Source: Candidatus Koribacter versatilis Ellin345 (GTDB lineage Bacteria > Acidobacteriota > Terriglobia > Terriglobales > Acidobacteriaceae). From it: a stretch of DNA of 64,000 bases. Below, piece by piece: positions 1 through 64,000 of the stretch. The notes below the pieces were generated by a model. That model searched no databases, was not told the DNA's origin, and was given only the letters and a program-made list of their open reading frames with translations. A program made the translations under genes and the position numbers. Location: positions 744,001 through 808,000 of the forward strand of contig NC_008009.1 in NCBI RefSeq assembly GCF_000014005.1, in the 5' to 3' direction. Numbering within the stretch: position 1 is the stretch's first letter; each line of letters begins with the position of its first letter.

Positions 1-689
<689 letters not shown>

Positions 690-734
690 GGGTCCTCCGG
701 TGGGATGCGGGCGAATGGCTGCCCAACACACATC

Positions 735-759
735 AGCCCATGGTGCGCGACCATGGGCT
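735..759 (-). terminator. perfect 10-bp hairpin between acyl-CoA dehydrogenase and glpX
   Basis: Arms AGCCCATGGT (735-744) and ACCATGGGCT (750-759) are exact reverse complements around a 5-nt loop. The hairpin sits 31 bases past the acyl-CoA dehydrogenase stop and 46 bases before the glpX start, on the side where minus-strand transcripts would end. No T-run follows, so it is either a weak or factor-assisted terminator, a 3'-end stabiliser, or a palindromic protein-binding site. Confidence 0.45.
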
Positions 760-789
760 TAGTGCGAACTGAAAATTGTCCTCTTTTGC

Positions 790-1968
790 TTAGAAACCGT
801 CAATGCCGGTAATGTGTTGCCCGATGATCAGCGTGTGTACATCGTGCGTGCCCTCGTAGGTTTTCACCGATTCGAGGTTCATCATGTGGCGGAAGACCGG
901 GTACTCATCGGCGATGCCGTTGCCACCGAGAATGTCGCGCGCCATGCGAGCGCACTCCAGGGCCATCCACACGTTGTTACGCTTCGCCATGGAGATGTGC
1001 TGGTGACCGGCCTTGCCTTGATCTTTCAGGCGGCCGACCTGCAACGCGAGCAACTGCGCCTTGGTGATCTCGGTGATCATCCATACCAGCTTCTCCTGCA
1101 CCAGCTGGTGGCCGGCGATCGGCATATCGTGGAACTGCTTGCGGAATTGCGCGTATTGCAGCGCGCAATCGTAGCAGGCCATCGCCGCGCCAATGGCGCC
1201 CCAGGCGATGCCGTAGCGCGCCTGGTTCAGGCACATCAGCGGAGACTTCAGGCCATCGGACTTGGGAAGTAAGTTCTCGGCGGGAATGCGGACGTCTTGC
1301 AGCGAGAGGCTCGACGTGACCGAAGCGCGCAGTGACCACTTGCCGTGAACATCCTTGGCGACGAAGCCGGGACGATCGGTTTCGACGAGGAAACCGCGGA
1401 CGCGGCCGCCTTCGTCTTCCACCTTCGCCCAGATCACGGCGACGTCGGCGATCGAGCCTGAGGTGATCCACATCTTCTCGCCGCTAATGATGTAATCGTT
1501 GCCTTCTTTGCGGGCGCGAGTGCGCATGGCGCTTGGGTTTGATCCGGCGTCGGGCTCAGTGAGGCCGAAGCAGCCGAGCTTTTCGCCTTTGGCCATCGCG
1601 GGTAGCCACTTGTCTTTTTGTGCGTCGCTGCCGAAGGTGTAGATCGGGTACATCACCAGTGCCGATTGCACGCTAACGAAGGAACGTACGCCGCTGTCGC
1701 CGCGCTCCAGTTCCTGGGTCATCAGGCCGTATTCCACGTTGCCCATCTCAGCGCAACCGTAACCCTTGAGGTTGGCGCCAAAGAAGCCAAGCTCGCCCAT
1801 CGGCTGGATGAGCTCCTTGGGGAAGCGGCCGTCGCGATTGCATTGCTCGATGATGGGGATGAGGTTTTCTTCGATGAAGCGGCGGGTGTTGTCGCGAACC
1901 AGGCGCTCGTCGTCGGTGAGGAGCGTGTCGAGCTCGATGTAATCAACACCCTTGAATTTAATGGCCAT
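790..1968 (-). CDS. gcdH: glutaryl-CoA dehydrogenase-like acyl-CoA dehydrogenase
   Basis: FAD-dependent flavoenzyme of 392 residues, the normal family length. It would oxidatively decarboxylate glutaryl-CoA to crotonyl-CoA in lysine/tryptophan degradation, passing electrons to ETF. The sequence follows glutaryl-CoA dehydrogenases along its length: ELERGDSGVRS near residues 87-96 holds the arginine (R95) aligned with the glutarate-carboxylate-binding arginine of the human enzyme, GCFGLTEPDAGSNPS is the FAD/substrate loop, and the C-terminal YEGTHDVHTLIIGQ carries the catalytic base E372. No ETF, CoA-transferase or other lysine-degradation gene is adjacent, so the pathway role rests on family resemblance. 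A different short-chain acyl-CoA dehydrogenase is less likely because R95 and E372 are both kept. Confidence 0.9.
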   Translation of the reverse strand: MAIKFKGVDYIELDTLLTDDERLVRDNTRRFIEENLIPIIEQCNRDGRFPKELIQPMGELGFFGANLKGYGCAEMGNVEYGLMTQELERGDSGVRSFVSVQSALVMYPIYTFGSDAQKDKWLPAMAKGEKLGCFGLTEPDAGSNPSAMRTRARKEGNDYIISGEKMWITSGSIADVAVIWAKVEDEGGRVRGFLVETDRPGFVAKDVHGKWSLRASVTSSLSLQDVRIPAENLLPKSDGLKSPLMCLNQARYGIAWGAIGAAMACYDCALQYAQFRKQFHDMPIAGHQLVQEKLVWMITEITKAQLLALQVGRLKDQGKAGHQHISMAKRNNVWMALECARMARDILGGNGIADEYPVFRHMMNLESVKTYEGTHDVHTLIIGQHITGIDGF

Positions 1969-2097
1969 GCGATCTCACTTTTCTTGAACGTACGGAGGGC
2001 GCGCGGGGGCCGAGGTAGAAAGGTCGGTCCGGCGCTGTTCAGGGAACTAATGAGGATACAAGGGCGGAATGAGGAGGGTCAAACGAGGTTAGTTATT

Positions 2098-2115
2098 GGT
2101 AACACATATGTTACC
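2098..2115. promoter_or_regulatory. GGTAAC-N6-GTTACC dyad upstream of the HigA-like gene
   Basis: Six-base arms GGTAAC and GTTACC are exact reverse complements around a 6-nt spacer. The site lies in the 235-bp divergent region between the acyl-CoA dehydrogenase start (1968) and the HigA-like gene start (2204), which otherwise shows no coding potential. Its size fits a helix-turn-helix dimer. The encoded HigA-like protein is an obvious candidate binder, but this is inference. Confidence 0.35.
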
Positions 2116-2203
2116 ATTGTCACGATGATCTCCGTAACAATACCGGGACATCGGGACGGCCATCCAGCATTGGACGGACTACAGTCTAGGAAGACGTAAC
2201 AAC

Positions 2204-2527
2204 ATGCCATTGACCCGCGCATTCAAGGAAACCGTAATGGCGCGCGTGAAAAGCGATCGCCAGTTTCGACATTCGCTGCTCCGCGAGGGCGTGGAGTGCC
2301 TATTAAGCGGCGATCTGGATGCCGGAAAGCTCGTTCTTCGCGATTTCATCAAAGCTACGGTGGGTTTTTCTGCTCTCTCCAAGGCGGTCAAGATTCCGGA
2401 GAAGAGCCTGATTCGTATGTTTGGGCCTTCTGGAAATCCGCAGGCGAAAAAGCTGTTCCGGGTCGTGGCATTTCTTCAGCGCGGAGAAGGAATTCGCTTC
2501 GAAGTAAAGCCTCGCAAAGCCGCTTAA
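2204..2527 (+). CDS. HigA-like helix-turn-helix protein (COG3636-type antidote), no toxin adjacent
   Basis: A 107-residue protein. The C-terminal half (FIKATVGFSALSKAVKIPEKSLIRMFGPSGNPQAKKLFRVVAFLQ) has the helix-turn-helix pattern of COG3636/TIGR02684 'addiction module antidote' proteins, in which a first helix SALSKAV is followed by the recognition helix KSLIRMFGPSGNP. Members normally follow a small RelE/HigB-like toxin gene. Here the upstream 235 bp holds no such gene and the next gene is a serine hydrolase, so this is either a solitary regulator or a leftover antitoxin. AGGAAG lies about 11 bases before the ATG; a second ATG at 2237 is possible. Function is not demonstrated. Confidence 0.65.
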   Translation: MPLTRAFKETVMARVKSDRQFRHSLLREGVECLLSGDLDAGKLVLRDFIKATVGFSALSKAVKIPEKSLIRMFGPSGNPQAKKLFRVVAFLQRGEGIRFEVKPRKAA

Positions 2528-2568
2528 AACTGAACCGGGGTCTGGAATTTTTCGTACCTTCTGTTGCG

Positions 2569-3744
2569 ATGCGCACATTGCTTGTCTTTGCATCCTTGTT
2601 GGTTTCGGCAGGATTGTTTGCTGCCGAACCCATCCACCGTCTCGATGGCGGCACCATCTCGCCGGAACAGATTGATGCCACCGTCACGCGCTTGATGAAA
2701 GCCGCGGAAGTTCCGGGCTTGGGCGTGGCTGTGATCGACGATGGCAAGGTCGTCTACCTGAAGGGCTATGGATTTCGTGACGTGGAAAAGAAGCTGCCAT
2801 ACACGCCTGACACTGTCGCGTATGCTGCCTCGTTCACGAAGTCGGCATTCGCGTACATGGTGTTGCAACTGGTGGATGAGCGTTCGCTCGACTTGGATCG
2901 GCCTGTTTATGGGTATCTACCGAAGCCGCTACTGGAGTATGACGACTACAAAGATCTTGCCGGCGACGAGCGCTGGAAAAAGATCACTGCTCGCATGCTG
3001 CTGAGCCACACCAGTGGGCTGCCGAACCTGCGCAGGTTCGAGGACGATCAGAAAGTTCACATTCACTTCGAGCCTGGTTCGCGTTACGCGTATTCGGGTG
3101 AAGGCCTCAAGCTATTGCAACTCGTGATCGAAACCATTGCCAAGCAGCCATTGCAACAACTGATGGAGAAACGCGTTTTCGAGCCGTTTGGCATGACGCG
3201 AACTTCGATGGTTTGGAACGCGGAGTTCGAAGACAATTTTGCCAACGGCTACGATGAGAATGGACGAAACCTCGGGCCCGATCGTAGGAAGAGCGCAGGC
3301 GCGGCGGGGTCGATGGTGACGACCATTCGTGACTTCAGCCGGTTCCTGCAATTGGTAATGCATGGCGACCGGCTTTCGCCAAAGATGCATTCCGAAATGC
3401 TCAAAGCGCAGGTTCGTATTCATGCACAGCACGAGTTCCCGACGTTTGAGAACAAGGCGACGCACGCCAATGACGCTATCCGGTTGAGCTACGGTTTGGG
3501 TTGGGGTTTGTACTGGTCGCCGTATGGCGAGGCCTTCTTCAAAGAGGGTCACGACGACGGCTGGCGCAACTACACAGTGGCCTTTTCCGACTCCGGCAAG
3601 GGCATGATCATTATGACGAACAGCGGGAATGGTGAAGGAATCTTCAAGGAGCTACTTGAAGCGGTCCTGAAGGACTCTTTTACGCCGATCGAGTGGGAGG
3701 GCTACACACCGTATCAGCAACTGCCACCGCGGCAGTCGAAATAG
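2569..3744 (+). CDS. secreted serine hydrolase, beta-lactamase class C / esterase fold
   Basis: A 391-residue protein of the penicillin-binding-protein-like beta-lactamase family, probably a periplasmic esterase or peptidase rather than a drug-resistance enzyme. The start at 2569 gives a signal peptide (MRTLLVFASLLVSAGLFAAE); the frame stays open further upstream but that part overlaps the preceding gene. The catalytic SxxK is SFTK at residues 88-91, the tyrosine motif is YSG at 175-177, and a histidine/glycine element EGHDDGWRNY near the C-terminus stands in for the KTG/HxG box. It begins 41 bp after the HigA-like gene. Its stop codon directly abuts the stop of the small convergent gene that follows. 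Substrate unknown. Confidence 0.8.
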   Translation: MRTLLVFASLLVSAGLFAAEPIHRLDGGTISPEQIDATVTRLMKAAEVPGLGVAVIDDGKVVYLKGYGFRDVEKKLPYTPDTVAYAASFTKSAFAYMVLQLVDERSLDLDRPVYGYLPKPLLEYDDYKDLAGDERWKKITARMLLSHTSGLPNLRRFEDDQKVHIHFEPGSRYAYSGEGLKLLQLVIETIAKQPLQQLMEKRVFEPFGMTRTSMVWNAEFEDNFANGYDENGRNLGPDRRKSAGAAGSMVTTIRDFSRFLQLVMHGDRLSPKMHSEMLKAQVRIHAQHEFPTFENKATHANDAIRLSYGLGWGLYWSPYGEAFFKEGHDDGWRNYTVAFSDSGKGMIIMTNSGNGEGIFKELLEAVLKDSFTPIEWEGYTPYQQLPPRQSK

Positions 3745-3936
3745 CTATTCTTCTCGTCGCCAATGCAGCTTCACCAGGGCGCGGAGGCGCGTCTCTTCGT
3801 CGCGAGACAATTCTTCTGCTGATTTGTAGTGCAAGCCGCGCAGGAAATTTCCTTCATCTTCGGTCAAGCGGAACAGCTTGATCTCCCGGGCGCGCTGAAG
3901 CAGGTCTTCCAGTTCACGAAGGCGTTGTTCTTGCAT
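3745..3936 (-). CDS. small charged protein of unknown function
   Basis: About 63 residues from the ATG at 3934-3936 (MQEQRLRELEDLLQRAREIK...), rich in Glu, Arg and Leu and mostly helical in character. I do not recognise the family. The frame is open 17 codons further upstream, but that extension is not protein-like in composition. Its stop codon abuts that of the convergent serine hydrolase with no base between, and it lies just downstream of a glycosyltransferase-like gene on the same strand. The ribosome-binding site is weak, so expression is uncertain. Confidence 0.45.
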   Translation of the reverse strand: MQEQRLRELEDLLQRAREIKLFRLTEDEGNFLRGLHYKSAEELSRDEETRLRALVKLHWRREE

Positions 3937-3990
3937 GGTCTTTTGTGATGGTGCCCCACATTCTACTGCGGAAGGTCGAATTCGCAATAG

Positions 3991-4464
3991 CTAAGGATGA
4001 TCAAAACGGAGCAGGTGCCCGGGCAGCACGAATGCGCCTTCGAGGTTTGGGGGCATCATGCCGGTCCAGTTTACGCAACGACGATTGATCAGGCGCACCT
4101 CACTCGACAGCTCGGACCATTGGCCTTCTTTTTCTTCGCGGATGGTCATTGCGAAAAGGTCTTCGCGTTTGGGCTCACCCTCTTTCCATGAGAACAGCGA
4201 GGCCTCGAGACCTTCGCTCAGCGACTCATTCGGAAGGACGCACAGGATCCATTCGTGGATCGCATCCATTGCGTAGGCGCCCGGAGTCACGCCCGAGATG
4301 CATTTCCTGAGGGCCGCGCCGTATTCGTGCGCGACTTTCTGCACGGAATCATCAGTCGAATCATCGATGATCAGCACCTGGTCACAGGGACGAAGCGTTT
4401 CGAGCAGGCGTCCGAGGCGTGGGGCGTCGTTGCGAGTGTGAACGATGGCGCTGATTTTTGGCAT
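3991..4464 (-). CDS. short family-2 glycosyltransferase-like protein
   Basis: From the ATG at 4462-4464 the protein is 157 residues. The first ~45 residues (MPKISAIVHTRNDAPRLGRLLETL...VLIIDDSTDDS) match the start of GT2 nucleotide-sugar-binding domains: a beta strand with HTRN, then a strand ending in a DDS acidic motif. The usual family domain is over 200 residues and the second half here is short and divergent, lacking a clear DxD metal site, so catalytic activity is doubtful. It follows the prolyl oligopeptidase gene on the same strand with about 100 bp between. A regulatory or degenerate member is possible. Confidence 0.55.
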   Translation of the reverse strand: MPKISAIVHTRNDAPRLGRLLETLRPCDQVLIIDDSTDDSVQKVAHEYGAALRKCISGVTPGAYAMDAIHEWILCVLPNESLSEGLEASLFSWKEGEPKREDLFAMTIREEKEGQWSELSSEVRLINRRCVNWTGMMPPNLEGAFVLPGHLLRFDHP

Positions 4465-4562
4465 TTCGGAGCAGGATAGCTGCTGAGGGATTGGAGGGCA
4501 AATCTGGCGACAAGGTTGTAGAGAAGCCGGGCTGTGAAATTTCCGCAGCCCGGCCCGAATCG

Positions 4563-6683
4563 CTAATTGGTGCTGGTTTCGTTCCAAAGGAACGCGAGGT
4601 CGTCGGCGATATCCGAAACCTCCTGGGTTACCGAGACGCCGGCGCTATGGCCGCTGACGGTTTGGTAATGCATAAGGATGGGGCGATCACTGGCGTTGTC
4701 ATGCTGAACCAGGGCTGCCATCTTGCGCGCATGGAGCGGATCTACGCGCGTATCACTGTCGCCGGTGGTGAACATGACGGCGGGGAACTTCATGCCCGGC
4801 TTCACGTTGTGGTACGGAGAGTACTTCAGCAGATAGGGGAACTGCTCGGCGTTGTCGGAAGAGCCATATTCGCTCGTCCACCACTTGCCGACGAGGAAAT
4901 TCTGGAAGCGGATCATATCGAGCAGTGGGTAGCCGCACGAGATGGCGCCGAAGAGCTCCGGATGTTGGGTCATCGCCGCGCCCATGAGCAGGCCACCGTT
5001 GGAGCCGCCGCGTGCCGCGAGGTGCTGGGCGTCGGTGTACTTTTCGTTAATCAGGTATTGGGCTGCCGCGAAGTAGTCGTCGAAGACGTTTTGTTTGTGC
5101 TCGAACATGCCGGCCTGGTGCCACTTTTCGCCGTACTCGCCGCCACCGCGCAGGTTGGGCTGCGCGTAGATGCCACCTTGCTCCATCCACCACGCGATTC
5201 GCGGGCTCCATACTGGCGTAAGGTTCACCAGGAAACCGCCGTAGGCATAGAGCAGCGCCGGTGTTTTGCCGTCGCGCTTGGCGCCTTTCTTAGAAGCGAT
5301 GAACATCGGGACCTTGGTGCCGTCTTTCGACGTGTAGAAGACTTGTTTCAACTCGAAGTCGTCCGCATTGAATGGAACGTTGGGCCGGGCGAAGACTTCC
5401 GTCGCGCCGGTCTTCACGTCGTAGTGGTAAATCGTTGGCGGGCTGATGAACGATTGGAAGCTGTAAAACGCGTGATCGGAATTCTCGCGTCCGGACATAT
5501 CGCTCGCGGATCCGAGCGTCGGGTATTTGATTTCGCCAGTCTGCTTGCCATCGAGCGCGAAGATGCGGGTTTGCGTAACCACGTCGTGGAGCGACGTGAT
5601 GAATAGCTTGCCGCCCACGAGCGAGATTCCTGAAATCACATCCTTGCCTTCAGGAACGATGGTCTTCCACTGCTTGGGGTCGGTATCGCCGAAGTGGATC
5701 TTGATCACCCGATAGTTGGGTGCCTGGTAGTCGGTGGAAACGTAAAAGTCGTCGCCGATATTCACCGGGTTGAAGCGATTATCAATTCCGTGAATGATCT
5801 TCTTTACCGGCGAACTTGGCTGGCGCAGGTCCTTTGCGTAAACGTCCACGCGCTTCGCTGGCACACCCTGCGAGTTGTAGATGAGGAGGTAGCGCTGATT
5901 GTCGGTGATGCCCACGCCGATCAGGTCCATCGGTCCGAGTTTCTCGCCCTCAAATTCTTTGCCGAAGATCAACTCGTCGTTGGCCGACGGTGCTCCGAGC
6001 TTGTGGTAGTAAACGATTGAGCCCTGATCGTTGACCTTGGAGTAGTAGATGCCCTGCTTGTCAGGACTCAACGAGATGCCGAAGTAACGCGCGCTCGGCA
6101 GCGAATCCGCCAGGTCCTGCTTCTTCGCGACGTCGAGGATGTGTACGGCCTCTTCGTCGGCGCCGCCTGCACGATCGCCGTAGACAAGCAACGAGCCGTC
6201 CTGCGAGATGTCGTCAATTGTGACGGAAGTGTTCTGATCCGCGCTCATTTTGTTTGCGTCCACAAGGAGCTGATCCTGGCCGTGAATGCCGTCTCGCACG
6301 TAGATGGAAGATTGGTTCTCTTCCGGAAGGCGTTTCATGAAGAAGTACTTGCCGCCGCGCTCCGCTGGGGTTGAGTATTCTTCGACCTTGATCAATTTCG
6401 AGAGCCTTTCCGCGATCTCAGGCCGGATTTTGACCTGCGAGAGATAGCTCTCGGTGTACTTCATCTGCGTGTCGATCCACGCGCGCGTATCGGGGCTCTT
6501 GGCGTCTTCGAGCCAGCGATAGTTGTCAGTAATTGATACCCCGTGGATCATCTCAGCCACGGGTTTGATTTCGGTTGCGGGCGGAGGAGGAAGCGTAATC
6601 CCGTTTCCACCTTTTACCTGGGCGGGTTTGTCAGCGGCGTAGAGACACATTGCAAGTAGGACGATCGCAAGTAAGGGCTTCAT
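4563..6683 (-). CDS. secreted prolyl oligopeptidase, family S9A
   Basis: A 706-residue serine peptidase that would cut short peptides after proline. The start at 6681-6683 gives a signal peptide ([20 protein letters not shown]), so it is probably periplasmic; the frame extends further upstream but without protein-like sequence. The N-terminal ~430 residues form the propeller region and the C-terminal third the alpha/beta-hydrolase domain. The triad is read as S561 in GGSNGG, D644 in [10 protein letters not shown] and H679 in SGHSAG, in the S9A order and spacing. Length matches bacterial prolyl oligopeptidases. It stands alone, just downstream of the orphan-permease gene on the same strand. 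Confidence 0.93.
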
Positions 6684-6750
6684 AGGCGCAATCGTTTTAG
6701 CACTTCGTTCATGGAAGTGCAAAGCAATCGTCCCATTGAGCAGGCGACTC

Positions 6751-9339
6751 CTACTGTTCGCGCAGCACGTGCATTGGATCGGTTCGCGAGGCACGCCATG
6801 CTGGAACGATCGCGGCAAGTGCTGCAACGCCGAGCACGAGTGCAATTACGCCGGCGAACGTCACGGCATCGAGGGCCGAGACACCAAAGAGCATGCCGCG
6901 GAGTATGCGCCCAGCAAAAGCCGCGAGCACCAGGCCGCAGGTGCAGCCGATCATGGTAACCCGCAAGGCTTGCCAGACGTATCGCTTGGTGATTTGTCCG
7001 CGGACCGCGCCCAGCGCGAGGCGAAGGCCGATCTCGCGCCGGCGTACCGTAACCGAGTAGCTCAAGGTGCCATACAGCCCCACGCATGCGAGAGAAACTG
7101 CAGTGAGTGCGAAGAGACTCAGCAGGATGGTACGCAAGCGGTTCTCGGAGTAGGCGTCGCTGAGGTGATCTTCGAGAGTGCTGATGTCGAAGACGGCGCG
7201 GTTTGGCTCAATGTTTCCAAGCGCACGGCGGATGGTCTGGGAGAGCGCCATTGGATCGGAATGGGTGCGGATGAGGAATTCGGGATCGGGATCGGGTGCG
7301 GCGATGCACCAGTACACGGTTGGCTGCGCATCCATATTCAACCCGTTCTCACGCGTGTCGGCCACGACGCCGCGGACCATTCCGGTGAGCGCGATGGCGT
7401 GGTTCACTCCGAACTGAAGGTGATGGCCCATGGGCGTCGTGCCGCTCATGTAGCGATCGGCGAAGCTGCGATTCACGAGGACGTCCTTAGTGTCCTTGCC
7501 CTGTTCGCACGGTGTGCCAGCGAGTACCGGGATGCGCATGGTGGCGAAGTAACCGTCCGAGACGAAGCGATTGGTAGCGAGCGTGGGATGATCGGGGTCT
7601 TGCGGTCCCTCGAGAATACGAACATCGCTTTTGTGGTCGTCGGGGACGCCGGGCATGGAAGAACTCGTGGCCGCGCCCTCGACACCAGGGACGGCTCGGA
7701 TGCCGTCGAGGTCGTGATCAATGCGACGAGCCATGGCTTTCATGTCCACGGTTTCGCCGTAGCCTCCACTAATATGAAGCGTGAGGACGTGCGAGGGATC
7801 GAAACCGGCGTCTACACGCGTTAGCGCCTGAAAGCTGCGCAGCAGCAGGCCAGCGCCGAAGAGCAAGGTTACGGCAAGGGCAACCTGCACAGCGACGAGC
7901 GTCCATTGCAACGGCTGGCGCGCCGCGACGCTGGTACGGCGGTCGGAGGCTGCGAGGGCTGCGGACAGCCCGCGGGTGGCCCGTAACGCAGGCACAGTAC
8001 CGCAAAGCAACGTGACCACAATCGCACAGACAAAGGTGTAGCCCACGATTCGCCAATTGAGGGCGATCTCATCCACGCGCGGCAAACTCGCCGCGAGCAG
8101 ATGGAAGACTCTCGCGGAAGCGGTAGCCAACAGCAAGCCGATAGCCGAACCGATGCAGGCGAGCACGAAGGTTTCGCTGAGCAGTTGTGCCACGATCCGT
8201 GCACGCGACGCGCCGAGGGAGAAGCGGACCGATATCTCGTGCTCGCGATCGCTGGTGCGAGCGAGGAAGAGGGCCACGATGTTTGTGCAGGCGATAAGCA
8301 GGAGCAAGCTGACGGACCCGAAGATCATCCACAACGAACGCCGTGCAGAGCTGACAGTATCTTCCTTCAGGGGATTCAGGATGACGGCAATGGTTGCATC
8401 GGGGTTCGGGAACTGACGCCCGAGTTGTGCCTGGACTGTGGCGAGATCGGCGCGGGCCTGGGTTACGGCGACTCCGGGTTTCATGCGTCCAATCACGGTG
8501 AACCAAGTGGCATCGCGGCTCTGCGCATAGGTGAAGTCGGGCGGGGAGGGGATGAAAATGTCGGCGTCGCGGACAGGGAAGAGAAACGATTGCGGCATTA
8601 CACCGACGACGGTGGGGGCGGTGCTGCCGATATGGAGTCGCTTGCCGATGACAGAGGGGTCCGCGTGAAAATGGCGCCGCCAATAGCTGTCCGAGAGAAT
8701 GACTGCGTCGGGGCCGCCGTACTTGAACTCCTCGGAGGTAAAGTCCCGCCCAAGCGCGGGAGCGACACCGAAGACCTGAATGAATCGTGGCGCAACGAAC
8801 GCGCGCATGACTTTCTCAGGCAGGCTGCCGGACAATTCGGAACCCGGCTCGGTATAGTACCCGGTCATGGCTTCGAACGTTGCATTCATGCGATTCCAGT
8901 CTTCGAGCCGCGCGGGAGACACGAAGGTGACCGGGTGGTGCATGTTGGTCATCTTCTGCTGGAGGAGCATCAGTCGGTCGCCGTTGGGATAGGGAAGCGG
9001 GCTGAGCAGTATCGCATTGATGGCGGAAAATACCGCGCTATTGGCGCCGATCGCGAGTGCAAGCGTAACGACGACGGTGAGCGAGAAGCCTGGCGCTCTG
9101 CGGATCAACCGAAGTCCCGATCTGAAATTGCGAACGATGGTCTCCAGCAAAGCGCTGCTGTGCACTTCTCGCAGTTGCTGCGCCGTCTGTTCCTTGCCGC
9201 CCAGTTCGATCATCGCCCGTCGGTGCGCCTCATCCTGAGAGAGGCCTTGCGCTACGAGCTCACGCGTACGTTCGTCGACGTGGAACTTGAGTTCAAGATC
9301 GAACTCTGCTTCGTTTTGATGGCGGTAAAAAAAACTCAT
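6751..9339 (-). CDS. acidobacterial duplicated orphan permease (ADOP), MacB/FtsX type, with N-terminal prefix domain
   Basis: An 862-residue membrane protein. Residues about 8-60 (FDLELKFHVDERTRELVAQGLSQDEAHRRA) are the permease prefix domain of this family. A first membrane helix at about 84-108 begins a MacB-like periplasmic core, then an FtsX block of three helices near 370-460, and the core-plus-FtsX unit is repeated to the C-terminus (RREIGLRLALGA then WRASRTDPMHVLR). No ATPase gene is near, the hallmark of 'orphan' permeases. It starts 9 bp after the PadR gene, so the two are almost certainly co-transcribed and PadR-controlled. Transported substrate is unknown for the family. Confidence 0.9.
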   Translation of the reverse strand: MSFFYRHQNEAEFDLELKFHVDERTRELVAQGLSQDEAHRRAMIELGGKEQTAQQLREVHSSALLETIVRNFRSGLRLIRRAPGFSLTVVVTLALAIGANSAVFSAINAILLSPLPYPNGDRLMLLQQKMTNMHHPVTFVSPARLEDWNRMNATFEAMTGYYTEPGSELSGSLPEKVMRAFVAPRFIQVFGVAPALGRDFTSEEFKYGGPDAVILSDSYWRRHFHADPSVIGKRLHIGSTAPTVVGVMPQSFLFPVRDADIFIPSPPDFTYAQSRDATWFTVIGRMKPGVAVTQARADLATVQAQLGRQFPNPDATIAVILNPLKEDTVSSARRSLWMIFGSVSLLLLIACTNIVALFLARTSDREHEISVRFSLGASRARIVAQLLSETFVLACIGSAIGLLLATASARVFHLLAASLPRVDEIALNWRIVGYTFVCAIVVTLLCGTVPALRATRGLSAALAASDRRTSVAARQPLQWTLVAVQVALAVTLLFGAGLLLRSFQALTRVDAGFDPSHVLTLHISGGYGETVDMKAMARRIDHDLDGIRAVPGVEGAATSSSMPGVPDDHKSDVRILEGPQDPDHPTLATNRFVSDGYFATMRIPVLAGTPCEQGKDTKDVLVNRSFADRYMSGTTPMGHHLQFGVNHAIALTGMVRGVVADTRENGLNMDAQPTVYWCIAAPDPDPEFLIRTHSDPMALSQTIRRALGNIEPNRAVFDISTLEDHLSDAYSENRLRTILLSLFALTAVSLACVGLYGTLSYSVTVRRREIGLRLALGAVRGQITKRYVWQALRVTMIGCTCGLVLAAFAGRILRGMLFGVSALDAVTFAGVIALVLGVAALAAIVPAWRASRTDPMHVLREQ

Positions 9340-9348
9340 CGCTGACTC

Positions 9349-9675
9349 CTACTCCGCGCTCTGCAATATGAGCGCAATGGCCGCCGACATTCGCGCCCAC
9401 GTCTTCTCTTCTTCCGCGAGTTGTTTGCGACCCTTCGCGGAAAGCTTGTAGAACTTCGCCGGACGCCCGGTTTCGCTCTCTTCCCAACTTGCGGTGAGCC
9501 AGCCGCGCTTTTCCAGGCGATGCAGCGCAGGATAGAGCGAGCCCTGCTGGACTTGCAGGACTTCCTTGGATACCTGGCGGATTCGCTGCGCGATGCCGTA
9601 GCCGTGGAGCGGGCCAAGGGCGAGAACTTTCAGGACGAGGAGATCGAGTGTGCCTTGAAGAAGATCGTCAGCCAT
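9349..9675 (-). CDS. PadR-family transcriptional regulator
   Basis: A 108-residue winged-helix protein, the standard short PadR length. MADDLLQGTLDLLVLKVLALGPLHGYGIAQRI is the diagnostic PadR N-terminus, followed by the recognition helix and wing (VQQGSLYPALHRLEKRGWLTASWEESETGRPAKFYKLSAKGRKQL). It is the first gene of a two-gene operon with the orphan permease that follows 9 bp later, the arrangement typical of acidobacterial PadR-ADOP loci. A perfect 9-bp inverted repeat ends 4 bases before its ATG and is the likely autoregulatory operator. The ligand is unknown. Confidence 0.93.
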   Translation of the reverse strand: MADDLLQGTLDLLVLKVLALGPLHGYGIAQRIRQVSKEVLQVQQGSLYPALHRLEKRGWLTASWEESETGRPAKFYKLSAKGRKQLAEEEKTWARMSAAIALILQSAE

Positions 9676-9679
9676 AGTC

Positions 9680-9705
9680 AGACATTCTACATAGGAAGAA
9701 TGTCT
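9680..9705 (-). promoter_or_regulatory. perfect inverted repeat, probable PadR operator
   Basis: Arms AGACATTCT (9680-9688) and AGAATGTCT (9697-9705) are exact reverse complements around an 8-nt spacer. The site includes the ACAT/ATGT half-site pair seen in PadR operators and lies immediately upstream of the padR ATG at 9673-9675. A dimer here would cover the start region of the padR-permease mRNA. Confidence 0.65.
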
Positions 9706-9763
9706 AGGTATTAGAGCGCCGTGTAGTGGTGGAAGTCAACGGCGTTCGTCCCGGGTGGGATGG

Positions 9764-9821
9764 GTGGAGACAAGGGTCCTTCGACTTCGCGTGCTTGCGC
9801 ACGCTTCGCTCAGGATGACAG
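9764..9821. repeat. probable dispersed intergenic repeat with internal palindrome
   Basis: The segment between the permease terminator and the padR operator contains GGGTCCTTCGACTTCGCG, then GCGTGC-TTGC-GCACGC, then CTTCGCTCAGGATGACAG. On the minus strand it begins TGTCATCCTGAGCGAAGC, a string I recall as a recurrent intergenic element in acidobacterial and other genomes. Only one copy lies in this window, so the repeat status is from memory, not from the sequence. Confidence 0.45.
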
Positions 9822-9848
9822 GGCAAGAAACTATGGCGGGGTAGACAC

Positions 9849-9884
9849 AAAAATGGCGCCGGGGGAAACACCGTACCCCGGCGC
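9849..9884 (-). terminator. rho-independent terminator after the second orphan permease
   Basis: Arms GCGCCGGGG (9856-9864) and CCCCGGCGC (9876-9884) pair perfectly around an 11-nt loop. On the minus strand the stem is followed by CATTTTTGTG, giving the U-tract. It begins 18 bases past the permease stop codon at 9903. Confidence 0.85.
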
Positions 9885-9902
9885 ACTGGGGAAATGCGCG
9901 GC

Positions 9903-12371
9903 CTATTGGTCGCGCAAGGTCTTCATCGGGTCGAGGCGAGCGGCGCGCCACGCGGGCGCGGTGCTGGCAACGACGGCGACCACAAGCAAAATTCCTGTGA
10001 CAGTGAGGAGCGTGACCGGATCGAGCGGCTTGATGGTGTAGAGCATGCTGCTCAAGTAGCGCGTCAACACCAGCGAGAGTCCCATGCCGAGCACAAGTCC
10101 TACCAGTGCTAAGCCCAAGCCGTGTTTCAAAATGAGGTTCACTACATCACGGCGACGCGCACCGAGCGCCATGCGGACACCGATCTCAAGTGTGCGTTGC
10201 GCCACCATGTAGCTGAGCACGGCGTAAAGACCGATGGCGGAGAGCAGGAGCGCGAGCGCGGCGAAGCAGGTCAGCAACATGGACTGGAAGCGCGGCTGCG
10301 AGGCATTCTTCGAAATAAGGTCGTCGTAAGTATGCACGTCGTAGACGGGCACGTTGCGGTCCATGGCCGCGACTTCGGAGCGCACGGCATTGGTAATCTG
10401 CGTGGGATCGCCGGAGGTTCGGATGACGAAGATCGGCGGGCCCACGATGGCCTGCGTATGCGGCAGGTAGTACTCGGGTCGAGTTTCGACGGTGAGGCCC
10501 TGGCGCTTGATGTCGCCGACCACGCCGACAACTTCACGCCACACGCTGTCGGTGTAACCATCGCCGAGCCCGGGCTTCACATGCTTGCCGATTGGGTCTT
10601 CGTTGGGAAAATACTTCTTGGCGAAGCTCTCGGTGAGGATGATGACTTTGGTCGACGTGCGCGTGTCGGTCTCGAGGAACTCGCGTCCGCGCTTAACTGG
10701 GATACCGATTGTTTTGAAGAAGCCGGGCGTTGCGATGCTGACGATCTCGGACGGCTCGTCGGCTTTGGGGACAGGATGACCTTCGATCTCGAACGATATG
10801 CTCATCATGCTTCCGGTCAACGGGAGCGGCCACCCTGCTGCAACTGACTGGACCCCGGGCAAGGCTTGCAGCCGCGGGATCAACTGCTGAAAAAAACTTA
10901 CGTTTTTATCCCCCGGGTAGCGATTGTCGGGAAGGTCCACGCTGGCGAGCAACACATGGCGTGCATCGAAGCCGGGATCGACATGCATCACCCGCACAAA
11001 ACTGCGAATGAGCAGGCCTGAACCGACGAGCAGCACCAGACCGATCGCGGTTTCCGCGATGACGAGTGCTCCGTGCAGATGATGCTGCTGGCGCCCGGCG
11101 CTCGAAGTGCGGGTACCGTCGCGCAGTGAGGCTGAAGGATCGAGACGCGAGATACGCATCGCGGGAAGCACCCCGAAGAGTACGCCCGTGATCACCGAGA
11201 TCACGATCGCAAATGCGAAAACGCGATAGTCGGTGCCGACCGAATCGAGGCGTGGAATATCGGAGGGCACGAAGCGCAGCAGCAGGCGGAGTAACGCCAT
11301 GGAGAGAAGGAGTCCGGCGATGCCGCCGCAGATACCGATGAAGACTGATTCCACCATGACCTGGCGCACGATCTGCATCCGTGTGGCGCCAAGTGCCGAG
11401 CGCACTGCTATTTCAGAGCGTCGGCGCGAAGCACGGGCGAGCAGTAAGCCCGCAACGTTGGCGCAGGCGATGAGCAATACGAAGATCACGGCGGCGAAGA
11501 GCATTCGCAATGGCCCGCGCGTATCGCCGATCATTTGTTCGAGCTGCGGCTTTACGAAGGCGCCGAGGAAATGGGAATTGGTGTCGGGATATTGCGCCGC
11601 GAGGTTCTTCACGATCACCGTGAGATCAGCCTGTGCCTGCTCGGTGGAGACGCCGGGCTTCAGCCTTCCGACCATCGAAAGAAAGTGTGCGCCACGCTGC
11701 ACGGTAACCGGGTGGTCGCCGGTGGAATCGAGGGCATCATCGGCGAGGGTCGTCCAGAGCTGCGCGGCAGGATTCTGCACGGGGAAGTTGAAGTCCGCGG
11801 GCATCACGCCGGCGACGGTATAGGAAAGTCCACCGATCGTGATGTTCTTGCCAATGATGTCGGGATCCGATCCGAAGGTGCTCTGCCACAGCGAGTGGCC
11901 AAGCATGGCGACGTGCACACCGGGTTTTTCATCGTCGGCGAGGAAATCGCGGCCGCGTTCGGGATGCACACCGAGAGTGCGGAAGAAGTCGGCGCTCACC
12001 GTGAATCCGTCCACATGGCGGGCATCACCACGGCCGGTGACGGAGAAGCTGCTGTCGTGATAAGAGGACAGGTACTGGAGCGTCTTATTGCCCTTGCGCA
12101 GGTCGAAGTAGTCGGGATAGCTCATGGAGCCGGGCACGAGAGCGGCATCGGCAGTCTTGGCGTTGCGCGGCGTGTGCGCCATCGCCGTCCACACAATTTT
12201 GTCCTGCTCGGGGAACGGCAGCGGCCGCAGAAGCACGGCGTTTACCAGGCTGAAGATCGCCGTGGCGGCACCAATGCCGAGCGCAAGCGTGAGGATGGTG
12301 GTGATGGCGAAACCAGGGTTCTTGCGCAATTGCCGCGACGCAAAGCGGAGATCCTGCAACAGCGTATGCAT
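9903..12371 (-). CDS. acidobacterial duplicated orphan permease (ADOP), MacB/FtsX type, short N-terminus
   Basis: An 822-residue permease from the ATG at 12369-12371, which has an AGGAG about 9 bases upstream. The N-terminus MHTLLQDLRFASRQLRKNPGF leads straight into membrane helix 1 (about 22-46), so the prefix domain present in the neighbouring PadR-linked permease is missing. The MacB core, an FtsX three-helix block, and a second copy ending in QRTLEIGVRMALGARRRDVVNLILKHG and WRAARLDPMKTLRDQ follow. It ends in a strong terminator. It follows another orphan permease on the same strand after 197 bp without a visible PadR gene. Substrate unknown. Confidence 0.9.
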   Translation of the reverse strand: MHTLLQDLRFASRQLRKNPGFAITTILTLALGIGAATAIFSLVNAVLLRPLPFPEQDKIVWTAMAHTPRNAKTADAALVPGSMSYPDYFDLRKGNKTLQYLSSYHDSSFSVTGRGDARHVDGFTVSADFFRTLGVHPERGRDFLADDEKPGVHVAMLGHSLWQSTFGSDPDIIGKNITIGGLSYTVAGVMPADFNFPVQNPAAQLWTTLADDALDSTGDHPVTVQRGAHFLSMVGRLKPGVSTEQAQADLTVIVKNLAAQYPDTNSHFLGAFVKPQLEQMIGDTRGPLRMLFAAVIFVLLIACANVAGLLLARASRRRSEIAVRSALGATRMQIVRQVMVESVFIGICGGIAGLLLSMALLRLLLRFVPSDIPRLDSVGTDYRVFAFAIVISVITGVLFGVLPAMRISRLDPSASLRDGTRTSSAGRQQHHLHGALVIAETAIGLVLLVGSGLLIRSFVRVMHVDPGFDARHVLLASVDLPDNRYPGDKNVSFFQQLIPRLQALPGVQSVAAGWPLPLTGSMMSISFEIEGHPVPKADEPSEIVSIATPGFFKTIGIPVKRGREFLETDTRTSTKVIILTESFAKKYFPNEDPIGKHVKPGLGDGYTDSVWREVVGVVGDIKRQGLTVETRPEYYLPHTQAIVGPPIFVIRTSGDPTQITNAVRSEVAAMDRNVPVYDVHTYDDLISKNASQPRFQSMLLTCFAALALLLSAIGLYAVLSYMVAQRTLEIGVRMALGARRRDVVNLILKHGLGLALVGLVLGMGLSLVLTRYLSSMLYTIKPLDPVTLLTVTGILLVVAVVASTAPAWRAARLDPMKTLRDQ

Positions 12372-12568
12372 TTGAAGCAACTCCTCGTGAACACGGGGGA
12401 TGAGCGGGGCCGACAATACTCCGGAACTGAGTGGTGCACGTTGCGAGCCGAAGTGCGGGTTCCGAAAGTGTTTGAGACACAGACGGTTAAGTGCCTGCCG
12501 AGTGAGCAAGGTGGGACGAGTGCCGTCCGGAAGGAGACTAAGTTGTCCGAAACCGGACAGAGTTGGTG

Positions 12569-15001
12569 CTATTCGGCGCGCAATGTTTCCGCCGGATGAA
12601 TGCGCGCGATACGCAGCGTCGGAAGATACGTCGCGCCGAGCGCGATGATCGCGAGGATTCCCAGCACGCCGAACAACGTCACCGGATCGTAGATGCGCAC
12701 GCCGTAGAGAGCGCTCTTGGTAATGCGCAACGCGAAAGCGGAGAGAACGAGGCCGGCGGCGAGTCCGCACGCTGCGGAGATGAGTCCGGAGCGGCCGATC
12801 TCGAGCATGGCCTGGTGGATGGTGGAGCCGAGCGCGATGCGAATGCCGATTTCGCGCGTGCGCTGCAGCACGAGGTTCGAGACGAGAGCGAAGATTCCGA
12901 TCGCCGAGAGCAAGAGCGCGAGCGCTGCCAGAGTAGTGAGCAGCGTGACTTCCACGCGCTGCATAGTGACGGCTTCTGCGCGGATGTCAGTCATGCGATA
13001 GAAACCGGAGAAGGGCAGCGAAGGATCGGCGGAGGCCAGCGCGTGCTGCATCTGCTCGGTAAGGCCGGTCACGGGGCCGCTGGTGCGGACGATCCAACTG
13101 GGCTGGAACCAGATGTGAGCGACGGCGATCAGTACGCCCGGCACCTGGGTAGCGGGAACGTATACCGTCGGCTCGACATTCAGAGGCTGATCGGAATCGA
13201 AGCCGGGAGCTTTGGCGACATCGGCTACGACCGCGACGACGATGCGTGGTTTATCGGCGCCGAGCTGGCGGCCGGTGGCGTCGGGCTGGTTGAGATACCG
13301 ACGCGCGAAGGACTGGTTCACGATGACGACGGGCTGGCTGTCGGCGGTGTCGGCTTCGGTAAAGGTGCGGCCCGCGAGCACGGGAATGCGCAAAGTCTCG
13401 AAATATTGCGGGGTGACGTAGATGACGGTGGCCGTCGGTTGCTGGCCGGCTTCTTTGCCGTCGGCGATCTTGATGCCGTCATTCAGACCGCGCTCGTAGG
13501 GCAGGCTTAGGCCGACGGAGGCGGATTCGGCGCCGGGAATCTGTCGCATCGATGCCAGGCTCTTGCTTAATAGATCTCGAAACTTTGCAGGATCGTGATA
13601 GCGCGCGTCATCGAGGGAGAGACGCGCGGCCATCACGTTGTTTGCGTCGAAGCCGGACGGCAGCGTTTCGAGATAGACAAGGGTACGCACGAGCAGGCCG
13701 GAAGCGGCGAGCAACACGACCGTGAGTGCGATTTCGCCGGCGATCAATGCCTGACGAACGCGGGTGTGTCCGCCGGCAGAGACGCTGCGGCTGGATCCGG
13801 CGGCGATGGCGGCGCGAAGATCGAGGCGTCGCGTTTGCAGCGCGGGCAGCAGCCCGAAGAGCACGCTGGTGGCGATGGTGGCAAGCGCGGTAAAGAGCAG
13901 CACGCGGCCATCGAGCGCGATGTTCTGCACCGGCAGCAGGTCTGGCGGAAGCAGCGTGGTCAACGCGCGGAGAGCGCCGAACGCCAGCACAACGCCCGCG
14001 CCGCCACCGGCGACGGCAAGCACCAGGCCTTCGGTCCAAAGCTGGCGCAGGATGTCCCACCGCGACGCGCCGAGTGCGAGACGGGTGGCGAACTCAGGTG
14101 TGCGGCGCGCGACGCGGACGAGCATCAGCCCGGCAAGGTTCGCGCAGGCGATCATCAGGATGAAAGCCACGGCGCCCATTAGCGCTACGACCGGTCCGCG
14201 GAGATCGGCGCTTTGGCCTTGTTGTAGCGGCACGCTGTAGTACGAGACGTGCGAGCCGGGATTGTGCTTCTCGAAGCGGTTGATACGATCAGCCCATGCA
14301 GCATTGATTTGCGTGTCGGCTTGCTGCCAGGTGGCGCCTGGACGAAGGCGCACGATCGCGGTGAAGTTGGTGCCGGTGCCCTCGCCATGGCGCGAGGCAC
14401 GGATTGGCGTGAAGATGTCCGCCGACTGGGGCATGGCGAAGTGCGGCGGCATTACCCCGACGATCGTGGACGGTTCGCCCTTGAGGAGGATGTTGGTGCC
14501 GATGACGCGGGGATCGGCGCCGAACGCACTGCGCCAAAGACCGTCGCTGAGGATCGCAGCCTGGGGTCCGCCATCGCGATCCTCGTCTTCGGTAAAGGTG
14601 CGGCCCAGGCGTGGCGTGGTGCCCAGCACTTCGAAATAGTGCGCGGAGACGCGGCCGGCGTGGACATATTGCACCGCCGATCCGGCCTTGAGATTGGCCC
14701 CTGCCGCGAATTCGCTCTGCACCGCCGCAAGCACGGCGGGAACGTTGTCGCGCAGGAGCTCCCACTTTTCGCCGTCCACACCGGAGCGTTCGTCCTCGGC
14801 GTTGCCCGGGCCGGATACGCGGCCGAAGATGGTTCCCAGCCGCTCCGGCTGCGGGTACGGCAGCGGGCGGATGAGCAGCGCGTTGACGACCGAGAAGATC
14901 GCGGTATTGGCGCCGATCGAGAGCGCGAGCGTGAAGACCACCGTGATGGCGAAGGCTTTGTTGCGCAGCAACTGGCGGATGGCGAAGCGAACATCGGGCA
15001 T
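12569..15001 (-). CDS. acidobacterial duplicated orphan permease (ADOP), MacB/FtsX type, short N-terminus
   Basis: An 810-residue permease starting MPDVRFAIRQLLRNKAFAITVVF, with membrane helix 1 at about 17-41 and no prefix domain. Order of parts: MacB-like core, FtsX helices (about 265-420), second core, second FtsX block with QRTREIGIRIALGSTIHQAM, and the closing LPTLRIARIHPAETLRAE. It is the most upstream of three consecutive orphan permeases. It differs from the next one in many positions, so this is not a recent duplication. The 197-bp gap to the next permease holds a short TGTCCG-AAAC-CGGACA hairpin. Substrate unknown. Confidence 0.9.
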   Translation of the reverse strand: MPDVRFAIRQLLRNKAFAITVVFTLALSIGANTAIFSVVNALLIRPLPYPQPERLGTIFGRVSGPGNAEDERSGVDGEKWELLRDNVPAVLAAVQSEFAAGANLKAGSAVQYVHAGRVSAHYFEVLGTTPRLGRTFTEDEDRDGGPQAAILSDGLWRSAFGADPRVIGTNILLKGEPSTIVGVMPPHFAMPQSADIFTPIRASRHGEGTGTNFTAIVRLRPGATWQQADTQINAAWADRINRFEKHNPGSHVSYYSVPLQQGQSADLRGPVVALMGAVAFILMIACANLAGLMLVRVARRTPEFATRLALGASRWDILRQLWTEGLVLAVAGGGAGVVLAFGALRALTTLLPPDLLPVQNIALDGRVLLFTALATIATSVLFGLLPALQTRRLDLRAAIAAGSSRSVSAGGHTRVRQALIAGEIALTVVLLAASGLLVRTLVYLETLPSGFDANNVMAARLSLDDARYHDPAKFRDLLSKSLASMRQIPGAESASVGLSLPYERGLNDGIKIADGKEAGQQPTATVIYVTPQYFETLRIPVLAGRTFTEADTADSQPVVIVNQSFARRYLNQPDATGRQLGADKPRIVVAVVADVAKAPGFDSDQPLNVEPTVYVPATQVPGVLIAVAHIWFQPSWIVRTSGPVTGLTEQMQHALASADPSLPFSGFYRMTDIRAEAVTMQRVEVTLLTTLAALALLLSAIGIFALVSNLVLQRTREIGIRIALGSTIHQAMLEIGRSGLISAACGLAAGLVLSAFALRITKSALYGVRIYDPVTLFGVLGILAIIALGATYLPTLRIARIHPAETLRAE

Positions 15002-15280
15002 GGCGGCTCCAGGATGGAGATGTCCTGCCAGGGTTTACGCGGAGGTACCCGCCTTAGTTCCCCGACGAGGCAATTTTCCGGCGGCCTTCAGGGCAGAAAG
15101 ATCAGATCACGAAGAACCCGGAATACTTTCAGAACCCCGGAACTTACCAGTTGCAATACGAGTTCGCATAGAGGTTGGCCGAAAGATTCCAGCAGAAACC
15201 CGAAAACTGCTTCGAGCAGTTCCACGCTCGTAACTACGTCCACCGCGAGCCACAGGTTCCGCAGATCGCGACTGGTTCCG
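15002..15280. other. intergenic stretch, no convincing gene
   Basis: About 280 bp between the radical SAM gene and the upstream permease. A 66-codon minus-strand frame starting with TTG at 15288 overlaps the end of the radical SAM gene; it is hydrophobic and Leu/Val-rich but has no clear ribosome-binding site or recognisable family. I treat it as non-coding. Confidence 0.5.
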
Positions 15281-16324
15281 CTAGCCAAACAGCCCCATTT
15301 GCGCAGGTTCGTCCGCGACTATGGGACGACGGTCTTCGAATTGCACCCGGTGCGCCGCGAAGCCGTGCTTGCGCTTGAGTGACGACATCAACTGCTGGAT
15401 CCGTTTGCGGTAGGCGTCGGGCACAAAGGCGTTTTTGCCGTAGCGCTTGCGATAGTTCTCCGCGAGATGCGGGAATTCCTTTTCGAGAAACGGCATGAAG
15501 ACACTAGCGGAGCATGGCTTCAGGAAAAGCGGGTTGGCGAAGATGGAACGCGCGCCGTGGGCATGGGCGGCGGCGACAAGGGCGTCGAGATCCTTGGCGC
15601 TGTCGGTGATGCCGGGCAGCACCGGCGCGCACGAGACGCCACACGGAATACCGGCTTCGTTGAGCAACTTGATCGCGTTGAGCCGCAGGTCGGGGCGTGG
15701 CGCCCGTGGTTCGAGGATGCGCGCGAGTTTCGCGTCGAGGGTGGTGATGGTCAGGTTCACCGAGACGTGGTTGTTTTCGGCAACGCGGCGCAGCAGTTCG
15801 AGGTCGCGCAGGATGAGTTGCGACTTGGTAATGACGCCGATGTGAAAGCCGCGGTGGAGCGCGAATTCTTCGAGGATGCCGCGCGTGACTTCATAGCGAC
15901 GCTCGGCGGGCTGATACGGATCGGTGGCGGTGCCGATGGCGATCTCTTCGCCGGGCTTGACTTTGCGCAGGTCGCGGCGGAGCAGGTTCGAGGCCTGCTG
16001 CTTGACGAAGATCTTGCGCTCGAACTCGGTGTTGTCGCGCAGCTCCATGAACTCGTGGGTGTAGCGCGCGTAGCAGTATTTGCAGGCGAACTCGCAGCCG
16101 CGATATGGATTGATCGTCCAGGTGAAGGGCATGCGCGGCGTGCTGCAGCGGTTGAGCAACGAGCGCGCGGGCAGGGTAAGGTACTCGACCTCGTGGCCGA
16201 GGCGAATGCTTTCGCCTTCCGCGGCCAGCTTGGCGATGCCGACGAGCGTGGGCGAGATCGGCCCGGCGCTGCGCGGTTCATAGGCCAGCAACGGAGGTGC
16301 GTCGAATTTAGGCAGAGCGGACAT
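15281..16324 (-). CDS. SPL-like radical SAM protein (COG1533, Rv2578c/PA0069 type)
   Basis: About 347 residues from the ATG at 16322-16324; an in-frame ATG three codons earlier (16333) is equally possible. The cluster-binding motif is CEFACKYC (CX3CX2C) inside NPYRGCEFACKYCYARYTHEFMEL, which places it with spore-photoproduct-lyase-related radical SAM proteins that bind a 4Fe-4S cluster and SAM. The segment GTATDPYQPAERRYEVTRGILE and the closing region with KRKHGF are typical of the Rv2578c group, whose reaction is not established; DNA-damage repair is only a guess from the SPL relationship. It is transcribed alone. Its leader region carries a perfect hairpin about 100 bp upstream. Confidence 0.85.
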   Translation of the reverse strand: MSALPKFDAPPLLAYEPRSAGPISPTLVGIAKLAAEGESIRLGHEVEYLTLPARSLLNRCSTPRMPFTWTINPYRGCEFACKYCYARYTHEFMELRDNTEFERKIFVKQQASNLLRRDLRKVKPGEEIAIGTATDPYQPAERRYEVTRGILEEFALHRGFHIGVITKSQLILRDLELLRRVAENNHVSVNLTITTLDAKLARILEPRAPRPDLRLNAIKLLNEAGIPCGVSCAPVLPGITDSAKDLDALVAAAHAHGARSIFANPLFLKPCSASVFMPFLEKEFPHLAENYRKRYGKNAFVPDAYRKRIQQLMSSLKRKHGFAAHRVQFEDRRPIVADEPAQMGLFG

Positions 16325-16427
16325 GTGGCACATCCAATCCCGGCGGCGAGGCGTCCGGGCGAAACCCCAGGGAGGAGGGTTGGGCAGGTATCGCCAGAGC
16401 GGGCGGTCGCACCTGCCGGTCCTCAGC

Positions 16428-16455
16428 AAGGCGAAAGAGGGAGTACTTTCGCCTT
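16428..16455. promoter_or_regulatory. perfect 10-bp hairpin upstream of the radical SAM gene
   Basis: Arms AAGGCGAAAG (16428-16437) and CTTTCGCCTT (16446-16455) pair exactly around an 8-nt loop. It lies in the 190-bp region between the radical SAM gene and the M16 operon terminator. On the plus strand a short T-containing stretch follows; on the minus strand it would be in the promoter or leader of the radical SAM gene. Function undetermined. Confidence 0.4.
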
Positions 16456-16510
16456 TTGTTCGCCTTGCAGATTAGCGCGGGGAGGGGGGTGTGTCAAGTG
16501 GGAAGGAAAA

Positions 16511-16559
16511 TAAAAACCCCATCCTGCTGCGAGAATTGACGCGAGCAGGACGGGGTTTT
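16511..16559 (-). terminator. rho-independent terminator of the M16 peptidase operon
   Basis: A 16-bp stem with one mismatch: AAAACCCC-A-TCCTGCT pairs with AGCAGGA-C-GGGGTTTT (16513-16559). On the minus strand the stem is followed by TTTTTATTTT. It starts six bases past the stop codon of the downstream M16 gene at 16565. Confidence 0.9.
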
Positions 16560-16564
16560 GAGCG

Positions 16565-18742
16565 TTACTTTTGTTCGTCCGCCGGCGCCGCTCCTGCAGG
16601 TTTCTGCCAGATTGCCGGGTCGATGATGGGGTTGAAGGTCCACTGCTTCACGGTTTCTTTTGCGGTGACCTTGCCGTTGTCGGTTACGGTGCGCGAGGTG
16701 TAGAGGGTAACGCCGTTGACCGGTTTCCAATCGGCGTAGTCGGCGGTACGGCTCACGGGACCGGCTTGCGCCATGGCCGAGTACTCGCTGCGCAGCGGCA
16801 GGTTGCTCTTTGGGTCCAGATACCAGGTGGCGTCGGCGCCGTCGGCGTTAATCTTCAGCACGTTGGCTTCGACGTCGCCGATTTTCTTTGTACCGGCGGC
16901 GGCGAAGGTGTACTTGGGATCGTCGGCGTGTTGCGCCACGGCGATGACATCGCGCTTGAGGCCTTTGAGAGCGTCTTCGCGCGCGGGGCCGGGCATATCT
17001 CCGGACTGGCCGCCGGCAGCCATGAATCCGCTGCTCGACGTAGCGGCCATGACCATCTTGCCCATGGGCGTGGAGATCTGCAGATGGACGCGGTCCGGAT
17101 ATTGCACGATGCTGTCGGTTTGGACCGTCATTTCGCCTTGCGGCGTGTTGCGTACCGTGTCGGATTGCTGTTCGACGGCCTTGATCGCGGCAACTTTCTC
17201 TTTGCCGCCGATGGCCTGCACGAACTTCGCGGCCAGCGCCTTGCCTTCCGGATTGCTCGCGGCAGGTGCGGCTTCGGCAGCGCCTTCACCCTGCGCTTCA
17301 CCGGTCGGAGTAGGGATGGTGATGTCGATCGGTATCACCTTGCCGAGGGAGTCGAGCTTTTGCGCGCCCATCTCAGAGGAGTTGCCGACGACGAGGGTCG
17401 CCATCTGGTCTTTGTGAACATACTTCTGCGCCACGCGCGCGACGTCTTCCGAAGTGACTTTCTCTACGTTGGCGCGGTACTGCTCGAGAAAGTCGAGCGG
17501 GTAGTGGTAGAACTCGTAGGCCATCTTTTCGCGCAGGACCTTTTCCGGTGTATCGAAGTTGAAGATGAACGAGTTCAGGATGGCGGCCTTGGCGCGCGTG
17601 AGTTCCTCCGCGCTGGGCGGCGTTTTCACGAGGTCGTCGATTTGCGCGTTGAGCGACTGGATCGCTTCGACGGTGGTCACGCTCTTGGTGCCCATGCCGA
17701 TGCGGAAGACGCCCGGATGGTCAAACGACGCGCCGATGCTGCCGTATACCGCGTACGCGAGTCCTTGCTTGGTGCGGATGTTCGAGAACAAGCGCGACGA
17801 GAAACCGCCGCCAAAGACTTCGTTCATCACTTCGACCGCGTAGTAGTCGGGGTTGTTGCGCTCGATGCCGAGCGAGACCATGCGGATTTCGCTCTGGTTG
17901 ACGTCTGGCTTTTCGACGAAATAGATTCCGGGCGCAGCGGTTTTGAAGTCAGCGTGGAAGGCTGGCGCGTCGGGACCCTTCGGCCAGCTTTCGAAGGCGG
18001 CGCGCAGTTTCTGTTCCATCTGCTTGGCGTCGAAGTCACCGACCATGCCAATGATGATGTTGTTGGGATAGACGTACTTCTGGTGCCACTGCACGAGGTC
18101 CTCGTGCGTCACGGCCGCAACCGTGGCGTACTCCGGTGTCCGGGCGTAGGGATTGTCCTTGCCGTAGGCGAGTTTTCCGGCTTCGCGGCCGGCGATGCTG
18201 CCGATCTGGTCGTTACGGCGCGAGATCGACGAGCCCATTTCTTCTTTCGCGAGCTCGAGCTTGTCGTCGCGGAAGGCTGGGTTTTGCAGGATGTCGGCAA
18301 AGATGGGGAAGACGGTGTCGAGGTCTTGCTTCAGGCAGCTGAACGCGATGGTGGTGGAGTCGGCATTACCATCGGTTTCGATTTTGGCGGCGCGGGCTTC
18401 GAGCAGGTCGTCGAGTTCGTCACCGGTTTTGGTCTTGGTGCCGCCGGTGCGCCATACGTCGCCGTAGATGTCGACGAGACCGACTTTGGCGGCGGGCTCA
18501 TTGCGCGAGCCGCCACGAATGCGCATGGTGGCGTCAATCAGCGGAAGCTCGTGATCTTCCTGGAGGAAAATGACCATGCCGTTGGAGAGCTCGATGCGCG
18601 TGGGCTCAGCGGGTTTGAAGGCGGGAAGCGTGGGCGTGGGAATGCGCTCCCACTCACCCTTTTCCTTCGGGGTTCTCTGCGCGAACGAAGCCGTGCAGAC
18701 GAACAACGTGGCGACGAGGAAGAACAGCGTGAATTTCTTCAT
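16565..18742 (-). CDS. inactive M16 peptidase subunit with C-terminal lipoprotein-sorting-like domain
   Basis: A 725-residue exported protein with signal peptide MKKFTLFFLVATLFVCTASFAQ. Two M16 domains occupy about 40-460 (RIELSNGMVIFLQEDHELPLIDATMRIRGGSRNEP...). The zinc-binding HxxEH of the family is replaced by DIYGDV, so this is the non-catalytic partner. After a Pro/Ala/Glu-rich linker (about 475-505) a C-terminal domain to residue 725 resembles outer-membrane lipoprotein-sorting/LolA-like folds (VQTDSIVQYPDRVHLQISTPMGKMV). Its ATG overlaps the stop of the upstream active M16 gene by one base (TAATG), so the two are translated together. The pair probably forms a periplasmic heterodimeric peptidase. 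Confidence 0.88.
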   Translation of the reverse strand: MKKFTLFFLVATLFVCTASFAQRTPKEKGEWERIPTPTLPAFKPAEPTRIELSNGMVIFLQEDHELPLIDATMRIRGGSRNEPAAKVGLVDIYGDVWRTGGTKTKTGDELDDLLEARAAKIETDGNADSTTIAFSCLKQDLDTVFPIFADILQNPAFRDDKLELAKEEMGSSISRRNDQIGSIAGREAGKLAYGKDNPYARTPEYATVAAVTHEDLVQWHQKYVYPNNIIIGMVGDFDAKQMEQKLRAAFESWPKGPDAPAFHADFKTAAPGIYFVEKPDVNQSEIRMVSLGIERNNPDYYAVEVMNEVFGGGFSSRLFSNIRTKQGLAYAVYGSIGASFDHPGVFRIGMGTKSVTTVEAIQSLNAQIDDLVKTPPSAEELTRAKAAILNSFIFNFDTPEKVLREKMAYEFYHYPLDFLEQYRANVEKVTSEDVARVAQKYVHKDQMATLVVGNSSEMGAQKLDSLGKVIPIDITIPTPTGEAQGEGAAEAAPAASNPEGKALAAKFVQAIGGKEKVAAIKAVEQQSDTVRNTPQGEMTVQTDSIVQYPDRVHLQISTPMGKMVMAATSSSGFMAAGGQSGDMPGPAREDALKGLKRDVIAVAQHADDPKYTFAAAGTKKIGDVEANVLKINADGADATWYLDPKSNLPLRSEYSAMAQAGPVSRTADYADWKPVNGVTLYTSRTVTDNGKVTAKETVKQWTFNPIIDPAIWQKPAGAAPADEQK

Positions 18743-20253
18743 TATTGCTGCGCTCCCTTCTGCGGCGCCGCGGTCTGAATGGTCGCGATGGAGCGGTTGG
18801 TTTCGGTGAAGATCTGGTTGGCGATGCGGCGAACGTCAGCCTTGGTCACCTTGTCGATGCGGTCCACCGACTTGAAGAGTTCGTGCCAATCGCCATAACG
18901 CGTCTGGTAAACCGCGAGTTCGTTGGCGAGGCCTTCGTTGCTGCCGAGGCGGCGGATCAAGCCGGCCTTCTCGCGCGTTTTGATCATCTGGAGTTCTTCG
19001 TCCGTCACGTCGGTGGTCTTGAGCTTGTTGATCTCCACGTGAATGGCGTCGGCGACTTCCTGCGTGGTGTGGCCTTGCGTGGGCAGCGCGTAAAAGACGA
19101 ACAGGTGCGCGTACTTCACGCCGGGGAAGCCGCTGAAGCCGGCGGCGGCGAGGGCGATCTTCTTATCGCGCACCAGCGAGCGATAGAGGCGCGAGGTGCG
19201 GCCGTCGGAGAGCAGGTCGGTGATGACGTCGTAGACGGCGTCGTCGGCGTTCATGTAGTCGGGACGGTGATAGCCCTCGAGGTAGTAGGGCTGCGACGCG
19301 TCGGTGAGCTTCACGATGCGCTCGGAATTCTGCGGCGGCTCGACGGAAGTTTCGTCAATCGGCTTGGGACCCGACGGAATGCGCGCGAAGTACTTCTCGA
19401 GAATCGGCATCACCTTGGCGGGATCGAGATCGCCGACCAGGCCGATGACCATGTTGCTGGGAATGTAATACGTGTGGAAGAACTTCTCGGCATCGGTGGC
19501 GGAGAAGGTTTGGAGGTCGCTGTAGTAGCCGACGGTCGGCCGATGATACGGGCTGGCGGTGAAGGACGCCGCGGTGAACTGCTCGATGAGGCGGCCGACG
19601 GGCGAGCTCTCGGTGCGCATGCGGCGCTCTTCGACGACGACATCGCGCTCCTTGTAGAACTCGCGCATCACCGGATGCAGGAAGCGCTCGGACTCGAGAT
19701 ACGCCCAGAGTTCGAACTTGTTCACCGGCATGGAGTAGAGGTAGTCGGTGGAGTCCCACGAGGTGGAGGCGTTCATGCCCTCGCCGCCGGCGCTTTCGAC
19801 GATCTGCCCGAACTGGTTGGGAATGACGTACTTGTTGGCGTCGGCGATCGTGTCTTTCCAGGCCTTCTGGAGAGAGGCGACCTTGGCATCGTCGCGGCCC
19901 ACGCGCTTGTCACGCTCGTCGATGTAGGCGGTGTAGGCGGTCTCGACCTTTGCCAAAGCTGCTTTCTCGGCGGGCCAGTCGGTGGTGCCGATGGTCGGCG
20001 TGCCCTTGAAGGCCATGTGCTCGAACATGTGCGCGAGGCCGGTGCGTCCGCGAGGATCTTGCGAAGAGCCGGCATCGACGACCGTATAGAAGGAGAAGAC
20101 GGGCGCTTCATGACGTTCGCAGATGACGATCGTCAGGCCGTTGGGCAGCTTCTTCACGGTAACGCGCTTTTCAAAAGAAGCCTCGTCTTGCGCGGCGAGG
20201 AATGAGGAGAGCAACAGCAGCGCGAAGACGAGCTTCGCGACAGGGCATTTCAT
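18742..20253 (-). CDS. active M16 zinc peptidase (insulinase/processing-peptidase family)
   Basis: A 503-residue exported metallopeptidase. The start at 20251-20253 has GGAGG a few bases upstream and gives signal peptide MKCPVAKLVFALLLLSSFLAAQ. The inverted zinc motif HMFEH is at residues 75-79 and the third ligand lies in KERDVVVEERRMR. Between them a helical insertion of about 60 residues (roughly 88-150, rich in Lys, Ala and Asp) separates HxxEH from the GGEGMNASTSWD segment, a feature of one bacterial subgroup. It is the first gene of a coupled pair with the inactive M16 subunit. Substrates are likely peptides in the periplasm. Confidence 0.92.
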   Translation of the reverse strand: MKCPVAKLVFALLLLSSFLAAQDEASFEKRVTVKKLPNGLTIVICERHEAPVFSFYTVVDAGSSQDPRGRTGLAHMFEHMAFKGTPTIGTTDWPAEKAALAKVETAYTAYIDERDKRVGRDDAKVASLQKAWKDTIADANKYVIPNQFGQIVESAGGEGMNASTSWDSTDYLYSMPVNKFELWAYLESERFLHPVMREFYKERDVVVEERRMRTESSPVGRLIEQFTAASFTASPYHRPTVGYYSDLQTFSATDAEKFFHTYYIPSNMVIGLVGDLDPAKVMPILEKYFARIPSGPKPIDETSVEPPQNSERIVKLTDASQPYYLEGYHRPDYMNADDAVYDVITDLLSDGRTSRLYRSLVRDKKIALAAAGFSGFPGVKYAHLFVFYALPTQGHTTQEVADAIHVEINKLKTTDVTDEELQMIKTREKAGLIRRLGSNEGLANELAVYQTRYGDWHELFKSVDRIDKVTKADVRRIANQIFTETNRSIATIQTAAPQKGAQQ

Positions 20254-20449
20254 GGAGCCTCCAAAGGCCAAAAGGCTAGGGTAAGGGCGGGGGAAGGGGG
20301 AGGTCAATTTTGCGGGGACGAGTGGTGGGGGAAGAAGGAAGAAATCCTTCATCTATGGCCACCGTAAGGACACTGGTGAAAATAGACCGATCGCTAATCG
20401 CTCCTTCCGAAAAGCGATTGATCGCCACCTCCCCGATCAACCTTGTTCC

Positions 20450-22192
20450 TCAACGCCGTTCGACAAGGAAGGGGCCTAGCGCCATTGCGTCTAGATTCGT
20501 GCGGAGGAAAGTCCGTACCGCATCGGCGGGCGAACATACGATTGGTTCGTCGGCGTCGTTGAACGAGGTGTTGAGCAATACGGGATGGCCCGTCAGTTTT
20601 CCGAATGCAGTCAGGAGAGCATGAAACAACGGGTCGTCGGTTCGGTCGACGGTTTGGGCGCGGCAGGTTCCAAAGTGAACCACCGCGGGTATCCGGTTCT
20701 CAGCTTCCTTTTTCACCGGCACCACGAACTGCATATACGGTGAAGCGCCGTCCAACTCGAAATACTGGTTCACGCATTCGCGAGGTACAGCGCCTGCGAA
20801 TGGTCGAAATCGCTCGCGATGCTTGATGCGCTCATTCACCACGTCCTTCATTTCCGCCGACAGAGGACTTGCCAAGATACTCCTGTGTCCAAGCGCCCGT
20901 GGACCATATTCCATCCGACCCTGAAACCAACCGAGAACTTGTCCTTGCGCAAGGCGCTGAGCCACCTCATTCGCAAGTTCCGCGGGACGGTTGTAGCGGA
21001 CGGCATTTGCCTGATCCAGGACGGCTTGTATTTCGCGCTCCGCATATGCTGGGCCGGTGAATGCAGAAAAATCCAGGTCCGTGCGCTTAAGGTTCTTTTC
21101 GTGGTAAGCGAACAGAGCCGCTCCCAATGCTCCTCCGTGATCTCCGGGTACGGGCGGAACGTGCACTCGCTCGAAAAGGCCGGAGCGAAGGATTTTTCCG
21201 TTTAAAACAGAGTTCTGAAAGACCCCGCCGGCAAGACAAAGGTCCGGTGCGCTTGTCTCTTTCCGGAGGTGCGCCAGCAGATGAAATACGACGTCCTCGG
21301 TTAGCTTCTGCAAGGCCGCCGCAAGATCGAAGTGGACCTGCTCAAGCGGTTCATCCGGCTTGCGTTGTGCGATCCCGAATGTCCGGCAGAGCATCGTCTC
21401 GCAATATCCAGGCTTGAACACCATCGCGGTGCGATCGGTGCGATACCTTCCTCTGGGCAACAATTCAACGAGCGAGCGGTATTGAGCCGCGAAGCGCGTC
21501 GGATTCCCATACGACGCCATGCCCATCACCTTGTACTCATCCCAGGCGGCGCGCATGCCAAGGAAATCCGTGATCATGCCGTAGAGGATTCCAATGGAAT
21601 CAGGAGAATAGATGGAGCGGATGTGACGATAGCGGGTTGCGTTCCACTCACCCAGCGAACCGCTCTCGTCTTCGCCCTGGCCATCGATGGTGAGGACAGC
21701 GGCGCTGTCGAATGGAGAAGTGTAGTAGGCGCACGCCGAGTGGCCCATGTGGTGCGAGACGCCGCGGCACCTTGGAAGAGCGCTTCCAAGTTCGGCGGAA
21801 AAGCGGCTTGCAATCCGTTGGGGTGACATCAGGTCACGTATCACGCGCATTCCGGCGATCGCGAGTTGCGGCCCTGAGAACAAAGGCACACGGTGCACAT
21901 GGTTGAGATTCATGTGCAGGAACTTTCTGCCGGTGATCGCCCAAGGGTACGCGACGGTGTCAATGTCGCCGATTTCTAATCCGGTCGTTTGCAGCGCGGC
22001 GTTCAGGGCACCGATCGGAAAGCTCGACGTGTGTTTCTGGCGGGAGAATCGTTCCTCTTCGGCAGCAAAAAGCACCTCGCCGTCCCGCACCAGCGCCACG
22101 GCCGCGTCGTGCCCAACAAAACGTAAGCCGTAGTGTTGACGGTAGTATTCGCCGTTCTGAATACCGGAGAAGCCAAGTACGACCATGGGCAA
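20450..22192 (-). CDS. carbamoyltransferase, NodU/CmcH family
   Basis: A 580-residue enzyme that would transfer a carbamoyl group from carbamoyl phosphate to a hydroxyl group via a carbamoyl-adenylate. The N-terminal kinase-like domain has GHDAAVALVRDGEVLFAAEEERFSRQKH and SHHMGHSACAYYTSPF (family histidines), and TIDGQGEDESGSLG. The C-terminal YrdC-like part has GWFQGRMEYGPRALGHRSILASP and VLLNTSFNDADEPIVCSP, both diagnostic. The enzymes act on nodulation factors, antibiotics and other secondary metabolites; no biosynthetic neighbours are present, so the acceptor is unknown. It diverges from an epimerase gene, and the 120 bp between them hold tandem palindromes. Confidence 0.9.
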   Translation of the reverse strand: MPMVVLGFSGIQNGEYYRQHYGLRFVGHDAAVALVRDGEVLFAAEEERFSRQKHTSSFPIGALNAALQTTGLEIGDIDTVAYPWAITGRKFLHMNLNHVHRVPLFSGPQLAIAGMRVIRDLMSPQRIASRFSAELGSALPRCRGVSHHMGHSACAYYTSPFDSAAVLTIDGQGEDESGSLGEWNATRYRHIRSIYSPDSIGILYGMITDFLGMRAAWDEYKVMGMASYGNPTRFAAQYRSLVELLPRGRYRTDRTAMVFKPGYCETMLCRTFGIAQRKPDEPLEQVHFDLAAALQKLTEDVVFHLLAHLRKETSAPDLCLAGGVFQNSVLNGKILRSGLFERVHVPPVPGDHGGALGAALFAYHEKNLKRTDLDFSAFTGPAYAEREIQAVLDQANAVRYNRPAELANEVAQRLAQGQVLGWFQGRMEYGPRALGHRSILASPLSAEMKDVVNERIKHRERFRPFAGAVPRECVNQYFELDGASPYMQFVVPVKKEAENRIPAVVHFGTCRAQTVDRTDDPLFHALLTAFGKLTGHPVLLNTSFNDADEPIVCSPADAVRTFLRTNLDAMALGPFLVERR

Positions 22193-22216
22193 CTCTAACT
22201 CAACTCTTTTCTTCGC

Positions 22217-22260
22217 TTGACATCTTTAGTGAACACGTTCACTAATATTAGAACACGTTC
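22217..22260. promoter_or_regulatory. tandem palindromic operators in the carbamoyltransferase/epimerase divergent region
   Basis: A 20-bp perfect palindrome, TTAGTGAAC-AC-GTTCACTAA, covers 22226-22245. A second core GAACACGTTC at 22251-22260 repeats the 10-bp core at 22231-22240 exactly 20 bp away, two helical turns. A TTGACA hexamer lies at 22217-22222, with TAATAT at 22243-22248 as a possible but widely spaced -10. This looks like a TetR-type operator pair controlling both divergent genes; the regulator is not encoded in this window next to the site. Confidence 0.65.
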
Positions 22261-22312
22261 AAATATGAATCGCAAGCGGCCTGTGTAGCGCCAGATGAAA
22301 TAGGAGAACCAA

Positions 22313-23350
22313 GTGAAGATCGTGATCCCGGGTGAGTCTGGACAAGTCGGAACGATTTTGGCTCGCGCCTTTCACCGCGACGAGCATGAAGTGGTTGTGC
22401 TCAGCCGCCGTGCACAGGTCCAGCCGTGGCGCGTCATCGTATGGGATGGGGCAGCGCTCGGCGATTGGGCAAAAGAACTGGATGGCTGCGACGTGGTGAT
22501 CAACCTCGCGGGGCGCAGCGTCAATTGCCGATACTCAGAGGCCAATCGGAAGGAAATCCTCGACTCCCGCGTGTTGTCGACACGAGTCGTCGGGCAAGCG
22601 ATTGCGAATGCCGGGCGGCCGCCGCGCGTGTGGCTGCAGGCGAGCACCGCCACGATCTACTCGCATCGTTACGACGGCCCGAATGACGAGATATCGGGTC
22701 TCCTCGGCGGCGAGGAACCCAACGCCCCGAGTTCCTGGCGATTCAGCATCGAGGTTGCCCGCGCCTGGGAAGGCGCGTTCCATGAAGCGAAGACCGTCCA
22801 CACCCGCAAGGTCGCGCTGCGTTCGGCAATGACGCTGAGCCCCGATCGCGGTGGAGTGTTCGATGCGCTTGTTGGCCTGATGCGGCATGGCCTGGGCGGG
22901 CGCGCCGGCGATGGGCGGCAGTTTATGTCGTGGATTCACTACGAGGACTTCGTGGCGGCCACTGGCTGGCTGATCGATCACGACGACATCGAGGGAATCG
23001 TTAACGTCGCCGCTCCGGCTCCGTTGCCGAACGCAGAGTTCATGCGTGCGCTGCGGGCTGCTTTCGGGATGCCGCTTGGACTCCCTGCTAGCAAACGGAT
23101 GCTGGAGATCGGCGCCGTCTTCCTTCGGACGGAAACCGAACTCATTTTGAAGAGCCGTCGAGTGGTTCCAACCAGATTGCTTGATCATGGATTCAAGTTC
23201 AGATTTCCGACGTGGTCGGATGCGGCAGGCCACCTCTGCCGACAATGGCTGCTGACCCGCAGCCAACAAAAAAGGCTGGCGCGGAGGACGCCAGCCGGAG
23301 GCAACGAGTTCAACTGTGTTAGAAGCGGAAGATCCCTGAGAATTCCATGA
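22313..23350 (+). CDS. NAD(P)-binding epimerase, TIGR01777 / SDR39U1 type, with extended C-terminus
   Basis: A 345-residue protein from a GTG start preceded by TAGGAG. The Rossmann start MKIVIPGESGQVGTILARAF has the GxxGxxG-like loop, and VVINLAGRSVNCRYSEANRKEILDSRV, SWRFSIEVARAWEGAF and MSWIHYEDFV are TIGR01777 landmarks; the C-terminal DUF1731-like part spans about 230-300. The family is usually near 300 residues. The last ~30 residues here (TRSQQKRLARRTPAGG...) are basic and unlike the family, and they run through the terminator and over the 3' end of the convergent TonB-receptor gene by 32 bp. The natural stop may have been lost. Exact reaction unknown. Confidence 0.8.
   Translation: MKIVIPGESGQVGTILARAFHRDEHEVVVLSRRAQVQPWRVIVWDGAALGDWAKELDGCDVVINLAGRSVNCRYSEANRKEILDSRVLSTRVVGQAIANAGRPPRVWLQASTATIYSHRYDGPNDEISGLLGGEEPNAPSSWRFSIEVARAWEGAFHEAKTVHTRKVALRSAMTLSPDRGGVFDALVGLMRHGLGGRAGDGRQFMSWIHYEDFVAATGWLIDHDDIEGIVNVAAPAPLPNAEFMRALRAAFGMPLGLPASKRMLEIGAVFLRTETELILKSRRVVPTRLLDHGFKFRFPTWSDAAGHLCRQWLLTRSQQKRLARRTPAGGNEFNCVRSGRSLRIP
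23268..23296 (-). terminator. rho-independent terminator of the first TonB-dependent receptor
   Basis: Arms GGCTGGCG (23274-23281) and CGCCAGCC (23289-23296) pair perfectly around a 7-nt loop, and on the minus strand TTTTTTGTTGG follows. It lies 22 bases past the receptor stop codon and is wholly inside the 3' end of the convergent epimerase frame. Confidence 0.85.
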
Positions 23351-26300
23351 TTCTCGGTTGGGTCAGCGTGCCGGAGTATTGGCCGAGGCTGCCCGAGTCC
23401 CATTCCGTCTGCATGTAGTTGTAGGCGTCGAAGCGGGTGCTGTTGGTCACGTTGAACACGCTCCAGCGCAGCTGGAAAGAATTGCTTTCCTTGATCTTCC
23501 AGTTCTTCGAAATGCTCATGTCCACGGCGAAGTAGCCATCGCCGCGGATGTTGTTACGACTTCCGCTCTGTCCGGGGTAGGCGTAGTCAAACGGGCCGCC
23601 GCTGGCTGCATCGAGCGAGGCCTGCGTGGGGTTCTTGAAGATCCACGGAGTGCCGTTGATGATGGTTGTGCCAGTGGCGATTTTGTTGCCGGTGGTGTTG
23701 GCCCAACCCATTTCATCCCAGTTGGTCGGCCAGACGTAGCCCATAAACATGCTGACCGGGTAACCCGAAGACCAGCGGGTGGTGCCGTTGAGTTGCCATC
23801 CGCCGAGGAAGGTATCCATCCAGCGGTTCATGTCGTTGCCGAACTTCTTGCCGCGCCCGAAGGGCAAGTCAGCCACCCAGTAGGCATTGATCTGGTGGCG
23901 CAGGTCGAAGTCGCTGGGGCCATACATCTGGTTAACGTCGAACGGATTGATGATGCTCGACGTCAGATAGTGCGCGCCGCGTTCTGACTGCGACTCGATA
24001 TCCATTGACTTGGAGTAGGTGTAGTTAAAGCCGAAGCTGACTCCGTTACTCACGTCCTTGCGCAGGCTGACCTGGAGTCCGTGGTAATTGGAGTGACCGA
24101 TGCTGCGCCAATCCCAAAGGGACGAGTATTGGCTGTTGTAATAGCTGTTGAAACCGCCGATGGGCTCGAGTCCCGGCAGGTAGCCGAGGTCGATGTTATA
24201 GAGGCCGGAGGTTTCGTTGTAGAGGCTGCCGCAACCCGGGCCGAAGGCGTCGTAAATCGCTTGCAGCATGTTGGCGGTCGAGCCGTCCTGGCTGCAATAC
24301 GCATACGATCCCGTGTTCTTCATCATGTTCTGCCAATACGCCGCCGTGGGGCCGATGGCGGAAGGCGTAATCGAGCCTTCGGGTACACCGGCGCGCCACA
24401 TCTGCGAGAGGCGTGTTGCCGCCTGGTAGTAGCTGATGCCCGACTTCGGATCAATCAGGTTCAGGGGCGCAGCAATGTCGTCGAGCCCGAGGATGCGATG
24501 GCCGAAGTGGCCGACATAGCCAAGATCGAGGACCATCTTCCAAGGAAGTTCACGCTGGATGGAGAAGTTCACCGCGTAGGAATACGGTGTCTTCACCGAT
24601 TGATCGATGCCGCGCGCGATGGCTTCCACGCCGGAGTATTCGACGGGGAAATTAGACGGCGGTGCTCCGGGCATGATCTGGACACCGTCGCCATTGGTAA
24701 CGGGAATCTCGTTCATGCTCGTGATGCGAGGTGCCGCAATGCAGTCCGCCGAGGAGCCGGGAGGGCATGCGAGCGTGAGCTGCGAGGCCGGGTTCGAGAG
24801 GTTCGTGGAAAGACCAAACGTGCCACCCGCGTCGTAGTGCAGCGCGAGCGCGGGGCCGAAGTTGTCGTAGTACATGCCGAAGCCGGCACGCAGAACGGTC
24901 TGGTGGTCACCGGTAAGTTTCTTCAACCAACTGTAATTCGGTTCGGGCGACCACGAAATGCCGATACGGGGGGCGAAGTTTTTCGTCTGCGCCGAGTAGA
25001 GGCCCGACCGGCCCCAGTAATTGCCGGAGGGTGCGAACGAGATCGGCGTGTAGCTGTTATCGGGGGTTCCTTGCAACATGCCGCCCGCGCGGCGATTGAA
25101 CCAGGCGCCCATGTTGACGTCGGGAGTAACTTCCTGGCCTTTGGTTTCCGTAATTGGAGTCATCAACTGGTAGTTCAGGCCGTAGCTGATGGTGAGGTTC
25201 CGGCGTGCCTGCCAGGAGTCCTGGGCGTAGAGGATGTAGGTGTCGGTTGACCAATTGCGTGCGACCGGAGCGCCCTGCGCCATGGGATCGGCGGTGCTCG
25301 TGTTCTTGACGCTGTAGTTGTATTGCGCGTCAATCTCGCTGGCGATACCCATCATCGCCGCGAGCGGGAAGTCATAGCTATGGGTGAAGTTGCTCGCCAC
25401 CGCGGGGTGGCAAGGTCCTCCGTGTGAGCAGCCATAGGCAGGGTCGAGAGGGTCGTTCTTGTTGGCGAATCCACCGTAGGCGAGCCAGTCGGCGTTGGTG
25501 AGTGCATCGCTGAACGAGCTGTTGTAGTTGGTGTCACTGCGGCGAATGAACAAAATATTTCCGCCGAACGAGAAGCTGTGCGTGCCTTTGGTCCAGGTCA
25601 GGGTGTCGGCGATATTGTGTACCGGGGCAATGAACTGGCTCGAGTAAGTAATGCCCTGGTCCATGTCGCGCATGAAGACCCAGGCTTGGCTGGAGTTGCC
25701 GAGGGTGCCGATGCTCTGATGGGTAATGCCGTAGCGCACGTTGTTCACCATGTGTGGTGTGAACGCCGCGGTGTAGCCAGCCACCAGGCCTTTGCTCAGA
25801 TCAATGGTGCGGTACTGCGGGGAATCGCCGGGGAGGAAGGGAGCGCCGTCGTTGCTGTCATTGCGCGCTGCGCCACGCAGGAAGAGCGTGTGATTGCCAT
25901 TCTTGGTGATGTTCCAGTCGAGGCGGCCGATGTACCAATTCTCACTGAGGCGCGTGGGCGCGGCCCAGCGATAGCCGCCATAGTTCGGTGCATCGTTCAA
26001 CGCCGACTGGTTGGGTTGCGGGAAGCTGCCGTTGAAGTAGCTGAGAGCCGCGGAATTCGGGCCGACACCCAGCGGATCCATGAGGCCGAGTTCTGAGGCG
26101 GTGAGCGCGTTCCATCCGGCCTGGATAGGATAGGCGTTCCCGCTGATGCCGGTGACGGACTTGGCAGGACATTGCGAAGGAGTGTCGCAGGCGTACTGGA
26201 TGATGCCGTCGCGGAGTGTCGTGCTGGGGATGTTGGCGAACTCACTCGCCGAGTAGGACTGTCGATGTCCTTCATAGTTGAAGAAGAAGAACAACCGGTC

Positions 26301-27215
26301 TTTGATGATCGGGCCGCCTACGTCGCCACCAAACGTGTTGTGTACGAGTTTCTCAGGAGTGTTCGGCTGGCCGTTGGCGATCTGCGCGTTCTTCAGGAAG
26401 AAGTCATTGGCTTCGCCGATGGTGTTGCGGTTGTACTCGTAGAGGTCACCGTGGAAGCGGTTGGTGCCGCTCTTGGTGACCATGGAGATTTGCGCGCCGG
26501 CGGAACGGCCTTGTTCGGCGGTGTAGTTCGAAGTCGTAACCCGGAACTCCTGGGTGGAGAAAGCGGTGGAGGGGAGAACACCGATGAAGGAGTAGCCGCT
26601 GAACTCGTCGTTGTTGCTGACACCGTCGAGGGTGATGTTGTTCTGGTCGCTATGCTCGCCGTTTACAGCGCCGGCGCGGGTGTCGTAGCTGTCGGCAAGA
26701 AGTTTGTCGCCGTTATACGCGACGCCCGGCTGGAAGCTGAGCAGCAGGGGCATGTTTTCGGAGCGGAGAGGAATCTGCTCGATCTCATCGCCGCCCATGT
26801 TGTGGCCAACGCTGGAATCGGTCGTATTTAGCAGCGGCGCTTCGCCCGTGACTTCGACCGTCTCGTTGGCGGCGCCCACCGCGAGGACGATATTTTCCGT
26901 TGCGGGCAGATTCACCTTCAGTGTGAGCTCGGGGCGCTCCATGGTTCGGAAGCCTTGCGCGGTGACCGTGAGTTTGTAGGCGCCCGGCATTAGCGACTCG
27001 AGATCATAGATACCTTTGTCGTTGCTTGTGGTCTGGCGAACCATGTTCGTTGCGGTGCTGGAGAGCGTCACCTTGGCCCCGGAGACGATTGCGCCCGTGG
27101 TATCAGTTACGGTGCCGTGTAAGGACGTGGTCGCCTGCGCCCCAGCAAGGAGCGGCAAACTTGTAAGGAGCAGGGCAAGAGCCACAAAACGAACAGTAAC
27201 GTTCCAATACCGCAT
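23319..27215 (-). CDS. TonB-dependent receptor-like outer-membrane protein, Oar type, with carboxypeptidase-regulatory domain
   Basis: A 1298-residue outer-membrane protein. A GGAGGA lies before the ATG, then signal peptide MRYWNVTVRFVALALLLTSLPLLAGAQ. Residues about 30-115 are a carboxypeptidase-regulatory-like beta-sandwich (LHGTVTDTTGAIVSGAKVTL...GIYDLESLMPGAYKLTV). A plug domain follows (about 120-260, with ITLDGVSNNDEFSGY) and then the long 22-strand-type barrel ending in a C-terminal FRF. There is no clear TonB box. These Oar-like receptors are abundant in acidobacteria and are thought to import large polymers or act in adhesion; ligand unknown. It has its own terminator and sits convergent to the epimerase gene. 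Confidence 0.88.
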   Translation of the reverse strand: MRYWNVTVRFVALALLLTSLPLLAGAQATTSLHGTVTDTTGAIVSGAKVTLSSTATNMVRQTTSNDKGIYDLESLMPGAYKLTVTAQGFRTMERPELTLKVNLPATENIVLAVGAANETVEVTGEAPLLNTTDSSVGHNMGGDEIEQIPLRSENMPLLLSFQPGVAYNGDKLLADSYDTRAGAVNGEHSDQNNITLDGVSNNDEFSGYSFIGVLPSTAFSTQEFRVTTSNYTAEQGRSAGAQISMVTKSGTNRFHGDLYEYNRNTIGEANDFFLKNAQIANGQPNTPEKLVHNTFGGDVGGPIIKDRLFFFFNYEGHRQSYSASEFANIPSTTLRDGIIQYACDTPSQCPAKSVTGISGNAYPIQAGWNALTASELGLMDPLGVGPNSAALSYFNGSFPQPNQSALNDAPNYGGYRWAAPTRLSENWYIGRLDWNITKNGNHTLFLRGAARNDSNDGAPFLPGDSPQYRTIDLSKGLVAGYTAAFTPHMVNNVRYGITHQSIGTLGNSSQAWVFMRDMDQGITYSSQFIAPVHNIADTLTWTKGTHSFSFGGNILFIRRSDTNYNSSFSDALTNADWLAYGGFANKNDPLDPAYGCSHGGPCHPAVASNFTHSYDFPLAAMMGIASEIDAQYNYSVKNTSTADPMAQGAPVARNWSTDTYILYAQDSWQARRNLTISYGLNYQLMTPITETKGQEVTPDVNMGAWFNRRAGGMLQGTPDNSYTPISFAPSGNYWGRSGLYSAQTKNFAPRIGISWSPEPNYSWLKKLTGDHQTVLRAGFGMYYDNFGPALALHYDAGGTFGLSTNLSNPASQLTLACPPGSSADCIAAPRITSMNEIPVTNGDGVQIMPGAPPSNFPVEYSGVEAIARGIDQSVKTPYSYAVNFSIQRELPWKMVLDLGYVGHFGHRILGLDDIAAPLNLIDPKSGISYYQAATRLSQMWRAGVPEGSITPSAIGPTAAYWQNMMKNTGSYAYCSQDGSTANMLQAIYDAFGPGCGSLYNETSGLYNIDLGYLPGLEPIGGFNSYYNSQYSSLWDWRSIGHSNYHGLQVSLRKDVSNGVSFGFNYTYSKSMDIESQSERGAHYLTSSIINPFDVNQMYGPSDFDLRHQINAYWVADLPFGRGKKFGNDMNRWMDTFLGGWQLNGTTRWSSGYPVSMFMGYVWPTNWDEMGWANTTGNKIATGTTIINGTPWIFKNPTQASLDAASGGPFDYAYPGQSGSRNNIRGDGYFAVDMSISKNWKIKESNSFQLRWSVFNVTNSTRFDAYNYMQTEWDSGSLGQYSGTLTQPRIMEFSGIFRF

Positions 27216-27576
27216 TTAGGTTCCTCCGCGATCAAGCCCGCTTCAGCAAGCAGGGCTGGAGTGAAACAAATGTGTAATGAATGTCGGCAACAACAGAAGC
27301 AGGATTGAGTTACAGGCCCCGTGTGGCGGGCGTAGGTAGCACGCACCGCTCTGTTTCTTCAGATGGGCGAGCATTTGATACCTCGCTTCAGAGGAAGTCA
27401 AGAGTGAATTTTAGATTTGCAACATTTGTTTCAGACTGAAAGGCGACTTGATCGCCAAGTTGCTTCGGAGCATTCTGCAATCGTCGACCGCCCAGACAAA
27501 GTGGTGCCGACGGGCCTCCAAACGGCTTCGCGGGAATAAAATGGAGAGGAACTTCTATTCCATCCAGGACGGGCCG
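27216..27576. other. divergent intergenic region, nothing clear
   Basis: About 360 bp between the receptor start and the aminotransferase start, where promoters for both must lie. It is comparatively AT-rich near 27395-27440 (AGTGAATTTTAGATTTGC). The aminotransferase frame is open upstream to 27448, but that part lacks conserved sequence. I see no RNA gene, strong palindrome or small coding region. Confidence 0.5.
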
Positions 27577-28821
27577 ATGAGCACTTATCAGGAGATCGTC
27601 GAACGCGAGCAGCAGTTCCTTCTCGGCACCTACGCGCGCTATCCGCTGGCATTGCAGCGGGGCAAGGGCGTTTATCTTTTCGACTTCGAGGGCAACAAGT
27701 ATCTCGACATGCTGAGCGGGTTGGGCGTGAATGCGTTGGGACACGCGCATCCGCGGATCGTGAAGGTCATCCGCGACCAGGCGGCGAAAGTCATCCACCT
27801 CTCAAACCTCTATTACAACGAGTACCAGGGGTTGCTGGCGGAAAAGCTATGCAAGCTCTCGGGACTGCAGCGCGCGTTCTTCTCCAACAGCGGTACCGAG
27901 GCGATTGAAGGTGCGTTGAAGCTGGTGCGTGCCGCGGGGCACGATCGCGGGGGTGAGGCGAAAAGCAAAGTCGTGGCGCTGGATGGTTCGTTCCATGGAC
28001 GCACGCTGGGCGCCCTCTCGCTCACCGGCCAGCCGAAGTATCGGAAGAACTTCGACCCGCTGCCGGGTGCAGTGCAGTTCATCGACCGCAACGACATCGA
28101 GCAACTGAACGCGGCGGTCTCGGATGAGACCTGCGCGATCGTGATCGAGCCAATCCAGGGCGAAGGCGGGATTCGTCCCGCAAGTGTGGAGTTTTTGAAA
28201 GCAGCACGCGAGGCGGCGACACGACACAACGCAGCTCTGATTTTCGACGAGATTCAATGTGGCATGGGACGCACCGGCACCATGTTCGCGTTCCAGTACT
28301 TCGGCGTGAAGCCGGATGTAGTCTGCCTGGCGAAGCCAATTGCGGCAGGCCTGCCGCTGGGCGCGTTCCTGGTGACAGAAGAATTGGGGGCGGCGATGTC
28401 GGCGGGCAAGCACGGCACCACATTCGGTGGCGGACCTCTCGCGTCCCGCGTGGCGCTGGAATACTTCGCGATCCTCGAAGAAGAACATCGTCTGGAGCAG
28501 GTGCAGAGGGTCGGCGCCTACTTCACAGCGGAGTTGCAGAACCTGGTGGACAAATTCGAAATCGCGGTGGAGCAGCGCGGCGTGGGGATGATCCAGGCGC
28601 TGGAGTTGAGTGTTCCGGCGAAGGGATTTGTGGAAGGCGCAATCGCCGAGGGCGTGCTCTGGAACGTGACCCAGGAGAACGTCATTCGTTTCCTCCCGCC
28701 GTTTCTGACGGAAGAAAAGCACATCGATAAGGGAATTAAGACGCTGAAGAAGCTGCTGAAGGCCACGCAGAAGGAAGCGAAGGCGGCGAAGAAGGCAGAG
28801 AGCGCGGTCGCGGCGCAATAA
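27577..28821 (+). CDS. argD: acetylornithine aminotransferase-like class III PLP enzyme
   Basis: A 414-residue enzyme from the ATG at 27577, which has an AGGA about 8 bases upstream; the ATG at 27541 would add 12 residues. It would transfer the amino group between N-acetylornithine and 2-oxoglutarate in arginine synthesis. FSNSGTEAIEGALKLVR (103-119) binds the PLP phosphate, FDEIQCGMGRTG has the cofactor-contacting D224, and K253 in CLAKPIAAGLPLG is the Schiff-base lysine. The C-terminal tail is Lys/Ala-rich. No other arginine gene is nearby, so a broader-specificity omega-aminotransferase (GABA or succinylornithine) remains possible. Confidence 0.82.
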   Translation: MSTYQEIVEREQQFLLGTYARYPLALQRGKGVYLFDFEGNKYLDMLSGLGVNALGHAHPRIVKVIRDQAAKVIHLSNLYYNEYQGLLAEKLCKLSGLQRAFFSNSGTEAIEGALKLVRAAGHDRGGEAKSKVVALDGSFHGRTLGALSLTGQPKYRKNFDPLPGAVQFIDRNDIEQLNAAVSDETCAIVIEPIQGEGGIRPASVEFLKAAREAATRHNAALIFDEIQCGMGRTGTMFAFQYFGVKPDVVCLAKPIAAGLPLGAFLVTEELGAAMSAGKHGTTFGGGPLASRVALEYFAILEEEHRLEQVQRVGAYFTAELQNLVDKFEIAVEQRGVGMIQALELSVPAKGFVEGAIAEGVLWNVTQENVIRFLPPFLTEEKHIDKGIKTLKKLLKATQKEAKAAKKAESAVAAQ

Positions 28822-28825
28822 AATC

Positions 28826-28847
28826 GGGGAGCCGAGGTGGGCTCCCC
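28826..28847 (+). terminator. hairpin after the aminotransferase gene
   Basis: Arms GGGGAGCC (28826-28833) and GGCTCCCC (28840-28847) pair perfectly around a 6-nt loop, four bases past the argD-like stop codon. No T-run follows, so termination may be incomplete and could allow read-through into the hydrolase gene 66 bases later. Confidence 0.55.
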
Positions 28848-28912
28848 TAAGAAGCGACAGAGGCGATATATCGGTTAGTTAGAGTGGCTCGGTGGTGTGC
28901 CGGTTGCACGAA

Positions 28913-29782
28913 ATGATTGAGGCGCAGCAAACATTCTTGGGCCAAACCACTGAGCACGATTTCACGCTCCCGACGGGCCATCGCATGCACTATCGGAAGG
29001 TAGGCAACGGCCCGCCCGTGGTGCTCATTCATGGGCTGATCGCGTCTTCCTTTTCATGGCGCTTTAATCTTCCTGCCCTGGCGCAGCACTTCACCTGCTA
29101 CGCCGTAGATCTGTTGGGGATGGGCGACGCCGAGCGTCCTTCGGGAGTGGATGTGTCGCCGCGCGGGCTGGCCGAGGGGCTGGTGGCTTTCCTGAAGGCG
29201 CAGAGCGGCGGGCCGTGGAGCATCATTGGAACTTCACACGGCGGTGCAGTGGCAATCTGGCTGGCGCGGCTGGCTCGTGCGGCGGGACTGGAACTGAATC
29301 GGCTGGTGCTGTCGGCACCGGCGAATCCTTGGTCGCAGCATGGACGTCGGCTAGCTCCGTTCGCCGCGCATCCGATTTCGCGCGCGGTGGTGAAGGCTTC
29401 GCGATGGGCGTATATCCCGGTGCGACGCATGACGTTCTCGCGAATGTATGGCGACCGTCGGCTCATCACAAAAGAAACGCTGGCGGGCTATGCACGGCCA
29501 TTGAAGATCAAGGGCACGGTGCCGCACTGCCTCGATCTGCTGAAAAACTGGGTGCGCAACGTCGATGAACTCGAGGGCGTCATGCGCGGGATTGATGTTC
29601 CTACGCTCCTGGTGTGGGGGACGAAGGACCGACTGGTGTATTTCTCTTCGGCGCAGCGAATGTTGGAGACGATTCCTGACGCGCGACTGCTGAAGATCGA
29701 AGGCGCTGGGCACCTGCCGTATGAAGAGCGTCCCGAAGAGTGGAATGCCGCCGTGGTACCTTTCCTGAGAGACGCACATTAG
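28913..29782 (+). CDS. alpha/beta-hydrolase
   Basis: A 289-residue hydrolase from the ATG at 28913; a GTG at 28892 would add seven residues and neither has a strong ribosome-binding site. The HG of the oxyanion loop is at VLIHGLIASSFSW, the nucleophile is S108 in GTSHGG, the acid D239 in WGTKDRL, and the histidine H267 in GAGHLPYEERP, the complete triad in family order. No signal peptide is seen, so it is cytoplasmic. The DedA-family gene begins on the base after its stop codon, indicating an operon. Substrate (ester, epoxide or haloalkane) cannot be told. Confidence 0.85.
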   Translation: MIEAQQTFLGQTTEHDFTLPTGHRMHYRKVGNGPPVVLIHGLIASSFSWRFNLPALAQHFTCYAVDLLGMGDAERPSGVDVSPRGLAEGLVAFLKAQSGGPWSIIGTSHGGAVAIWLARLARAAGLELNRLVLSAPANPWSQHGRRLAPFAAHPISRAVVKASRWAYIPVRRMTFSRMYGDRRLITKETLAGYARPLKIKGTVPHCLDLLKNWVRNVDELEGVMRGIDVPTLLVWGTKDRLVYFSSAQRMLETIPDARLLKIEGAGHLPYEERPEEWNAAVVPFLRDAH

Positions 29783-30382
29783 GTGGAGTTCCTCTTCGAT
29801 TTTCTGCGCGAGCACTTCCAGCAGCATGGCTACTGGACGGTCGCCATTGCGCTGCTACTGGAAAATGCCGGCGTTCCGGTGCCGGGCGAAAGCATCCTGC
29901 TGTTCGCCTCGTTCGTCGCCTACTCACAGGGTACGATTCGCATTCCATTGCTGATCGTCGTGGCAATCGCATCGGCGGTGGCGGGCGACAATATCGGGTA
30001 CTGGATCGGGCTGCGCGGCGGGCGCCCACTGCTGGAGAAGTACCAGAAGTTCTTCCGCATTTCGCATCAGACCCTGGTCAAGGGCGAGCAATCGTTCGAA
30101 CGCTACGGGTCGGCGACGGTATTCATCGCCCGGTTTGTGTTCGGGCTGCGGATCATCTGCGGGCCGCTGGCCGGCGTGCTGCGGATGCCGTGGCGGCGCT
30201 TCCTGTTATTCAATGTTCTCGGCGCGACCGTGTGGGTGGTGGCTATGGTCACGATCGGAGCGCTCTTCGGCCGGCACTGGAACAAGGTCGTCGAGGTAAT
30301 GGGCGGCGTGAATGCCGTGATATTTGTGGCGGTAGCGATCGCGTTGTTCCTGGCTTGGCGGCATTTTCGTCGCCGCCGCTGA
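29783..30382 (+). CDS. DedA-family membrane protein
   Basis: A 199-residue integral membrane protein starting with GTG directly after the TAG of the hydrolase gene. The DedA signature ENAGVPVPGE lies at about 27-36, and the conserved segment FIARFVFGLRIICGPLAGVLRMPWRRFLLFNVLGATVW follows at about 114-152 with the key arginines. About five hydrophobic helices are present and the C-terminus is basic (HFRRRR). DedA proteins act in the inner membrane in lipid (undecaprenyl phosphate or phospholipid) translocation and envelope homeostasis. It belongs to the same gene string as the PGPGW and DUF58 genes that follow. Confidence 0.9.
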   Translation: MEFLFDFLREHFQQHGYWTVAIALLLENAGVPVPGESILLFASFVAYSQGTIRIPLLIVVAIASAVAGDNIGYWIGLRGGRPLLEKYQKFFRISHQTLVKGEQSFERYGSATVFIARFVFGLRIICGPLAGVLRMPWRRFLLFNVLGATVWVVAMVTIGALFGRHWNKVVEVMGGVNAVIFVAVAIALFLAWRHFRRRR

Positions 30383-30484
30383 TTTCCAAGCCAGATTCAT
30401 CAAACTCTTACGTTGTTAGCCGATGATGTACGTATGCCGGAATTTTCCTGCGGCGTTTTGGGAAAGTTGGCATCCAATGGGCAA

Positions 30485-30724
30485 ATGGCAATCACCCGGC
30501 TCAAACGCGCGATATGGCTGTTGATCGGCTGGGTGTTGCTCGTTGCCGGCATCGTTGGACTCTTCCTGCCATTTCCCGGGTTCGCGCTGATCGTGCTTGG
30601 ATTGCTCACGCTATCTTCGGAATATGTCTGGGCGAACAACCTGATCGGACGACTGCGCGGCCGTTTTCCAAAGACGGTGAACGCAGTTGAGAAGTACTCC
30701 GGGCGCGCCACTTCCGCCGACTGA
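30485..30724 (+). CDS. small PGPGW-type membrane protein
   Basis: A 79-residue protein from the ATG at 30485 (MAITRLKRAIWLLIGWVLLVAGIVGLFLPFPGFALIVLGLLTLSSEY); an ATG at 30434 would add 17 residues. Two membrane helices (about 10-30 and 32-48) enclose LPFPGF, in the position of the PGPGW motif of PF09656 'putative transmembrane' proteins, and a basic amphipathic C-terminal stretch follows. Function is unknown. It lies between the DedA and DUF58 genes on the same strand. Confidence 0.65.
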   Translation: MAITRLKRAIWLLIGWVLLVAGIVGLFLPFPGFALIVLGLLTLSSEYVWANNLIGRLRGRFPKTVNAVEKYSGRATSAD

Positions 30725-30756
30725 GCGGGTATCCGCGATAGAATCGCATCAGCCGG

Positions 30757-32145
30757 ATGCGAGAACTCCTGAAGCTTGCACTATCGAAGATTGATCGCGG
30801 CGCGTGGGCGCGCTTCTTCATCGCGATCTTTGGCCTGACGCTGGCGTTCTCGGCGGCGATGCTCTCAACCGTCGCCAACGAAGCCGGTAACGCGATTGCT
30901 GGAATCATCCTCGCGAGTTCCGCGCTCCTTCTCGCTGTCGTCGTCGGTATTGCCGTCGTCCCCTACTTGGCAAAGCGAGTGCGAATCCGGCGCGTACGCG
31001 ACGCTCTGAACTATGAGGTCACGCGCGAAGGCACGATCTATCTCGTGCTGGCACTCGTGATCGGGATCGCCGCGCTCAACACCGGCAATAACCTTCTCTT
31101 CATTGTGGTCTCAGCGATGCTGGCTGCGGTGGTGGTTTCGGGCGTCGCGAGTGCCATGGTGTTGCTCGGCCTCGAACTCGAAGTGATCGTTCCCGAGCAC
31201 CTGTTTGCCGGCAGTGTCGCGATGGCGCGACTTGTGCTTCGCAACAAGAACCGTCTGGTGCCTGCATTTTCCGTGAGCGTCGTGCCGCCGAAGCATAAGA
31301 AGGCGAAGAAGCACATCACGATGCATCGGTCATCGTTTCGCTTCCCGCCCAAGTCTGCGCCTGGAAAAGAATGGTTTCTGTGGCCGGATCTATCGGTCCG
31401 TTGGGAGACCGAAGCGCAGCCATCCGAGGAGCTCTTTCGCGGCACGGTGTACTTTCCATTCATCCCGGCAAGGCAATCGGCCCAGGCCGAAGTCGAACTC
31501 AGCTTCGCGAAACGCGGTTCGTATGCACAGAGCGGATTCGGGCTTCAAACCCGGTTTCCATTCTCGTTCCTGACCAAGACACGGACGATTGCGATGAAGC
31601 GCGAGGTTGTGGTGTATCCCTCTGTCGATTCCACGGACGAATACTTCGAGATGCTGCCATTGATCACGGGAGAGTTCGAATCGTACGTGCGCGGACGTGG
31701 ATACGACCTCTATCGCATTCGCGATTACGCGATGGAAGATTCAGCCCGCCACGTGGATTGGAAAGCAACCGCGCGCACCGGCGACCTGAAGGTCCGCGAG
31801 TTCACGCGCGAGGATGAGCGGAAGCTGCGCATCGTATTCGACAATCCCGAACCCGGGCGAATTTCTCCAGAAGGCTACGAACGTGGGGTGCAACTCGCGG
31901 CGTCGCTGGCATGGCATTTTGCAGGAGATACGACCGAACTCTCGTTCGCGGCGCCGGGCTATTCAGGGTCGAACGAGATCTACGAATTTCTGCGGTATGC
32001 AGCGCTGGTACAGCCGAAACCGGGTGAATCCGTGCTCGATGGGTTGGAAATCACGGACGACTACAACATCGTGATCACGCCGCGAAAGCGTGGGAGCATT
32101 CCGACGCCGCTCTGGAACTGCTCGTATTTCCTCTTCCTTGAGTAA
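30757..32145 (+). CDS. DUF58 protein
   Basis: A 462-residue membrane-anchored protein. Two pairs of helices lie at about 18-70 and 90-135. The diagnostic DUF58 block is at about 320-370: GRGYDLYRIRDYAMEDSARHVDWKATARTGDLKVREFTREDERKL, followed by a vWA-like region. DUF58 proteins usually sit with a MoxR ATPase and vWA-domain proteins, in what is thought to be a chaperone system. No MoxR or transglutaminase gene is adjacent here, which makes this an incomplete version of that locus. It ends the gene string that starts with the alpha/beta-hydrolase. Its own ribosome-binding site is weak. Confidence 0.88.
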   Translation: MRELLKLALSKIDRGAWARFFIAIFGLTLAFSAAMLSTVANEAGNAIAGIILASSALLLAVVVGIAVVPYLAKRVRIRRVRDALNYEVTREGTIYLVLALVIGIAALNTGNNLLFIVVSAMLAAVVVSGVASAMVLLGLELEVIVPEHLFAGSVAMARLVLRNKNRLVPAFSVSVVPPKHKKAKKHITMHRSSFRFPPKSAPGKEWFLWPDLSVRWETEAQPSEELFRGTVYFPFIPARQSAQAEVELSFAKRGSYAQSGFGLQTRFPFSFLTKTRTIAMKREVVVYPSVDSTDEYFEMLPLITGEFESYVRGRGYDLYRIRDYAMEDSARHVDWKATARTGDLKVREFTREDERKLRIVFDNPEPGRISPEGYERGVQLAASLAWHFAGDTTELSFAAPGYSGSNEIYEFLRYAALVQPKPGESVLDGLEITDDYNIVITPRKRGSIPTPLWNCSYFLFLE

Positions 32146-32230
32146 GAGCAATCAGCGAAAAAGTGACGGATTTGCTTGCATGAGAGCTGGATTGGGTCTA
32201 AAGTGCCGTCCCACCTGTGGGCGAATAGCC

Positions 32231-32269
32231 GTCCTCCCCCCGAGGCGGCGTTCGGGAGGACTTGCAATG
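32231..32269 (+). promoter_or_regulatory. hairpin sequestering the ribosome-binding site of the CBS gene
   Basis: GTCCTCCC (32231-32238) pairs perfectly with GGGAGGAC (32254-32261) across a 15-nt loop. The right arm is the ribosome-binding site itself (GGGAGGA), six bases before the ATG at 32267. If it forms in the mRNA, initiation would be blocked unless the stem is opened by heat, a protein, a ligand or upstream translation. Confidence 0.6.
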
Positions 32270-32695
32270 CCAGCCATCCTCGAACTGCTGAAGCAAAACC
32301 ACCACGATCTCCATGTTGTGCAACACGATCAATCGGTGATCGAAGCCGTGCACTTCATGGTGGAGAACAACGTAGGCGCAGTGCCTGTGTTAGACCACGG
32401 ACATTTGGTCGGCATCTTCTCCGAACGCGATGTCATGACCCGCGTCGTGGTGCGAGGCATGGATCCGCACAGCACAACCGTTGAAACGGTGATGACGCCG
32501 GAGCCACTCGCGGTCGCGCCGGAGACGTCGGTCCACGACTGCATGGTACTGATGAAGCAGCACAAGTTTCGGCACCTGCCGGTATGCGAAGGCCGAAGGC
32601 TGGTCGGCTTTCTCTCGCTCCGCGACCTTCTGTTGTACGAGGTAGATGAGAAGGACGTCGAAGTGCGCATGATGCGGGCGTATATCGCGAGCTGA
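32267..32695 (+). CDS. two-CBS-domain protein
   Basis: A 142-residue protein made of two CBS domains and little else. The first covers about 8-60 (QSVIEAVHFMVENNVGAVPVLDHGHLVGIFSERDVMTRVV) and the second about 75-130 (VMTPEPLAVAPETSVHDCMVLMKQHKFRHLPVCEGRRLVGFLSLRDLLLYEV). Such stand-alone pairs bind adenosine nucleotides or SAM and act as energy sensors on a partner. The ATG at 32267 is preceded by a strong GGGAGGA. The target protein is unknown; neighbours give no hint. The leader can fold over the ribosome-binding site. Confidence 0.9.
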   Translation: MPAILELLKQNHHDLHVVQHDQSVIEAVHFMVENNVGAVPVLDHGHLVGIFSERDVMTRVVVRGMDPHSTTVETVMTPEPLAVAPETSVHDCMVLMKQHKFRHLPVCEGRRLVGFLSLRDLLLYEVDEKDVEVRMMRAYIAS

Positions 32696-32717
32696 CGGTT
32701 TGCGCGGCTGGCGTGGA

Positions 32718-32921
32718 TCAACCGCGATAGACCGCCAAAGTCAGGAGCACGGCGGCGAGTTCGCTGGTGAGGATCAACCAGTAGGCGCTGGGACTCTCCT
32801 TGCGTTTCACCAGCCCCAGGGGCATGGTTGCGACCCCGGCCGCCAGTTGCACCACGATCCAGACGACAAGTAAACGTGCAAGCTGCCACGGCTTGATCTG
32901 CAGGAGGAGGGCGGCTCTCAT
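32718..32921 (-). CDS. small two-helix membrane protein
   Basis: A 67-residue protein from the ATG at 32919-32921, which overlaps the stop codon of the upstream gene (ATGA), a sign of translational coupling. Hydrophobic segments lie at about 13-33 (QLARLLVVWIVVQLAAGVATM) and 45-65, with a basic loop KRKES between. No family is recognised. The coupling suggests that it works with the larger membrane protein encoded before it. Confidence 0.6.
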   Translation of the reverse strand: MRAALLLQIKPWQLARLLVVWIVVQLAAGVATMPLGLVKRKESPSAYWLILTSELAAVLLTLAVYRG

Positions 32922-34408
32922 GCGCTCACGGTGCGGGCTTTCAATTTCGCGATGTCGCGGATTTGGCAGCAGAGCCACTCGGCTTCGTTGTGGTCGCGTA
33001 ACGCGTTGCCCATTGGGTATTCACGGTCGTTGAGGGCTTGAATCGTAATCGTGTAATACGGAATGCCGCTGCTGCCCCCGCCAGATTGCATGGTGATCTT
33101 CGGGTAGATGGCCTTGATCTCGCCTGCGAGCCAGCGCTTATCGCTGTGATAGCCGAGGAGGTTGGTGTGGACCTCGACGGCGTCGGATTTGACCACGATG
33201 CGGGCAGTGCCGAACCACAAATTCACGGCAATGAACCAGAGCAGAAGGTCCATCAGTCCGAAGACGATAGGAAAGAGGAACGGCGCGTGCATCACGAAAA
33301 TAAGTACCTCCGCGCCACCGAAGAAGATGGCGAAGAGCGTGACGCCGATGGCGGAGCTGACGTTTCGTCCGGCAGGAAAGTAGAACTGCGTACCGCCTTC
33401 GGGTGCAGCGGATACAACCACTGTTCCACGAACTGGCGCAGTCGGCGGATGGATGCGCTGCTCTTCTTCTTCGTGGGTTTGCCAGTCGGCGAGACTTGGC
33501 GATCCTCGAGTCTCGAAAACGGGGACCTCGTAGTTGTCGTCGAAGTTGACGCCGGGGACGTCGGCCTCCGCGCGCAGGAGCCAGAGAATTTCGTTGGCCG
33601 AAGTCGTGTGATCGGTGGCTGGCATGTTACGCGGAATTTCGAACTCAACCGGGATGGCGCTGCCTGTTGGGCCGGCCATGATGTACTCGGAACCGAGGTT
33701 CGTCGTGTCCTTCCAACGAATATGATCGCTCGTGGAACGGTCTTTGCCGCTGCCGCTGGTGACGCGATTCAAGCACGTAAGCGAAAGGTTGATGCCGTGC
33801 GGTAATGGGTAAGGCAAGCGGACGTCAATCGTGCCGCGAAGTTTCCCGCCGAGAGGCGCGGGCAAGGATTGCATTTGGAGGAAAGTGCGGCCAAAACGGA
33901 GTTGCCGCAGCGTCTGCACAATGGCGGTGACCAGGAGAAAAATGCCGACCGCCGGGAAGAGCCCAACGACAATGTAGGCCCACTTATTCGGCTGTGGGTT
34001 CTTGGTTACGGCGAAGGCCGCGCCCCACGAAATCGCGTTCCAAACCAGGGCGAAAAACCACAGACCGAGGGCCGAATAGCGAGAGGCGCCATTCGCGCGG
34101 CTTTGCGCCCAGTCTTCGCGCCAAAGCCAGGGGGAATCCGGGTTGGCGGCACGAATTGCATTCACCCGTTTTTGCGTGCGTCCGGACTGCAATCCTGCGG
34201 CGAAGATGAGTGCGCCGAATCCGGCGAAGACCAGGCCGAAGATGATCCCTATCCACGGATTTTTGAAGTTGGGATTATCCAGATTCTTTGCGCTCATTCC
34301 GGCGAAGAAAAGTCCCATGCCAATAAAGGGCAGGCTAAACAGCATGAGACAACCGCTGCCGGCGTTCGAACTGGATGAATTCGACGACGAGGTGAGCGTA
34401 AATGGCAT
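32918..34408 (-). CDS. multi-helix membrane protein, DUF3592-like
   Basis: A 496-residue protein with a serine-rich N-terminus, two helices at about 20-75, two more at about 115-165, a large soluble beta-rich region (about 175-345), and two helices at about 355-405 followed by a C-terminal domain. The soluble part has DVRLPYPLPHGINLSLTCLNRV and VPVEFEIPRNMPATD-like stretches that resemble arrestin-like or DUF3592-type proteins, but I cannot name a function. It is translated in overlap with a small membrane protein. It diverges from an outer-membrane barrel gene over a 208-bp region that contains a CGGAAAG-CTGCG-CTTTCCG hairpin. Confidence 0.6.
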   Translation of the reverse strand: MPFTLTSSSNSSSSNAGSGCLMLFSLPFIGMGLFFAGMSAKNLDNPNFKNPWIGIIFGLVFAGFGALIFAAGLQSGRTQKRVNAIRAANPDSPWLWREDWAQSRANGASRYSALGLWFFALVWNAISWGAAFAVTKNPQPNKWAYIVVGLFPAVGIFLLVTAIVQTLRQLRFGRTFLQMQSLPAPLGGKLRGTIDVRLPYPLPHGINLSLTCLNRVTSGSGKDRSTSDHIRWKDTTNLGSEYIMAGPTGSAIPVEFEIPRNMPATDHTTSANEILWLLRAEADVPGVNFDDNYEVPVFETRGSPSLADWQTHEEEEQRIHPPTAPVRGTVVVSAAPEGGTQFYFPAGRNVSSAIGVTLFAIFFGGAEVLIFVMHAPFLFPIVFGLMDLLLWFIAVNLWFGTARIVVKSDAVEVHTNLLGYHSDKRWLAGEIKAIYPKITMQSGGGSSGIPYYTITIQALNDREYPMGNALRDHNEAEWLCCQIRDIAKLKARTVSA

Positions 34409-34616
34409 GGTGGTGGCGGCATTATAGGCCGGAAAGCTGCGCTTTCCGCGGCAACGTTTCCGGCAGAAGCTCAGAAATACCTACAGCAGCCCACCTTCGG
34501 AACGGCACGCCCATCCAACTCTCCAAAACGTACCCAAATTCATGCTGAACGCCTTCTCTCGAGGGTGCACGAACGAGGGCACGCAATTTTGAACGCCGTT
34601 TTTGGAGATGGGAGAC

Positions 34617-35183
34617 ATGCGGAAGATTTCGTTATTTGTTGCGTTAGCCGCTTTGTTAATGCTGGCGCCGGCCCTGTACGCGCAAGACCACGTGGAAGTA
34701 GGTGTTTTCGCGGATTGGACGCGGCTCTCGACCGGAAATATCGACAAGAATTACGTCGGTGTAGGTGGGCGTGTTGGATTCAACGTCAATCGACACGCGA
34801 CGATCGAAGCGGAAGGTACGTGGGACCCCAACCGTGCGATCACGTTCGTTTCCAACACGGGCGGCGTGCTGAACACCTATAGCACCGACCTGCACCTTGT
34901 GAACTTCATGGCTGGTCCGAAATTCCAGACTTCCGGACCGGTCCGCATCTTCGCAACGGTAAAAGGCGGACTGCTGAATTTCAATTACGGGAACAACAGC
35001 TTTACCTCGCAAGTGAATGGGGTTCCCGACGGCGGTACGCATGGCGTGCTGTACCCGGGCGGTGGTCTTGAGGCGTACCTGGGACCTATCGGCCTGCGCG
35101 TTGATGTGGGTGACGAAATCTACTTCTCCAATGGAGCACATAACAATCTGAAGGTCTCGGCAGGACCGACCTTCCGGTTCTAA
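34617..35183 (+). CDS. small outer-membrane beta-barrel protein
   Basis: A 188-residue protein from the ATG at 34617 (preceded by GGGAGA). Signal peptide MRKISLFVALAALLMLAPALYAQ, then alternating hydrophobic/polar strands (VEVGVFADWTRL, YVGVGGRVGFNV, ATIEAEGTWD, IRVFATVKGG) ending with the C-terminal phenylalanine typical of outer-membrane barrels (SAGPTFRF). The size fits an eight-stranded OmpX/OmpA-like barrel. Its role is unknown. A clear terminator follows. Confidence 0.8.
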   Translation: MRKISLFVALAALLMLAPALYAQDHVEVGVFADWTRLSTGNIDKNYVGVGGRVGFNVNRHATIEAEGTWDPNRAITFVSNTGGVLNTYSTDLHLVNFMAGPKFQTSGPVRIFATVKGGLLNFNYGNNSFTSQVNGVPDGGTHGVLYPGGGLEAYLGPIGLRVDVGDEIYFSNGAHNNLKVSAGPTFRF

Positions 35184-35210
35184 GAACAAATCACAATTCG
35201 AGAAGCGAAC

Positions 35211-35246
35211 GGGCAGCTTGATCCAGGGCTGCCCTTTTGCTTTTTG
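35211..35246 (+). terminator. rho-independent terminator after the beta-barrel gene
   Basis: Arms GGGCAGC (35211-35217) and GCTGCCC (35228-35234) pair around a 10-nt loop and are followed by TTTTGCTTTTT. It lies 28 bases past the barrel gene stop and 55 bases before the Lrp-type gene start. Confidence 0.85.
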
Positions 35247-35301
35247 TGACGTGCGACACAGCGCGATCCGGTGGCGGAAGTTACGATTTTCATGGTTCGC
35301 C

Positions 35302-35790
35302 ATGAAAGACACCTTCGAACATCTGCTGGACGAGATTGGGTGGAACATCCTCGGAGCGTTGCAGCAGAACGCACGCATTCCATACGCGGAGTTGGGTCGA
35401 ATCGTTGGGCTTTCGACGCCGGCGGTGACGGAACGCGTGCGCAAGATGGAGGATGCCGGGATCATTGTGGGCTATCGCGCACAGATTGACCCGGTAAAGG
35501 TGGGGCTGCCGATCCTGGCCTTCGTGAATGTGAAGGTCGGCGGCGAGAACCTGACGCGCTTCATGGAATTGGCGGGCGAACATCCCGAAGTGCTGGAATG
35601 CCATCGCGTTACTGGCGCCGACTCGTTTCTGATCAAGATCGCGGTGGCGGATGTAGGGCACCTCGAGCGCCTGCTCGATGCGCTGATGCCCTACGTTGCG
35701 ACGACTACGCAGATGGTGCTTTCTACGGCGCTGGCGTGGGGGAATATTGTGCGTGCAGGCGAGGCGACCGAGCCCGCAGGCCGAACTTAA
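35302..35790 (+). CDS. Lrp/AsnC-family transcriptional regulator
   Basis: A 162-residue regulator, the family's usual length. The N-terminal helix-turn-helix is LDEIGWNILGALQQNARIPYAELGRIVGLSTPAVTERVRKMEDAGIIVGYRA, followed by the RAM (ligand-binding) domain from about residue 68 (LPILAFVNVKV...HPEVLECHRVTGADSFLIKIAV). Such proteins form octamers that sense amino acids. The start at 35302 was chosen because upstream residues are not family-like; the ribosome-binding site is poor. It precedes a DsrC homologue and a cysteine-desulfurase-like gene after 145 bp, so cysteine or sulfur control is a plausible role. Confidence 0.88.
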   Translation: MKDTFEHLLDEIGWNILGALQQNARIPYAELGRIVGLSTPAVTERVRKMEDAGIIVGYRAQIDPVKVGLPILAFVNVKVGGENLTRFMELAGEHPEVLECHRVTGADSFLIKIAVADVGHLERLLDALMPYVATTTQMVLSTALAWGNIVRAGEATEPAGRT

Positions 35791-35935
35791 CGAACTGCAA
35801 CTCTATAGTGAGTTGGACTTTTGTTTCTCGCCTGAATTCCTAAAACAACCATCATTTCTGCATGTAAAACGCCTATTCGCTTTACGTAGGATTTTCCTAT
35901 TGCAAGCTGCGCACAGGCGCGCTTGGCGAGGCGAC

Positions 35936-36268
35936 ATGATTACGGCGGAACTGCGGAAGTTTGCGTGGAACGATCGGGATGTGGATGTTGACGACGATGG
36001 ATTCATCCTGCAACCCGAACTGTGGGATGCGACATTAGCGCTGGTGCTGGCGCAAACCGATGGCGTTAACGAATTGAGCGAAGCGCATTGGAAAATCATT
36101 CATTACGTCCGCGCTTACTTCCGGGAGCACGGTGCCGTGCCCACGGTGCGCGCGATGTGCTCGGAGTCGCAGATTTCGCTGCGGGGATTCTACGAACTCT
36201 TTCCTGCTGGGCCGATCCGGGGAGCGTGCAGGATTGCCGGACTGCCAAAGCCCTCAGGGTGCGTTTAG
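35936..36268 (+). CDS. dsrC: DsrC-family sulfur carrier with both C-terminal cysteines
   Basis: A 110-residue DsrC/TusE-family protein. The C-terminal arm GACRIAGLPKPSGCV contains two cysteines, C98 and the penultimate C109, ten residues apart. TusE proteins of tRNA thiolation keep only the last one, whereas true DsrC keeps both and carries a trisulfide in sulfite reduction or sulfur oxidation. The body (DDGFILQPELWDATLALVLAQ, HWKIIHYVRAYFREHGAVPTVR) matches the family. GAGG precedes the ATG. It is followed after 9 bp by a cysteine-desulfurase-like gene, and preceded by an Lrp regulator. No dsrAB or dsrEFH is in the window, so its redox partner is unknown; persulfide transfer from the desulfurase is an inference. 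Confidence 0.9.
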   Translation: MITAELRKFAWNDRDVDVDDDGFILQPELWDATLALVLAQTDGVNELSEAHWKIIHYVRAYFREHGAVPTVRAMCSESQISLRGFYELFPAGPIRGACRIAGLPKPSGCV

Positions 36269-36277
36269 GAAGCTGCG

Positions 36278-37474
36278 ATGGAAAAGCTGATCTATTTCGA
36301 TAATGCCGCAACGGGCTGGCCGAAGCCGGAGAACGTGTATCGCTTCATGGATGAGTTTTACCGCACGCACGGGGTGAATCCGGGGCGCAGCGGCTACGAC
36401 TTGGCAATGGAGACCGGTTCGATGGTGGACCGGTCACGCAAGCGCCTGACGAAATTCTTCGGCGGAGATGAGGATGCGCCAGACCGGCTGGTGTTCACCT
36501 CCAACGTGACCGATGCACTGAACCTGGTGATTCCTGGTTTGGTGGGGCATGGCGATCACGTGGTGACTACGAATCTCGAACACAATTCGGTGATTCGTCC
36601 GGTGAACCATATGGTGCGCGATTGCGGGGCGGAGGCGACGTATGTGCCCTTCAAAGCGCACGGATTCATTGAACCGGAAGCGATTGCCGCGGCAATACGC
36701 CCGAATACAAAAGCCGTGGTTGTGAACCACGGGTCGAACGTTATCGGCACGGTACAACCGGTGGCGGATATCGGCAAGATCTGCCGTGAGCGCGGTGTGA
36801 CCTTCGTGATCGATACGGCACAGACAGCCGGAGTAGTGCCGATCAACATGAGAGCGATGAACGTGGATGTGGTTGCGTTCACCGGTCACAAGGCGTTGAT
36901 GGGCAGCGTGGGGATAGGCGGGTTGTGCATTCGCAAGCATGTTGAAGTGAAGCGGGTGCGCAGCGGCGGCACGGGCGTTCGGTCGGTGGATCCGTATCAT
37001 CTCGAGGAGTATCCGTGGCGGCTGGAGTATGGGACACCGAACCTGGTAGGGATCGCTTCACTGTGGGCGGGACAGGATTGGCTCGATGAGCATGGAGTGG
37101 AAATGGTCCATGCCCGCGAGATGAAACTGGCGAAGAAGCTGGTGGACGGCTTCCGACAAGTCGAAGGCGTGACGCTCTATTGCTGCGAGAATCTGGCGAA
37201 CCATCTGCCGACGATATTGATGAACATCGATACGATGGACCCCGGAGATGTGGGCGTGATGCTGGATGTGGACTACAACATCGCAGTGCGCACTGGGCTG
37301 CATTGCGCTCCACTGGTACATACGCAGCTCGGTACCGTGAAACGCGATGGGGGAGTGCGCTTCTCGATCGGAGCGTTCAACACCGAAGAAGAGGTAGACG
37401 CTGCGATTCACGCGGTTTCTGAAATCGCGAAGTGGGCGATGAGCCGGAGCGCGAAGTCGAGGGTTACGGCATAG
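36278..37474 (+). CDS. class V PLP aminotransferase, cysteine desulfurase (SufS/CsdA)-like
   Basis: A 398-residue enzyme that would release sulfur from cysteine as a persulfide. The PLP Schiff-base lysine is K205 in FTGHKALMG, D179 and H102 complete the cofactor site, and the catalytic cysteine is C343 in RTGLHCAPLVH, the group II (SufS-like) signature. The start lies 9 bp after the dsrC stop. The coupling suggests that DsrC accepts the sulfur, whereas most bacteria pair SufS with SufE or IscS with TusA. Fe-S assembly genes are absent nearby. A selenocysteine lyase-type role cannot be excluded. Confidence 0.88.
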   Translation: MEKLIYFDNAATGWPKPENVYRFMDEFYRTHGVNPGRSGYDLAMETGSMVDRSRKRLTKFFGGDEDAPDRLVFTSNVTDALNLVIPGLVGHGDHVVTTNLEHNSVIRPVNHMVRDCGAEATYVPFKAHGFIEPEAIAAAIRPNTKAVVVNHGSNVIGTVQPVADIGKICRERGVTFVIDTAQTAGVVPINMRAMNVDVVAFTGHKALMGSVGIGGLCIRKHVEVKRVRSGGTGVRSVDPYHLEEYPWRLEYGTPNLVGIASLWAGQDWLDEHGVEMVHAREMKLAKKLVDGFRQVEGVTLYCCENLANHLPTILMNIDTMDPGDVGVMLDVDYNIAVRTGLHCAPLVHTQLGTVKRDGGVRFSIGAFNTEEEVDAAIHAVSEIAKWAMSRSAKSRVTA

Positions 37475-37553
37475 ACGATCGCGGTCCCGCGGCCAGACCG
37501 TGAATGCCAAGCTCGCTGTACACTCGTTCGAACTTTGGTGCGGAGGGCAGGGG

Positions 37554-38828
37554 ATGTTATTGAAGATCGCGCGCAGGTCTGCGCTGTGGATGGCTGTGGT
37601 TGCGATGTCGCTGATGGCGACGGCGCAGCCAACGGTAAAACCGGAGAGCGTGGGACTCTCGTCGGAGCGGCTGGAGCGGCTTGGCGCGGCGGTACAGAAG
37701 AGCATCGACGACAAGCAGATTGCGGGCGCGGTAACGCTGGTATCGCGCCATGGGCAGATTGCGTGGTTCAAGGCGCAAGGGATGGCTGATCGCGAAGCCA
37801 ACAAGGCGATGCGTCCGGATGAGATGTTTCGCATCTGCTCGATGACGAAGCCGATTACGAGCGTGGCCGTAATGATGCTGTACGAGGAAGGGAAGTTCCT
37901 GCTCGACGACCCAATCTCGAAGTACATTCCCGAATTCAAGAACCCGAAAGTTCTGGTAAAGCCCGCGCAGGGGGATCCTTACACCATCCCGGCGAAGAAC
38001 GAGATCACGATTCGCGACTTGCTGCGGCACACGTCCGGCGTTACGTATCACTGGAACGAAGACCTTGGGCCGTATTACCACAAGGGAAATGTCGCGCATG
38101 GGCTAGCGCAGTATGACGGCACGATTGCCGATAGCGTGAAGCAACTCGCCCAACAGCCACTGTTGTTCAATCCGGGTGAGCGCTGGGAGTATGGGCTCAG
38201 CGTGGATGTGCTGGGGCGATTGGTCGAAGTCGTTTCGGGGATGCCGCTCGATCAATTCTTCAAGACGCGGATCTTCGATCCTCTGGGAATGACCGACACC
38301 TATTTCTATCCACCGCAGGGAAAGCTGGATCGCTTGGCGACGGTGTACTGGCTCGACGACAAAGGACTGAAGCGTTTTCCGGACACGCCAGTCGTCGAAA
38401 AAGACTTCATCTACACCGCAGATTATCCATACAACGGGCCGAAGAAGTTGTTCTCGGGCGGCGCCGGGCTCATATCAACGGCGCAGGATTATCTGCGCTT
38501 CTGCCAGATGGTTCTGGATGAAGGCAAGGTCGGCAACAAGCGACTGCTGAGTCGCAAGTCGATCGAACTGATGTCGCACGATCAATTGGGGAAAATCAAT
38601 CCGGAGGAAGGTTTTGGGCTTGGATTCGGGGTGGACGGTGTGAAATCGCCGCTGCATGAAATCGGCACGCCCGGCGAAGTCCAATGGGGCGGCTTTTACT
38701 ACACGGAGTTCGTGATCGATGCGAAAGAACAGATGATCGTGATCTTCATGTCGCAACTCAAAAACAACGGTGGCGCGACGATCAATGAAGCGGCAAAAGC
38801 GCTCGCGTTCCAGGCGATCATTGATTGA
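37554..38828 (+). CDS. secreted serine hydrolase, beta-lactamase class C / esterase fold
   Basis: A 424-residue protein with signal peptide MLLKIARRSALWMAVVAMSLMATAQ; a GTG at 37500 in the same frame would add 18 residues. The catalytic SxxK is SMTK in FRICSMTKPITSV, the tyrosine motif is YGLS in GERWEYGLSVDVLGRLVEV, and WGGFYY near residue 375 stands in for the KTG box. It fits family VIII esterases or D-amino-acid-type peptidases better than drug-resistance beta-lactamases. It differs strongly from the serine hydrolase at 2569-3744. It follows the desulfurase gene by about 80 bp, possibly in the same transcript. Confidence 0.85.
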   Translation: MLLKIARRSALWMAVVAMSLMATAQPTVKPESVGLSSERLERLGAAVQKSIDDKQIAGAVTLVSRHGQIAWFKAQGMADREANKAMRPDEMFRICSMTKPITSVAVMMLYEEGKFLLDDPISKYIPEFKNPKVLVKPAQGDPYTIPAKNEITIRDLLRHTSGVTYHWNEDLGPYYHKGNVAHGLAQYDGTIADSVKQLAQQPLLFNPGERWEYGLSVDVLGRLVEVVSGMPLDQFFKTRIFDPLGMTDTYFYPPQGKLDRLATVYWLDDKGLKRFPDTPVVEKDFIYTADYPYNGPKKLFSGGAGLISTAQDYLRFCQMVLDEGKVGNKRLLSRKSIELMSHDQLGKINPEEGFGLGFGVDGVKSPLHEIGTPGEVQWGGFYYTEFVIDAKEQMIVIFMSQLKNNGGATINEAAKALAFQAIID

Positions 38829-38918
38829 TGTAGAGCACGCACAGCCACGGCTGACGGATGCTACACTAGAGGTGTTGTGGCTGTGCGGGTCCCACCTGCC
38901 ATTTTGCAGCCAAAATAA

Positions 38919-38994
38919 GAGCGCGTAGCTCAGTTGGTAGAGCACCTGACTTTTAATCAGGTGGTCATGGGTTCGATCCCCATCGCGCTCACCA
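38919..38994 (+). tRNA. tRNA-Lys (anticodon TTT)
   Basis: A 76-nt cloverleaf with encoded CCA. The acceptor stem GAGCGCG (38919-38925) pairs with CGCGCTC (38984-38990), then A and CCA. The D-arm TAGCTCAGTTGGTAGAGCA, the anticodon stem CCTGA/TCAGG with loop CTTTTAA (anticodon TTT), and the T-arm GGTTCGATCC are all canonical. Confidence 0.98.
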
Positions 38995-39335
38995 TTCCTT
39001 CCAATTCTCACTGCGATCACAAATCGACCAGTGCACTCGTGATGTGCGAACTCGTGGATTCCCGGCTTTTTATCTAGAGACATCGCGAACGATGTCTGGA
39101 TGTTTGCCGTTGTCTGGTTGCGCCTTGTTGCTGACGGGGGATGCGGCCGATTGCCAGATTTCCGATGGCAACGAAATGGGAAAAAGTTCTGTTTTGGCCA
39201 AAAAAGACAAAACAAAGACCGTTTTATCGTAAACGGTCATGAAAATGATTGACTCAGGCTAATAAAGGGCATTAGGATTTTTGGCGATCCCGAACTATGC
39301 GTCGCCTTTCACAGGAAGGCGGGAGGAAGATCGTC
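38995..39335. other. intergenic region with hairpin and promoter-like sequence
   Basis: About 340 bp between tRNA-Lys and the second TonB-dependent receptor. It holds a GACCGTTT-TATCGT-AAACGGTC hairpin (39217-39238) with T-rich sequence on its minus-strand side (AAAAAAGACAAAACAAAGACC on the plus strand), and a TTGACT (39249-39254)/TAGGAT (39273-39278) pair with an 18-bp spacer, a fair sigma-70-like promoter for the receptor. No coding sequence is convincing. Confidence 0.55.
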
Positions 39336-42300
39336 ATGACAACAAACGAGCGCGTGCAGCTATCAGAGCGCATCCCAGGCACCGTGCGTCAGGTCCTACT
39401 TTTGGTTCTTTTCTGTTTGTTAGCTGTGCCGTTATTTGCGCAGTTTGATACCGGCACGATTACCGGAACCGTGACTGATTCCTCCGGCGCCGCAATCCCC
39501 AGCGTAAAAGTCACTGTGACCAACACAGGCACCAACGTTCAGAAGACGGTGACGACGAACGCGACCGGATATTACGTCGCGTCGGAATTACCGGTCGGAA
39601 ATTACGTAGTGAGTGCGAATTCGACCGGCTTTGCCGAGACAAAAAGCCAGAGTGTTGTGTTGAACGTAGGCGCGGTCGTACACGCGAACCTGGCAATGGC
39701 AGTCGCTGGGAGCGAGCAAAAAGTTGAAGTGACTGGCACCACGACGTCCGTTGACACCGAGACGGCCCAAAGCGGCACCACGTTGAACGCGACGCAGGTG
39801 GCGAACCTTCCGATCAACGGGCGCGACGTGAGCAACTTCCTTGAGATCGCTCCGGGGTCGGTGGCTTCAACCACATTCTTCCAAGGGAGCGTCAACGGGC
39901 TTGAGAACATTTTCACCGGTCTGAACATTACGGTTGACGGCCAGAATGCCTCACGCGGAGACATTAACGGATTCCTCGATACGGAAGGCCAGGAACTGGC
40001 GCGGGTCACGCGCGCGAGCGTCGACAGCATCCAGGAAATTGACTTTACTAACAGCGGTTTCAGCGCTGAAGCGGGACGGTCACTGGGCCCGCAGATGAAC
40101 ATCATCACCAAGTCGGGCACGAACGACTTCCACGGGACAGCGTTTGAGTTCCTGCGGAACGACGCACTGGATGCCAAAGACTACTTCAATAACGGCAAGG
40201 CTGCCCCACTGAGGATGAACCAGTTCGGCGGCAACATCGCCGGTCCAATCATCCGCAACAAGCTCTTCTTCTTCGCGAATTACGAGGGCGATCGCACGCA
40301 CATTACGAACTTCAATGCGCTGTACGAGACGCCAAGTGCGTATATGCGTTCGAGGCCACATGACCCTCGGATGGATCCTGTCTTCGCGCAACTGGCGCCG
40401 GTTCCGGTGGGATGTACCAGTATTCCTGCGCCGGCTTCCTGCGCAGTGCCAGGAACCACGGATACCACCGACGCGACAAGTACCGCGGGCGGCGCGCAGC
40501 TCGTGTATGAAACCGCGTCGTTGCCCGATATTCTTCGCGAAGACACCGGGTCTGTGAAAGTTGATTGGAACATTTCGGACAAAGATCGGATTTTCTTCCG
40601 CTACAACATCAATGATTCGTTAACGGATTACACGTATGGATTGAACCAAGGACAAGTTTCGCCGCAATCCATGCGGACGCAGTTGTTGAAGGTGGATGAG
40701 ACGCACACCTTCAGCCCGACATTGCTGAACCAGCTGAGCTTGGCGTTGAACCGGTTCTACTCAAACACGGACTCGAATACGCCAGAACCATTTGTGGGGT
40801 TCAGCGGCTTCTTCACTAACCTCGGCAATCTGCCGGGGCCGAACACGTTCAACCAGATCACGCCGTTCAATGTGTTTGAAGTGTTTGACAACGTCACGAA
40901 GACGTCGGGGCGTCATACGCTGCATTTTGGCGCACAGATTCGCGCCAACCAGTTGAACGAGTGGTTGCGTCCTCAGCAGGTGTACCAATTCGGCGGAGCA
41001 AACATCTTTCAGCCGGATATGTTCCACGATTTCCGGACCGATAACCCGTTCGTTTTGCAAAAGATCGGGTTCCCGGGATTTGTGGGCGTGACCAACTCAA
41101 ATTGGGGTCTCTATCTCCAGGACGATTGGAAGGTAACGCGCACCCTGACGTTGAATATCGGCGTTCGTTACGAGTACAACACCGCGTGGAGCGAGCGTCA
41201 CAACATCGAGCAGAATTTCGATTTCGCGACGCAGGCCTTCCTGCCGCAAAACCAGGACATCTACAACGCGCCGAAGGGTGATGTTGCGCCGCGCCTCGGC
41301 TTCTCGTGGGACCCGTTCGGCACTGGAAAGACGGTGGTACATGGATACTACGGTCTGTTCTATATGCCGATGCAGTACGGCTTCGGGATGATCGGGAACA
41401 TTCCCGATTACCAGAGCTATAGCGTGAATGTGTTCCAGGCGATTTTCGGAAATCCTCCGTTCTCGATCGCCTATCCGTCACCCAACCCGCCGTTGCAGCC
41501 AGGAACGCAAAACGTAAATATCTTCCCGAGTAATCCTCAGGATCCTTTCTCCGAGAACTGGATGTTCGGGATCGAGCAGGAGATTGCCCCAAACACGGTT
41601 CTGGCCTTGAACTACATTGGCAACCACGCTATGCACATGCAGGCGGGCGTTTCGTTCGCGAATGTGAACCTGAATCCCGCTAACCCATTCACGCAGGCGC
41701 GTCCGCTATCGGGATACGCGAGCGAGAACTATCTGTGCGATTGCCTGTTCTCGAAATACAACTCACTGCAAGCGCAAGTGCGGCACAACATCGGGAAGTT
41801 GAATTTCGAAGCGAACTATGTCTGGTCGCACGAGATTGACGACCAGATGAACTTCCTGAGTCCCGGGTATACCAACCCGGCCGACCCGAAGGCTGACATT
41901 GCCAGCGGCGATTGGGACGTGCGTCAGAACCTGACAGGCAGCGTGGTGTATGCGTTCGGAAACCTGAAGGGAGAAGCGGCGTGGAAACGGGCCATCCTGG
42001 GCGGATGGCAGGCTTCAACCATTCTCCAGGCGCGGTCTGGCTTGCCGGTGAACATCACGCTGGTGAGCGGATTGTTTGGGAACCCGACGCGTCCGAATCG
42101 CGTGGCGGGACAACAAGGCTACCTGTCGGACATAAATTGGCCGAACAGCAGCTTCAACTCCGCCGCTTATGAGATCAATCCTAACTACACCGGCGACTGG
42201 GGCCCAGTGTGGGGCAACACGGGACGGAACGACCTGCGTGGTCCTGCCTTCGTGCAGTGGGACATGTCGGGGATGAAGAACATTCCGATCACGGAAAGGG

Positions 42301-42545
42301 TAAACCTGCAATTCCGTGCGGACATCTTCAACATCCTGAACCACCCGAACTTCGCAACGCCCGATGGTGGAATCTGTAGCTCGATCACTGGGGCGTTCAC
42401 GGATGCCTCTGGATTCCATCCGGCAACCTGCGCGCCGAATCCGAACTTCGGCCGCACCGGACAGACAGTTGCTGACTCGAACACAAGCCAGATCGGACCG
42501 GGAACCAACCGGCAGATCCAGCTCTCGCTGAAGCTGGTTTTCTAG
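39336..42545 (+). CDS. TonB-dependent receptor-like outer-membrane protein, Oar type, with carboxypeptidase-regulatory domain
   Basis: A 1069-residue outer-membrane protein. The ATG at 39336 has a strong GGGAGGAAG upstream; the signal peptide is around VLLLVLFCLLAVPLFAQ (about residues 18-36). The regulatory beta-sandwich lies at about 40-125 (ITGTVTDSSGAAIPSVKVTVTNTGTN), the plug at about 130-270 (LPINGRDVSNFLEIAPG, EAGRSLGPQMNIITKSGTNDFHGTAFEF), and the barrel runs to the terminal LKLVF. It starts the carbohydrate region, and may import sugar polymers or oligomers for it, but that is only inferred from position. A promoter-like pair and a strong terminator frame it. Confidence 0.88.
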   Translation: MTTNERVQLSERIPGTVRQVLLLVLFCLLAVPLFAQFDTGTITGTVTDSSGAAIPSVKVTVTNTGTNVQKTVTTNATGYYVASELPVGNYVVSANSTGFAETKSQSVVLNVGAVVHANLAMAVAGSEQKVEVTGTTTSVDTETAQSGTTLNATQVANLPINGRDVSNFLEIAPGSVASTTFFQGSVNGLENIFTGLNITVDGQNASRGDINGFLDTEGQELARVTRASVDSIQEIDFTNSGFSAEAGRSLGPQMNIITKSGTNDFHGTAFEFLRNDALDAKDYFNNGKAAPLRMNQFGGNIAGPIIRNKLFFFANYEGDRTHITNFNALYETPSAYMRSRPHDPRMDPVFAQLAPVPVGCTSIPAPASCAVPGTTDTTDATSTAGGAQLVYETASLPDILREDTGSVKVDWNISDKDRIFFRYNINDSLTDYTYGLNQGQVSPQSMRTQLLKVDETHTFSPTLLNQLSLALNRFYSNTDSNTPEPFVGFSGFFTNLGNLPGPNTFNQITPFNVFEVFDNVTKTSGRHTLHFGAQIRANQLNEWLRPQQVYQFGGANIFQPDMFHDFRTDNPFVLQKIGFPGFVGVTNSNWGLYLQDDWKVTRTLTLNIGVRYEYNTAWSERHNIEQNFDFATQAFLPQNQDIYNAPKGDVAPRLGFSWDPFGTGKTVVHGYYGLFYMPMQYGFGMIGNIPDYQSYSVNVFQAIFGNPPFSIAYPSPNPPLQPGTQNVNIFPSNPQDPFSENWMFGIEQEIAPNTVLALNYIGNHAMHMQAGVSFANVNLNPANPFTQARPLSGYASENYLCDCLFSKYNSLQAQVRHNIGKLNFEANYVWSHEIDDQMNFLSPGYTNPADPKADIASGDWDVRQNLTGSVVYAFGNLKGEAAWKRAILGGWQASTILQARSGLPVNITLVSGLFGNPTRPNRVAGQQGYLSDINWPNSSFNSAAYEINPNYTGDWGPVWGNTGRNDLRGPAFVQWDMSGMKNIPITERVNLQFRADIFNILNHPNFATPDGGICSSITGAFTDASGFHPATCAPNPNFGRTGQTVADSNTSQIGPGTNRQIQLSLKLVF

Positions 42546-42569
42546 CGGAACGCAGCGACCTCCCTACCA

Positions 42570-42602
42570 GGCGGCAGCAAGAGATTGTTGCCGCCCATTT
42601 TT
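42570..42602 (+). terminator. rho-independent terminator of the second TonB-dependent receptor
   Basis: GGCGGCAGCAA (42570-42580) pairs with TTGTTGCCGCC (42585-42595), 11 bp with one G-U pair and a 4-nt loop, followed by CATTTTTAAG. It lies 25 bases past the receptor stop. Confidence 0.9.
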
Positions 42603-42695
42603 AAGAGTTTCTTTCGCGGTAGATGATCGGCAAACAATCCGGTTTCCAGGCGCGACTCCGATACACCGTTCTTAGTACCTGTAGTTTGAGGGGCA

Positions 42696-44450
42696 ATGTC
42701 AAAGCAAAGTAGTTCGAACTACGATAAGTTCCCCGTGATTGCGGTTCCCGATGCGACCTGTGACGTGGGCTGGAAGGCTATTACACAGACGCTCAGGAAG
42801 ACGGCGATCCAAGGGAGATTTGTAGTTTGTGTGGAGTGTTATCCGGGCTGTTTTGAAGGAAATATTGAAGCCGAGTTGGTGAATGGACTGAAACCGCACT
42901 CGGTCATTAGGTCAGCGGAGTGTTACAAGTCCGAAAATGAAATCAGAACACTAACTGCACGCGATCTCGGGGACGACCCCGTTTTCGCGTTTATGAACAA
43001 CTATGAACTCTCCGAGTTCCTCGACGAGCGCAAACTTGGAGAAAAGCGCGCCGATCTGAATACAGCCGACGGCCTGGTTTTGGTTATAGGAACCGGAGCT
43101 GCCCTGATTGCAGAACACTGGGACCTGCTGGTTTATTGCGACATGGCGCGTTGGAAGATTCAACAACGTCAGCGCGCCAACGAGATCGCCAACCTGGGAC
43201 TGGAGAACGCGACTGAACGTGCTTCGTTGAAATATAAGCGCGCCTTTTTTGTGGATTGGCGCGCCGCAGATCGCCTGAAGAAGCAACTCCTGCCGAAGAT
43301 TGATTTCGTACTCGACACCAACGATCGAGCTACGCCGAAGATGATCAACGGAGCGCAGCTTGCAGAAGGATTGCGGATCGCTGCGCACCGTCCATTCCGA
43401 GTCGTGCCATTCTTCGATCCTGGGCCGTGGGGCGGACAATGGATGAAGGAAGTTTGCGATCTACCGCGCGACGCCGAAAACTATGCATGGTGCTTTGACT
43501 GCGTTCCCGAAGAAAACAGCCTGTTACTGGCGTTCGGCGATGCGCGGGTCGAGATCCCGTCCATCAATCTGGTGTTTGCCCGCCCACATGAGTTGCTGGG
43601 AGAAGCGGTGCATGCTCGCTTCGGAACAGAGTTCCCGATCCGCTTCGACTTTCTCGACACGATGGATGGCGGCAACCTTTCTTTCCAAGTGCATCCGTTG
43701 ACCGAGTACATCCAGGAAAAGTTCGGGATGAACTACACGCAGGATGAGAGCTATTACATGCTCGATGCCACCGAAGAGGGCTGCGTGTATCTCGGATTGA
43801 AAGAGAACATCGATCGCGGGCAGATGATCGATGACCTGCATCTGGCGCAAGAGGGCGAGATCCCGTTCGACGCGGAAAAGTATGTCAATCGCTTTCCGGC
43901 GAAAAAGCATGATCACTTCTTGATTCCCGCCGGAACACCACACTGTTCGGGGAAGAACAGCATGGTGCTGGAGATCAGTGCGACTCCCTATATCTTCACG
44001 TTCAAGATGTGGGACTGGGGCCGTTTGGGTCTCGACGGAACCCCGCGACCGATTCACCTCGAGCATGGGCTTCGTAACGTGCAGTGGGACCGGACGACAA
44101 AATGGGTAGAAGAAAACCTGGTCAATCATACTTCGGAAGTCGACCGAGGCGAGGGTTGGGTAGAAGAACGGACAGGGCTGCACGAGCGCGAGTTCATTGA
44201 AACGCGGCGGCATTGGTTTACTACCCCGGTGCGACACAACACCAATGGCGGCGTGAATGTTCTGAATCTTTGCGAGGGTCGTGAGGCAATGGTAGAGAGT
44301 CCGACCAGCGCATTTCCGCCCTTCGTCGTCCACTTCGCGGAAACGTTCATCGTTCCGGCAGCGGTGGGTGAATACACGATCCGGCCTCATGGCGAGTCGG
44401 AAGGGAAGCGCTGCGCCACGATTAAGGCTTTCGTCCGTAGCAATCCTTAA
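42696..44450 (+). CDS. class I mannose-6-phosphate isomerase-like cupin protein, extended N-terminus
   Basis: A 584-residue protein, longer than the ~400 of classical ManA. The C-terminal ~330 residues carry the isomerase-type cupin: GPWGGQWM, FDFLDTMDGGNLSFQVHP (metal-site histidine), DESYYMLDATEEGCVYLGLKE and FLIPAGTPHCSGKNSMVLEIS. The N-terminal ~220 residues (VCVECYPGCFEGNIEAELVNG, LVLVIGTGAALIAEHWDLLVYCDMARWKIQQRQR) look like a nucleoside/uridine-kinase-like domain found fused to such isomerases. It would interconvert mannose-6-phosphate and fructose-6-phosphate. It lies 17 bp before a lipoprotein esterase gene, so the two form an operon after the receptor. Confidence 0.8.
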   Translation: MSKQSSSNYDKFPVIAVPDATCDVGWKAITQTLRKTAIQGRFVVCVECYPGCFEGNIEAELVNGLKPHSVIRSAECYKSENEIRTLTARDLGDDPVFAFMNNYELSEFLDERKLGEKRADLNTADGLVLVIGTGAALIAEHWDLLVYCDMARWKIQQRQRANEIANLGLENATERASLKYKRAFFVDWRAADRLKKQLLPKIDFVLDTNDRATPKMINGAQLAEGLRIAAHRPFRVVPFFDPGPWGGQWMKEVCDLPRDAENYAWCFDCVPEENSLLLAFGDARVEIPSINLVFARPHELLGEAVHARFGTEFPIRFDFLDTMDGGNLSFQVHPLTEYIQEKFGMNYTQDESYYMLDATEEGCVYLGLKENIDRGQMIDDLHLAQEGEIPFDAEKYVNRFPAKKHDHFLIPAGTPHCSGKNSMVLEISATPYIFTFKMWDWGRLGLDGTPRPIHLEHGLRNVQWDRTTKWVEENLVNHTSEVDRGEGWVEERTGLHEREFIETRRHWFTTPVRHNTNGGVNVLNLCEGREAMVESPTSAFPPFVVHFAETFIVPAAVGEYTIRPHGESEGKRCATIKAFVRSNP

Positions 44451-44467
44451 ACGACAGTGAGGGACCC

Positions 44468-45388
44468 ATGCAACGTATGCATCGCGCTGTTGCGGTGTTT
44501 CTGTGCTGCCTTTCGCTGGCGGCGTGTGCCGCAGCCCAGCAATTACCGCCGACGGAGAAGTGGACAGCGACGGTCGCCGAGAGGTATGCGATCTACCCGG
44601 ACGTTGTGTATGGCACGGCAAATAACTACGCGCTGAAACTCGATGTTTGGCAGAGGAAAGATGCTAAGACTCCGGCGCCAACGTTGATCTATTACCACGG
44701 TGGCGGATGGATCTTTGGCGACCGAACGGGAGCGACACTCTACTTTCTCCCGTACCTCCAGATGGGCTGGAACGTAATCAATGTCGAATACCGCATGGCG
44801 AGCCAGTCACCGGCGCCCGCCGCGGTGGAAGATTGTCGTTGTGCGCTGCGGTGGGTTTATCGCAATGCGAAGCAGTACAACATCGACACGAAGAAAATAG
44901 TCGTTACCGGTCACTCCGCCGGTGGCCACCTATCCCTCATCGTCGGAATGCTCCCCGACGGCACGGGCTTGGATAACAACTGCATTGGCGATGAGAAATA
45001 CGGTGATGCGAAACTGGGCGTTGCAGCGATTGTTAATTGGTATGGACCCTCTGATGTTGGCGAACTCTTGCAAGGGCCGGAACTGAAGAATTACGCGATC
45101 ATGTGGATGGGAAGCCAAGTGGACGTGCAAACAGTCGCCAAGCGAGTCTCTCCGCTAACGTATGTGCGTCCGGGCCTGCCGCCTGTATTTACAGTGCATG
45201 GCGATGCGGATGACGTAGTGCCTTATGAGCAGTCTGTGCGCCTTCACAAAGCGCTCTCAGCGGCTGGAGTGCCCAATGAGTTGGTGACGATCAAAGGTGG
45301 CGGTCACGGCCAATTCAACGACGCGCAATTGGAGGACGCTTACACGAAACTGTATGCGTTTCTGCGAGAGCATGGGCTGATGCAGTAG
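44468..45388 (+). CDS. lipoprotein carbohydrate esterase, alpha/beta-hydrolase (BD-FAE/lipase-like)
   Basis: A 306-residue hydrolase. The N-terminus MQRMHRAVAVFLCCLSLAACAAAQ contains a lipobox-like LAAC, so it is probably a lipoprotein. HGGGWIFGDR forms the oxyanion hole, the nucleophile is the serine in VTGHSAGGHLSL, the acid lies in VHGDADDVVP and the histidine in GGGHGQFND. This is the BD-FAE/hormone-sensitive-lipase pattern of esterases that remove acyl or feruloyl groups from plant polysaccharides. It follows the isomerase gene by 17 bp. Its stop abuts the stop of the convergent mutarotase-like gene. Confidence 0.85.
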   Translation: MQRMHRAVAVFLCCLSLAACAAAQQLPPTEKWTATVAERYAIYPDVVYGTANNYALKLDVWQRKDAKTPAPTLIYYHGGGWIFGDRTGATLYFLPYLQMGWNVINVEYRMASQSPAPAAVEDCRCALRWVYRNAKQYNIDTKKIVVTGHSAGGHLSLIVGMLPDGTGLDNNCIGDEKYGDAKLGVAAIVNWYGPSDVGELLQGPELKNYAIMWMGSQVDVQTVAKRVSPLTYVRPGLPPVFTVHGDADDVVPYEQSVRLHKALSAAGVPNELVTIKGGGHGQFNDAQLEDAYTKLYAFLREHGLMQ

Positions 45389-46546
45389 TCAGGGTTTGCC
45401 GCTCGTGGGGATGCTTGCGAGACGACCGTCCTGGCTGTGAACGGCTAAGCTTCCCGACTCTTCTCGAAGGTCCGAAATGTCTGGCCAATCGCGCTCCATC
45501 GGAGTGACGAAGATTTGATAGCTCGTGGCGATCGTTTCACCAGCCTGAATTGTGCTGAATACGGGGACATCGAAGAGCGTCTTCATCTCTTTTGCGTGTT
45601 GTAGGCCGAGCGGAATAGGGCTATTCCCGAATTCCACGCCGCGTGCACGGGTGACGCCATTCCAAGGCGGATAGCTTCGCGCGCAATTCTCTTCCCAAAG
45701 AGCTATCCAGGGAAATTGGCAGCGGTCGAAGACGTAACCGGCCGCGAGTTCTAGGCGCCGATTGTGCACGGCGATGTATGCGTTCGATCGTTCTGGCTCT
45801 GTGAGAAGCGCAGCAACAAAGCCAGTGCCATTCTTATCAAATGGGAGAGACAGATCGACCAAGTGGCCCTTGATCCACGGCGCGTGCGGCCAGTCAAAGT
45901 CGCGATCCACGACAAGACTCTCCCGATCCTCATATCCTAACGGCCAGGTACGACATTGATTCGCCGACAGGTAGAGTTTGGCTTCACCTGCCGAGAAGAG
46001 CGGCTCTCCGAATGCTGCATGCTCGACCCATTGGAAATCGAGAGGAGAGTGCTTCACGTTTGTCACGCGCTCTTCGATGTGAACGGTGGATGCGCCGGCG
46101 GAAAGCAGAAGGGTGCGCTCGGCACGAAGACCGTAAACGGGCAACAAAGCTTCCATCGTGACAGACGCGCTTACATCGTCCGCGTTGCTGTAGGAGATTT
46201 TCCAGTCGCTGGCTACTGCTTCGCCATGCAAAGGCAGCCCTTGATTCGATTCGGATTCGTCCGGCAAGCCGAAATACCCTAGCGCCAGCGCGTGCCCGGT
46301 GTAACCGCAAAGCAGGCGCCCGATCGGACCGTCCCCATACGAGCTGGAGTGTAGTTGTGAGCTGAACTGCGAGGGCTCGATCGTTGACCACGGCGACTCG
46401 AACAGCGTGTTGTAGGGCGAGCCGCAGAGACGAAAATCTGCGATGTGTCCACCGCCGAGGAGCACTGTGATTTCGACCGTACCGTTCGTAAGGCGAAAGG
46501 CGCGTCGGCCCTTCCATGTTATGGGAGCGGCCTCGCAGCGATTCAT
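45389..46546 (-). CDS. aldose 1-epimerase-like (galactose-mutarotase fold) protein
   Basis: A 385-residue protein of the galactose-mutarotase superfamily: ITVLLGGGHIADFRLCGSPYNTLFESPW near the N-terminus, then GLPLHGEAVASDWKI with a conserved histidine (about 128), and EERVTNVKHSPLDFQWVEHAAFG with another near 180. Mutarotases equilibrate the alpha and beta anomers of a sugar before the 1-dehydrogenase step. It is the last gene of the six-gene minus-strand operon, its start lying one base after the stop of the SDR gene before it. The exact sugar is not known. A DUF4432/DUF4380-type non-catalytic homologue is an alternative. Confidence 0.7.
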   Translation of the reverse strand: MNRCEAAPITWKGRRAFRLTNGTVEITVLLGGGHIADFRLCGSPYNTLFESPWSTIEPSQFSSQLHSSSYGDGPIGRLLCGYTGHALALGYFGLPDESESNQGLPLHGEAVASDWKISYSNADDVSASVTMEALLPVYGLRAERTLLLSAGASTVHIEERVTNVKHSPLDFQWVEHAAFGEPLFSAGEAKLYLSANQCRTWPLGYEDRESLVVDRDFDWPHAPWIKGHLVDLSLPFDKNGTGFVAALLTEPERSNAYIAVHNRRLELAAGYVFDRCQFPWIALWEENCARSYPPWNGVTRARGVEFGNSPIPLGLQHAKEMKTLFDVPVFSTIQAGETIATSYQIFVTPMERDWPDISDLREESGSLAVHSQDGRLASIPTSGKP

Positions 46547-46547
46547 C

Positions 46548-47306
46548 CTAGATCGTCAATCCACCATCAATGGCAAAGGCTACACCAGTGACGAATGCTG
46601 ATTCGTCGGATACCAGGTATAGCGCGGCGAGCGCGATCTCTTCCGCAGTGCCGAAGCGGCCCATTGGCTGGCGTGCGATGAAATTCTTCTTTGCTTCCGC
46701 GGGATCGGGGAATGCGGCAAGTCGCTCAGAGAGAGAAGGTGTGTCCACCGTACCGGGGCAGAGGCAATTCACGCGAATATTGTCGCGAACGTAATCCAAC
46801 GCCATCGACTTCGTGAGCCCCACGACTGCTGCCTTCGTAGCGGTGTAACACGCGCGATCTACGACGGCCCGCAGAGCCGTAGCTGACGCGGTGTTCAGGA
46901 TCACTCCGCCGCCATGCTCCTTAAAGTGCGGAACAATCGCGTGGCAGAACAGGTACATACTTTTTACGTTGATGGCCATCGCGCGGTCCCACTGTTCTTC
47001 CGTGGTGACATCGATCTTGCCAGCCGGCACGATTCCTGCGTTGTTGAACAGGATGTCGATTTTTCCGAAGCGTCCGATCGCTGTGTTCAATGCGTTTTGT
47101 ACATCCGCGCTCTGACTGACGTCGCCCCGAAGCGCCAGGCAGATTCCGCCTGAACTGGTGATTTTTGAAGCCAGGTGTTCGAGTTTGCCGCCATCGAGAT
47201 CGATCGCGAGGATGTGGGCGCCTTCCGACGCAAATAGCTCGGTGGAGGCTTTGCCGATTCCAGCAGCGGCGCCCGTAACGATAGCGGTTTTTCCTTTGAG
47301 TTTCAT
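46548..47306 (-). CDS. SDR dehydrogenase, 2-keto-3-deoxy-aldonate dehydrogenase-like
   Basis: A 252-residue classical short-chain dehydrogenase. TGAAAGIG (about 11-18) binds NAD(P), NNAG is at about 88-91, and the catalytic YTATK follows a serine in NTASATA. VNCLCPGTVDTPSLSERLAAFPDPAEAKKNFIARQPMGRFGTAEEIA recalls 2-keto-3-deoxy-L-fuconate and -L-rhamnonate 4-dehydrogenases, which make the 2,4-diketo acid cleaved by FAH-family hydrolases. That assignment is by resemblance and context. Its ATG overlaps the stop of the other SDR gene by 4 bases. Confidence 0.85.
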   Translation of the reverse strand: MKLKGKTAIVTGAAAGIGKASTELFASEGAHILAIDLDGGKLEHLASKITSSGGICLALRGDVSQSADVQNALNTAIGRFGKIDILFNNAGIVPAGKIDVTTEEQWDRAMAINVKSMYLFCHAIVPHFKEHGGGVILNTASATALRAVVDRACYTATKAAVVGLTKSMALDYVRDNIRVNCLCPGTVDTPSLSERLAAFPDPAEAKKNFIARQPMGRFGTAEEIALAALYLVSDESAFVTGVAFAIDGGLTI

Positions 47307-48118
47307 TTCTTCGTGGATGCTCCTGTGCCGCCTTCCTGGAAGGCCATGCCGCCTGCGGGAACAAGCATACCGCCGTCCACCAGCAGTGCGGCGCCCGTGA
47401 TGAACGAAGACATTGGCGAGGCGAGATAAAGAACAGCGTCGGCGACCTCGTCCGGTTTACCGATGCGACCGAGCGCGTGCATTCGATCGCAGGTGCGAAT
47501 CACGGATTCCGGGTCGGGTGAAAGACTCGCCGCCCAGTGGAGCATCGGCGTGTCGATGGTACCGGGGCAAACGCAATTCACGCGAATGCCTTTATGCGCA
47601 TAGTCGAGGGCCATGGCCCGCGCCAGACCGAGGACCGCGTGTTTCGAGGTGACGTAAGCCGCGGAGTTCTGGATCGCGGTGAAACTCTGCACCGAGCCGA
47701 GCACGACGATTGCACCGCCATTGCTTATCATGTGCGGCACGCAGAACTTCGAGATGAGAAAGCACCCTTTGAGGTTCACTCCGATGACGCGGTCCCAATC
47801 GTCTTCAGGAGTGGTAATGACGTCGCCGTAGTATTGAATGCCGGCGTTGCTGACCAGGATGTCAATCTGCGAATGCTTCGTGATGACGTCGCCGACAGCT
47901 TGCTCGACATCCTTCGACTTGCTGACATCGCATCGAAAGAATTTGCACTCACCGCCGTGCGCGCGGATCGCGGCTGCAGTCTTCGTGCCTGCGTCCTCGT
48001 TAGGATCGAGAATGGCGACTGACGCACCGGCCAATGCGATCTTGCGGGCGCAGGCTTCACCGATACCCATCGCGCCACCGGTAACAACGGCGACCTTGCC
48101 GGAGAGATCGATCTTCAT
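47303..48118 (-). CDS. SDR dehydrogenase, sugar 1-dehydrogenase-like
   Basis: A 271-residue classical short-chain dehydrogenase: TGGAMGIG (about 13-20), SNAG (about 91-94), catalytic serine in VLGSVQS and YVTSK. The tail VNCVCPGTIDTPMLHWAASLSPDPESVIRTC...HALGRIGKPDEVADAV resembles L-fucose/aldose 1-dehydrogenases of non-phosphorylative pathways, which oxidise the sugar to the lactone. It is 33% or so like its neighbour by eye only, clearly not a recent duplicate. It sits after the GH38 gene (10-bp gap) and overlaps the next SDR gene by 4 bp. Confidence 0.82.
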   Translation of the reverse strand: MKIDLSGKVAVVTGGAMGIGEACARKIALAGASVAILDPNEDAGTKTAAAIRAHGGECKFFRCDVSKSKDVEQAVGDVITKHSQIDILVSNAGIQYYGDVITTPEDDWDRVIGVNLKGCFLISKFCVPHMISNGGAIVVLGSVQSFTAIQNSAAYVTSKHAVLGLARAMALDYAHKGIRVNCVCPGTIDTPMLHWAASLSPDPESVIRTCDRMHALGRIGKPDEVADAVLYLASPMSSFITGAALLVDGGMLVPAGGMAFQEGGTGASTKK

Positions 48119-48128
48119 AGCCGTTCCC

Positions 48129-51100
48129 CTATCGCGGAGCTGTATGGAGCCGAATCGTTAATACCTGGAATGGTTTGATGGAGACTGCAATGCCGCCGGA
48201 ACCGACGGGAAGCGGGGCCTGATTGTCCTCGAGAAGGTTACAAGACCATGCCTGTTCGACCTTGACGTACTTGCTGGCGATTGTGAACTGAGAAGCCTCG
48301 CCCGAGGCATCCTGCAGCCGAAGGATTGTGCGATCGCCGTCTTCTGCACGCTTCCAGGTGAGCAGATTGATTTTCGAATTGCTGATCGCGAGCAGTTCAG
48401 CTTGTTGGCTCGGGAGCGGCGAGGTGTCTGTCGAAGCGCCGATGTCGTCGCGTTCCAACGGAGTCAGCGCATTCCAGCCGAAGTGATTGAGGGCTGCGGG
48501 ATCGAACTTCGCGTCGCTGGTGACGGCGTAGCGGAAGGTGAAATCGCCGCCTTGCCATGCTGGAAAGTTCGTGCCCCAGTAATTGTTCATCAGCCACGAG
48601 AAGATCGTGCTGCTTTTTGGCTTGAATTCCGCGGGCCATGCGCCGCGCATGATGTCACCGAAGGTCGTGAGTGGTGCGTCGAGCGGAACCACCGTTGCGG
48701 ATATCTGTGGATTGTAGACGGCGGCCCATGTCGTAGGCAGATACCACTCGCGGCTGCCGCCTGCGAGTTCGTCTTTCGCGGGATTCACCCACCCTGTTTG
48801 CGAGCCGTAAGTGAACTGCGGATCGGCGACTGCGAAGGGGAAGGCGATGTAAGCGGATTCGCGAGTGAGCACGCGTTCTTTGTGAACGCGATACGTAAGG
48901 AAGACTTGCTTTTGCGAACTGGGTAGGAAGATCTCAGTTTCAATTGAAGTCGTATTGGTCGCACTCGAATGCATCGTGATCCTGATGCCGAGGGGCGTGC
49001 GCTGTGCCGAAACGACGGTGGCCGACTGCGCTGCATGTGCGGTCAGCGCAGGAAGATTGAGCCCGGCGCCGAATCGATAGAGCGAGTTGCGTGGGTATTC
49101 GTCACCGCCGGTGACGTAGAGATACGCGCCGAATTTATAGGGACTGTTCTGGTCCACCAATTCGCGGCCGAGTTGTTTGTCATAAACACTCGCGATGGCG
49201 CCGCCTGAAGGCGCGATCGTAACGCGATAGAAGTCATTCTCGAATACATTGCCGTGAAGGCTTTCGGGTTCGTGGGAAGCCGCACTGGTCGGGCGAATCG
49301 TGAAGAGCTTGTATCCGATTGCAGGGACGTCCGAGGCGGTGAACCGCACCCGCACATTGCCAGGACCGAACCCCGGAAGCGAGATGCCCTTGCCTTTGAA
49401 GCGAACCTCGAGTGGAACTTCAGATCCCGTCGTGGCATCCACGAGCGTGCTGCCGTCCGGCAGGTCGGTTTCGACGACGCCTGAACGTTTCCAGTTGAGC
49501 GAATTGAAAACCGCGACTGACGCTTCTTTCGGATGGACCAACGCTTCCAATTGCGCCCATCCACGCTGGATGGATTCGTCGATGTCGTTGCGCGCGCGTG
49601 TGACGCGGGCCCCCTTCAACGCGATCTGGTCTTCGCTCTGGTGGTGTTCCGGCTGCGTCGTCGCGCCAACGTAGGTCCAGGTGTGCTCGTCATACGTCAG
49701 CTCGTTCCACCATGCGTCATCGAGCAAAGTGTGATCTGGAATAACACGAGGGTCGATCGACGATACAGCGGCACCCAACACCTCTGCGGTTGCAATCCGA
49801 TGCTGGTTCTCGCGATGAATCGCAGTGTGGGCGGCGTCACTTCCGTAGCCGTCCTCCCAGTAAGGGCCGAAATCGCCGCGATAAACAGGGATTTCCCCTT
49901 TCCACTCTTGCTCGATCTGCGCCATCGCGGAGTGAACCGTCGAGAACTCGAGTTTCGGCCAGGCGTATTCGTGGTTGAACGTGCCAACAATTTCGCTTTG
50001 TTCCTTCGCGAGCGGAGTGTTCTCCAACTGCGTACCGAAAATGATCGCGGTGTTCGCCGTATAGTCGGGACGCGTGTAGGCCTGCAGGAAGACCGGCAGC
50101 GAATCACGTATAGATTCCATGCGCCACGGTCCGCCAAATAAAGTATGGGCTTGCAGGTAAGCGCGGGAATACCACATCAGCACCCGGTTGCCATCTGGGC
50201 CTTCCCAATAAAACGGAGACTTCTCATTCCAACGGCCGAGCAGCATGATCGGCGCGCGCCAACTGTTGCTCGCTGCGATGAAGTATTTGATTCCCGCGTC
50301 ATGAAGCACCGATGCGTATCCCCATGTGTACGCGGGAACGTCGACGATTTGCGCGGCATCTGCGGTGGGGAGTTTGTACTCACGCGCGAGTTGATGCTGG
50401 TTGTAAAACGAGCGCGCCAGCGCCTCCACTGAGGCATTGCCGGTGTGCTGGTTGGCGAACTCCGGTGGAATCGTGATGCTGCCATCGCGAACGTATTGCA
50501 AGAACTGCTCGCGCGCTTCAGCAGAACGGCCGTTCAGATATTGAGTGGCCACCCAGCTACCGTCGAGTGTCCAGCGGAAATCTGGCGTCTTCTGGATCAA
50601 GCCCATCGCCGCGTCAATAGATTGAGAGTGGAGTTCCGCGACCTTCGCGGCGTAATCGGTGAAGCCCACATCAAGGTGTTCGTGCGGGATGATCGCAACC
50701 GCCCATTTCTTTGCAGGAGTGATCGTCGCGGTCGCCTTCGAGCCGCTAAGGCTTGCGGTTGCTTCTTGAGGACCGCTCCATTCAGGGACATCGAAGCTCG
50801 CACGGATCTCGCCGAACTCGCACTCGGAGGAGAACTCTTTTGCCAGTTGAGTGCTGCCTGTCTGAAGTTGGATCGTTCCACTCTTGGGCAGCGCGCCTGC
50901 GCTCGCGAATACGTCGACGACTTCCGTACTGCCATTCTTGCCGGCACGATAGAAGATCGTTGGTTCAATTTGCGCACTGAACGCGTGGTCGTCGTAAGTT
51001 GCAGAGGGATCTTGGGTGAGTTCCAGTGCGTCGTACACCAAGCCGGTGTGTCCGGGAGCGATGGCGCCGAGAGAATTCTGCGGAGTGGCAGGAGCGTCCA

Positions 51101-51626
51101 TTGCGGTGAATACAAGCGTGTTCTCGCCTTGATGTAGCCACGAAGCGGGAATCGCGATTACTTTTTCATCCGTCGACGTTTGGGGAACAAACGTTCCTTC
51201 CCAGTCGCCAGCGTTGAAATCGAGCTTGGGATGAAAGTAAAAGTAACCCGAGTGGCCGTTGATTTCCAGTTTCAAAAACGAAAGACGCGGCGTCTCGTAC
51301 AACATCGCGATTTTAAGGTGGTAAACGCCCCGCGGAGCATCTTTCAACGCAAACTTCAGCGTGTAAGGATGCACTCTCCCACCCGTCATTCCGTTCGCCG
51401 GGCCTGGTTGAAAGCGGTACCAGTCAGAGTCCTTGTTGTGTCCAACGACGAACGTTAGGTCACTCTTCGGGTCCGCGTGGTCGATGCCCTGGTCGCGAAA
51501 CTCGCCCGAAGAGTGATTGAAGGTCCCGAGCTTCCAGATGCTTTGCTCTTGTGCGCCAGCTATAGTTGGCGAAATCAACGATGCGAACAGAACTGCCTGG
51601 GCCAGGAAATTCCACCGGGTCTTCAT
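48129..51626 (-). CDS. secreted GH38-like glycosidase with N-terminal PL4-type carbohydrate-binding domain
   Basis: A 1165-residue exported enzyme from the ATG at 51624-51626 (signal peptide MKTRWNFLAQAVLFASLISPTIAGA). Residues about 28-205 (IWKLGTFNHSSGEF...LSFLKLEINGHSGYFYFHPKLDFNAGDWEGTF) resemble the carbohydrate-binding third domain of family 4 rhamnogalacturonan lyases. A linker domain (about 215-305) precedes a GH38-like catalytic start with HEHLDVGFT, giving zinc-site residues H315, H317 and D319; the C-terminal ~500 residues form beta-sandwiches (NDFYRVTIAPSGGAIASVYDKQLGREL). I cannot place the nucleophile aspartate with certainty. It starts two bases after the dehydratase stop, within the operon. 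Specificity for alpha-mannosides or another linkage is open. Confidence 0.78.
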   Translation of the reverse strand: MKTRWNFLAQAVLFASLISPTIAGAQEQSIWKLGTFNHSSGEFRDQGIDHADPKSDLTFVVGHNKDSDWYRFQPGPANGMTGGRVHPYTLKFALKDAPRGVYHLKIAMLYETPRLSFLKLEINGHSGYFYFHPKLDFNAGDWEGTFVPQTSTDEKVIAIPASWLHQGENTLVFTAMDAPATPQNSLGAIAPGHTGLVYDALELTQDPSATYDDHAFSAQIEPTIFYRAGKNGSTEVVDVFASAGALPKSGTIQLQTGSTQLAKEFSSECEFGEIRASFDVPEWSGPQEATASLSGSKATATITPAKKWAVAIIPHEHLDVGFTDYAAKVAELHSQSIDAAMGLIQKTPDFRWTLDGSWVATQYLNGRSAEAREQFLQYVRDGSITIPPEFANQHTGNASVEALARSFYNQHQLAREYKLPTADAAQIVDVPAYTWGYASVLHDAGIKYFIAASNSWRAPIMLLGRWNEKSPFYWEGPDGNRVLMWYSRAYLQAHTLFGGPWRMESIRDSLPVFLQAYTRPDYTANTAIIFGTQLENTPLAKEQSEIVGTFNHEYAWPKLEFSTVHSAMAQIEQEWKGEIPVYRGDFGPYWEDGYGSDAAHTAIHRENQHRIATAEVLGAAVSSIDPRVIPDHTLLDDAWWNELTYDEHTWTYVGATTQPEHHQSEDQIALKGARVTRARNDIDESIQRGWAQLEALVHPKEASVAVFNSLNWKRSGVVETDLPDGSTLVDATTGSEVPLEVRFKGKGISLPGFGPGNVRVRFTASDVPAIGYKLFTIRPTSAASHEPESLHGNVFENDFYRVTIAPSGGAIASVYDKQLGRELVDQNSPYKFGAYLYVTGGDEYPRNSLYRFGAGLNLPALTAHAAQSATVVSAQRTPLGIRITMHSSATNTTSIETEIFLPSSQKQVFLTYRVHKERVLTRESAYIAFPFAVADPQFTYGSQTGWVNPAKDELAGGSREWYLPTTWAAVYNPQISATVVPLDAPLTTFGDIMRGAWPAEFKPKSSTIFSWLMNNYWGTNFPAWQGGDFTFRYAVTSDAKFDPAALNHFGWNALTPLERDDIGASTDTSPLPSQQAELLAISNSKINLLTWKRAEDGDRTILRLQDASGEASQFTIASKYVKVEQAWSCNLLEDNQAPLPVGSGGIAVSIKPFQVLTIRLHTAPR

Positions 51627-51628
51627 GA

Positions 51629-52822
51629 TCACCATTTCGGTTGCGTGATGACACCGCCGCCGCGGCGAGGGTCGTCTGTCCACGCGCCCATTTCGTGCTG
51701 CTTCGAGAGTTCGTGGTAGCGAGCGAGCTTGTCTCGGTCCAGCGACACGCCTAGTCCGGGGCCGGTCGGGACTTTCATCGCCCCGTTCTCGAACTTCAGC
51801 ATGCCGCCTTCGAGGATGTCATCCTTCAGGTGGTGGTAGTGGGAATCGCAGGCCAGGGTCAGATTCGGCAGGCACGCGGCCAGATGCAGCATTGCAGCCT
51901 GCGAGATGCCGAATTCCGCACCGCTATGCATGCCGGCGTCCACACCGAGCGCTTCGCAAATCTGCCCTGCGAGCTTGGCGCGATGAATTCCGCCATACCA
52001 GTGCGGATCGAGCAGCACGACATCCAGCACGTCGGCCATGATGTTTGGCGCGAGATCTTCGAAGGCAAACACCGACATGTTCGAAGCCAACGTGACCCAC
52101 GGAGCCTTTGCATTCACACGTTGCATCGCGCGCATGCCCCAGACGGGGTCTTCGAGGTACTCCATGTTGTAGTCGTGCAGGCGGCGGGCGACGTCAATCG
52201 CGGTAGTTGCCGTCCACACTGCGTTGGGATCGAGGCGAATACGGTGTTTTGGGAACTGCTTGCGCAGCGAGATGAAGGTATCAATCTCTTCATCTGGCGG
52301 CAGAACGCCGTTTTTGTATTTGAGCGTTTTAAAGCCGTAGCGATCAACGAGCGCCTTCGCGAAAGCAACCATCTGCTCAGCGTTCGAGACTTCGCCCGTC
52401 CCCTCGTCATTTGCATAGCGATAGAACAGGTAGGCAGCGAAGGGAACTTCGTCGCGGATGCGTCCGCCAAGGATGTCACAAACCGGCCGGTTCAGCGCCT
52501 TGCCTTGAATGTCGAGGAGCGCGAACTCGATACCGGCAAACCCGAGAGCGAATCCGAAAAGCTTCACCGAACTCGGCGTTGCGACCTTCCAGCGAATCCT
52601 CTCAAGATTCATCGGGTCTTCGCCAATCAGTTGCGGCTTGAGATCGGCAAGCTGTCCTTCGCGGCTCGCACCTGTATAACACTCCCCGAGGCCGGTGATG
52701 CCTTCGTCGGTTTCGACCTCAATAATGATGCGCGAAAAACCAGGATGAGAGCCGATGGAGTAGCGCAAAGGCGCTTCAATCGGGATGAACGCACGCGTCC
52801 AGCGAATATCGGTAATTTTCAT
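51629..52822 (-). CDS. enolase-superfamily acid-sugar dehydratase, glucarate-dehydratase subgroup
   Basis: A 397-residue enzyme from the ATG at 52820-52822 (upstream GGAG). Capping domain about 1-130, barrel about 135-370. The basic pair is K168-Y-K170 (LKYKNG), metal ligands D198 (LDPNAVW), E224 (YLEDPVWG) and probably N248 (ASNMS), with D272 (LDPHWYGG) and H299 (GMHSGAEFGIS) as the acid-base dyad. These line up with the KxK, LDPN, ATNM, ADPH and HSNNH elements of glucarate dehydratase. It would remove water from a six-carbon acid sugar to a 2-keto-3-deoxy acid. In this operon the substrate is more likely an aldonate made by the SDR and lactonase. Confidence 0.87.
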   Translation of the reverse strand: MKITDIRWTRAFIPIEAPLRYSIGSHPGFSRIIIEVETDEGITGLGECYTGASREGQLADLKPQLIGEDPMNLERIRWKVATPSSVKLFGFALGFAGIEFALLDIQGKALNRPVCDILGGRIRDEVPFAAYLFYRYANDEGTGEVSNAEQMVAFAKALVDRYGFKTLKYKNGVLPPDEEIDTFISLRKQFPKHRIRLDPNAVWTATTAIDVARRLHDYNMEYLEDPVWGMRAMQRVNAKAPWVTLASNMSVFAFEDLAPNIMADVLDVVLLDPHWYGGIHRAKLAGQICEALGVDAGMHSGAEFGISQAAMLHLAACLPNLTLACDSHYHHLKDDILEGGMLKFENGAMKVPTGPGLGVSLDRDKLARYHELSKQHEMGAWTDDPRRGGGVITQPKW

Positions 52823-52836
52823 GAGAGCTCCGCCAG

Positions 52837-53679
52837 CTAACGCTGGTTGGCGAGTAATTGTCCCTTGATGCCGGCCCGCACGCGACAAATATGCCAGCGG
52901 CTGAGATTGGCAAAATACATCTCATCGTGATGCGGACCGCCGAAGGCGATATTCGTGGGACTGGCGAGCATCGTTCCTTCACTATCGGCGACGAATAGTT
53001 TGACTTCACCGTTCGGTGAAACGCAATACACATTGTGCGACGCGTAGCAGGTGACGTACAGATTTCCGGTCGCATCGAGTGCCGCGCCATCCGGAACGCT
53101 GTGCAGGCCGCTCCCGTATACGCGGGCTTTACCCGTCACTTTACCGCCCGCAACCGGCACGGCGAGTACATTGTCTTCTGTGCTTTGTACAACGAAGAGC
53201 GTCTTGTCGTCGGCACTCAGCGAGAGGCCATTCGGGAATGAGAGATCCGAAAGCAGTTTCTCAATCTTGCCATTCGGTCGCAACACGAACAAAAATCCAT
53301 CGTCGCCGTGAAACTCACCGGAGTCGCTGAAATAAAGATTGCCTTCGCGATCGAAGACGGCAAAATTCGGCGTGCGAAGGCGGTAGCGGCCCACGCGATC
53401 CCACGACCGGACGACTTTTCCGGAACGATCGAGTTGAATGAGTGCGCTGAGTTTAAAGTTGCAAACGAACAATTCCTGGCGCGACGAAAATGTCAGGCCA
53501 AGATTGAAGCCGCCGAGTGTGGTCACCAGCTTCACTTTTCGTTTCGCGTCGATGCGATAAATTTGGCCGAGTTCACCGCCGGCCCAGAGGTTTCCGTCGG
53601 CATCGAAGGCAAGACCTTCAGGATGGTCAAGGCCATCGGCGAAGACTTCGAAACGATCCATCGAGACAAGCGAGGTCAT
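52837..53679 (-). CDS. SMP-30/gluconolactonase-family lactonase
   Basis: A 280-residue six-bladed beta-propeller. The family metal-site segments are visible: HPEGLAFDADGNLWAG near the N-terminus (glutamate ligand), PNFAVFDREGNLYFSD, FPNGLSLSADDKTLFV (asparagine) and VPDGAALDATGNLYV (aspartate). It would open a sugar lactone produced by a 1-dehydrogenase. It is the first gene of the six-gene operon, with the dehydratase starting 14 bp after its stop. ATGs at 53679 and 53661 are both possible and neither has a good ribosome-binding site. A probable -10 (TATACT, 53698-53703, minus strand) and a palindrome lie just upstream. Confidence 0.88.
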   Translation of the reverse strand: MTSLVSMDRFEVFADGLDHPEGLAFDADGNLWAGGELGQIYRIDAKRKVKLVTTLGGFNLGLTFSSRQELFVCNFKLSALIQLDRSGKVVRSWDRVGRYRLRTPNFAVFDREGNLYFSDSGEFHGDDGFLFVLRPNGKIEKLLSDLSFPNGLSLSADDKTLFVVQSTEDNVLAVPVAGGKVTGKARVYGSGLHSVPDGAALDATGNLYVTCYASHNVYCVSPNGEVKLFVADSEGTMLASPTNIAFGGPHHDEMYFANLSRWHICRVRAGIKGQLLANQR

Positions 53680-53697
53680 GTTCGAATTAACGCAAAA

Positions 53698-53743
53698 AGT
53701 ATATCAATATCACTTGTTTGATAAACAAAAAAACATATATAGT
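53698..53743. promoter_or_regulatory. divergent promoters with TTGTTT-GAT-AAACAA operator
   Basis: A perfect 15-bp palindrome, TTGTTT-GAT-AAACAA, covers 53714-53728. Toward the minus strand a TATACT box (53698-53703) lies 10 bases away; toward the plus strand TTGTTT (53714-53719) is 18 bp from TATAGT (53738-53743). The palindrome thus overlaps the -35 side of promoters for both the six-gene operon and the FAH-type gene. A GntR- or LacI-type repressor is likely, but none is encoded in the window. Confidence 0.6.
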
Positions 53744-53793
53744 TTCTTTCTGGCGGAAGTCAAGCAAACTCTGACGGTTTCGGGAGTGAATCG

Positions 53794-54666
53794 ATGCGTT
53801 TGGTGCAATACCGGGCAAACGGTGAAAGTCGCCTCGGCCTTGTGGTTGGTGACGGTGCGTTTGTCGACGTTGCTTCGGCTGCCGAGAAGGCTGGCAGGGA
53901 TGCCGCGCCTTTCCAATCGACATTGGCGTTATTGGAGTCAGGTCCGGATGCGCTCGAGTTCGTACGCACGCTTGGCGTAGGCCAGGATGTTGTTCACGTT
54001 GACGGCCGCGATTTGGATTTCCCGGTCGCTGCGAAAAAGATCGTCGCCATCGGTTTGAACTATCTCGACCATGCGAAAGAGGCTGGCCAGTCGATTCCTA
54101 AGACACCTCTGTGCTTTGCGAAATTCACGTCGAGTCTTTCCGGACCATACGATCCCATCCGATTGCCGGACGCCGAAGCGCAAGTGGACTTCGAAGGCGA
54201 ACTCGGAGTCGTGATCGGAAAGCGCGCGCATCGGGTGGCAGAATCCGAGGCAATGGAATACGTAGCCGGGTATGTAGTCTTCAATGATGTTTCGGAGCGC
54301 CGCTCGCAGTTTGCCGACGGTCAGTGGACGCGCGGGAAGTCTTGCGACACGTTTTCGCCGAACGGACCGTACCTCGTCACCCGAGACGAAGTGGCGGATC
54401 CTGGCAATTTGCGAATTACCACGCGCGTGAATGGCGCGGTGATGCAAGATTCGAACACGAACCAATTGATTTTCAAAATTCCTGAACTCATTTCTTATCT
54501 CTCGCACAGCTTCACCTTTCATCCTGGCGACATCATCGCCACCGGCACACCGCCGGGAGTGGGTTTCTCGCGCAAGCCTCCGCTTTATTTGCGCGAGGGC
54601 GATCTCGTGGAAGTAGAAATTGAAAGTGTCGGGAGAATCGCAAACCGTGTCGAGCGCGGTTACTAA
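53794..54666 (+). CDS. FAH-family hydrolase, 2,4-diketo-3-deoxy-aldonate hydrolase-like
   Basis: A 290-residue protein of the fumarylacetoacetate-hydrolase family (COG0179). Metal ligands are E134 and E136 in DFEGELGVVIG and D165 in VFNDVSERR; IGLNYLDHAKEAG and TGTPPGVG are family landmarks. WTRGKSCDTFSPNGPYLVTRDEV matches the pattern of 2,4-didehydro-3-deoxy-L-rhamnonate hydrolases, which cleave the diketo acid to pyruvate and lactate. It diverges from the lactonase-dehydratase-SDR operon, sharing the palindrome between them. GGGAG precedes the ATG. An acylpyruvase-type or homoprotocatechuate-pathway role is possible without the context. Confidence 0.87.
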   Translation: MRLVQYRANGESRLGLVVGDGAFVDVASAAEKAGRDAAPFQSTLALLESGPDALEFVRTLGVGQDVVHVDGRDLDFPVAAKKIVAIGLNYLDHAKEAGQSIPKTPLCFAKFTSSLSGPYDPIRLPDAEAQVDFEGELGVVIGKRAHRVAESEAMEYVAGYVVFNDVSERRSQFADGQWTRGKSCDTFSPNGPYLVTRDEVADPGNLRITTRVNGAVMQDSNTNQLIFKIPELISYLSHSFTFHPGDIIATGTPPGVGFSRKPPLYLREGDLVEVEIESVGRIANRVERGY

Positions 54667-54688
54667 TTTCGTCAGTGAGGGCCTAATC

Positions 54689-55798
54689 ATGCGTCTTCTG
54701 TTCAAGTTTGTGTGTGCGCTTCTCGTTCTCTCTGCGGTTGCTTTCGCAGAGTCCAAGCACTTCGACTGTAATCCGTCGTTTGGGGCACAAGCCCCCTGGC
54801 AAGGCGCCGATGCGGCGTATTCCATTCCCCTGCAGGATGGCCGCGTGGTCTGGATCTTCGGCGACACACTGTATGGAGACAAGCGCGAAGTCAACGGGAA
54901 CGATCCGAAGATGGTGCACAACTCTATCGGCATTTCGACCTGTAAGAACGGCGAATGGAAGCTCGATTACTCGATCAAGCGTGATGAAAAGGGCAACTTT
55001 GACACCTTCTTCAAGCCGCAACGGAACGACGGGACCTACTACTGGGCGCTCGATGGCGTGGAGCACAACAATGAGTTGTGGATCACGCTGGTGTGCGTGC
55101 GCAATAAGCCGAATTCCGACGCTTTCGCGCTCGGATTTGAAGTTTGCGGCACCGACCTGGCACATGTAACGGGCATAAAGGATGTCCCGCAGAACTGGAA
55201 GATCTCGTACTCGCCGCTCGTTGCGGAGAGCGTGCACGCCAACCCTTCAGCCTCCGCGCTGGTGGACAGCGACAATCTCTACATCTTCACACTGTACGAG
55301 CAGGGGTCGCGGCCGCAGATCCTTACGCGCATTCCACTGAAAGGATTGAGGGACCCGCAGAAAAGCCTTCAATATCTCGGTAGCGACGACAAATGGCACG
55401 ACGGCCTGGAACCGGCAAAGGCGAAGGCTGTCATGAACAAAGGCGCATCCGAGATGTCGGTGCGTTACCACCCTGAGTTAAAGAAGTGGGTCGCCGTGAT
55501 GGTGGATCCGCAGATCTTCTCGGACAAAGTGATCCTGCGCACCGCACCTTCCATGAGTGGCCCATGGACCGAAGGCGATGTGATCTATCAGGTCCCGATC
55601 ATGCAGAAGAGCGATCCGCGTTACGACAAGGACACATTCTGCTACGCGGGCAAGGAGCATCCGGAGTTCGAGAAGGCCGGCGAACTCCTGTTCACTTATG
55701 TGTGCAACACGATGAAGCCCGCGAAACTGCCTGCTGAGACCGACGTGTATTTCCCGCAGGTAGTGCGCATGCCGATGCCGGAGGCCGCGAAGAAGTAG
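54689..55798 (+). CDS. secreted DUF4185-type protein
   Basis: A 369-residue exported protein (signal peptide MRLLFKFVCALLVLSAVAFAES) from the ATG at 54689, preceded by GAGG. The pattern DGRVVWIFGDTLYGD...MVHNSIGIS at about 50-75 and later SVRYHPELKKWVAVMVDPQ and GPWTEGDVIYQVP match five-bladed-propeller DUF4185 proteins, related in shape to glycoside hydrolases of families 43 and 117. Function is not known; cell-wall or polysaccharide binding is plausible. It starts 22 bp after the FAH gene, so probably in one transcript. Its stop abuts that of the convergent esterase gene. Confidence 0.7.
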   Translation: MRLLFKFVCALLVLSAVAFAESKHFDCNPSFGAQAPWQGADAAYSIPLQDGRVVWIFGDTLYGDKREVNGNDPKMVHNSIGISTCKNGEWKLDYSIKRDEKGNFDTFFKPQRNDGTYYWALDGVEHNNELWITLVCVRNKPNSDAFALGFEVCGTDLAHVTGIKDVPQNWKISYSPLVAESVHANPSASALVDSDNLYIFTLYEQGSRPQILTRIPLKGLRDPQKSLQYLGSDDKWHDGLEPAKAKAVMNKGASEMSVRYHPELKKWVAVMVDPQIFSDKVILRTAPSMSGPWTEGDVIYQVPIMQKSDPRYDKDTFCYAGKEHPEFEKAGELLFTYVCNTMKPAKLPAETDVYFPQVVRMPMPEAAKK

Positions 55799-56605
55799 TC
55801 AACGTTCAAGAACACGTTTGCAGAATGCGAGCGTGCTGCGAACGTGTTCGGTCCAATACGGCCAGTCATGACCGCCCGGGAACTCTTCATAGGTGTGTGG
55901 AACGCCTAGATCGGAGAGTTCCCGGTGCAGTTTCCGGTTCTGTTCAATCAGAGAGTCCTCGGTTCCGCAATCGAAACGTAATGGTGGCAGATGCGTGAGG
56001 TTCGTCTTCGCCCAGTACAGCAGGTCTGTCTCTTGTTCACCGGCGAATAGAAACGCGTCAGGCGGATACGGAATAAAGCGCGAGAGCTGAGATGCGTGCG
56101 TTACGGAGGAGTGCGCCGAGATTCCAAGCGTGCGTGCGGCATATTTCATTCCGAGTCGCATCGCACCGAAGCCGCCCATTGATAAGCCAGCGATAAAAAA
56201 CTTATCGGATCGCAATTGTGGGAACAGTTCACGCAAGCAAGTCGGGATATCGTCAGCGATCCAGGCTTCATAGTTTGCGTGGGCATGCGGCACATAACCT
56301 GATCCGTCGCCCCACAAGCCATCGGAAGGCATTGCGATCATCATCGGCGTGGTGCTGCCATCTTGCAGCATCGCGAGTCCAGTGCGATCGATTGCGCCAT
56401 TCAGCCACCAATTCCATTGGCAGCCGTAAACGCCGTGCAGCAAAAGCAACAGAGGAACGTCGTGCATCGACTCGAATCCGGGCGGGGCAAAGAGCAGTAC
56501 ATCGCCGCGGCCCGGAAGCGCGTTGCCGCGAAAGTTGAGGAACCGCAGGTTTTCACTCCCGGGAATCAGCCCGGAAAGCTGTGCGTTCGGAAATTGTTTT
56601 TGCAT
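55799..56605 (-). CDS. esterase of the PF00756 (esterase D / Fes) family
   Basis: A 268-residue alpha/beta-hydrolase without a signal peptide. LLLLLHGVYGCQWNWW contains the oxyanion glycine, AGLSMGGFGAM the nucleophile serine, GTEDSL the acid and GGHDWPYW the histidine. The family includes feruloyl, acetyl-xylan and S-formylglutathione esterases. It is the last gene of a three-gene minus-strand operon (ROK kinase, GH31, esterase), starting 12 bp after the GH31 stop, so deacylation of an oligosaccharide fits. A tributyrin-type carboxylesterase is the neutral call. Confidence 0.85.
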   Translation of the reverse strand: MQKQFPNAQLSGLIPGSENLRFLNFRGNALPGRGDVLLFAPPGFESMHDVPLLLLLHGVYGCQWNWWLNGAIDRTGLAMLQDGSTTPMMIAMPSDGLWGDGSGYVPHAHANYEAWIADDIPTCLRELFPQLRSDKFFIAGLSMGGFGAMRLGMKYAARTLGISAHSSVTHASQLSRFIPYPPDAFLFAGEQETDLLYWAKTNLTHLPPLRFDCGTEDSLIEQNRKLHRELSDLGVPHTYEEFPGGHDWPYWTEHVRSTLAFCKRVLER

Positions 56606-56617
56606 AGGGCTTTCGAA

Positions 56618-59104
56618 TCAGCGCGAAATCGCGACGCTGGCGGCGGCTTCCTGGTCAGGAAACTTGATCCAAACCGTGTGCGAGTCCGAATCATACAGCC
56701 AGCCATTCTGCACTTCCTGCAACTTCTTCACGGATTCCTGCTGCGAAAGCCTCGAGGTTCCGAGTGACACCCCGCTCGGCGGTGCAGCCTGGAGATGCAC
56801 TCGCAGCACGAGAGATCTCTTCGGCGGACGGAAGCTTCCCTCAGGAGCGGACAACGTGACGTTCACCCCTGCGGTCGTTGCCTCCGCGGTGATCGTCTGT
56901 ACGTAGTAGGCGCCTTTCTGATACCCAAAGCTGATGCCGTCGTCGTCGTAATACTGGCGCGAAGAAGACGAATCTGGATAGATGTCGAGCGTGAGCGGAT
57001 CGATCGGGAACTGATCGGTATGCTGCATGTCCTGCTGGCTTGGAAGGATTGCTCCACCGCGAACGAAGAGTGGCAAGCGATCGAGCGGCGCATTTACAGT
57101 GATCATCTGCGGACCCACATACTTGTGGTCGGTCCAGTAGTCGTACCAAGTCCCTTTCGGCAGGTAAACCCCACGGGATTCGTCGTAGTCTTTCACGATC
57201 GGGGCAACGAGCAGATCGTTGCCGAAGAGATATTCGTCATTGGTTCCTATCGCCCACGGATCATCCGGATATTCGAGCAGCAGCGGGCGCATGATTGGCT
57301 GACCGGTGGTCGCGGCTTCCCAGAACGTCGTATAGATGTACGGCATCAACCGGTAGCGCAGCTTGATCGACTCGCGATTGATCGCCTCCATGCGATTGCC
57401 GAAGCCCCACGGTTCAAGATTTCCCGGACCAAGCGAATGTGTCCAGACAAACGGAGTCAGTACTCCGGTCTGCATCCACCGCGTGTAGAGTTCGGGGCTC
57501 GGAACCGGCATGATTCCACCGATGTCGGCGCCCACGAACTGCAATCCGGAAAGGCCCATGCCGTTGAGCATTGGCATGCTAAGACGAAGATGGTCCCAGG
57601 TGCCGAAATTGTCTCCGCTCCATTGGGCTGCATAGCGCTGGCCGCCGGCGAACGTTGCACGAGTAATGATGAACGGGCGTTCGTTCGGCCGCGCCCGCAA
57701 CATGCCATCCCGTGTAGCGAGCGTCTCCAACATCCCATAGACGTTGTGGATTTCGGCGTGGGTGCGAGGCCCCATCTCCGTGTGGTGAACCATGTCCATG
57801 TCGAATGTGGTTGTCGGGCCATTCGTGCCGATCACGGCGGGCTCATTCATGTCGGTGAGAATTCCGGCCACGCCCTGGTCAATTTGTTCCTTATAAAGAC
57901 CCGCCCACCAGTCACGGACCTTGGATGAAGCGAAGTCCGGATACGCGCTCTGACCACCCCAGCCCTTGCCGGTGAAGACCGTGCCATCGGGCTTCTTCAC
58001 GAAGTAATTGTTTTCCAGCCCCTGTTTGTAAACCCAATAGTTGGGATCGACTTTCACCATCGGATCCACGATCGCGATGATGTGAAATCCCTGCTGCCGC
58101 AGGTCGGTCATCATGCGTTTGGGATCGGGGAAGCGCGACTTGTCCCAGGTGAAGACGCGAAAACCGTCCATAAAGTCGATGTCGAGGAAAATCCCGTCGC
58201 AGGGAATGTCGCGTTCGCGGAAATTCTCGGCGATAAAACGAACTTTGGTTTCCGGGTAGTAGCTGTAACGACTTTGGATGTAGCCCAGAGACCAGCGTGG
58301 CGGCATCGGAACGCGGCCGACTAGCTCGGTGAATCGGCTTACGATTTGCTTCGGCGTCGGACCCGCGAAGAAGTAATAATTCAGTTCTCCGTTCTCTGCG
58401 CCGAACGAGTAAACGTCGGGGATTTCCGATCCCATGTCGAACGAGCTTCGCCACGTGTTATCCAGAAAGGTGCCGTACGCGCGACCCTGTCGTAGCGCGA
58501 CGAAGAACGGCACGGATTGATACAGGGGTTCCGTTGTGCCATCGAATCCCTCAGGGTCCTTGTTCCACATCACGAGCGAACGGCCTCGCTTGTCGAGAGG
58601 CGTACTCTTCTCTCCGAACCCGAAGTAGTGCTCGTCCGTTGGCTGGTCTTTCCATACTCGGACACGATGTCCATCCCAACTCATTCCCTGGTCGTCGGCG
58701 TCCTTCGAGATGAGTCTGCCTTTCGCGTCGTAGAACGCAAGCCGGAACGGCGCCAGCTGAACTCGTACTTCCAATTGTTCGGTGCGGATGCTTTCAACGT
58801 TCTCTTTCGAAGAGAAGTCCACCTTGACCGCGGGCCAGTCGGTCTTTACTACAGCGTACGAATGATCGGGGGGAAGAGAGGTTCCAGCCACGGCCCGCAC
58901 GCGCACGATGTCCGGAGCGAGCACGGTAATTGCCACCGTTGTCCGCGCGTTGACAAAGGTGAATTCATTTGCCTGTCTGCCCCTGGGCTTGAGATCTCCA
59001 ATGGATTGCCAATCCGCAAACGTTGCACTCAGCGCCAGCAACACGAAGCAGGCCACGCGAAAGATAAACGTTCGGCAGGTACGCGGCCGGTATTCGTATG
59101 ACAT
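56618..59104 (-). CDS. secreted GH31 alpha-glycosidase
   Basis: A roughly 828-residue enzyme; the ATG at 59102-59104 (preceded by GAGGG) was chosen, with the ATG four codons earlier possible. A signal peptide (TFIFRVACFVLLALSATFA) precedes the N-terminal beta-sandwich. The barrel holds RDIPCDGIFLDIDFMDGF, the nucleophile aspartate in GILTDMNEPAVIG and the acid-base aspartate in AAQWSGDNFGTWDHL; FVGADIGG, RPLLLEYPDDP and the C-terminal DUF5110-like domain follow. GH31 covers alpha-glucosidases and alpha-xylosidases; which one cannot be told. It sits 27 bp after the ROK gene. Confidence 0.9.
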   Translation of the reverse strand: MSYEYRPRTCRTFIFRVACFVLLALSATFADWQSIGDLKPRGRQANEFTFVNARTTVAITVLAPDIVRVRAVAGTSLPPDHSYAVVKTDWPAVKVDFSSKENVESIRTEQLEVRVQLAPFRLAFYDAKGRLISKDADDQGMSWDGHRVRVWKDQPTDEHYFGFGEKSTPLDKRGRSLVMWNKDPEGFDGTTEPLYQSVPFFVALRQGRAYGTFLDNTWRSSFDMGSEIPDVYSFGAENGELNYYFFAGPTPKQIVSRFTELVGRVPMPPRWSLGYIQSRYSYYPETKVRFIAENFRERDIPCDGIFLDIDFMDGFRVFTWDKSRFPDPKRMMTDLRQQGFHIIAIVDPMVKVDPNYWVYKQGLENNYFVKKPDGTVFTGKGWGGQSAYPDFASSKVRDWWAGLYKEQIDQGVAGILTDMNEPAVIGTNGPTTTFDMDMVHHTEMGPRTHAEIHNVYGMLETLATRDGMLRARPNERPFIITRATFAGGQRYAAQWSGDNFGTWDHLRLSMPMLNGMGLSGLQFVGADIGGIMPVPSPELYTRWMQTGVLTPFVWTHSLGPGNLEPWGFGNRMEAINRESIKLRYRLMPYIYTTFWEAATTGQPIMRPLLLEYPDDPWAIGTNDEYLFGNDLLVAPIVKDYDESRGVYLPKGTWYDYWTDHKYVGPQMITVNAPLDRLPLFVRGGAILPSQQDMQHTDQFPIDPLTLDIYPDSSSSRQYYDDDGISFGYQKGAYYVQTITAEATTAGVNVTLSAPEGSFRPPKRSLVLRVHLQAAPPSGVSLGTSRLSQQESVKKLQEVQNGWLYDSDSHTVWIKFPDQEAAASVAISR

Positions 59105-59131
59105 GTGAGCCCTCATGAGGAATTGGAGCGG

Positions 59132-60076
59132 TTACACGTTGCCTGTGAGCAACGGTTCGGCGCCAAACAATCCAGCGTGATTGCCGAGTTCCGCGGCGAC
59201 GATCTTTACTTTGCCCCACGGAGTCCAGGCGTGCTCGTTCACGAACTGCTGAATGTGCGGCAGGATGACGTTGGCGCTGCGCATCACGCCGCCACCAATC
59301 ACAATGAGCTCGGGATCGTAAGCGTGAATCAGGCCGACCGCGGCGGTTGCCCAAACTTGCAGACAGTATTCCCGGATCTCCAGTGCGACGCGATCACCAG
59401 CTTTTGCGAGTTCGAACAGAGCGCGGAAATCGATCTTCTCTCGCTGCGCTAGAGCGCTGTGCTCGAAGCCTTTCCATTCCTTTGCCATGATCGGCAGCGC
59501 CCATCCAGAGGCTTCCGCTTCGCTGCATCCAACAGCGCCACACGTGCACAGGCGTCCACCCACCTTTGCGGGAAGATGTCCTCCGAGACATCCGGCTTGC
59601 GCGTGCTTTCCACGCAACAGCTTGCCTTCAATCAGCGCCGCTCCACCAATGCCGGTGCCGAGAGTGATCATTACGACATTGTCGTAGCCGTGCGCGGCGC
59701 CCGCGTGGCGTTCGCCGAGCAGGGCCATGCGCGCGTCGTTCTCAATCGCGAAGCGCAGTCCGAGTTCGCGCATACTCCACTCGTTGAAGTCGATTCCCGG
59801 CGCGTCTTCATATTTCTTGTTGGTAGAGATCACGCGCCCGATGCGCCCGTCGGCCAATCCGCAGAACCCAAGCGCGAGCCCAAGACAATCCTTAGCCGGA
59901 ATCTGCAATTCCCGTAAAAGCTCGCGCACCGCGTTTGCGAAAATGTCGAGCACCGGGCGGAGGTCTTGGGCGTGATCGAGTTCGATCTCGCGGCTCGCCA
60001 ATAGCTTGGCACCCTGCACCACGGCTACCGCGGCGTGCGAGCCTCCTAAATCAATCGAGACAACACATCTGTCCAT
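59132..60076 (-). CDS. ROK-family sugar kinase (glucokinase-like)
   Basis: A 314-residue kinase. The N-terminal phosphate loop is SIDLGGSHAAVAVV, the sugar site NDARMALLGE, the ATP-site motif GTGIGGA, and the ROK zinc motif is CTCGAVGCSE inside GGRLCTCGAVGCSEA. No DNA-binding domain is present, so it is an enzyme, not a repressor. It would phosphorylate a hexose released by the GH31 enzyme encoded immediately downstream (27 bp). It diverges from the first cupin isomerase gene. Confidence 0.9.
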   Translation of the reverse strand: MDRCVVSIDLGGSHAAVAVVQGAKLLASREIELDHAQDLRPVLDIFANAVRELLRELQIPAKDCLGLALGFCGLADGRIGRVISTNKKYEDAPGIDFNEWSMRELGLRFAIENDARMALLGERHAGAAHGYDNVVMITLGTGIGGAALIEGKLLRGKHAQAGCLGGHLPAKVGGRLCTCGAVGCSEAEASGWALPIMAKEWKGFEHSALAQREKIDFRALFELAKAGDRVALEIREYCLQVWATAAVGLIHAYDPELIVIGGGVMRSANVILPHIQQFVNEHAWTPWGKVKIVAAELGNHAGLFGAEPLLTGNV

Positions 60077-60119
60077 CGCCTTACCTTAGCGGCCTTGGGA
60101 TTCAAACAAACGCAATAGA

Positions 60120-60166
60120 AACAGGATAATATCCTGTTATAGCTATAAACGAACACAATTTTGTTC
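60120..60166. promoter_or_regulatory. two dyads in the ROK/cupin divergent region
   Basis: AACAGGAT-AAT-ATCCTGTT is a perfect palindrome at 60120-60138, and GAACA-CAATTT-TGTTC is a second at 60151-60166. Both lie in the AT-rich gap between the ROK and cupin genes. The second carries a TGTTCTTTT half-site also found twice upstream of the sugar porter gene. They probably bind regulators of this sugar block. Confidence 0.55.
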
Positions 60167-60208
60167 TTTTTGGTTGATTTAGGAAGAATCCGCGCGTACT
60201 CTATCGAC

Positions 60209-60772
60209 GTGAATCCAGCCATCATTGCCAACGTGGACTGGAGTTCGGGTGCCTTGCAGGTGCCGGGCTTACGGTCTTCTGAGAAGAAACTCGGACAACT
60301 TAGTGGAATCTTCCGCGACGCGCAAGCGTTCCGGGGAATGGATCCGGATACGATTGTTTATCGCGTCTGGTGGTGGGAGCCCGTGCCCGGAGGTACCGAA
60401 GGTGGATTGTTCTGGGGTCTCACCGAAATCCAGCCCGGTTCCGTCGGCGATGAGTATTACATGACGCACGGCCATCGCCATGCCGTTCTCGATCGCGCCG
60501 AGTTTTACGGAACGACAGTTGGCGAAGGCATGCTGGTGTTGCGAGATGAGTCGGGACGTTCGTGGTTTGAAGCGATGAAGCCGGGAAGTCTGCATTACAT
60601 TTCCGGTCGCGTGGCGCATCGAGTGGTGAATACGGGCGATGTTCCGTTGCGTTTCGTGGCATGCTGGCCGAGCGATGCGGGGCACGACTACCAGATCGCC
60701 GGTGGAAAAGGTTTCGGCGCGCGTGTGCTGCGGCAGAACGGCAAACCTTCATTCACCCTCACCGAAGAGTAG
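60209..60772 (+). CDS. cupin-type glucose-6-phosphate isomerase-like protein (first of tandem pair)
   Basis: A 187-residue cupin from the GTG at 60209; the frame stays open upstream from a TTG at 60161, but the conserved sequence begins near VNPAIIANVDW. LTEIQPGSVGDEYYMTHGHRHAVLDRAEFYGTTVGEGMLVLRDESG carries the GHxH...E metal-ligand pattern of PF06560 archaeal-type phosphoglucose isomerases, and PGSLHYISGRVAHRVVNTGDVPLRFVACWPSDAGHDY the second cupin motif. It would interconvert glucose-6-phosphate and fructose-6-phosphate, or a related phosphosugar, after the ROK kinase. No good ribosome-binding site is seen at the GTG. The second cupin begins 16 bp later. Confidence 0.75.
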   Translation: MNPAIIANVDWSSGALQVPGLRSSEKKLGQLSGIFRDAQAFRGMDPDTIVYRVWWWEPVPGGTEGGLFWGLTEIQPGSVGDEYYMTHGHRHAVLDRAEFYGTTVGEGMLVLRDESGRSWFEAMKPGSLHYISGRVAHRVVNTGDVPLRFVACWPSDAGHDYQIAGGKGFGARVLRQNGKPSFTLTEE

Positions 60773-60788
60773 CGGACCATAACCGGAA

Positions 60789-61565
60789 ATGAACTTCGAT
60801 CCAAAGCTTGGAGTGCATTGCTCGAGCGACATGCACTTTTCGTATGACGATGGCGTATTTGGCCCAGCGCCCGAGTTTCGCCAGCTGAATGCCATTCGTC
60901 GCAGTCTGCGCGATCCGAATTGCAAGGGCCCCGACCCGGTTTATTCCATCGTGATGGATGTCGGTCGTGAATCCGACCGCGCAGAGATGCAGCGGCGCAT
61001 GATTTTGTACGGTGTCGTGGCGTATGCGGCCGGACGGCTAGGTGACGAACCGGTGCGCAGCCAAGGCCACATCCACGCAATCGCGCCGCACTGTGGATGG
61101 TCGACTCCGGAGTTGTTCGAGATTTGGGAAGGCCTCGCGATCATCTACGCCCAGGAGCGTGCAACAGACGATCCTGGCCGCTGCTTCGCGGTTGTAGCCA
61201 ATCCCGGAGATAAAGTCGTTGTGCCACCGTCGTGGGCACATTGTGTGATTAACGCTGATCCGAATCGTCGTATGGTCTTTGGCGCATGGTGCGATCGGCA
61301 GTACGGTTTTGTCTACGACGAAGTGCGTGCGCACGGCGGGCTAGCTTGGTTTCCGGTGTTCGATGCAGAGCAGAACATCCTCTGGGAAGCCAACCCCAGG
61401 TATCGTCGCTCTGAAATTACGGTGCGCGAACCGCGGGCTTATCCGGAGTTGGGAATCACTCCCGGGACACCGATGTACCAGCAGTTCGTCGCCGATCCCG
61501 AGAGCCTGCAATGGGTCTCGCAGCCAGCGCGCGTCGAGAAAACCTGGGACCACTTCGAACCGTAG
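60789..61565 (+). CDS. cupin-type glucose-6-phosphate isomerase-like protein (second of tandem pair)
   Basis: A 258-residue cupin, longer and well diverged from its upstream neighbour. The core is VRSQGHIHAIAPHCGWSTPELFEIWEGLAIIYAQE (GHIH...E metal site) and GDKVVVPPSWAHCVINADPNRRMVFGAWCDRQYGFVYDEVRAHGG (second motif). The N- and C-terminal ~70 residues lie outside the PF06560 core. It begins 16 bp after the first cupin gene, so the two are co-transcribed and may act as a heteromer or on successive sugars. Its stop lies one base from that of the convergent sugar porter. Confidence 0.72.
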   Translation: MNFDPKLGVHCSSDMHFSYDDGVFGPAPEFRQLNAIRRSLRDPNCKGPDPVYSIVMDVGRESDRAEMQRRMILYGVVAYAAGRLGDEPVRSQGHIHAIAPHCGWSTPELFEIWEGLAIIYAQERATDDPGRCFAVVANPGDKVVVPPSWAHCVINADPNRRMVFGAWCDRQYGFVYDEVRAHGGLAWFPVFDAEQNILWEANPRYRRSEITVREPRAYPELGITPGTPMYQQFVADPESLQWVSQPARVEKTWDHFEP

Positions 61566-61566
61566 C

Positions 61567-62898
61567 TTATTCGACTACGCCCAACTTCTGTTCCAACTGC
61601 TCAAGAGATACGCCACTCGTCTCCGGGTAGATCATCGCGATAATCAGCACGTCAATGAACATCATTGCCGCGAAGAAGAAGAACGGCGTAGCGCTCGATT
61701 TCGCGGCGAGCACCGGGAACATCCACGAGATCAGCGCGTTGGTGATCCACAAGGTTGAAGTGCCAAGCGCTTGGCCTTGGGCTCGAACACGTGTGGGAAA
61801 GACCTCGCTGATGTAAACCCAAATCACCGCGCCTTGCGAGATGGCGAAGAAGCCCATGAAGCCGATGAGCAGCCAGATCAGCGAGCCGCCATGGCCTCCG
61901 CTGTGGAAAATCTGTCCGATGATCGCAAGGAAGATGCACACACCTGTTGTGCCGACCAGCAGAAGTTTCTTTCGCCCGAGTTTGTCGATCATCGTCATCG
62001 CGACCAGAGTAAAGAACAGATTGGTGCAGCCGATGAGTACCGACTGCATACCGGCGGAATACTTGCTTGCTCCAGCGGCGGCAAAGATATCGTTCAGGTA
62101 GTAAAGGCAGGCATTGATGCCGGTTAGCTGATTAAACGCGCCAGCGCTAACGGCGAGAAAGATTGGCAAGAGGTACTTGCGCTGCAAGAGCGACTCGCTT
62201 TTAGTGGAGCGCTCAAGATGGATGGAACGCACGATCCCGTTAAGCTCTTCCTCCGGATTGTCAGTCCCGGTAAGACGCATAACCCGAAGTGCTTCGGCGG
62301 TGCGTCCTTTCATCGCTAACCACCGCGGGCTGCGCGGAATGAAGAACAACATTACGAAGAAAAGAACCGCCGGCGCCGCGGCGATACCCAACATCCATCG
62401 CCATTCCATCGCGCCGAAGTTCATCCTGCCGATCACGAAGTTCGAGAGATACGCAACGAGTATGCCGATAACGATGTTTACCTGGAAGAATCCGACCAAG
62501 CGTCCACGCCACTTCGGCGGGGAAAGCTCTGCAATGTACATCGGCGCCAGCACCGACGATCCGCCAATACCTAGCCCGCCGATCACGCGGAAAACGAGCA
62601 GCGAACTCCAATTCCAGGCGAGCGCGCAGCCCAAGGCTGACAACATATAGAAAATGGCCATGATGCGAAGGCTGTCGCGCCGACCGATGCGCTGCCCTGG
62701 GTATCCAGCAGTGATCGCTCCCAAAACGGTTCCCAACAGAGCGCTGGAGACGGTAATTCCCAGCGCATTGGGGGTGAGCTTGAATACCTCAGTCAGTTGA
62801 TGAGTGGTACCCGCGATGACTGCCGTATCGAATCCAAAGAGCAAACCACCAAGCGCGCTGACGAATGTGCTCTTTACCACGTGGCGGTTAATGGCCAT
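61567..62898 (-). CDS. MFS sugar porter (sugar:H+ symporter family)
   Basis: A 443-residue transporter with 12 membrane helices. The family signatures are GQRIGRRDSL in the loop after helix 2, PRSPRWLAMKGR in the central loop after helix 6, DKLGRKKLLL after helix 8, and PETSG after helix 12; helix 7 has AFNQLTGINACLYY. This fits XylE/GalP-like symporters. It lies convergent to the cupin pair and divergent from the Tat-exported glycosidase-like gene. The 128-bp divergent gap has AT-rich repeats with TGTTCT half-sites. Transported sugar unknown. Confidence 0.88.
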   Translation of the reverse strand: MAINRHVVKSTFVSALGGLLFGFDTAVIAGTTHQLTEVFKLTPNALGITVSSALLGTVLGAITAGYPGQRIGRRDSLRIMAIFYMLSALGCALAWNWSSLLVFRVIGGLGIGGSSVLAPMYIAELSPPKWRGRLVGFFQVNIVIGILVAYLSNFVIGRMNFGAMEWRWMLGIAAAPAVLFFVMLFFIPRSPRWLAMKGRTAEALRVMRLTGTDNPEEELNGIVRSIHLERSTKSESLLQRKYLLPIFLAVSAGAFNQLTGINACLYYLNDIFAAAGASKYSAGMQSVLIGCTNLFFTLVAMTMIDKLGRKKLLLVGTTGVCIFLAIIGQIFHSGGHGGSLIWLLIGFMGFFAISQGAVIWVYISEVFPTRVRAQGQALGTSTLWITNALISWMFPVLAAKSSATPFFFFAAMMFIDVLIIAMIYPETSGVSLEQLEQKLGVVE

Positions 62899-62934
62899 GC
62901 TGCCTCGTCGCTTTCTTTATTGAACGAATCGTAT

Positions 62935-62995
62935 CTAAAAGAACATAAAACGTCTATTAAATAGAACAAAGCGATGCTATAAAGTTGCTTTATTG
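62935..62995. promoter_or_regulatory. repeated half-sites upstream of the sugar porter and Tat protein genes
   Basis: The divergent gap has AGAACATAAA (about 62939-62948) and AGAACAAAG (about 62962-62970), direct repeats whose minus-strand form is TGTTCT preceded by T and A runs, about 23 bp apart. They share TGTTCTTTT with the dyad region at 60151-60170. A regulator serving several sugar genes is suggested; half-site only. Confidence 0.4.
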
Positions 62996-63026
62996 CCGAA
63001 TACCGTCTTTTGCTCGGGAGTCCCCT

Positions 63027-64000
63027 ATGCCTTCTTCTGATCATGACGTCAGCCGTCGCACATTTCTAAAGTTCGGGGCCGCTGGAACGACCTTGGCCGC
63101 TCTTACTCCCACAGCGGTCGCGAATCCCGGGTTCTTCGGCACCGATCCAATCGTCAAAAAAAGGCTGACGTGCCCGCCATCGCTTGCCGACATGGCCTCC
63201 GATCCGCAGCGCTATCAATTCCGAGATCTTTTCAATTCACCGGCGGCGATGAACGAGTTTGGGTACGCGCAGGTTGGCAAGTCGGTCTCGGCAATCACCG
63301 CGATCTCATTTCCTCCGTACGCATGCTGCGCTCCGCCGTCGATGCCCTGGAGCCCCGGCTATCTTCTCACTTGCGAACTGTTCCTCGACGGCCGGTTTGC
63401 CGCGATTGCTCCGGAGCCGGAAGGCGTCGTGGAGTACCAATGGTTCCCGCATTGCGTGTTTCGCAACCAGACCATGGGGGGACTCCAAATCTCAACCCGT
63501 ATGTTCCTGCCCAGCAAGCAACGTGCGGTGATGCAAACGATCACGGTAAAAAACGCCAGCAGTGGCCGCAGAACGTTCACGCTTGGTTTCGACATGCGTG
63601 GTGCGGTCGCAAAGCAGACGACGCCATGGTTCGTGAATTCTCCCGGCGAAGCCGACAACAAGATCACATATGACGCGCGACGCGGCTGCCTCATCTTCGA
63701 AGCGCAGCACTCACAGATCGTCGGTGTGCAGGGTTTTCATACCTCTCCCGACCGGGTCGAGCAGAAGCGAATGCTGCTTTTTGACCTCGAGCTTGGTTCC
63801 AGGGAATCAAAATCTCTGAATTTTACGGTCGCGCTTGCGGGCGACGCTTCGAGCGCGGTGGAACTCTATGACAAGTTGCAGGCTAACTTCGCAGGGATCG
63901 AGAAGGAGAGTGAAGCGACCTTCGACCATCTGGTGGGTTCGGCGTTCACACCCGGCAATTCCGAATTCAGCGGAAACCTGCCGCGCCTTGTCACCGACAA
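63027..64000 (+). CDS. Tat-exported glycosidase-like protein (3' end outside window)
   Basis: The frame is open from the ATG at 63027 to the window edge, 324 codons. The N-terminus MPSSDHDVSRRTFLKFGAAGTTLAALTPTAVA is a classical twin-arginine signal (SRRTFLK). The rest is beta-rich (LLTCELFLDGRFAAIAPEPEGVVEYQWFPHCVFRNQTMGGLQISTRMFLP...VMQTITVKN), resembling the N-terminal beta-sandwich of six-hairpin glycosidases such as glycogen-debranching or rhamnosidase-like enzymes. The catalytic part is outside. Divergent from the sugar porter. Confidence 0.65.
   Translation, partial: MPSSDHDVSRRTFLKFGAAGTTLAALTPTAVANPGFFGTDPIVKKRLTCPPSLADMASDPQRYQFRDLFNSPAAMNEFGYAQVGKSVSAITAISFPPYACCAPPSMPWSPGYLLTCELFLDGRFAAIAPEPEGVVEYQWFPHCVFRNQTMGGLQISTRMFLPSKQRAVMQTITVKNASSGRRTFTLGFDMRGAVAKQTTPWFVNSPGEADNKITYDARRGCLIFEAQHSQIVGVQGFHTSPDRVEQKRMLLFDLELGSRESKSLNFTVALAGDASSAVELYDKLQANFAGIEKESEATFDHLVGSAFTPGNSEFSGNLPRLVTD

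Follow-up and report, generated by a model that had tools for sequence, protein, structure and literature searches.

A probable Route III sugar-oxidation operon with a GlucD-subgroup dehydratase in an acidobacterial polysaccharide-utilisation locus

An operon of six genes and a divergent gene, at 45389-54666 of the window (the whole 64-kb stretch of DNA that was analysed), lie inside a polysaccharide-utilisation locus and, as judged from their sequences, probably encode a sugar-oxidation pathway of the non-phosphorylative Route III type. The genes were re-identified by open reading frames (ORFs) and Pfam/NCBIfam scans. The observations cover which genes are present, their order and conservation, their families and their active-site residues; from these we infer all the activities, which sugar is used and which way the flux runs. 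Monosaccharides would be released by a secreted GH38 protein together with esterases, DUF4185, GH31 and a six-hairpin enzyme, and their anomers would be equilibrated by a DUF4432 protein. SDR2 would then oxidise the aldose to a lactone, which would be opened by the SMP-30 protein, and the GlucD-subgroup dehydratase would convert the aldonate to a 2-keto-3-deoxy acid. SDR1 would oxidise the 4(S)-hydroxyl of this acid, and the FAH protein would cleave the 2,4-diketo acid to pyruvate and a small acid. D-mannose, processed via 2-keto-3-deoxygluconate (KDG), is the likeliest sugar, with about an even chance of being the right one; the acid would therefore be D-mannonate, the intermediate KDG, and the products pyruvate and D-glycerate.

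The six minus-strand genes follow the order SMP-30, dehydratase, GH38, SDR2, SDR1 and DUF4432 with intergenic gaps of 14, 2, 10, -4 and 1 bases, and the FAH gene (53794-54666, plus strand) diverges from them across a 114-base intergenic region. The ORFs and Pfam/NCBIfam scans confirm this arrangement, which the sequence-only reading had described; all the genes that it listed are present, but the protein that it called 'mutarotase-like' is a DUF4432 (PF14486) protein. The divergent promoter region contains an inverted repeat, TTGTTT-GAT-AAACAA (53714..53728, no strand assigned), a candidate operator that was spotted by eye in 53680-53793. The TTGTCTGACAA repeat of the relatives is absent from the window's divergent promoter. 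The system reaches well past 45389-54666 on both sides: the operon belongs to a larger polysaccharide locus, which starts at 39.3 kb, continues past the end of the window and contains a TonB receptor, esterases, DUF4185, GH31, a ROK kinase, isomerases, a sugar porter and a six-hairpin glycosidase. Of 397 genomes of the order, 18 carry the operon module, and all of these belong to a single family. Most of the 17 others in the family have the block in the same order, some of them without GH38, SDR1 or FAH, and this recurrence indicates that the operon is not a chance arrangement.

The dehydratase (51629..52822, minus strand; PF13378, 180 bits) is an acid-sugar dehydratase of the enolase superfamily. 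The KxK (K168/K170), A-S-N-M (246-249) and H-S-G-A-E (299-303) motifs noted earlier are all found in the sequence and alignment, with N248 as the third metal ligand. The GlucD subgroup is recognised by KxK at strand 2, Asp-Glu-Asn metal ligands and a His-Asp dyad; K168/K170, D198, E224, N248, D272 and H299 align with 3vdg and are invariant in the relatives. The closest PDB entries (3vdg, 3vc5, 4it1 and 3va8) belong to this subgroup and share the catalytic residues, the top match being 3vdg, a 'probable glucarate dehydratase' (279 bits). The score against the glucarate dehydratase model TIGR03247 is 166.2 bits with a cut-off of 828.7, that against the L-rhamnonate dehydratase model is 30.6 of 393 bits, and the protein is ~50 residues shorter than GlucD. 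Its residues and scores assign the window dehydratase to the GlucD subgroup and not to glucarate dehydratase. The KxK, the Asn third metal ligand and the His/Asp dyad would suit a genuine glucarate or galactarate dehydratase in a sugar cluster whose SDRs act on something else, but the model score, the shorter chain and the neighbours, which are an aldose-type SDR, a lactonase and a mutarotase-like gene and not aldarate genes, make this explanation highly improbable. The subgroup is presumed to be monofunctional for glucarate (PMC7246345), whereas the context of the window dehydratase is aldose oxidation. Assignment of the sugar via PDB relatives failed; the nearest structures carry 'probable' or 'putative' names only.

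Relatives of the dehydratase that are 44-47% identical adjoin GH67, KDG kinase, Eda, a uronate isomerase of the BH0493 type (the structure model matches BH0493 with 48% identity and Z 49.4) and an SDR that scores near D-mannonate oxidoreductase, which implies that these relatives dehydrate D-mannonate. The aligned residues of the mannonate-context dehydratases are nearly identical to those of relatives found with GH38/DUF4185. In contrast to the 44-47% identical relatives, the window clade is not co-located with the uronate isomerase, oxidoreductase, KDG kinase and Eda. Many active-site-loop positions differ in the alignment between the window dehydratase (KYKNG, SNMSVFAF, DPHWYGG and HSGAEFGIS) and the mannonate-context group (HKLKGG, TNTVVVNF, DTTFWGG and HSSGELGIQ), so the substrate of the window dehydratase may differ.

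SDR2 (47303..48118, minus strand) is a predicted aldose 1-dehydrogenase of the AldT/aldohexose-dehydrogenase-like type. Its best PDB match is 3vtz, a 'glucose 1-dehydrogenase' (204 bits), the AldT-type 2dtd scores 179 bits, and the score against the aldose dehydrogenase model PRK06398 is 254.7 bits (cut-off 341). AldT is an aldohexose dehydrogenase used on mannose (PMC6901390). The likeness of SDR2 to AldT and a GH38 protein with intact zinc/nucleophile residues were both counted for the scheme.

SDR1 (46548..47306, minus strand) is a predicted 2-keto-3-deoxy-acid 4-dehydrogenase on the basis of its PDB matches (4dqx, BDH2 2ag5 and L-KDFDH 8y4j/8xwk) and its aligned active site. It carries the type-1 L-KDFDH ligand set R148-T183-R192-R214 and the Ser-Tyr-Lys triad; all seven type-1 L-KDFDH residues are present in window SDR1 and ten family orthologues, and R148, T183, R192, F211, R214 and Q215 are kept in these orthologues. 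Trp252 of L-KDFDH contacts the C6 methyl, and the equivalent residue is Leu in window SDR1 and Leu, Phe or Met in the orthologues. L-KDFDH, an NAD-dependent enzyme, requires a 4(S)-OH, and the C4 stereochemistry of the L-KDR dehydrogenase is opposite (PMC11199699). In its PDB matches and aligned active site, SDR1 resembles the 4(S)-specific L-KDFDH, whereas the L-rhamnose pathway has a 4(R)-specific LRA5-type dehydrogenase; the type-1 site of SDR1 would select the 4(S)-hydroxyl, which argues against L-rhamnose (4R). The earlier proposal of a different sugar is thus upheld indirectly, and the neighbourhoods favour a KDG-yielding hexose (D-mannose). L-KDFDH takes D-KDG at ~1% of its L-KDF efficiency (PMC11199699); that D-KDG is accepted was counted for the scheme, and the ~100-fold preference for L-KDF against D-mannose/KDG.

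The full type-1 Arg/Thr ligand set of SDR1 would also fit an L-fucose (or L-galactose) pathway in which a GlucD-type dehydratase stands in for L-fuconate dehydratase, yielding pyruvate and L-lactate (or L-glycerate). The FAH protein resembles rhamnonate/fuconate hydrolases, and L-KDFDH types 3 and 4 are tied to L-fucose via gene context (PMC11199699). However, the locus has no recognised fucosidase family, SDR2 is closer to AldT than to 17beta-HSD14 (L-fucose dehydrogenase), the dehydratase best matches GlucD-like proteins and not L-fuconate dehydratase, and the SDR1 family has replaced Trp252; we consider this pathway quite improbable.

The first gene of the operon encodes a 280-aa lactonase of the SMP-30/gluconolactonase family (52837..53679, minus strand; PF08450, 107 bits), whose PDB matches include SMP-30 lactonases and regucalcin. 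The DUF4432 protein (45389..46546, minus strand; PF14486, 40.9 bits), a presumed aldose mutarotase, gave no match in a PDB sequence search. The FAH-superfamily protein (PF01557, 256.5 bits) is a predicted 2,4-diketo-3-deoxy-acid hydrolase: its best family match, NF053535 (2,4-didehydro-3-deoxy-L-rhamnonate hydrolase), scores 256 bits with a cut-off of 500, and its top PDB match is 8gsr, a 2,4-diketo-3-deoxyrhamnonate hydrolase.

The glycosidase built into the operon (48129..51626, minus strand; PF01074 68, PF14683 65 and PF17677 49 bits) is a secreted GH38-family protein, its signal peptide recognised by eye, with an N-terminal PL4-domain-III-like module. PF01074, PF07748 and PF17677 score above cut-off, the HxD, catalytic Asp and zinc His are present, and the zinc/nucleophile set H318, D320, D430 and H649 is kept in 20-21 of 21 homologues. 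Its GH38 membership is distant, with no match in a PDB sequence search, and we infer its specificity from family GH38 alone. On one side of the operon, the plus strand encodes a TonB-dependent Oar-like receptor (39297..42545; PF25183, 557 bits), a 584-aa PMI-like cupin protein (42696..44450) seen in the neighbourhood maps and a BD-FAE/acetyl-esterase-like secreted hydrolase (44468..45388; PF20434, 203.6 bits). The PMI-like protein, so labelled from a motif reading only and matching no Pfam/NCBIfam family, is conserved beside the module in Acidobacteriaceae and Bacteroidota. The other side contains an esterase-fold hydrolase (55799..56605, minus; PF00756, 48.9 bits), an alpha-glucosidase-like GH31 glycosidase (56618..59116, minus; PF01055, 387 bits; alpha-glucosidase MalA, 517 of 800 bits), a ROK-family sugar kinase (59132..60076, minus; PF00480, 169.5 bits; ROK glucokinase subfamily, 163 of 260 bits), two cupin phosphoglucose-isomerase-like proteins (60161-60772 and 60789-61565, plus; PF06560, 60 and 58 bits) and an MFS sugar porter (61567..62898, minus; PF00083, 353 bits; TIGR00879, 352 bits, above cut-off). 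The start of a six-hairpin glycosidase homologue (62985..63998, plus), which ends at ~65,270, past the window end, shares ~40% identity with proteins encoded next to related dehydratases; the model of a co-located protein of this family ('c3') has a six-hairpin glycosidase fold with close-scoring GH78, GH94, GH65 and GH116 matches, so it names no sugar. The ROK kinase and the PMI-like protein could handle mannose conventionally, which counts against the D-mannose route.

Adjoining FAH is a secreted DUF4185 protein (54689..55798, plus strand), which scores 68.8 bits against PF13810 (cut-off 39.5) and is predicted from sequence to be GH183-like. The GH183 (DUF4185) criterion is two catalytic Asp ~18 apart; D40, D58 and E254 are invariant, D40/D58 in twelve aligned proteins. 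GH183 is an endo-D-arabinanase family (PMC10115798, PMC10509167), and the substrate of DUF4185/GH183 enzymes is D-arabinan (PMC10115798). The DUF4185 protein hints at D-arabinose, against D-mannose. In the same Route III for D-arabinose (or D-xylose), it would cut D-arabinan, the D-arabinose would be converted by oxidation to D-arabinonate and by dehydration to D-2-keto-3-deoxypentonate, and C4 oxidation and cleavage would give pyruvate and glycolate. The DUF4185 gene lies directly behind FAH, the Trp in contact with the C6 methyl is missing from SDR1, and DUF4185/DUF5005 proteins, merged in one neighbourhood cluster ('c2'), are repeatedly found next to related dehydratases of Acidobacteriota, Bacteroidota and Kribbella. 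L-KDFDH also uses D-KDP, and a pentose Route III is known (PMC6336799). The DUF4185 family profile matches the endo-alpha-D-arabinanase 8hhv (E 8e-7), but at 31 bits this match is weak, the locus has no recognised exo-D-arabinofuranosidase of GH172 or GH116, the other context of the dehydratase family is mannonate and KDG, and SDR1-less genomes retain Eda; D-arabinose is an unlikely sugar. Use of mycobacterial arabinomannan by GH38 and DUF4185 was considered initially and then kept only among the rivals, since the context of the dehydratase points to mannonate and no family of exo-D-arabinofuranosidases was recognised.

The fate of KDG in the D-mannose reading can be compared with the distribution of Eda. 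An Eda match is found in all six operon-bearing genomes without SDR1 and in 5 of the 12 with SDR1 (p 0.025 by a Fisher test that ignores shared ancestry); after genomes under 90% complete were dropped, the association is not significant (p 0.098). The window genome contains SDR1 and FAH, and a search for Eda in it gave no match. The six relatives without SDR1 do not bear out the description of the pathway as 'complete'. An aldolase was expected beside the operon in these SDR1-less genomes; instead, the additional gene conserved at that place encodes a GntR-FCD regulator. A glycerate 2-kinase is present and was counted for the mannonate/KDG reading. We tentatively propose a hexose Route III: oxidation of D-mannose would give D-mannonate, a D-mannonate dehydratase of the GlucD subgroup would turn this into KDG, and C4 oxidation and hydrolysis would yield pyruvate and D-glycerate, taking the place of KDG kinase and Eda in Eda-less genomes.

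L-fucose route 3 (FucM, FucA, FucB, FucC, FucF and FucG; Xanthomonas and Herbaspirillum) has the same step logic and a FAH-type hydrolase, and, Trp252 apart, window SDR1 has the type-1 ligands of FucF. In contrast to that route, the window has a GlucD-subgroup dehydratase, an AldT-like 1-dehydrogenase, an SMP-30 lactonase, DUF4432 and a built-in GH38, and its sugar is probably not L-fucose. D-mannose oxidation in Thermoplasma acidophilum (AldT, mannonate dehydratase and KDG aldolase) employs a dehydratase of another family, the xylose-isomerase-like superfamily, and cleaves KDG with an aldolase, whereas the window has a 4-dehydrogenase and FAH. Both share an AldT-like 1-dehydrogenase and the proposed conversion of D-mannose to D-mannonate and KDG (PMC6901390). 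The L-rhamnose pathway (LRA1-LRA6), like the window, combines an SDR 1-dehydrogenase, a lactonase, an enolase-superfamily dehydratase, an SDR 4-dehydrogenase and a FAH hydrolase; its L-KDR dehydrogenase has the C4 stereochemistry opposite to that of L-KDFDH, and the window dehydratase scores low against L-rhamnonate dehydratase, as noted above. The pentose Route III of Herbaspirillum huttiense yields pyruvate and a small acid through a 4-dehydrogenase and a FAH hydrolase (PMC6336799), as proposed for the window, but acts on pentoses with a D-arabinonate dehydratase of the UxaA/GarD superfamily. The sequence-only proposal of a variant non-phosphorylative route with an SDR 1-dehydrogenase, a lactonase, an enolase-superfamily dehydratase, an SDR 4-dehydrogenase and a FAH hydrolase is well supported at the family and residue level, but the product would be D-glycerate and not lactate, if the sugar is D-mannose.

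A GlucD-subgroup D-mannonate dehydratase would, if true, give the subgroup its first non-glucarate function and would be a further solution in addition to UxuA and ManD. The dehydratase relatives are widespread (at least 539 candidate stretches in one scan), and if they are D-mannonate dehydratases of glucuronate/mannose catabolism, many soil-bacterial 'glucarate dehydratase-like' proteins would be re-annotated. The KDG 4-dehydrogenase/FAH branch, if true, would be a new fate of KDG that bypasses kinase and aldolase.

The operon in the window comprises six minus-strand genes (45389–53679) in the order SMP-30, dehydratase, GH38, SDR2 (the proposed aldose 1-dehydrogenase), SDR1 (the proposed 2-keto-3-deoxy-acid 4-dehydrogenase) and DUF4432 (a presumed mutarotase), and a FAH gene (53794–54666) that diverges from this block across 114 bases. 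The ORF reading reproduced the gene order, the divergent FAH gene and the gaps of 14, 2, 10, −4 and 1 bases that the sequence-only reading had described, and each assignment is backed at the family level by Pfam and NCBIfam scans. Because both flanks hold the same gene kinds that recur beside the operon in relatives, out to a six-hairpin glycosidase (start 62985, end ~1.3 kb past the window), the unit is a polysaccharide locus of ~26 kb rather than a stand-alone operon. The putative six-hairpin glycosidase-like family, which has no Pfam domain (window 62985–63998 onward, L113:6485–8734 and L077:11224–13356; L-numbers denote loci with related dehydratases in other genomes), co-occurs with the dehydratase both in Acidobacteriota and in Kribbella. 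A 584-aa cupin protein with PMI-like motifs (42696–44450) matches no Pfam or NCBIfam model and has counterparts of 52–77% identity at other loci, in taxa that range from Bacteroidota to Acidobacteriota; a tandem pair of cupin-type phosphoglucose-isomerase-like genes (60161–61565) lies inside the same locus.

A close dehydratase (68–100% identical) was found in 18 of the 397 genomes searched in the order, all within one family. The six-gene block is intact in most of them, and some are without GH38, SDR1 or FAH. Genes found repeatedly near the block encode a GntR-FCD regulator, RhaT-family transporter, ROK kinase, PMI-like cupin protein, Oar-type TonB receptor and DUF4185 protein. At L139, L022, L138 and L137, the palindrome TTGTCTGACAA or close variants, which hold GntR/FCD-type half-sites, lie upstream of the SMP-30 gene and adjoin the regulator gene. 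Upstream of SMP-30 in the window, neither this type of palindrome nor a GntR-FCD regulator gene is present; positions 53714–53728 carry TTGTTTGATAAACAA.

The window dehydratase groups with the GlucD subgroup (top PDB matches 3vdg, 3vc5 and 4it1), which is presumed monofunctional (PMC7246345). It keeps the KxK motif, the Asp-Glu-Asn ligands and the His/Asp dyad, and scores 166 of 829 bits against the NCBIfam glucarate dehydratase model, far under the cut-off. Scanning of named genomes gave at least 80 loci, mostly with 44–49% identical dehydratases, and two main neighbourhood kinds among the loci listed. The first contains DUF4185 or DUF5005, a GH38 or GH92-like protein (the latter label is our own reading of the sequence), an acetyl-esterase-like gene, an SDR2-like gene, SMP-30 and DUF4432, sometimes with SDR1-like and FAH genes. 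The second contains a GH67 alpha-glucuronidase, genes of GH3 or GH43 type, and a protein that matches no Pfam family and that its predicted fold marks as a putative BH0493-type uronate isomerase (48% identity, TM 0.91–0.94 and Z 49.4 against BH0493). Adjoining it are an SDR scoring near D-mannonate oxidoreductase, a 2-keto-3-deoxygluconate (KDG) kinase and a KDPG aldolase (Eda), and the dehydratase would complete the path from glucuronate through fructuronate and mannonate to KDG. Since the dehydratases of the two locus kinds have nearly the same residues in the printed active-site segments, the most economical reading is that the dehydratase family acts on D-mannonate, with glucuronate as its source at one kind of locus and mannose at the other. 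The window clade carries its own residues at these segments, unlike the relatives at both locus kinds, and in a quick tree it falls apart from the main group, on a long branch in a position that the program marks as unsure. The function of the relatives is therefore not simply transferable, and the argument for the window enzyme is carried by the shared neighbourhood.

For the window operon, D-mannose would be converted through D-mannonate and KDG to pyruvate and D-glycerate. SDR2 resembles 3vtz and Thermoplasma AldT, which has been used for mannose oxidation (PMC6901390). The nearest solved relatives of SDR1 are 4dqx, human BDH2 and L-2-keto-3-deoxyfuconate 4-dehydrogenase (L-KDFDH). Alignment of SDR1 and ten family orthologues revealed the complete type-1 L-KDFDH pattern (Arg148, Thr183, Arg192 and Arg214; PMC11199699) together with Val89, Phe211 and Gln215, and Leu, Phe or Met at the position of Trp252, which in L-KDFDH touches the C6 methyl group (PMC11199699). 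This class requires a 4(S)-hydroxyl and takes L-KDF, L-KDGal and D-KDP, and D-KDG weakly (PMC11199699). The 4-dehydrogenase-like SDRs that adjoin FAH (L102, L112, L119, L120 and L131) or lie at L099:12107–12859 mostly show the type 3 (R-R-R-T) or type 4 (R-R-F-T) pattern of L-KDFDH, with Ala in the final place in the protein of L119. L-KDF may not be the natural type-3 substrate, as the published type-3 enzyme is weak on it (Km 6 mM; PMC11199699). The nearest solved enzyme to FAH is the 2,4-diketo-3-deoxyrhamnonate hydrolase 8gsr; because its score against the NCBIfam model of that hydrolase is about half of the cut-off, FAH is ranked by sequence as a relative rather than a proven member.

SDR1 is missing, at the threshold used, in six of the 18 operon-bearing genomes, all six of which have an Eda match (that of genome G485 is a fragment under the cut-off), compared with five of the 12 that have SDR1. 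No Eda match was found in the window genome, G210 or G502, each of which has SDR1 together with a close FAH; nor was UxuA found in the window genome. At several of the Eda loci inspected, a gene resembling a PfkB-type KDG kinase in sequence adjoins Eda. The pattern fits KDG as a shared intermediate and is only suggestive, because the 18 genomes are related and the one-sided Fisher p of 0.025 becomes 0.098 after genomes <90% complete are dropped. Glycerate 2-kinase (MOFRL), present in 12 of 12 genomes examined, is consistent with the KDG route and not discriminating.

D-arabinose stays a candidate substrate, because DUF4185 falls in the endo-D-arabinanase family GH183 (PMC10115798, PMC10509167) and the profile of the window family matches endo-alpha-D-arabinanase in the PDB. 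With a ROK kinase and a PMI-like protein in the locus, an oxidative route for mannose would be redundant, and we infer the specificity of GH38 from its family alone. The operon consists of ordinary parts with known pathway logic; for such logic with a GlucD-subgroup dehydratase, and probably also with this substrate and product, no description was found in the literature within reach of the search. At L117:10001–14994, L106:8410–19581, L091:10001–14873 and L118:1100–3881, GlucD-like dehydratases 44–47% identical to the window enzyme adjoin a BH0493-type uronate isomerase, an SDR, KDG kinase and/or Eda or GH67, and these enzymes probably represent an unrecognised D-mannonate dehydratase family in glucuronate catabolism.
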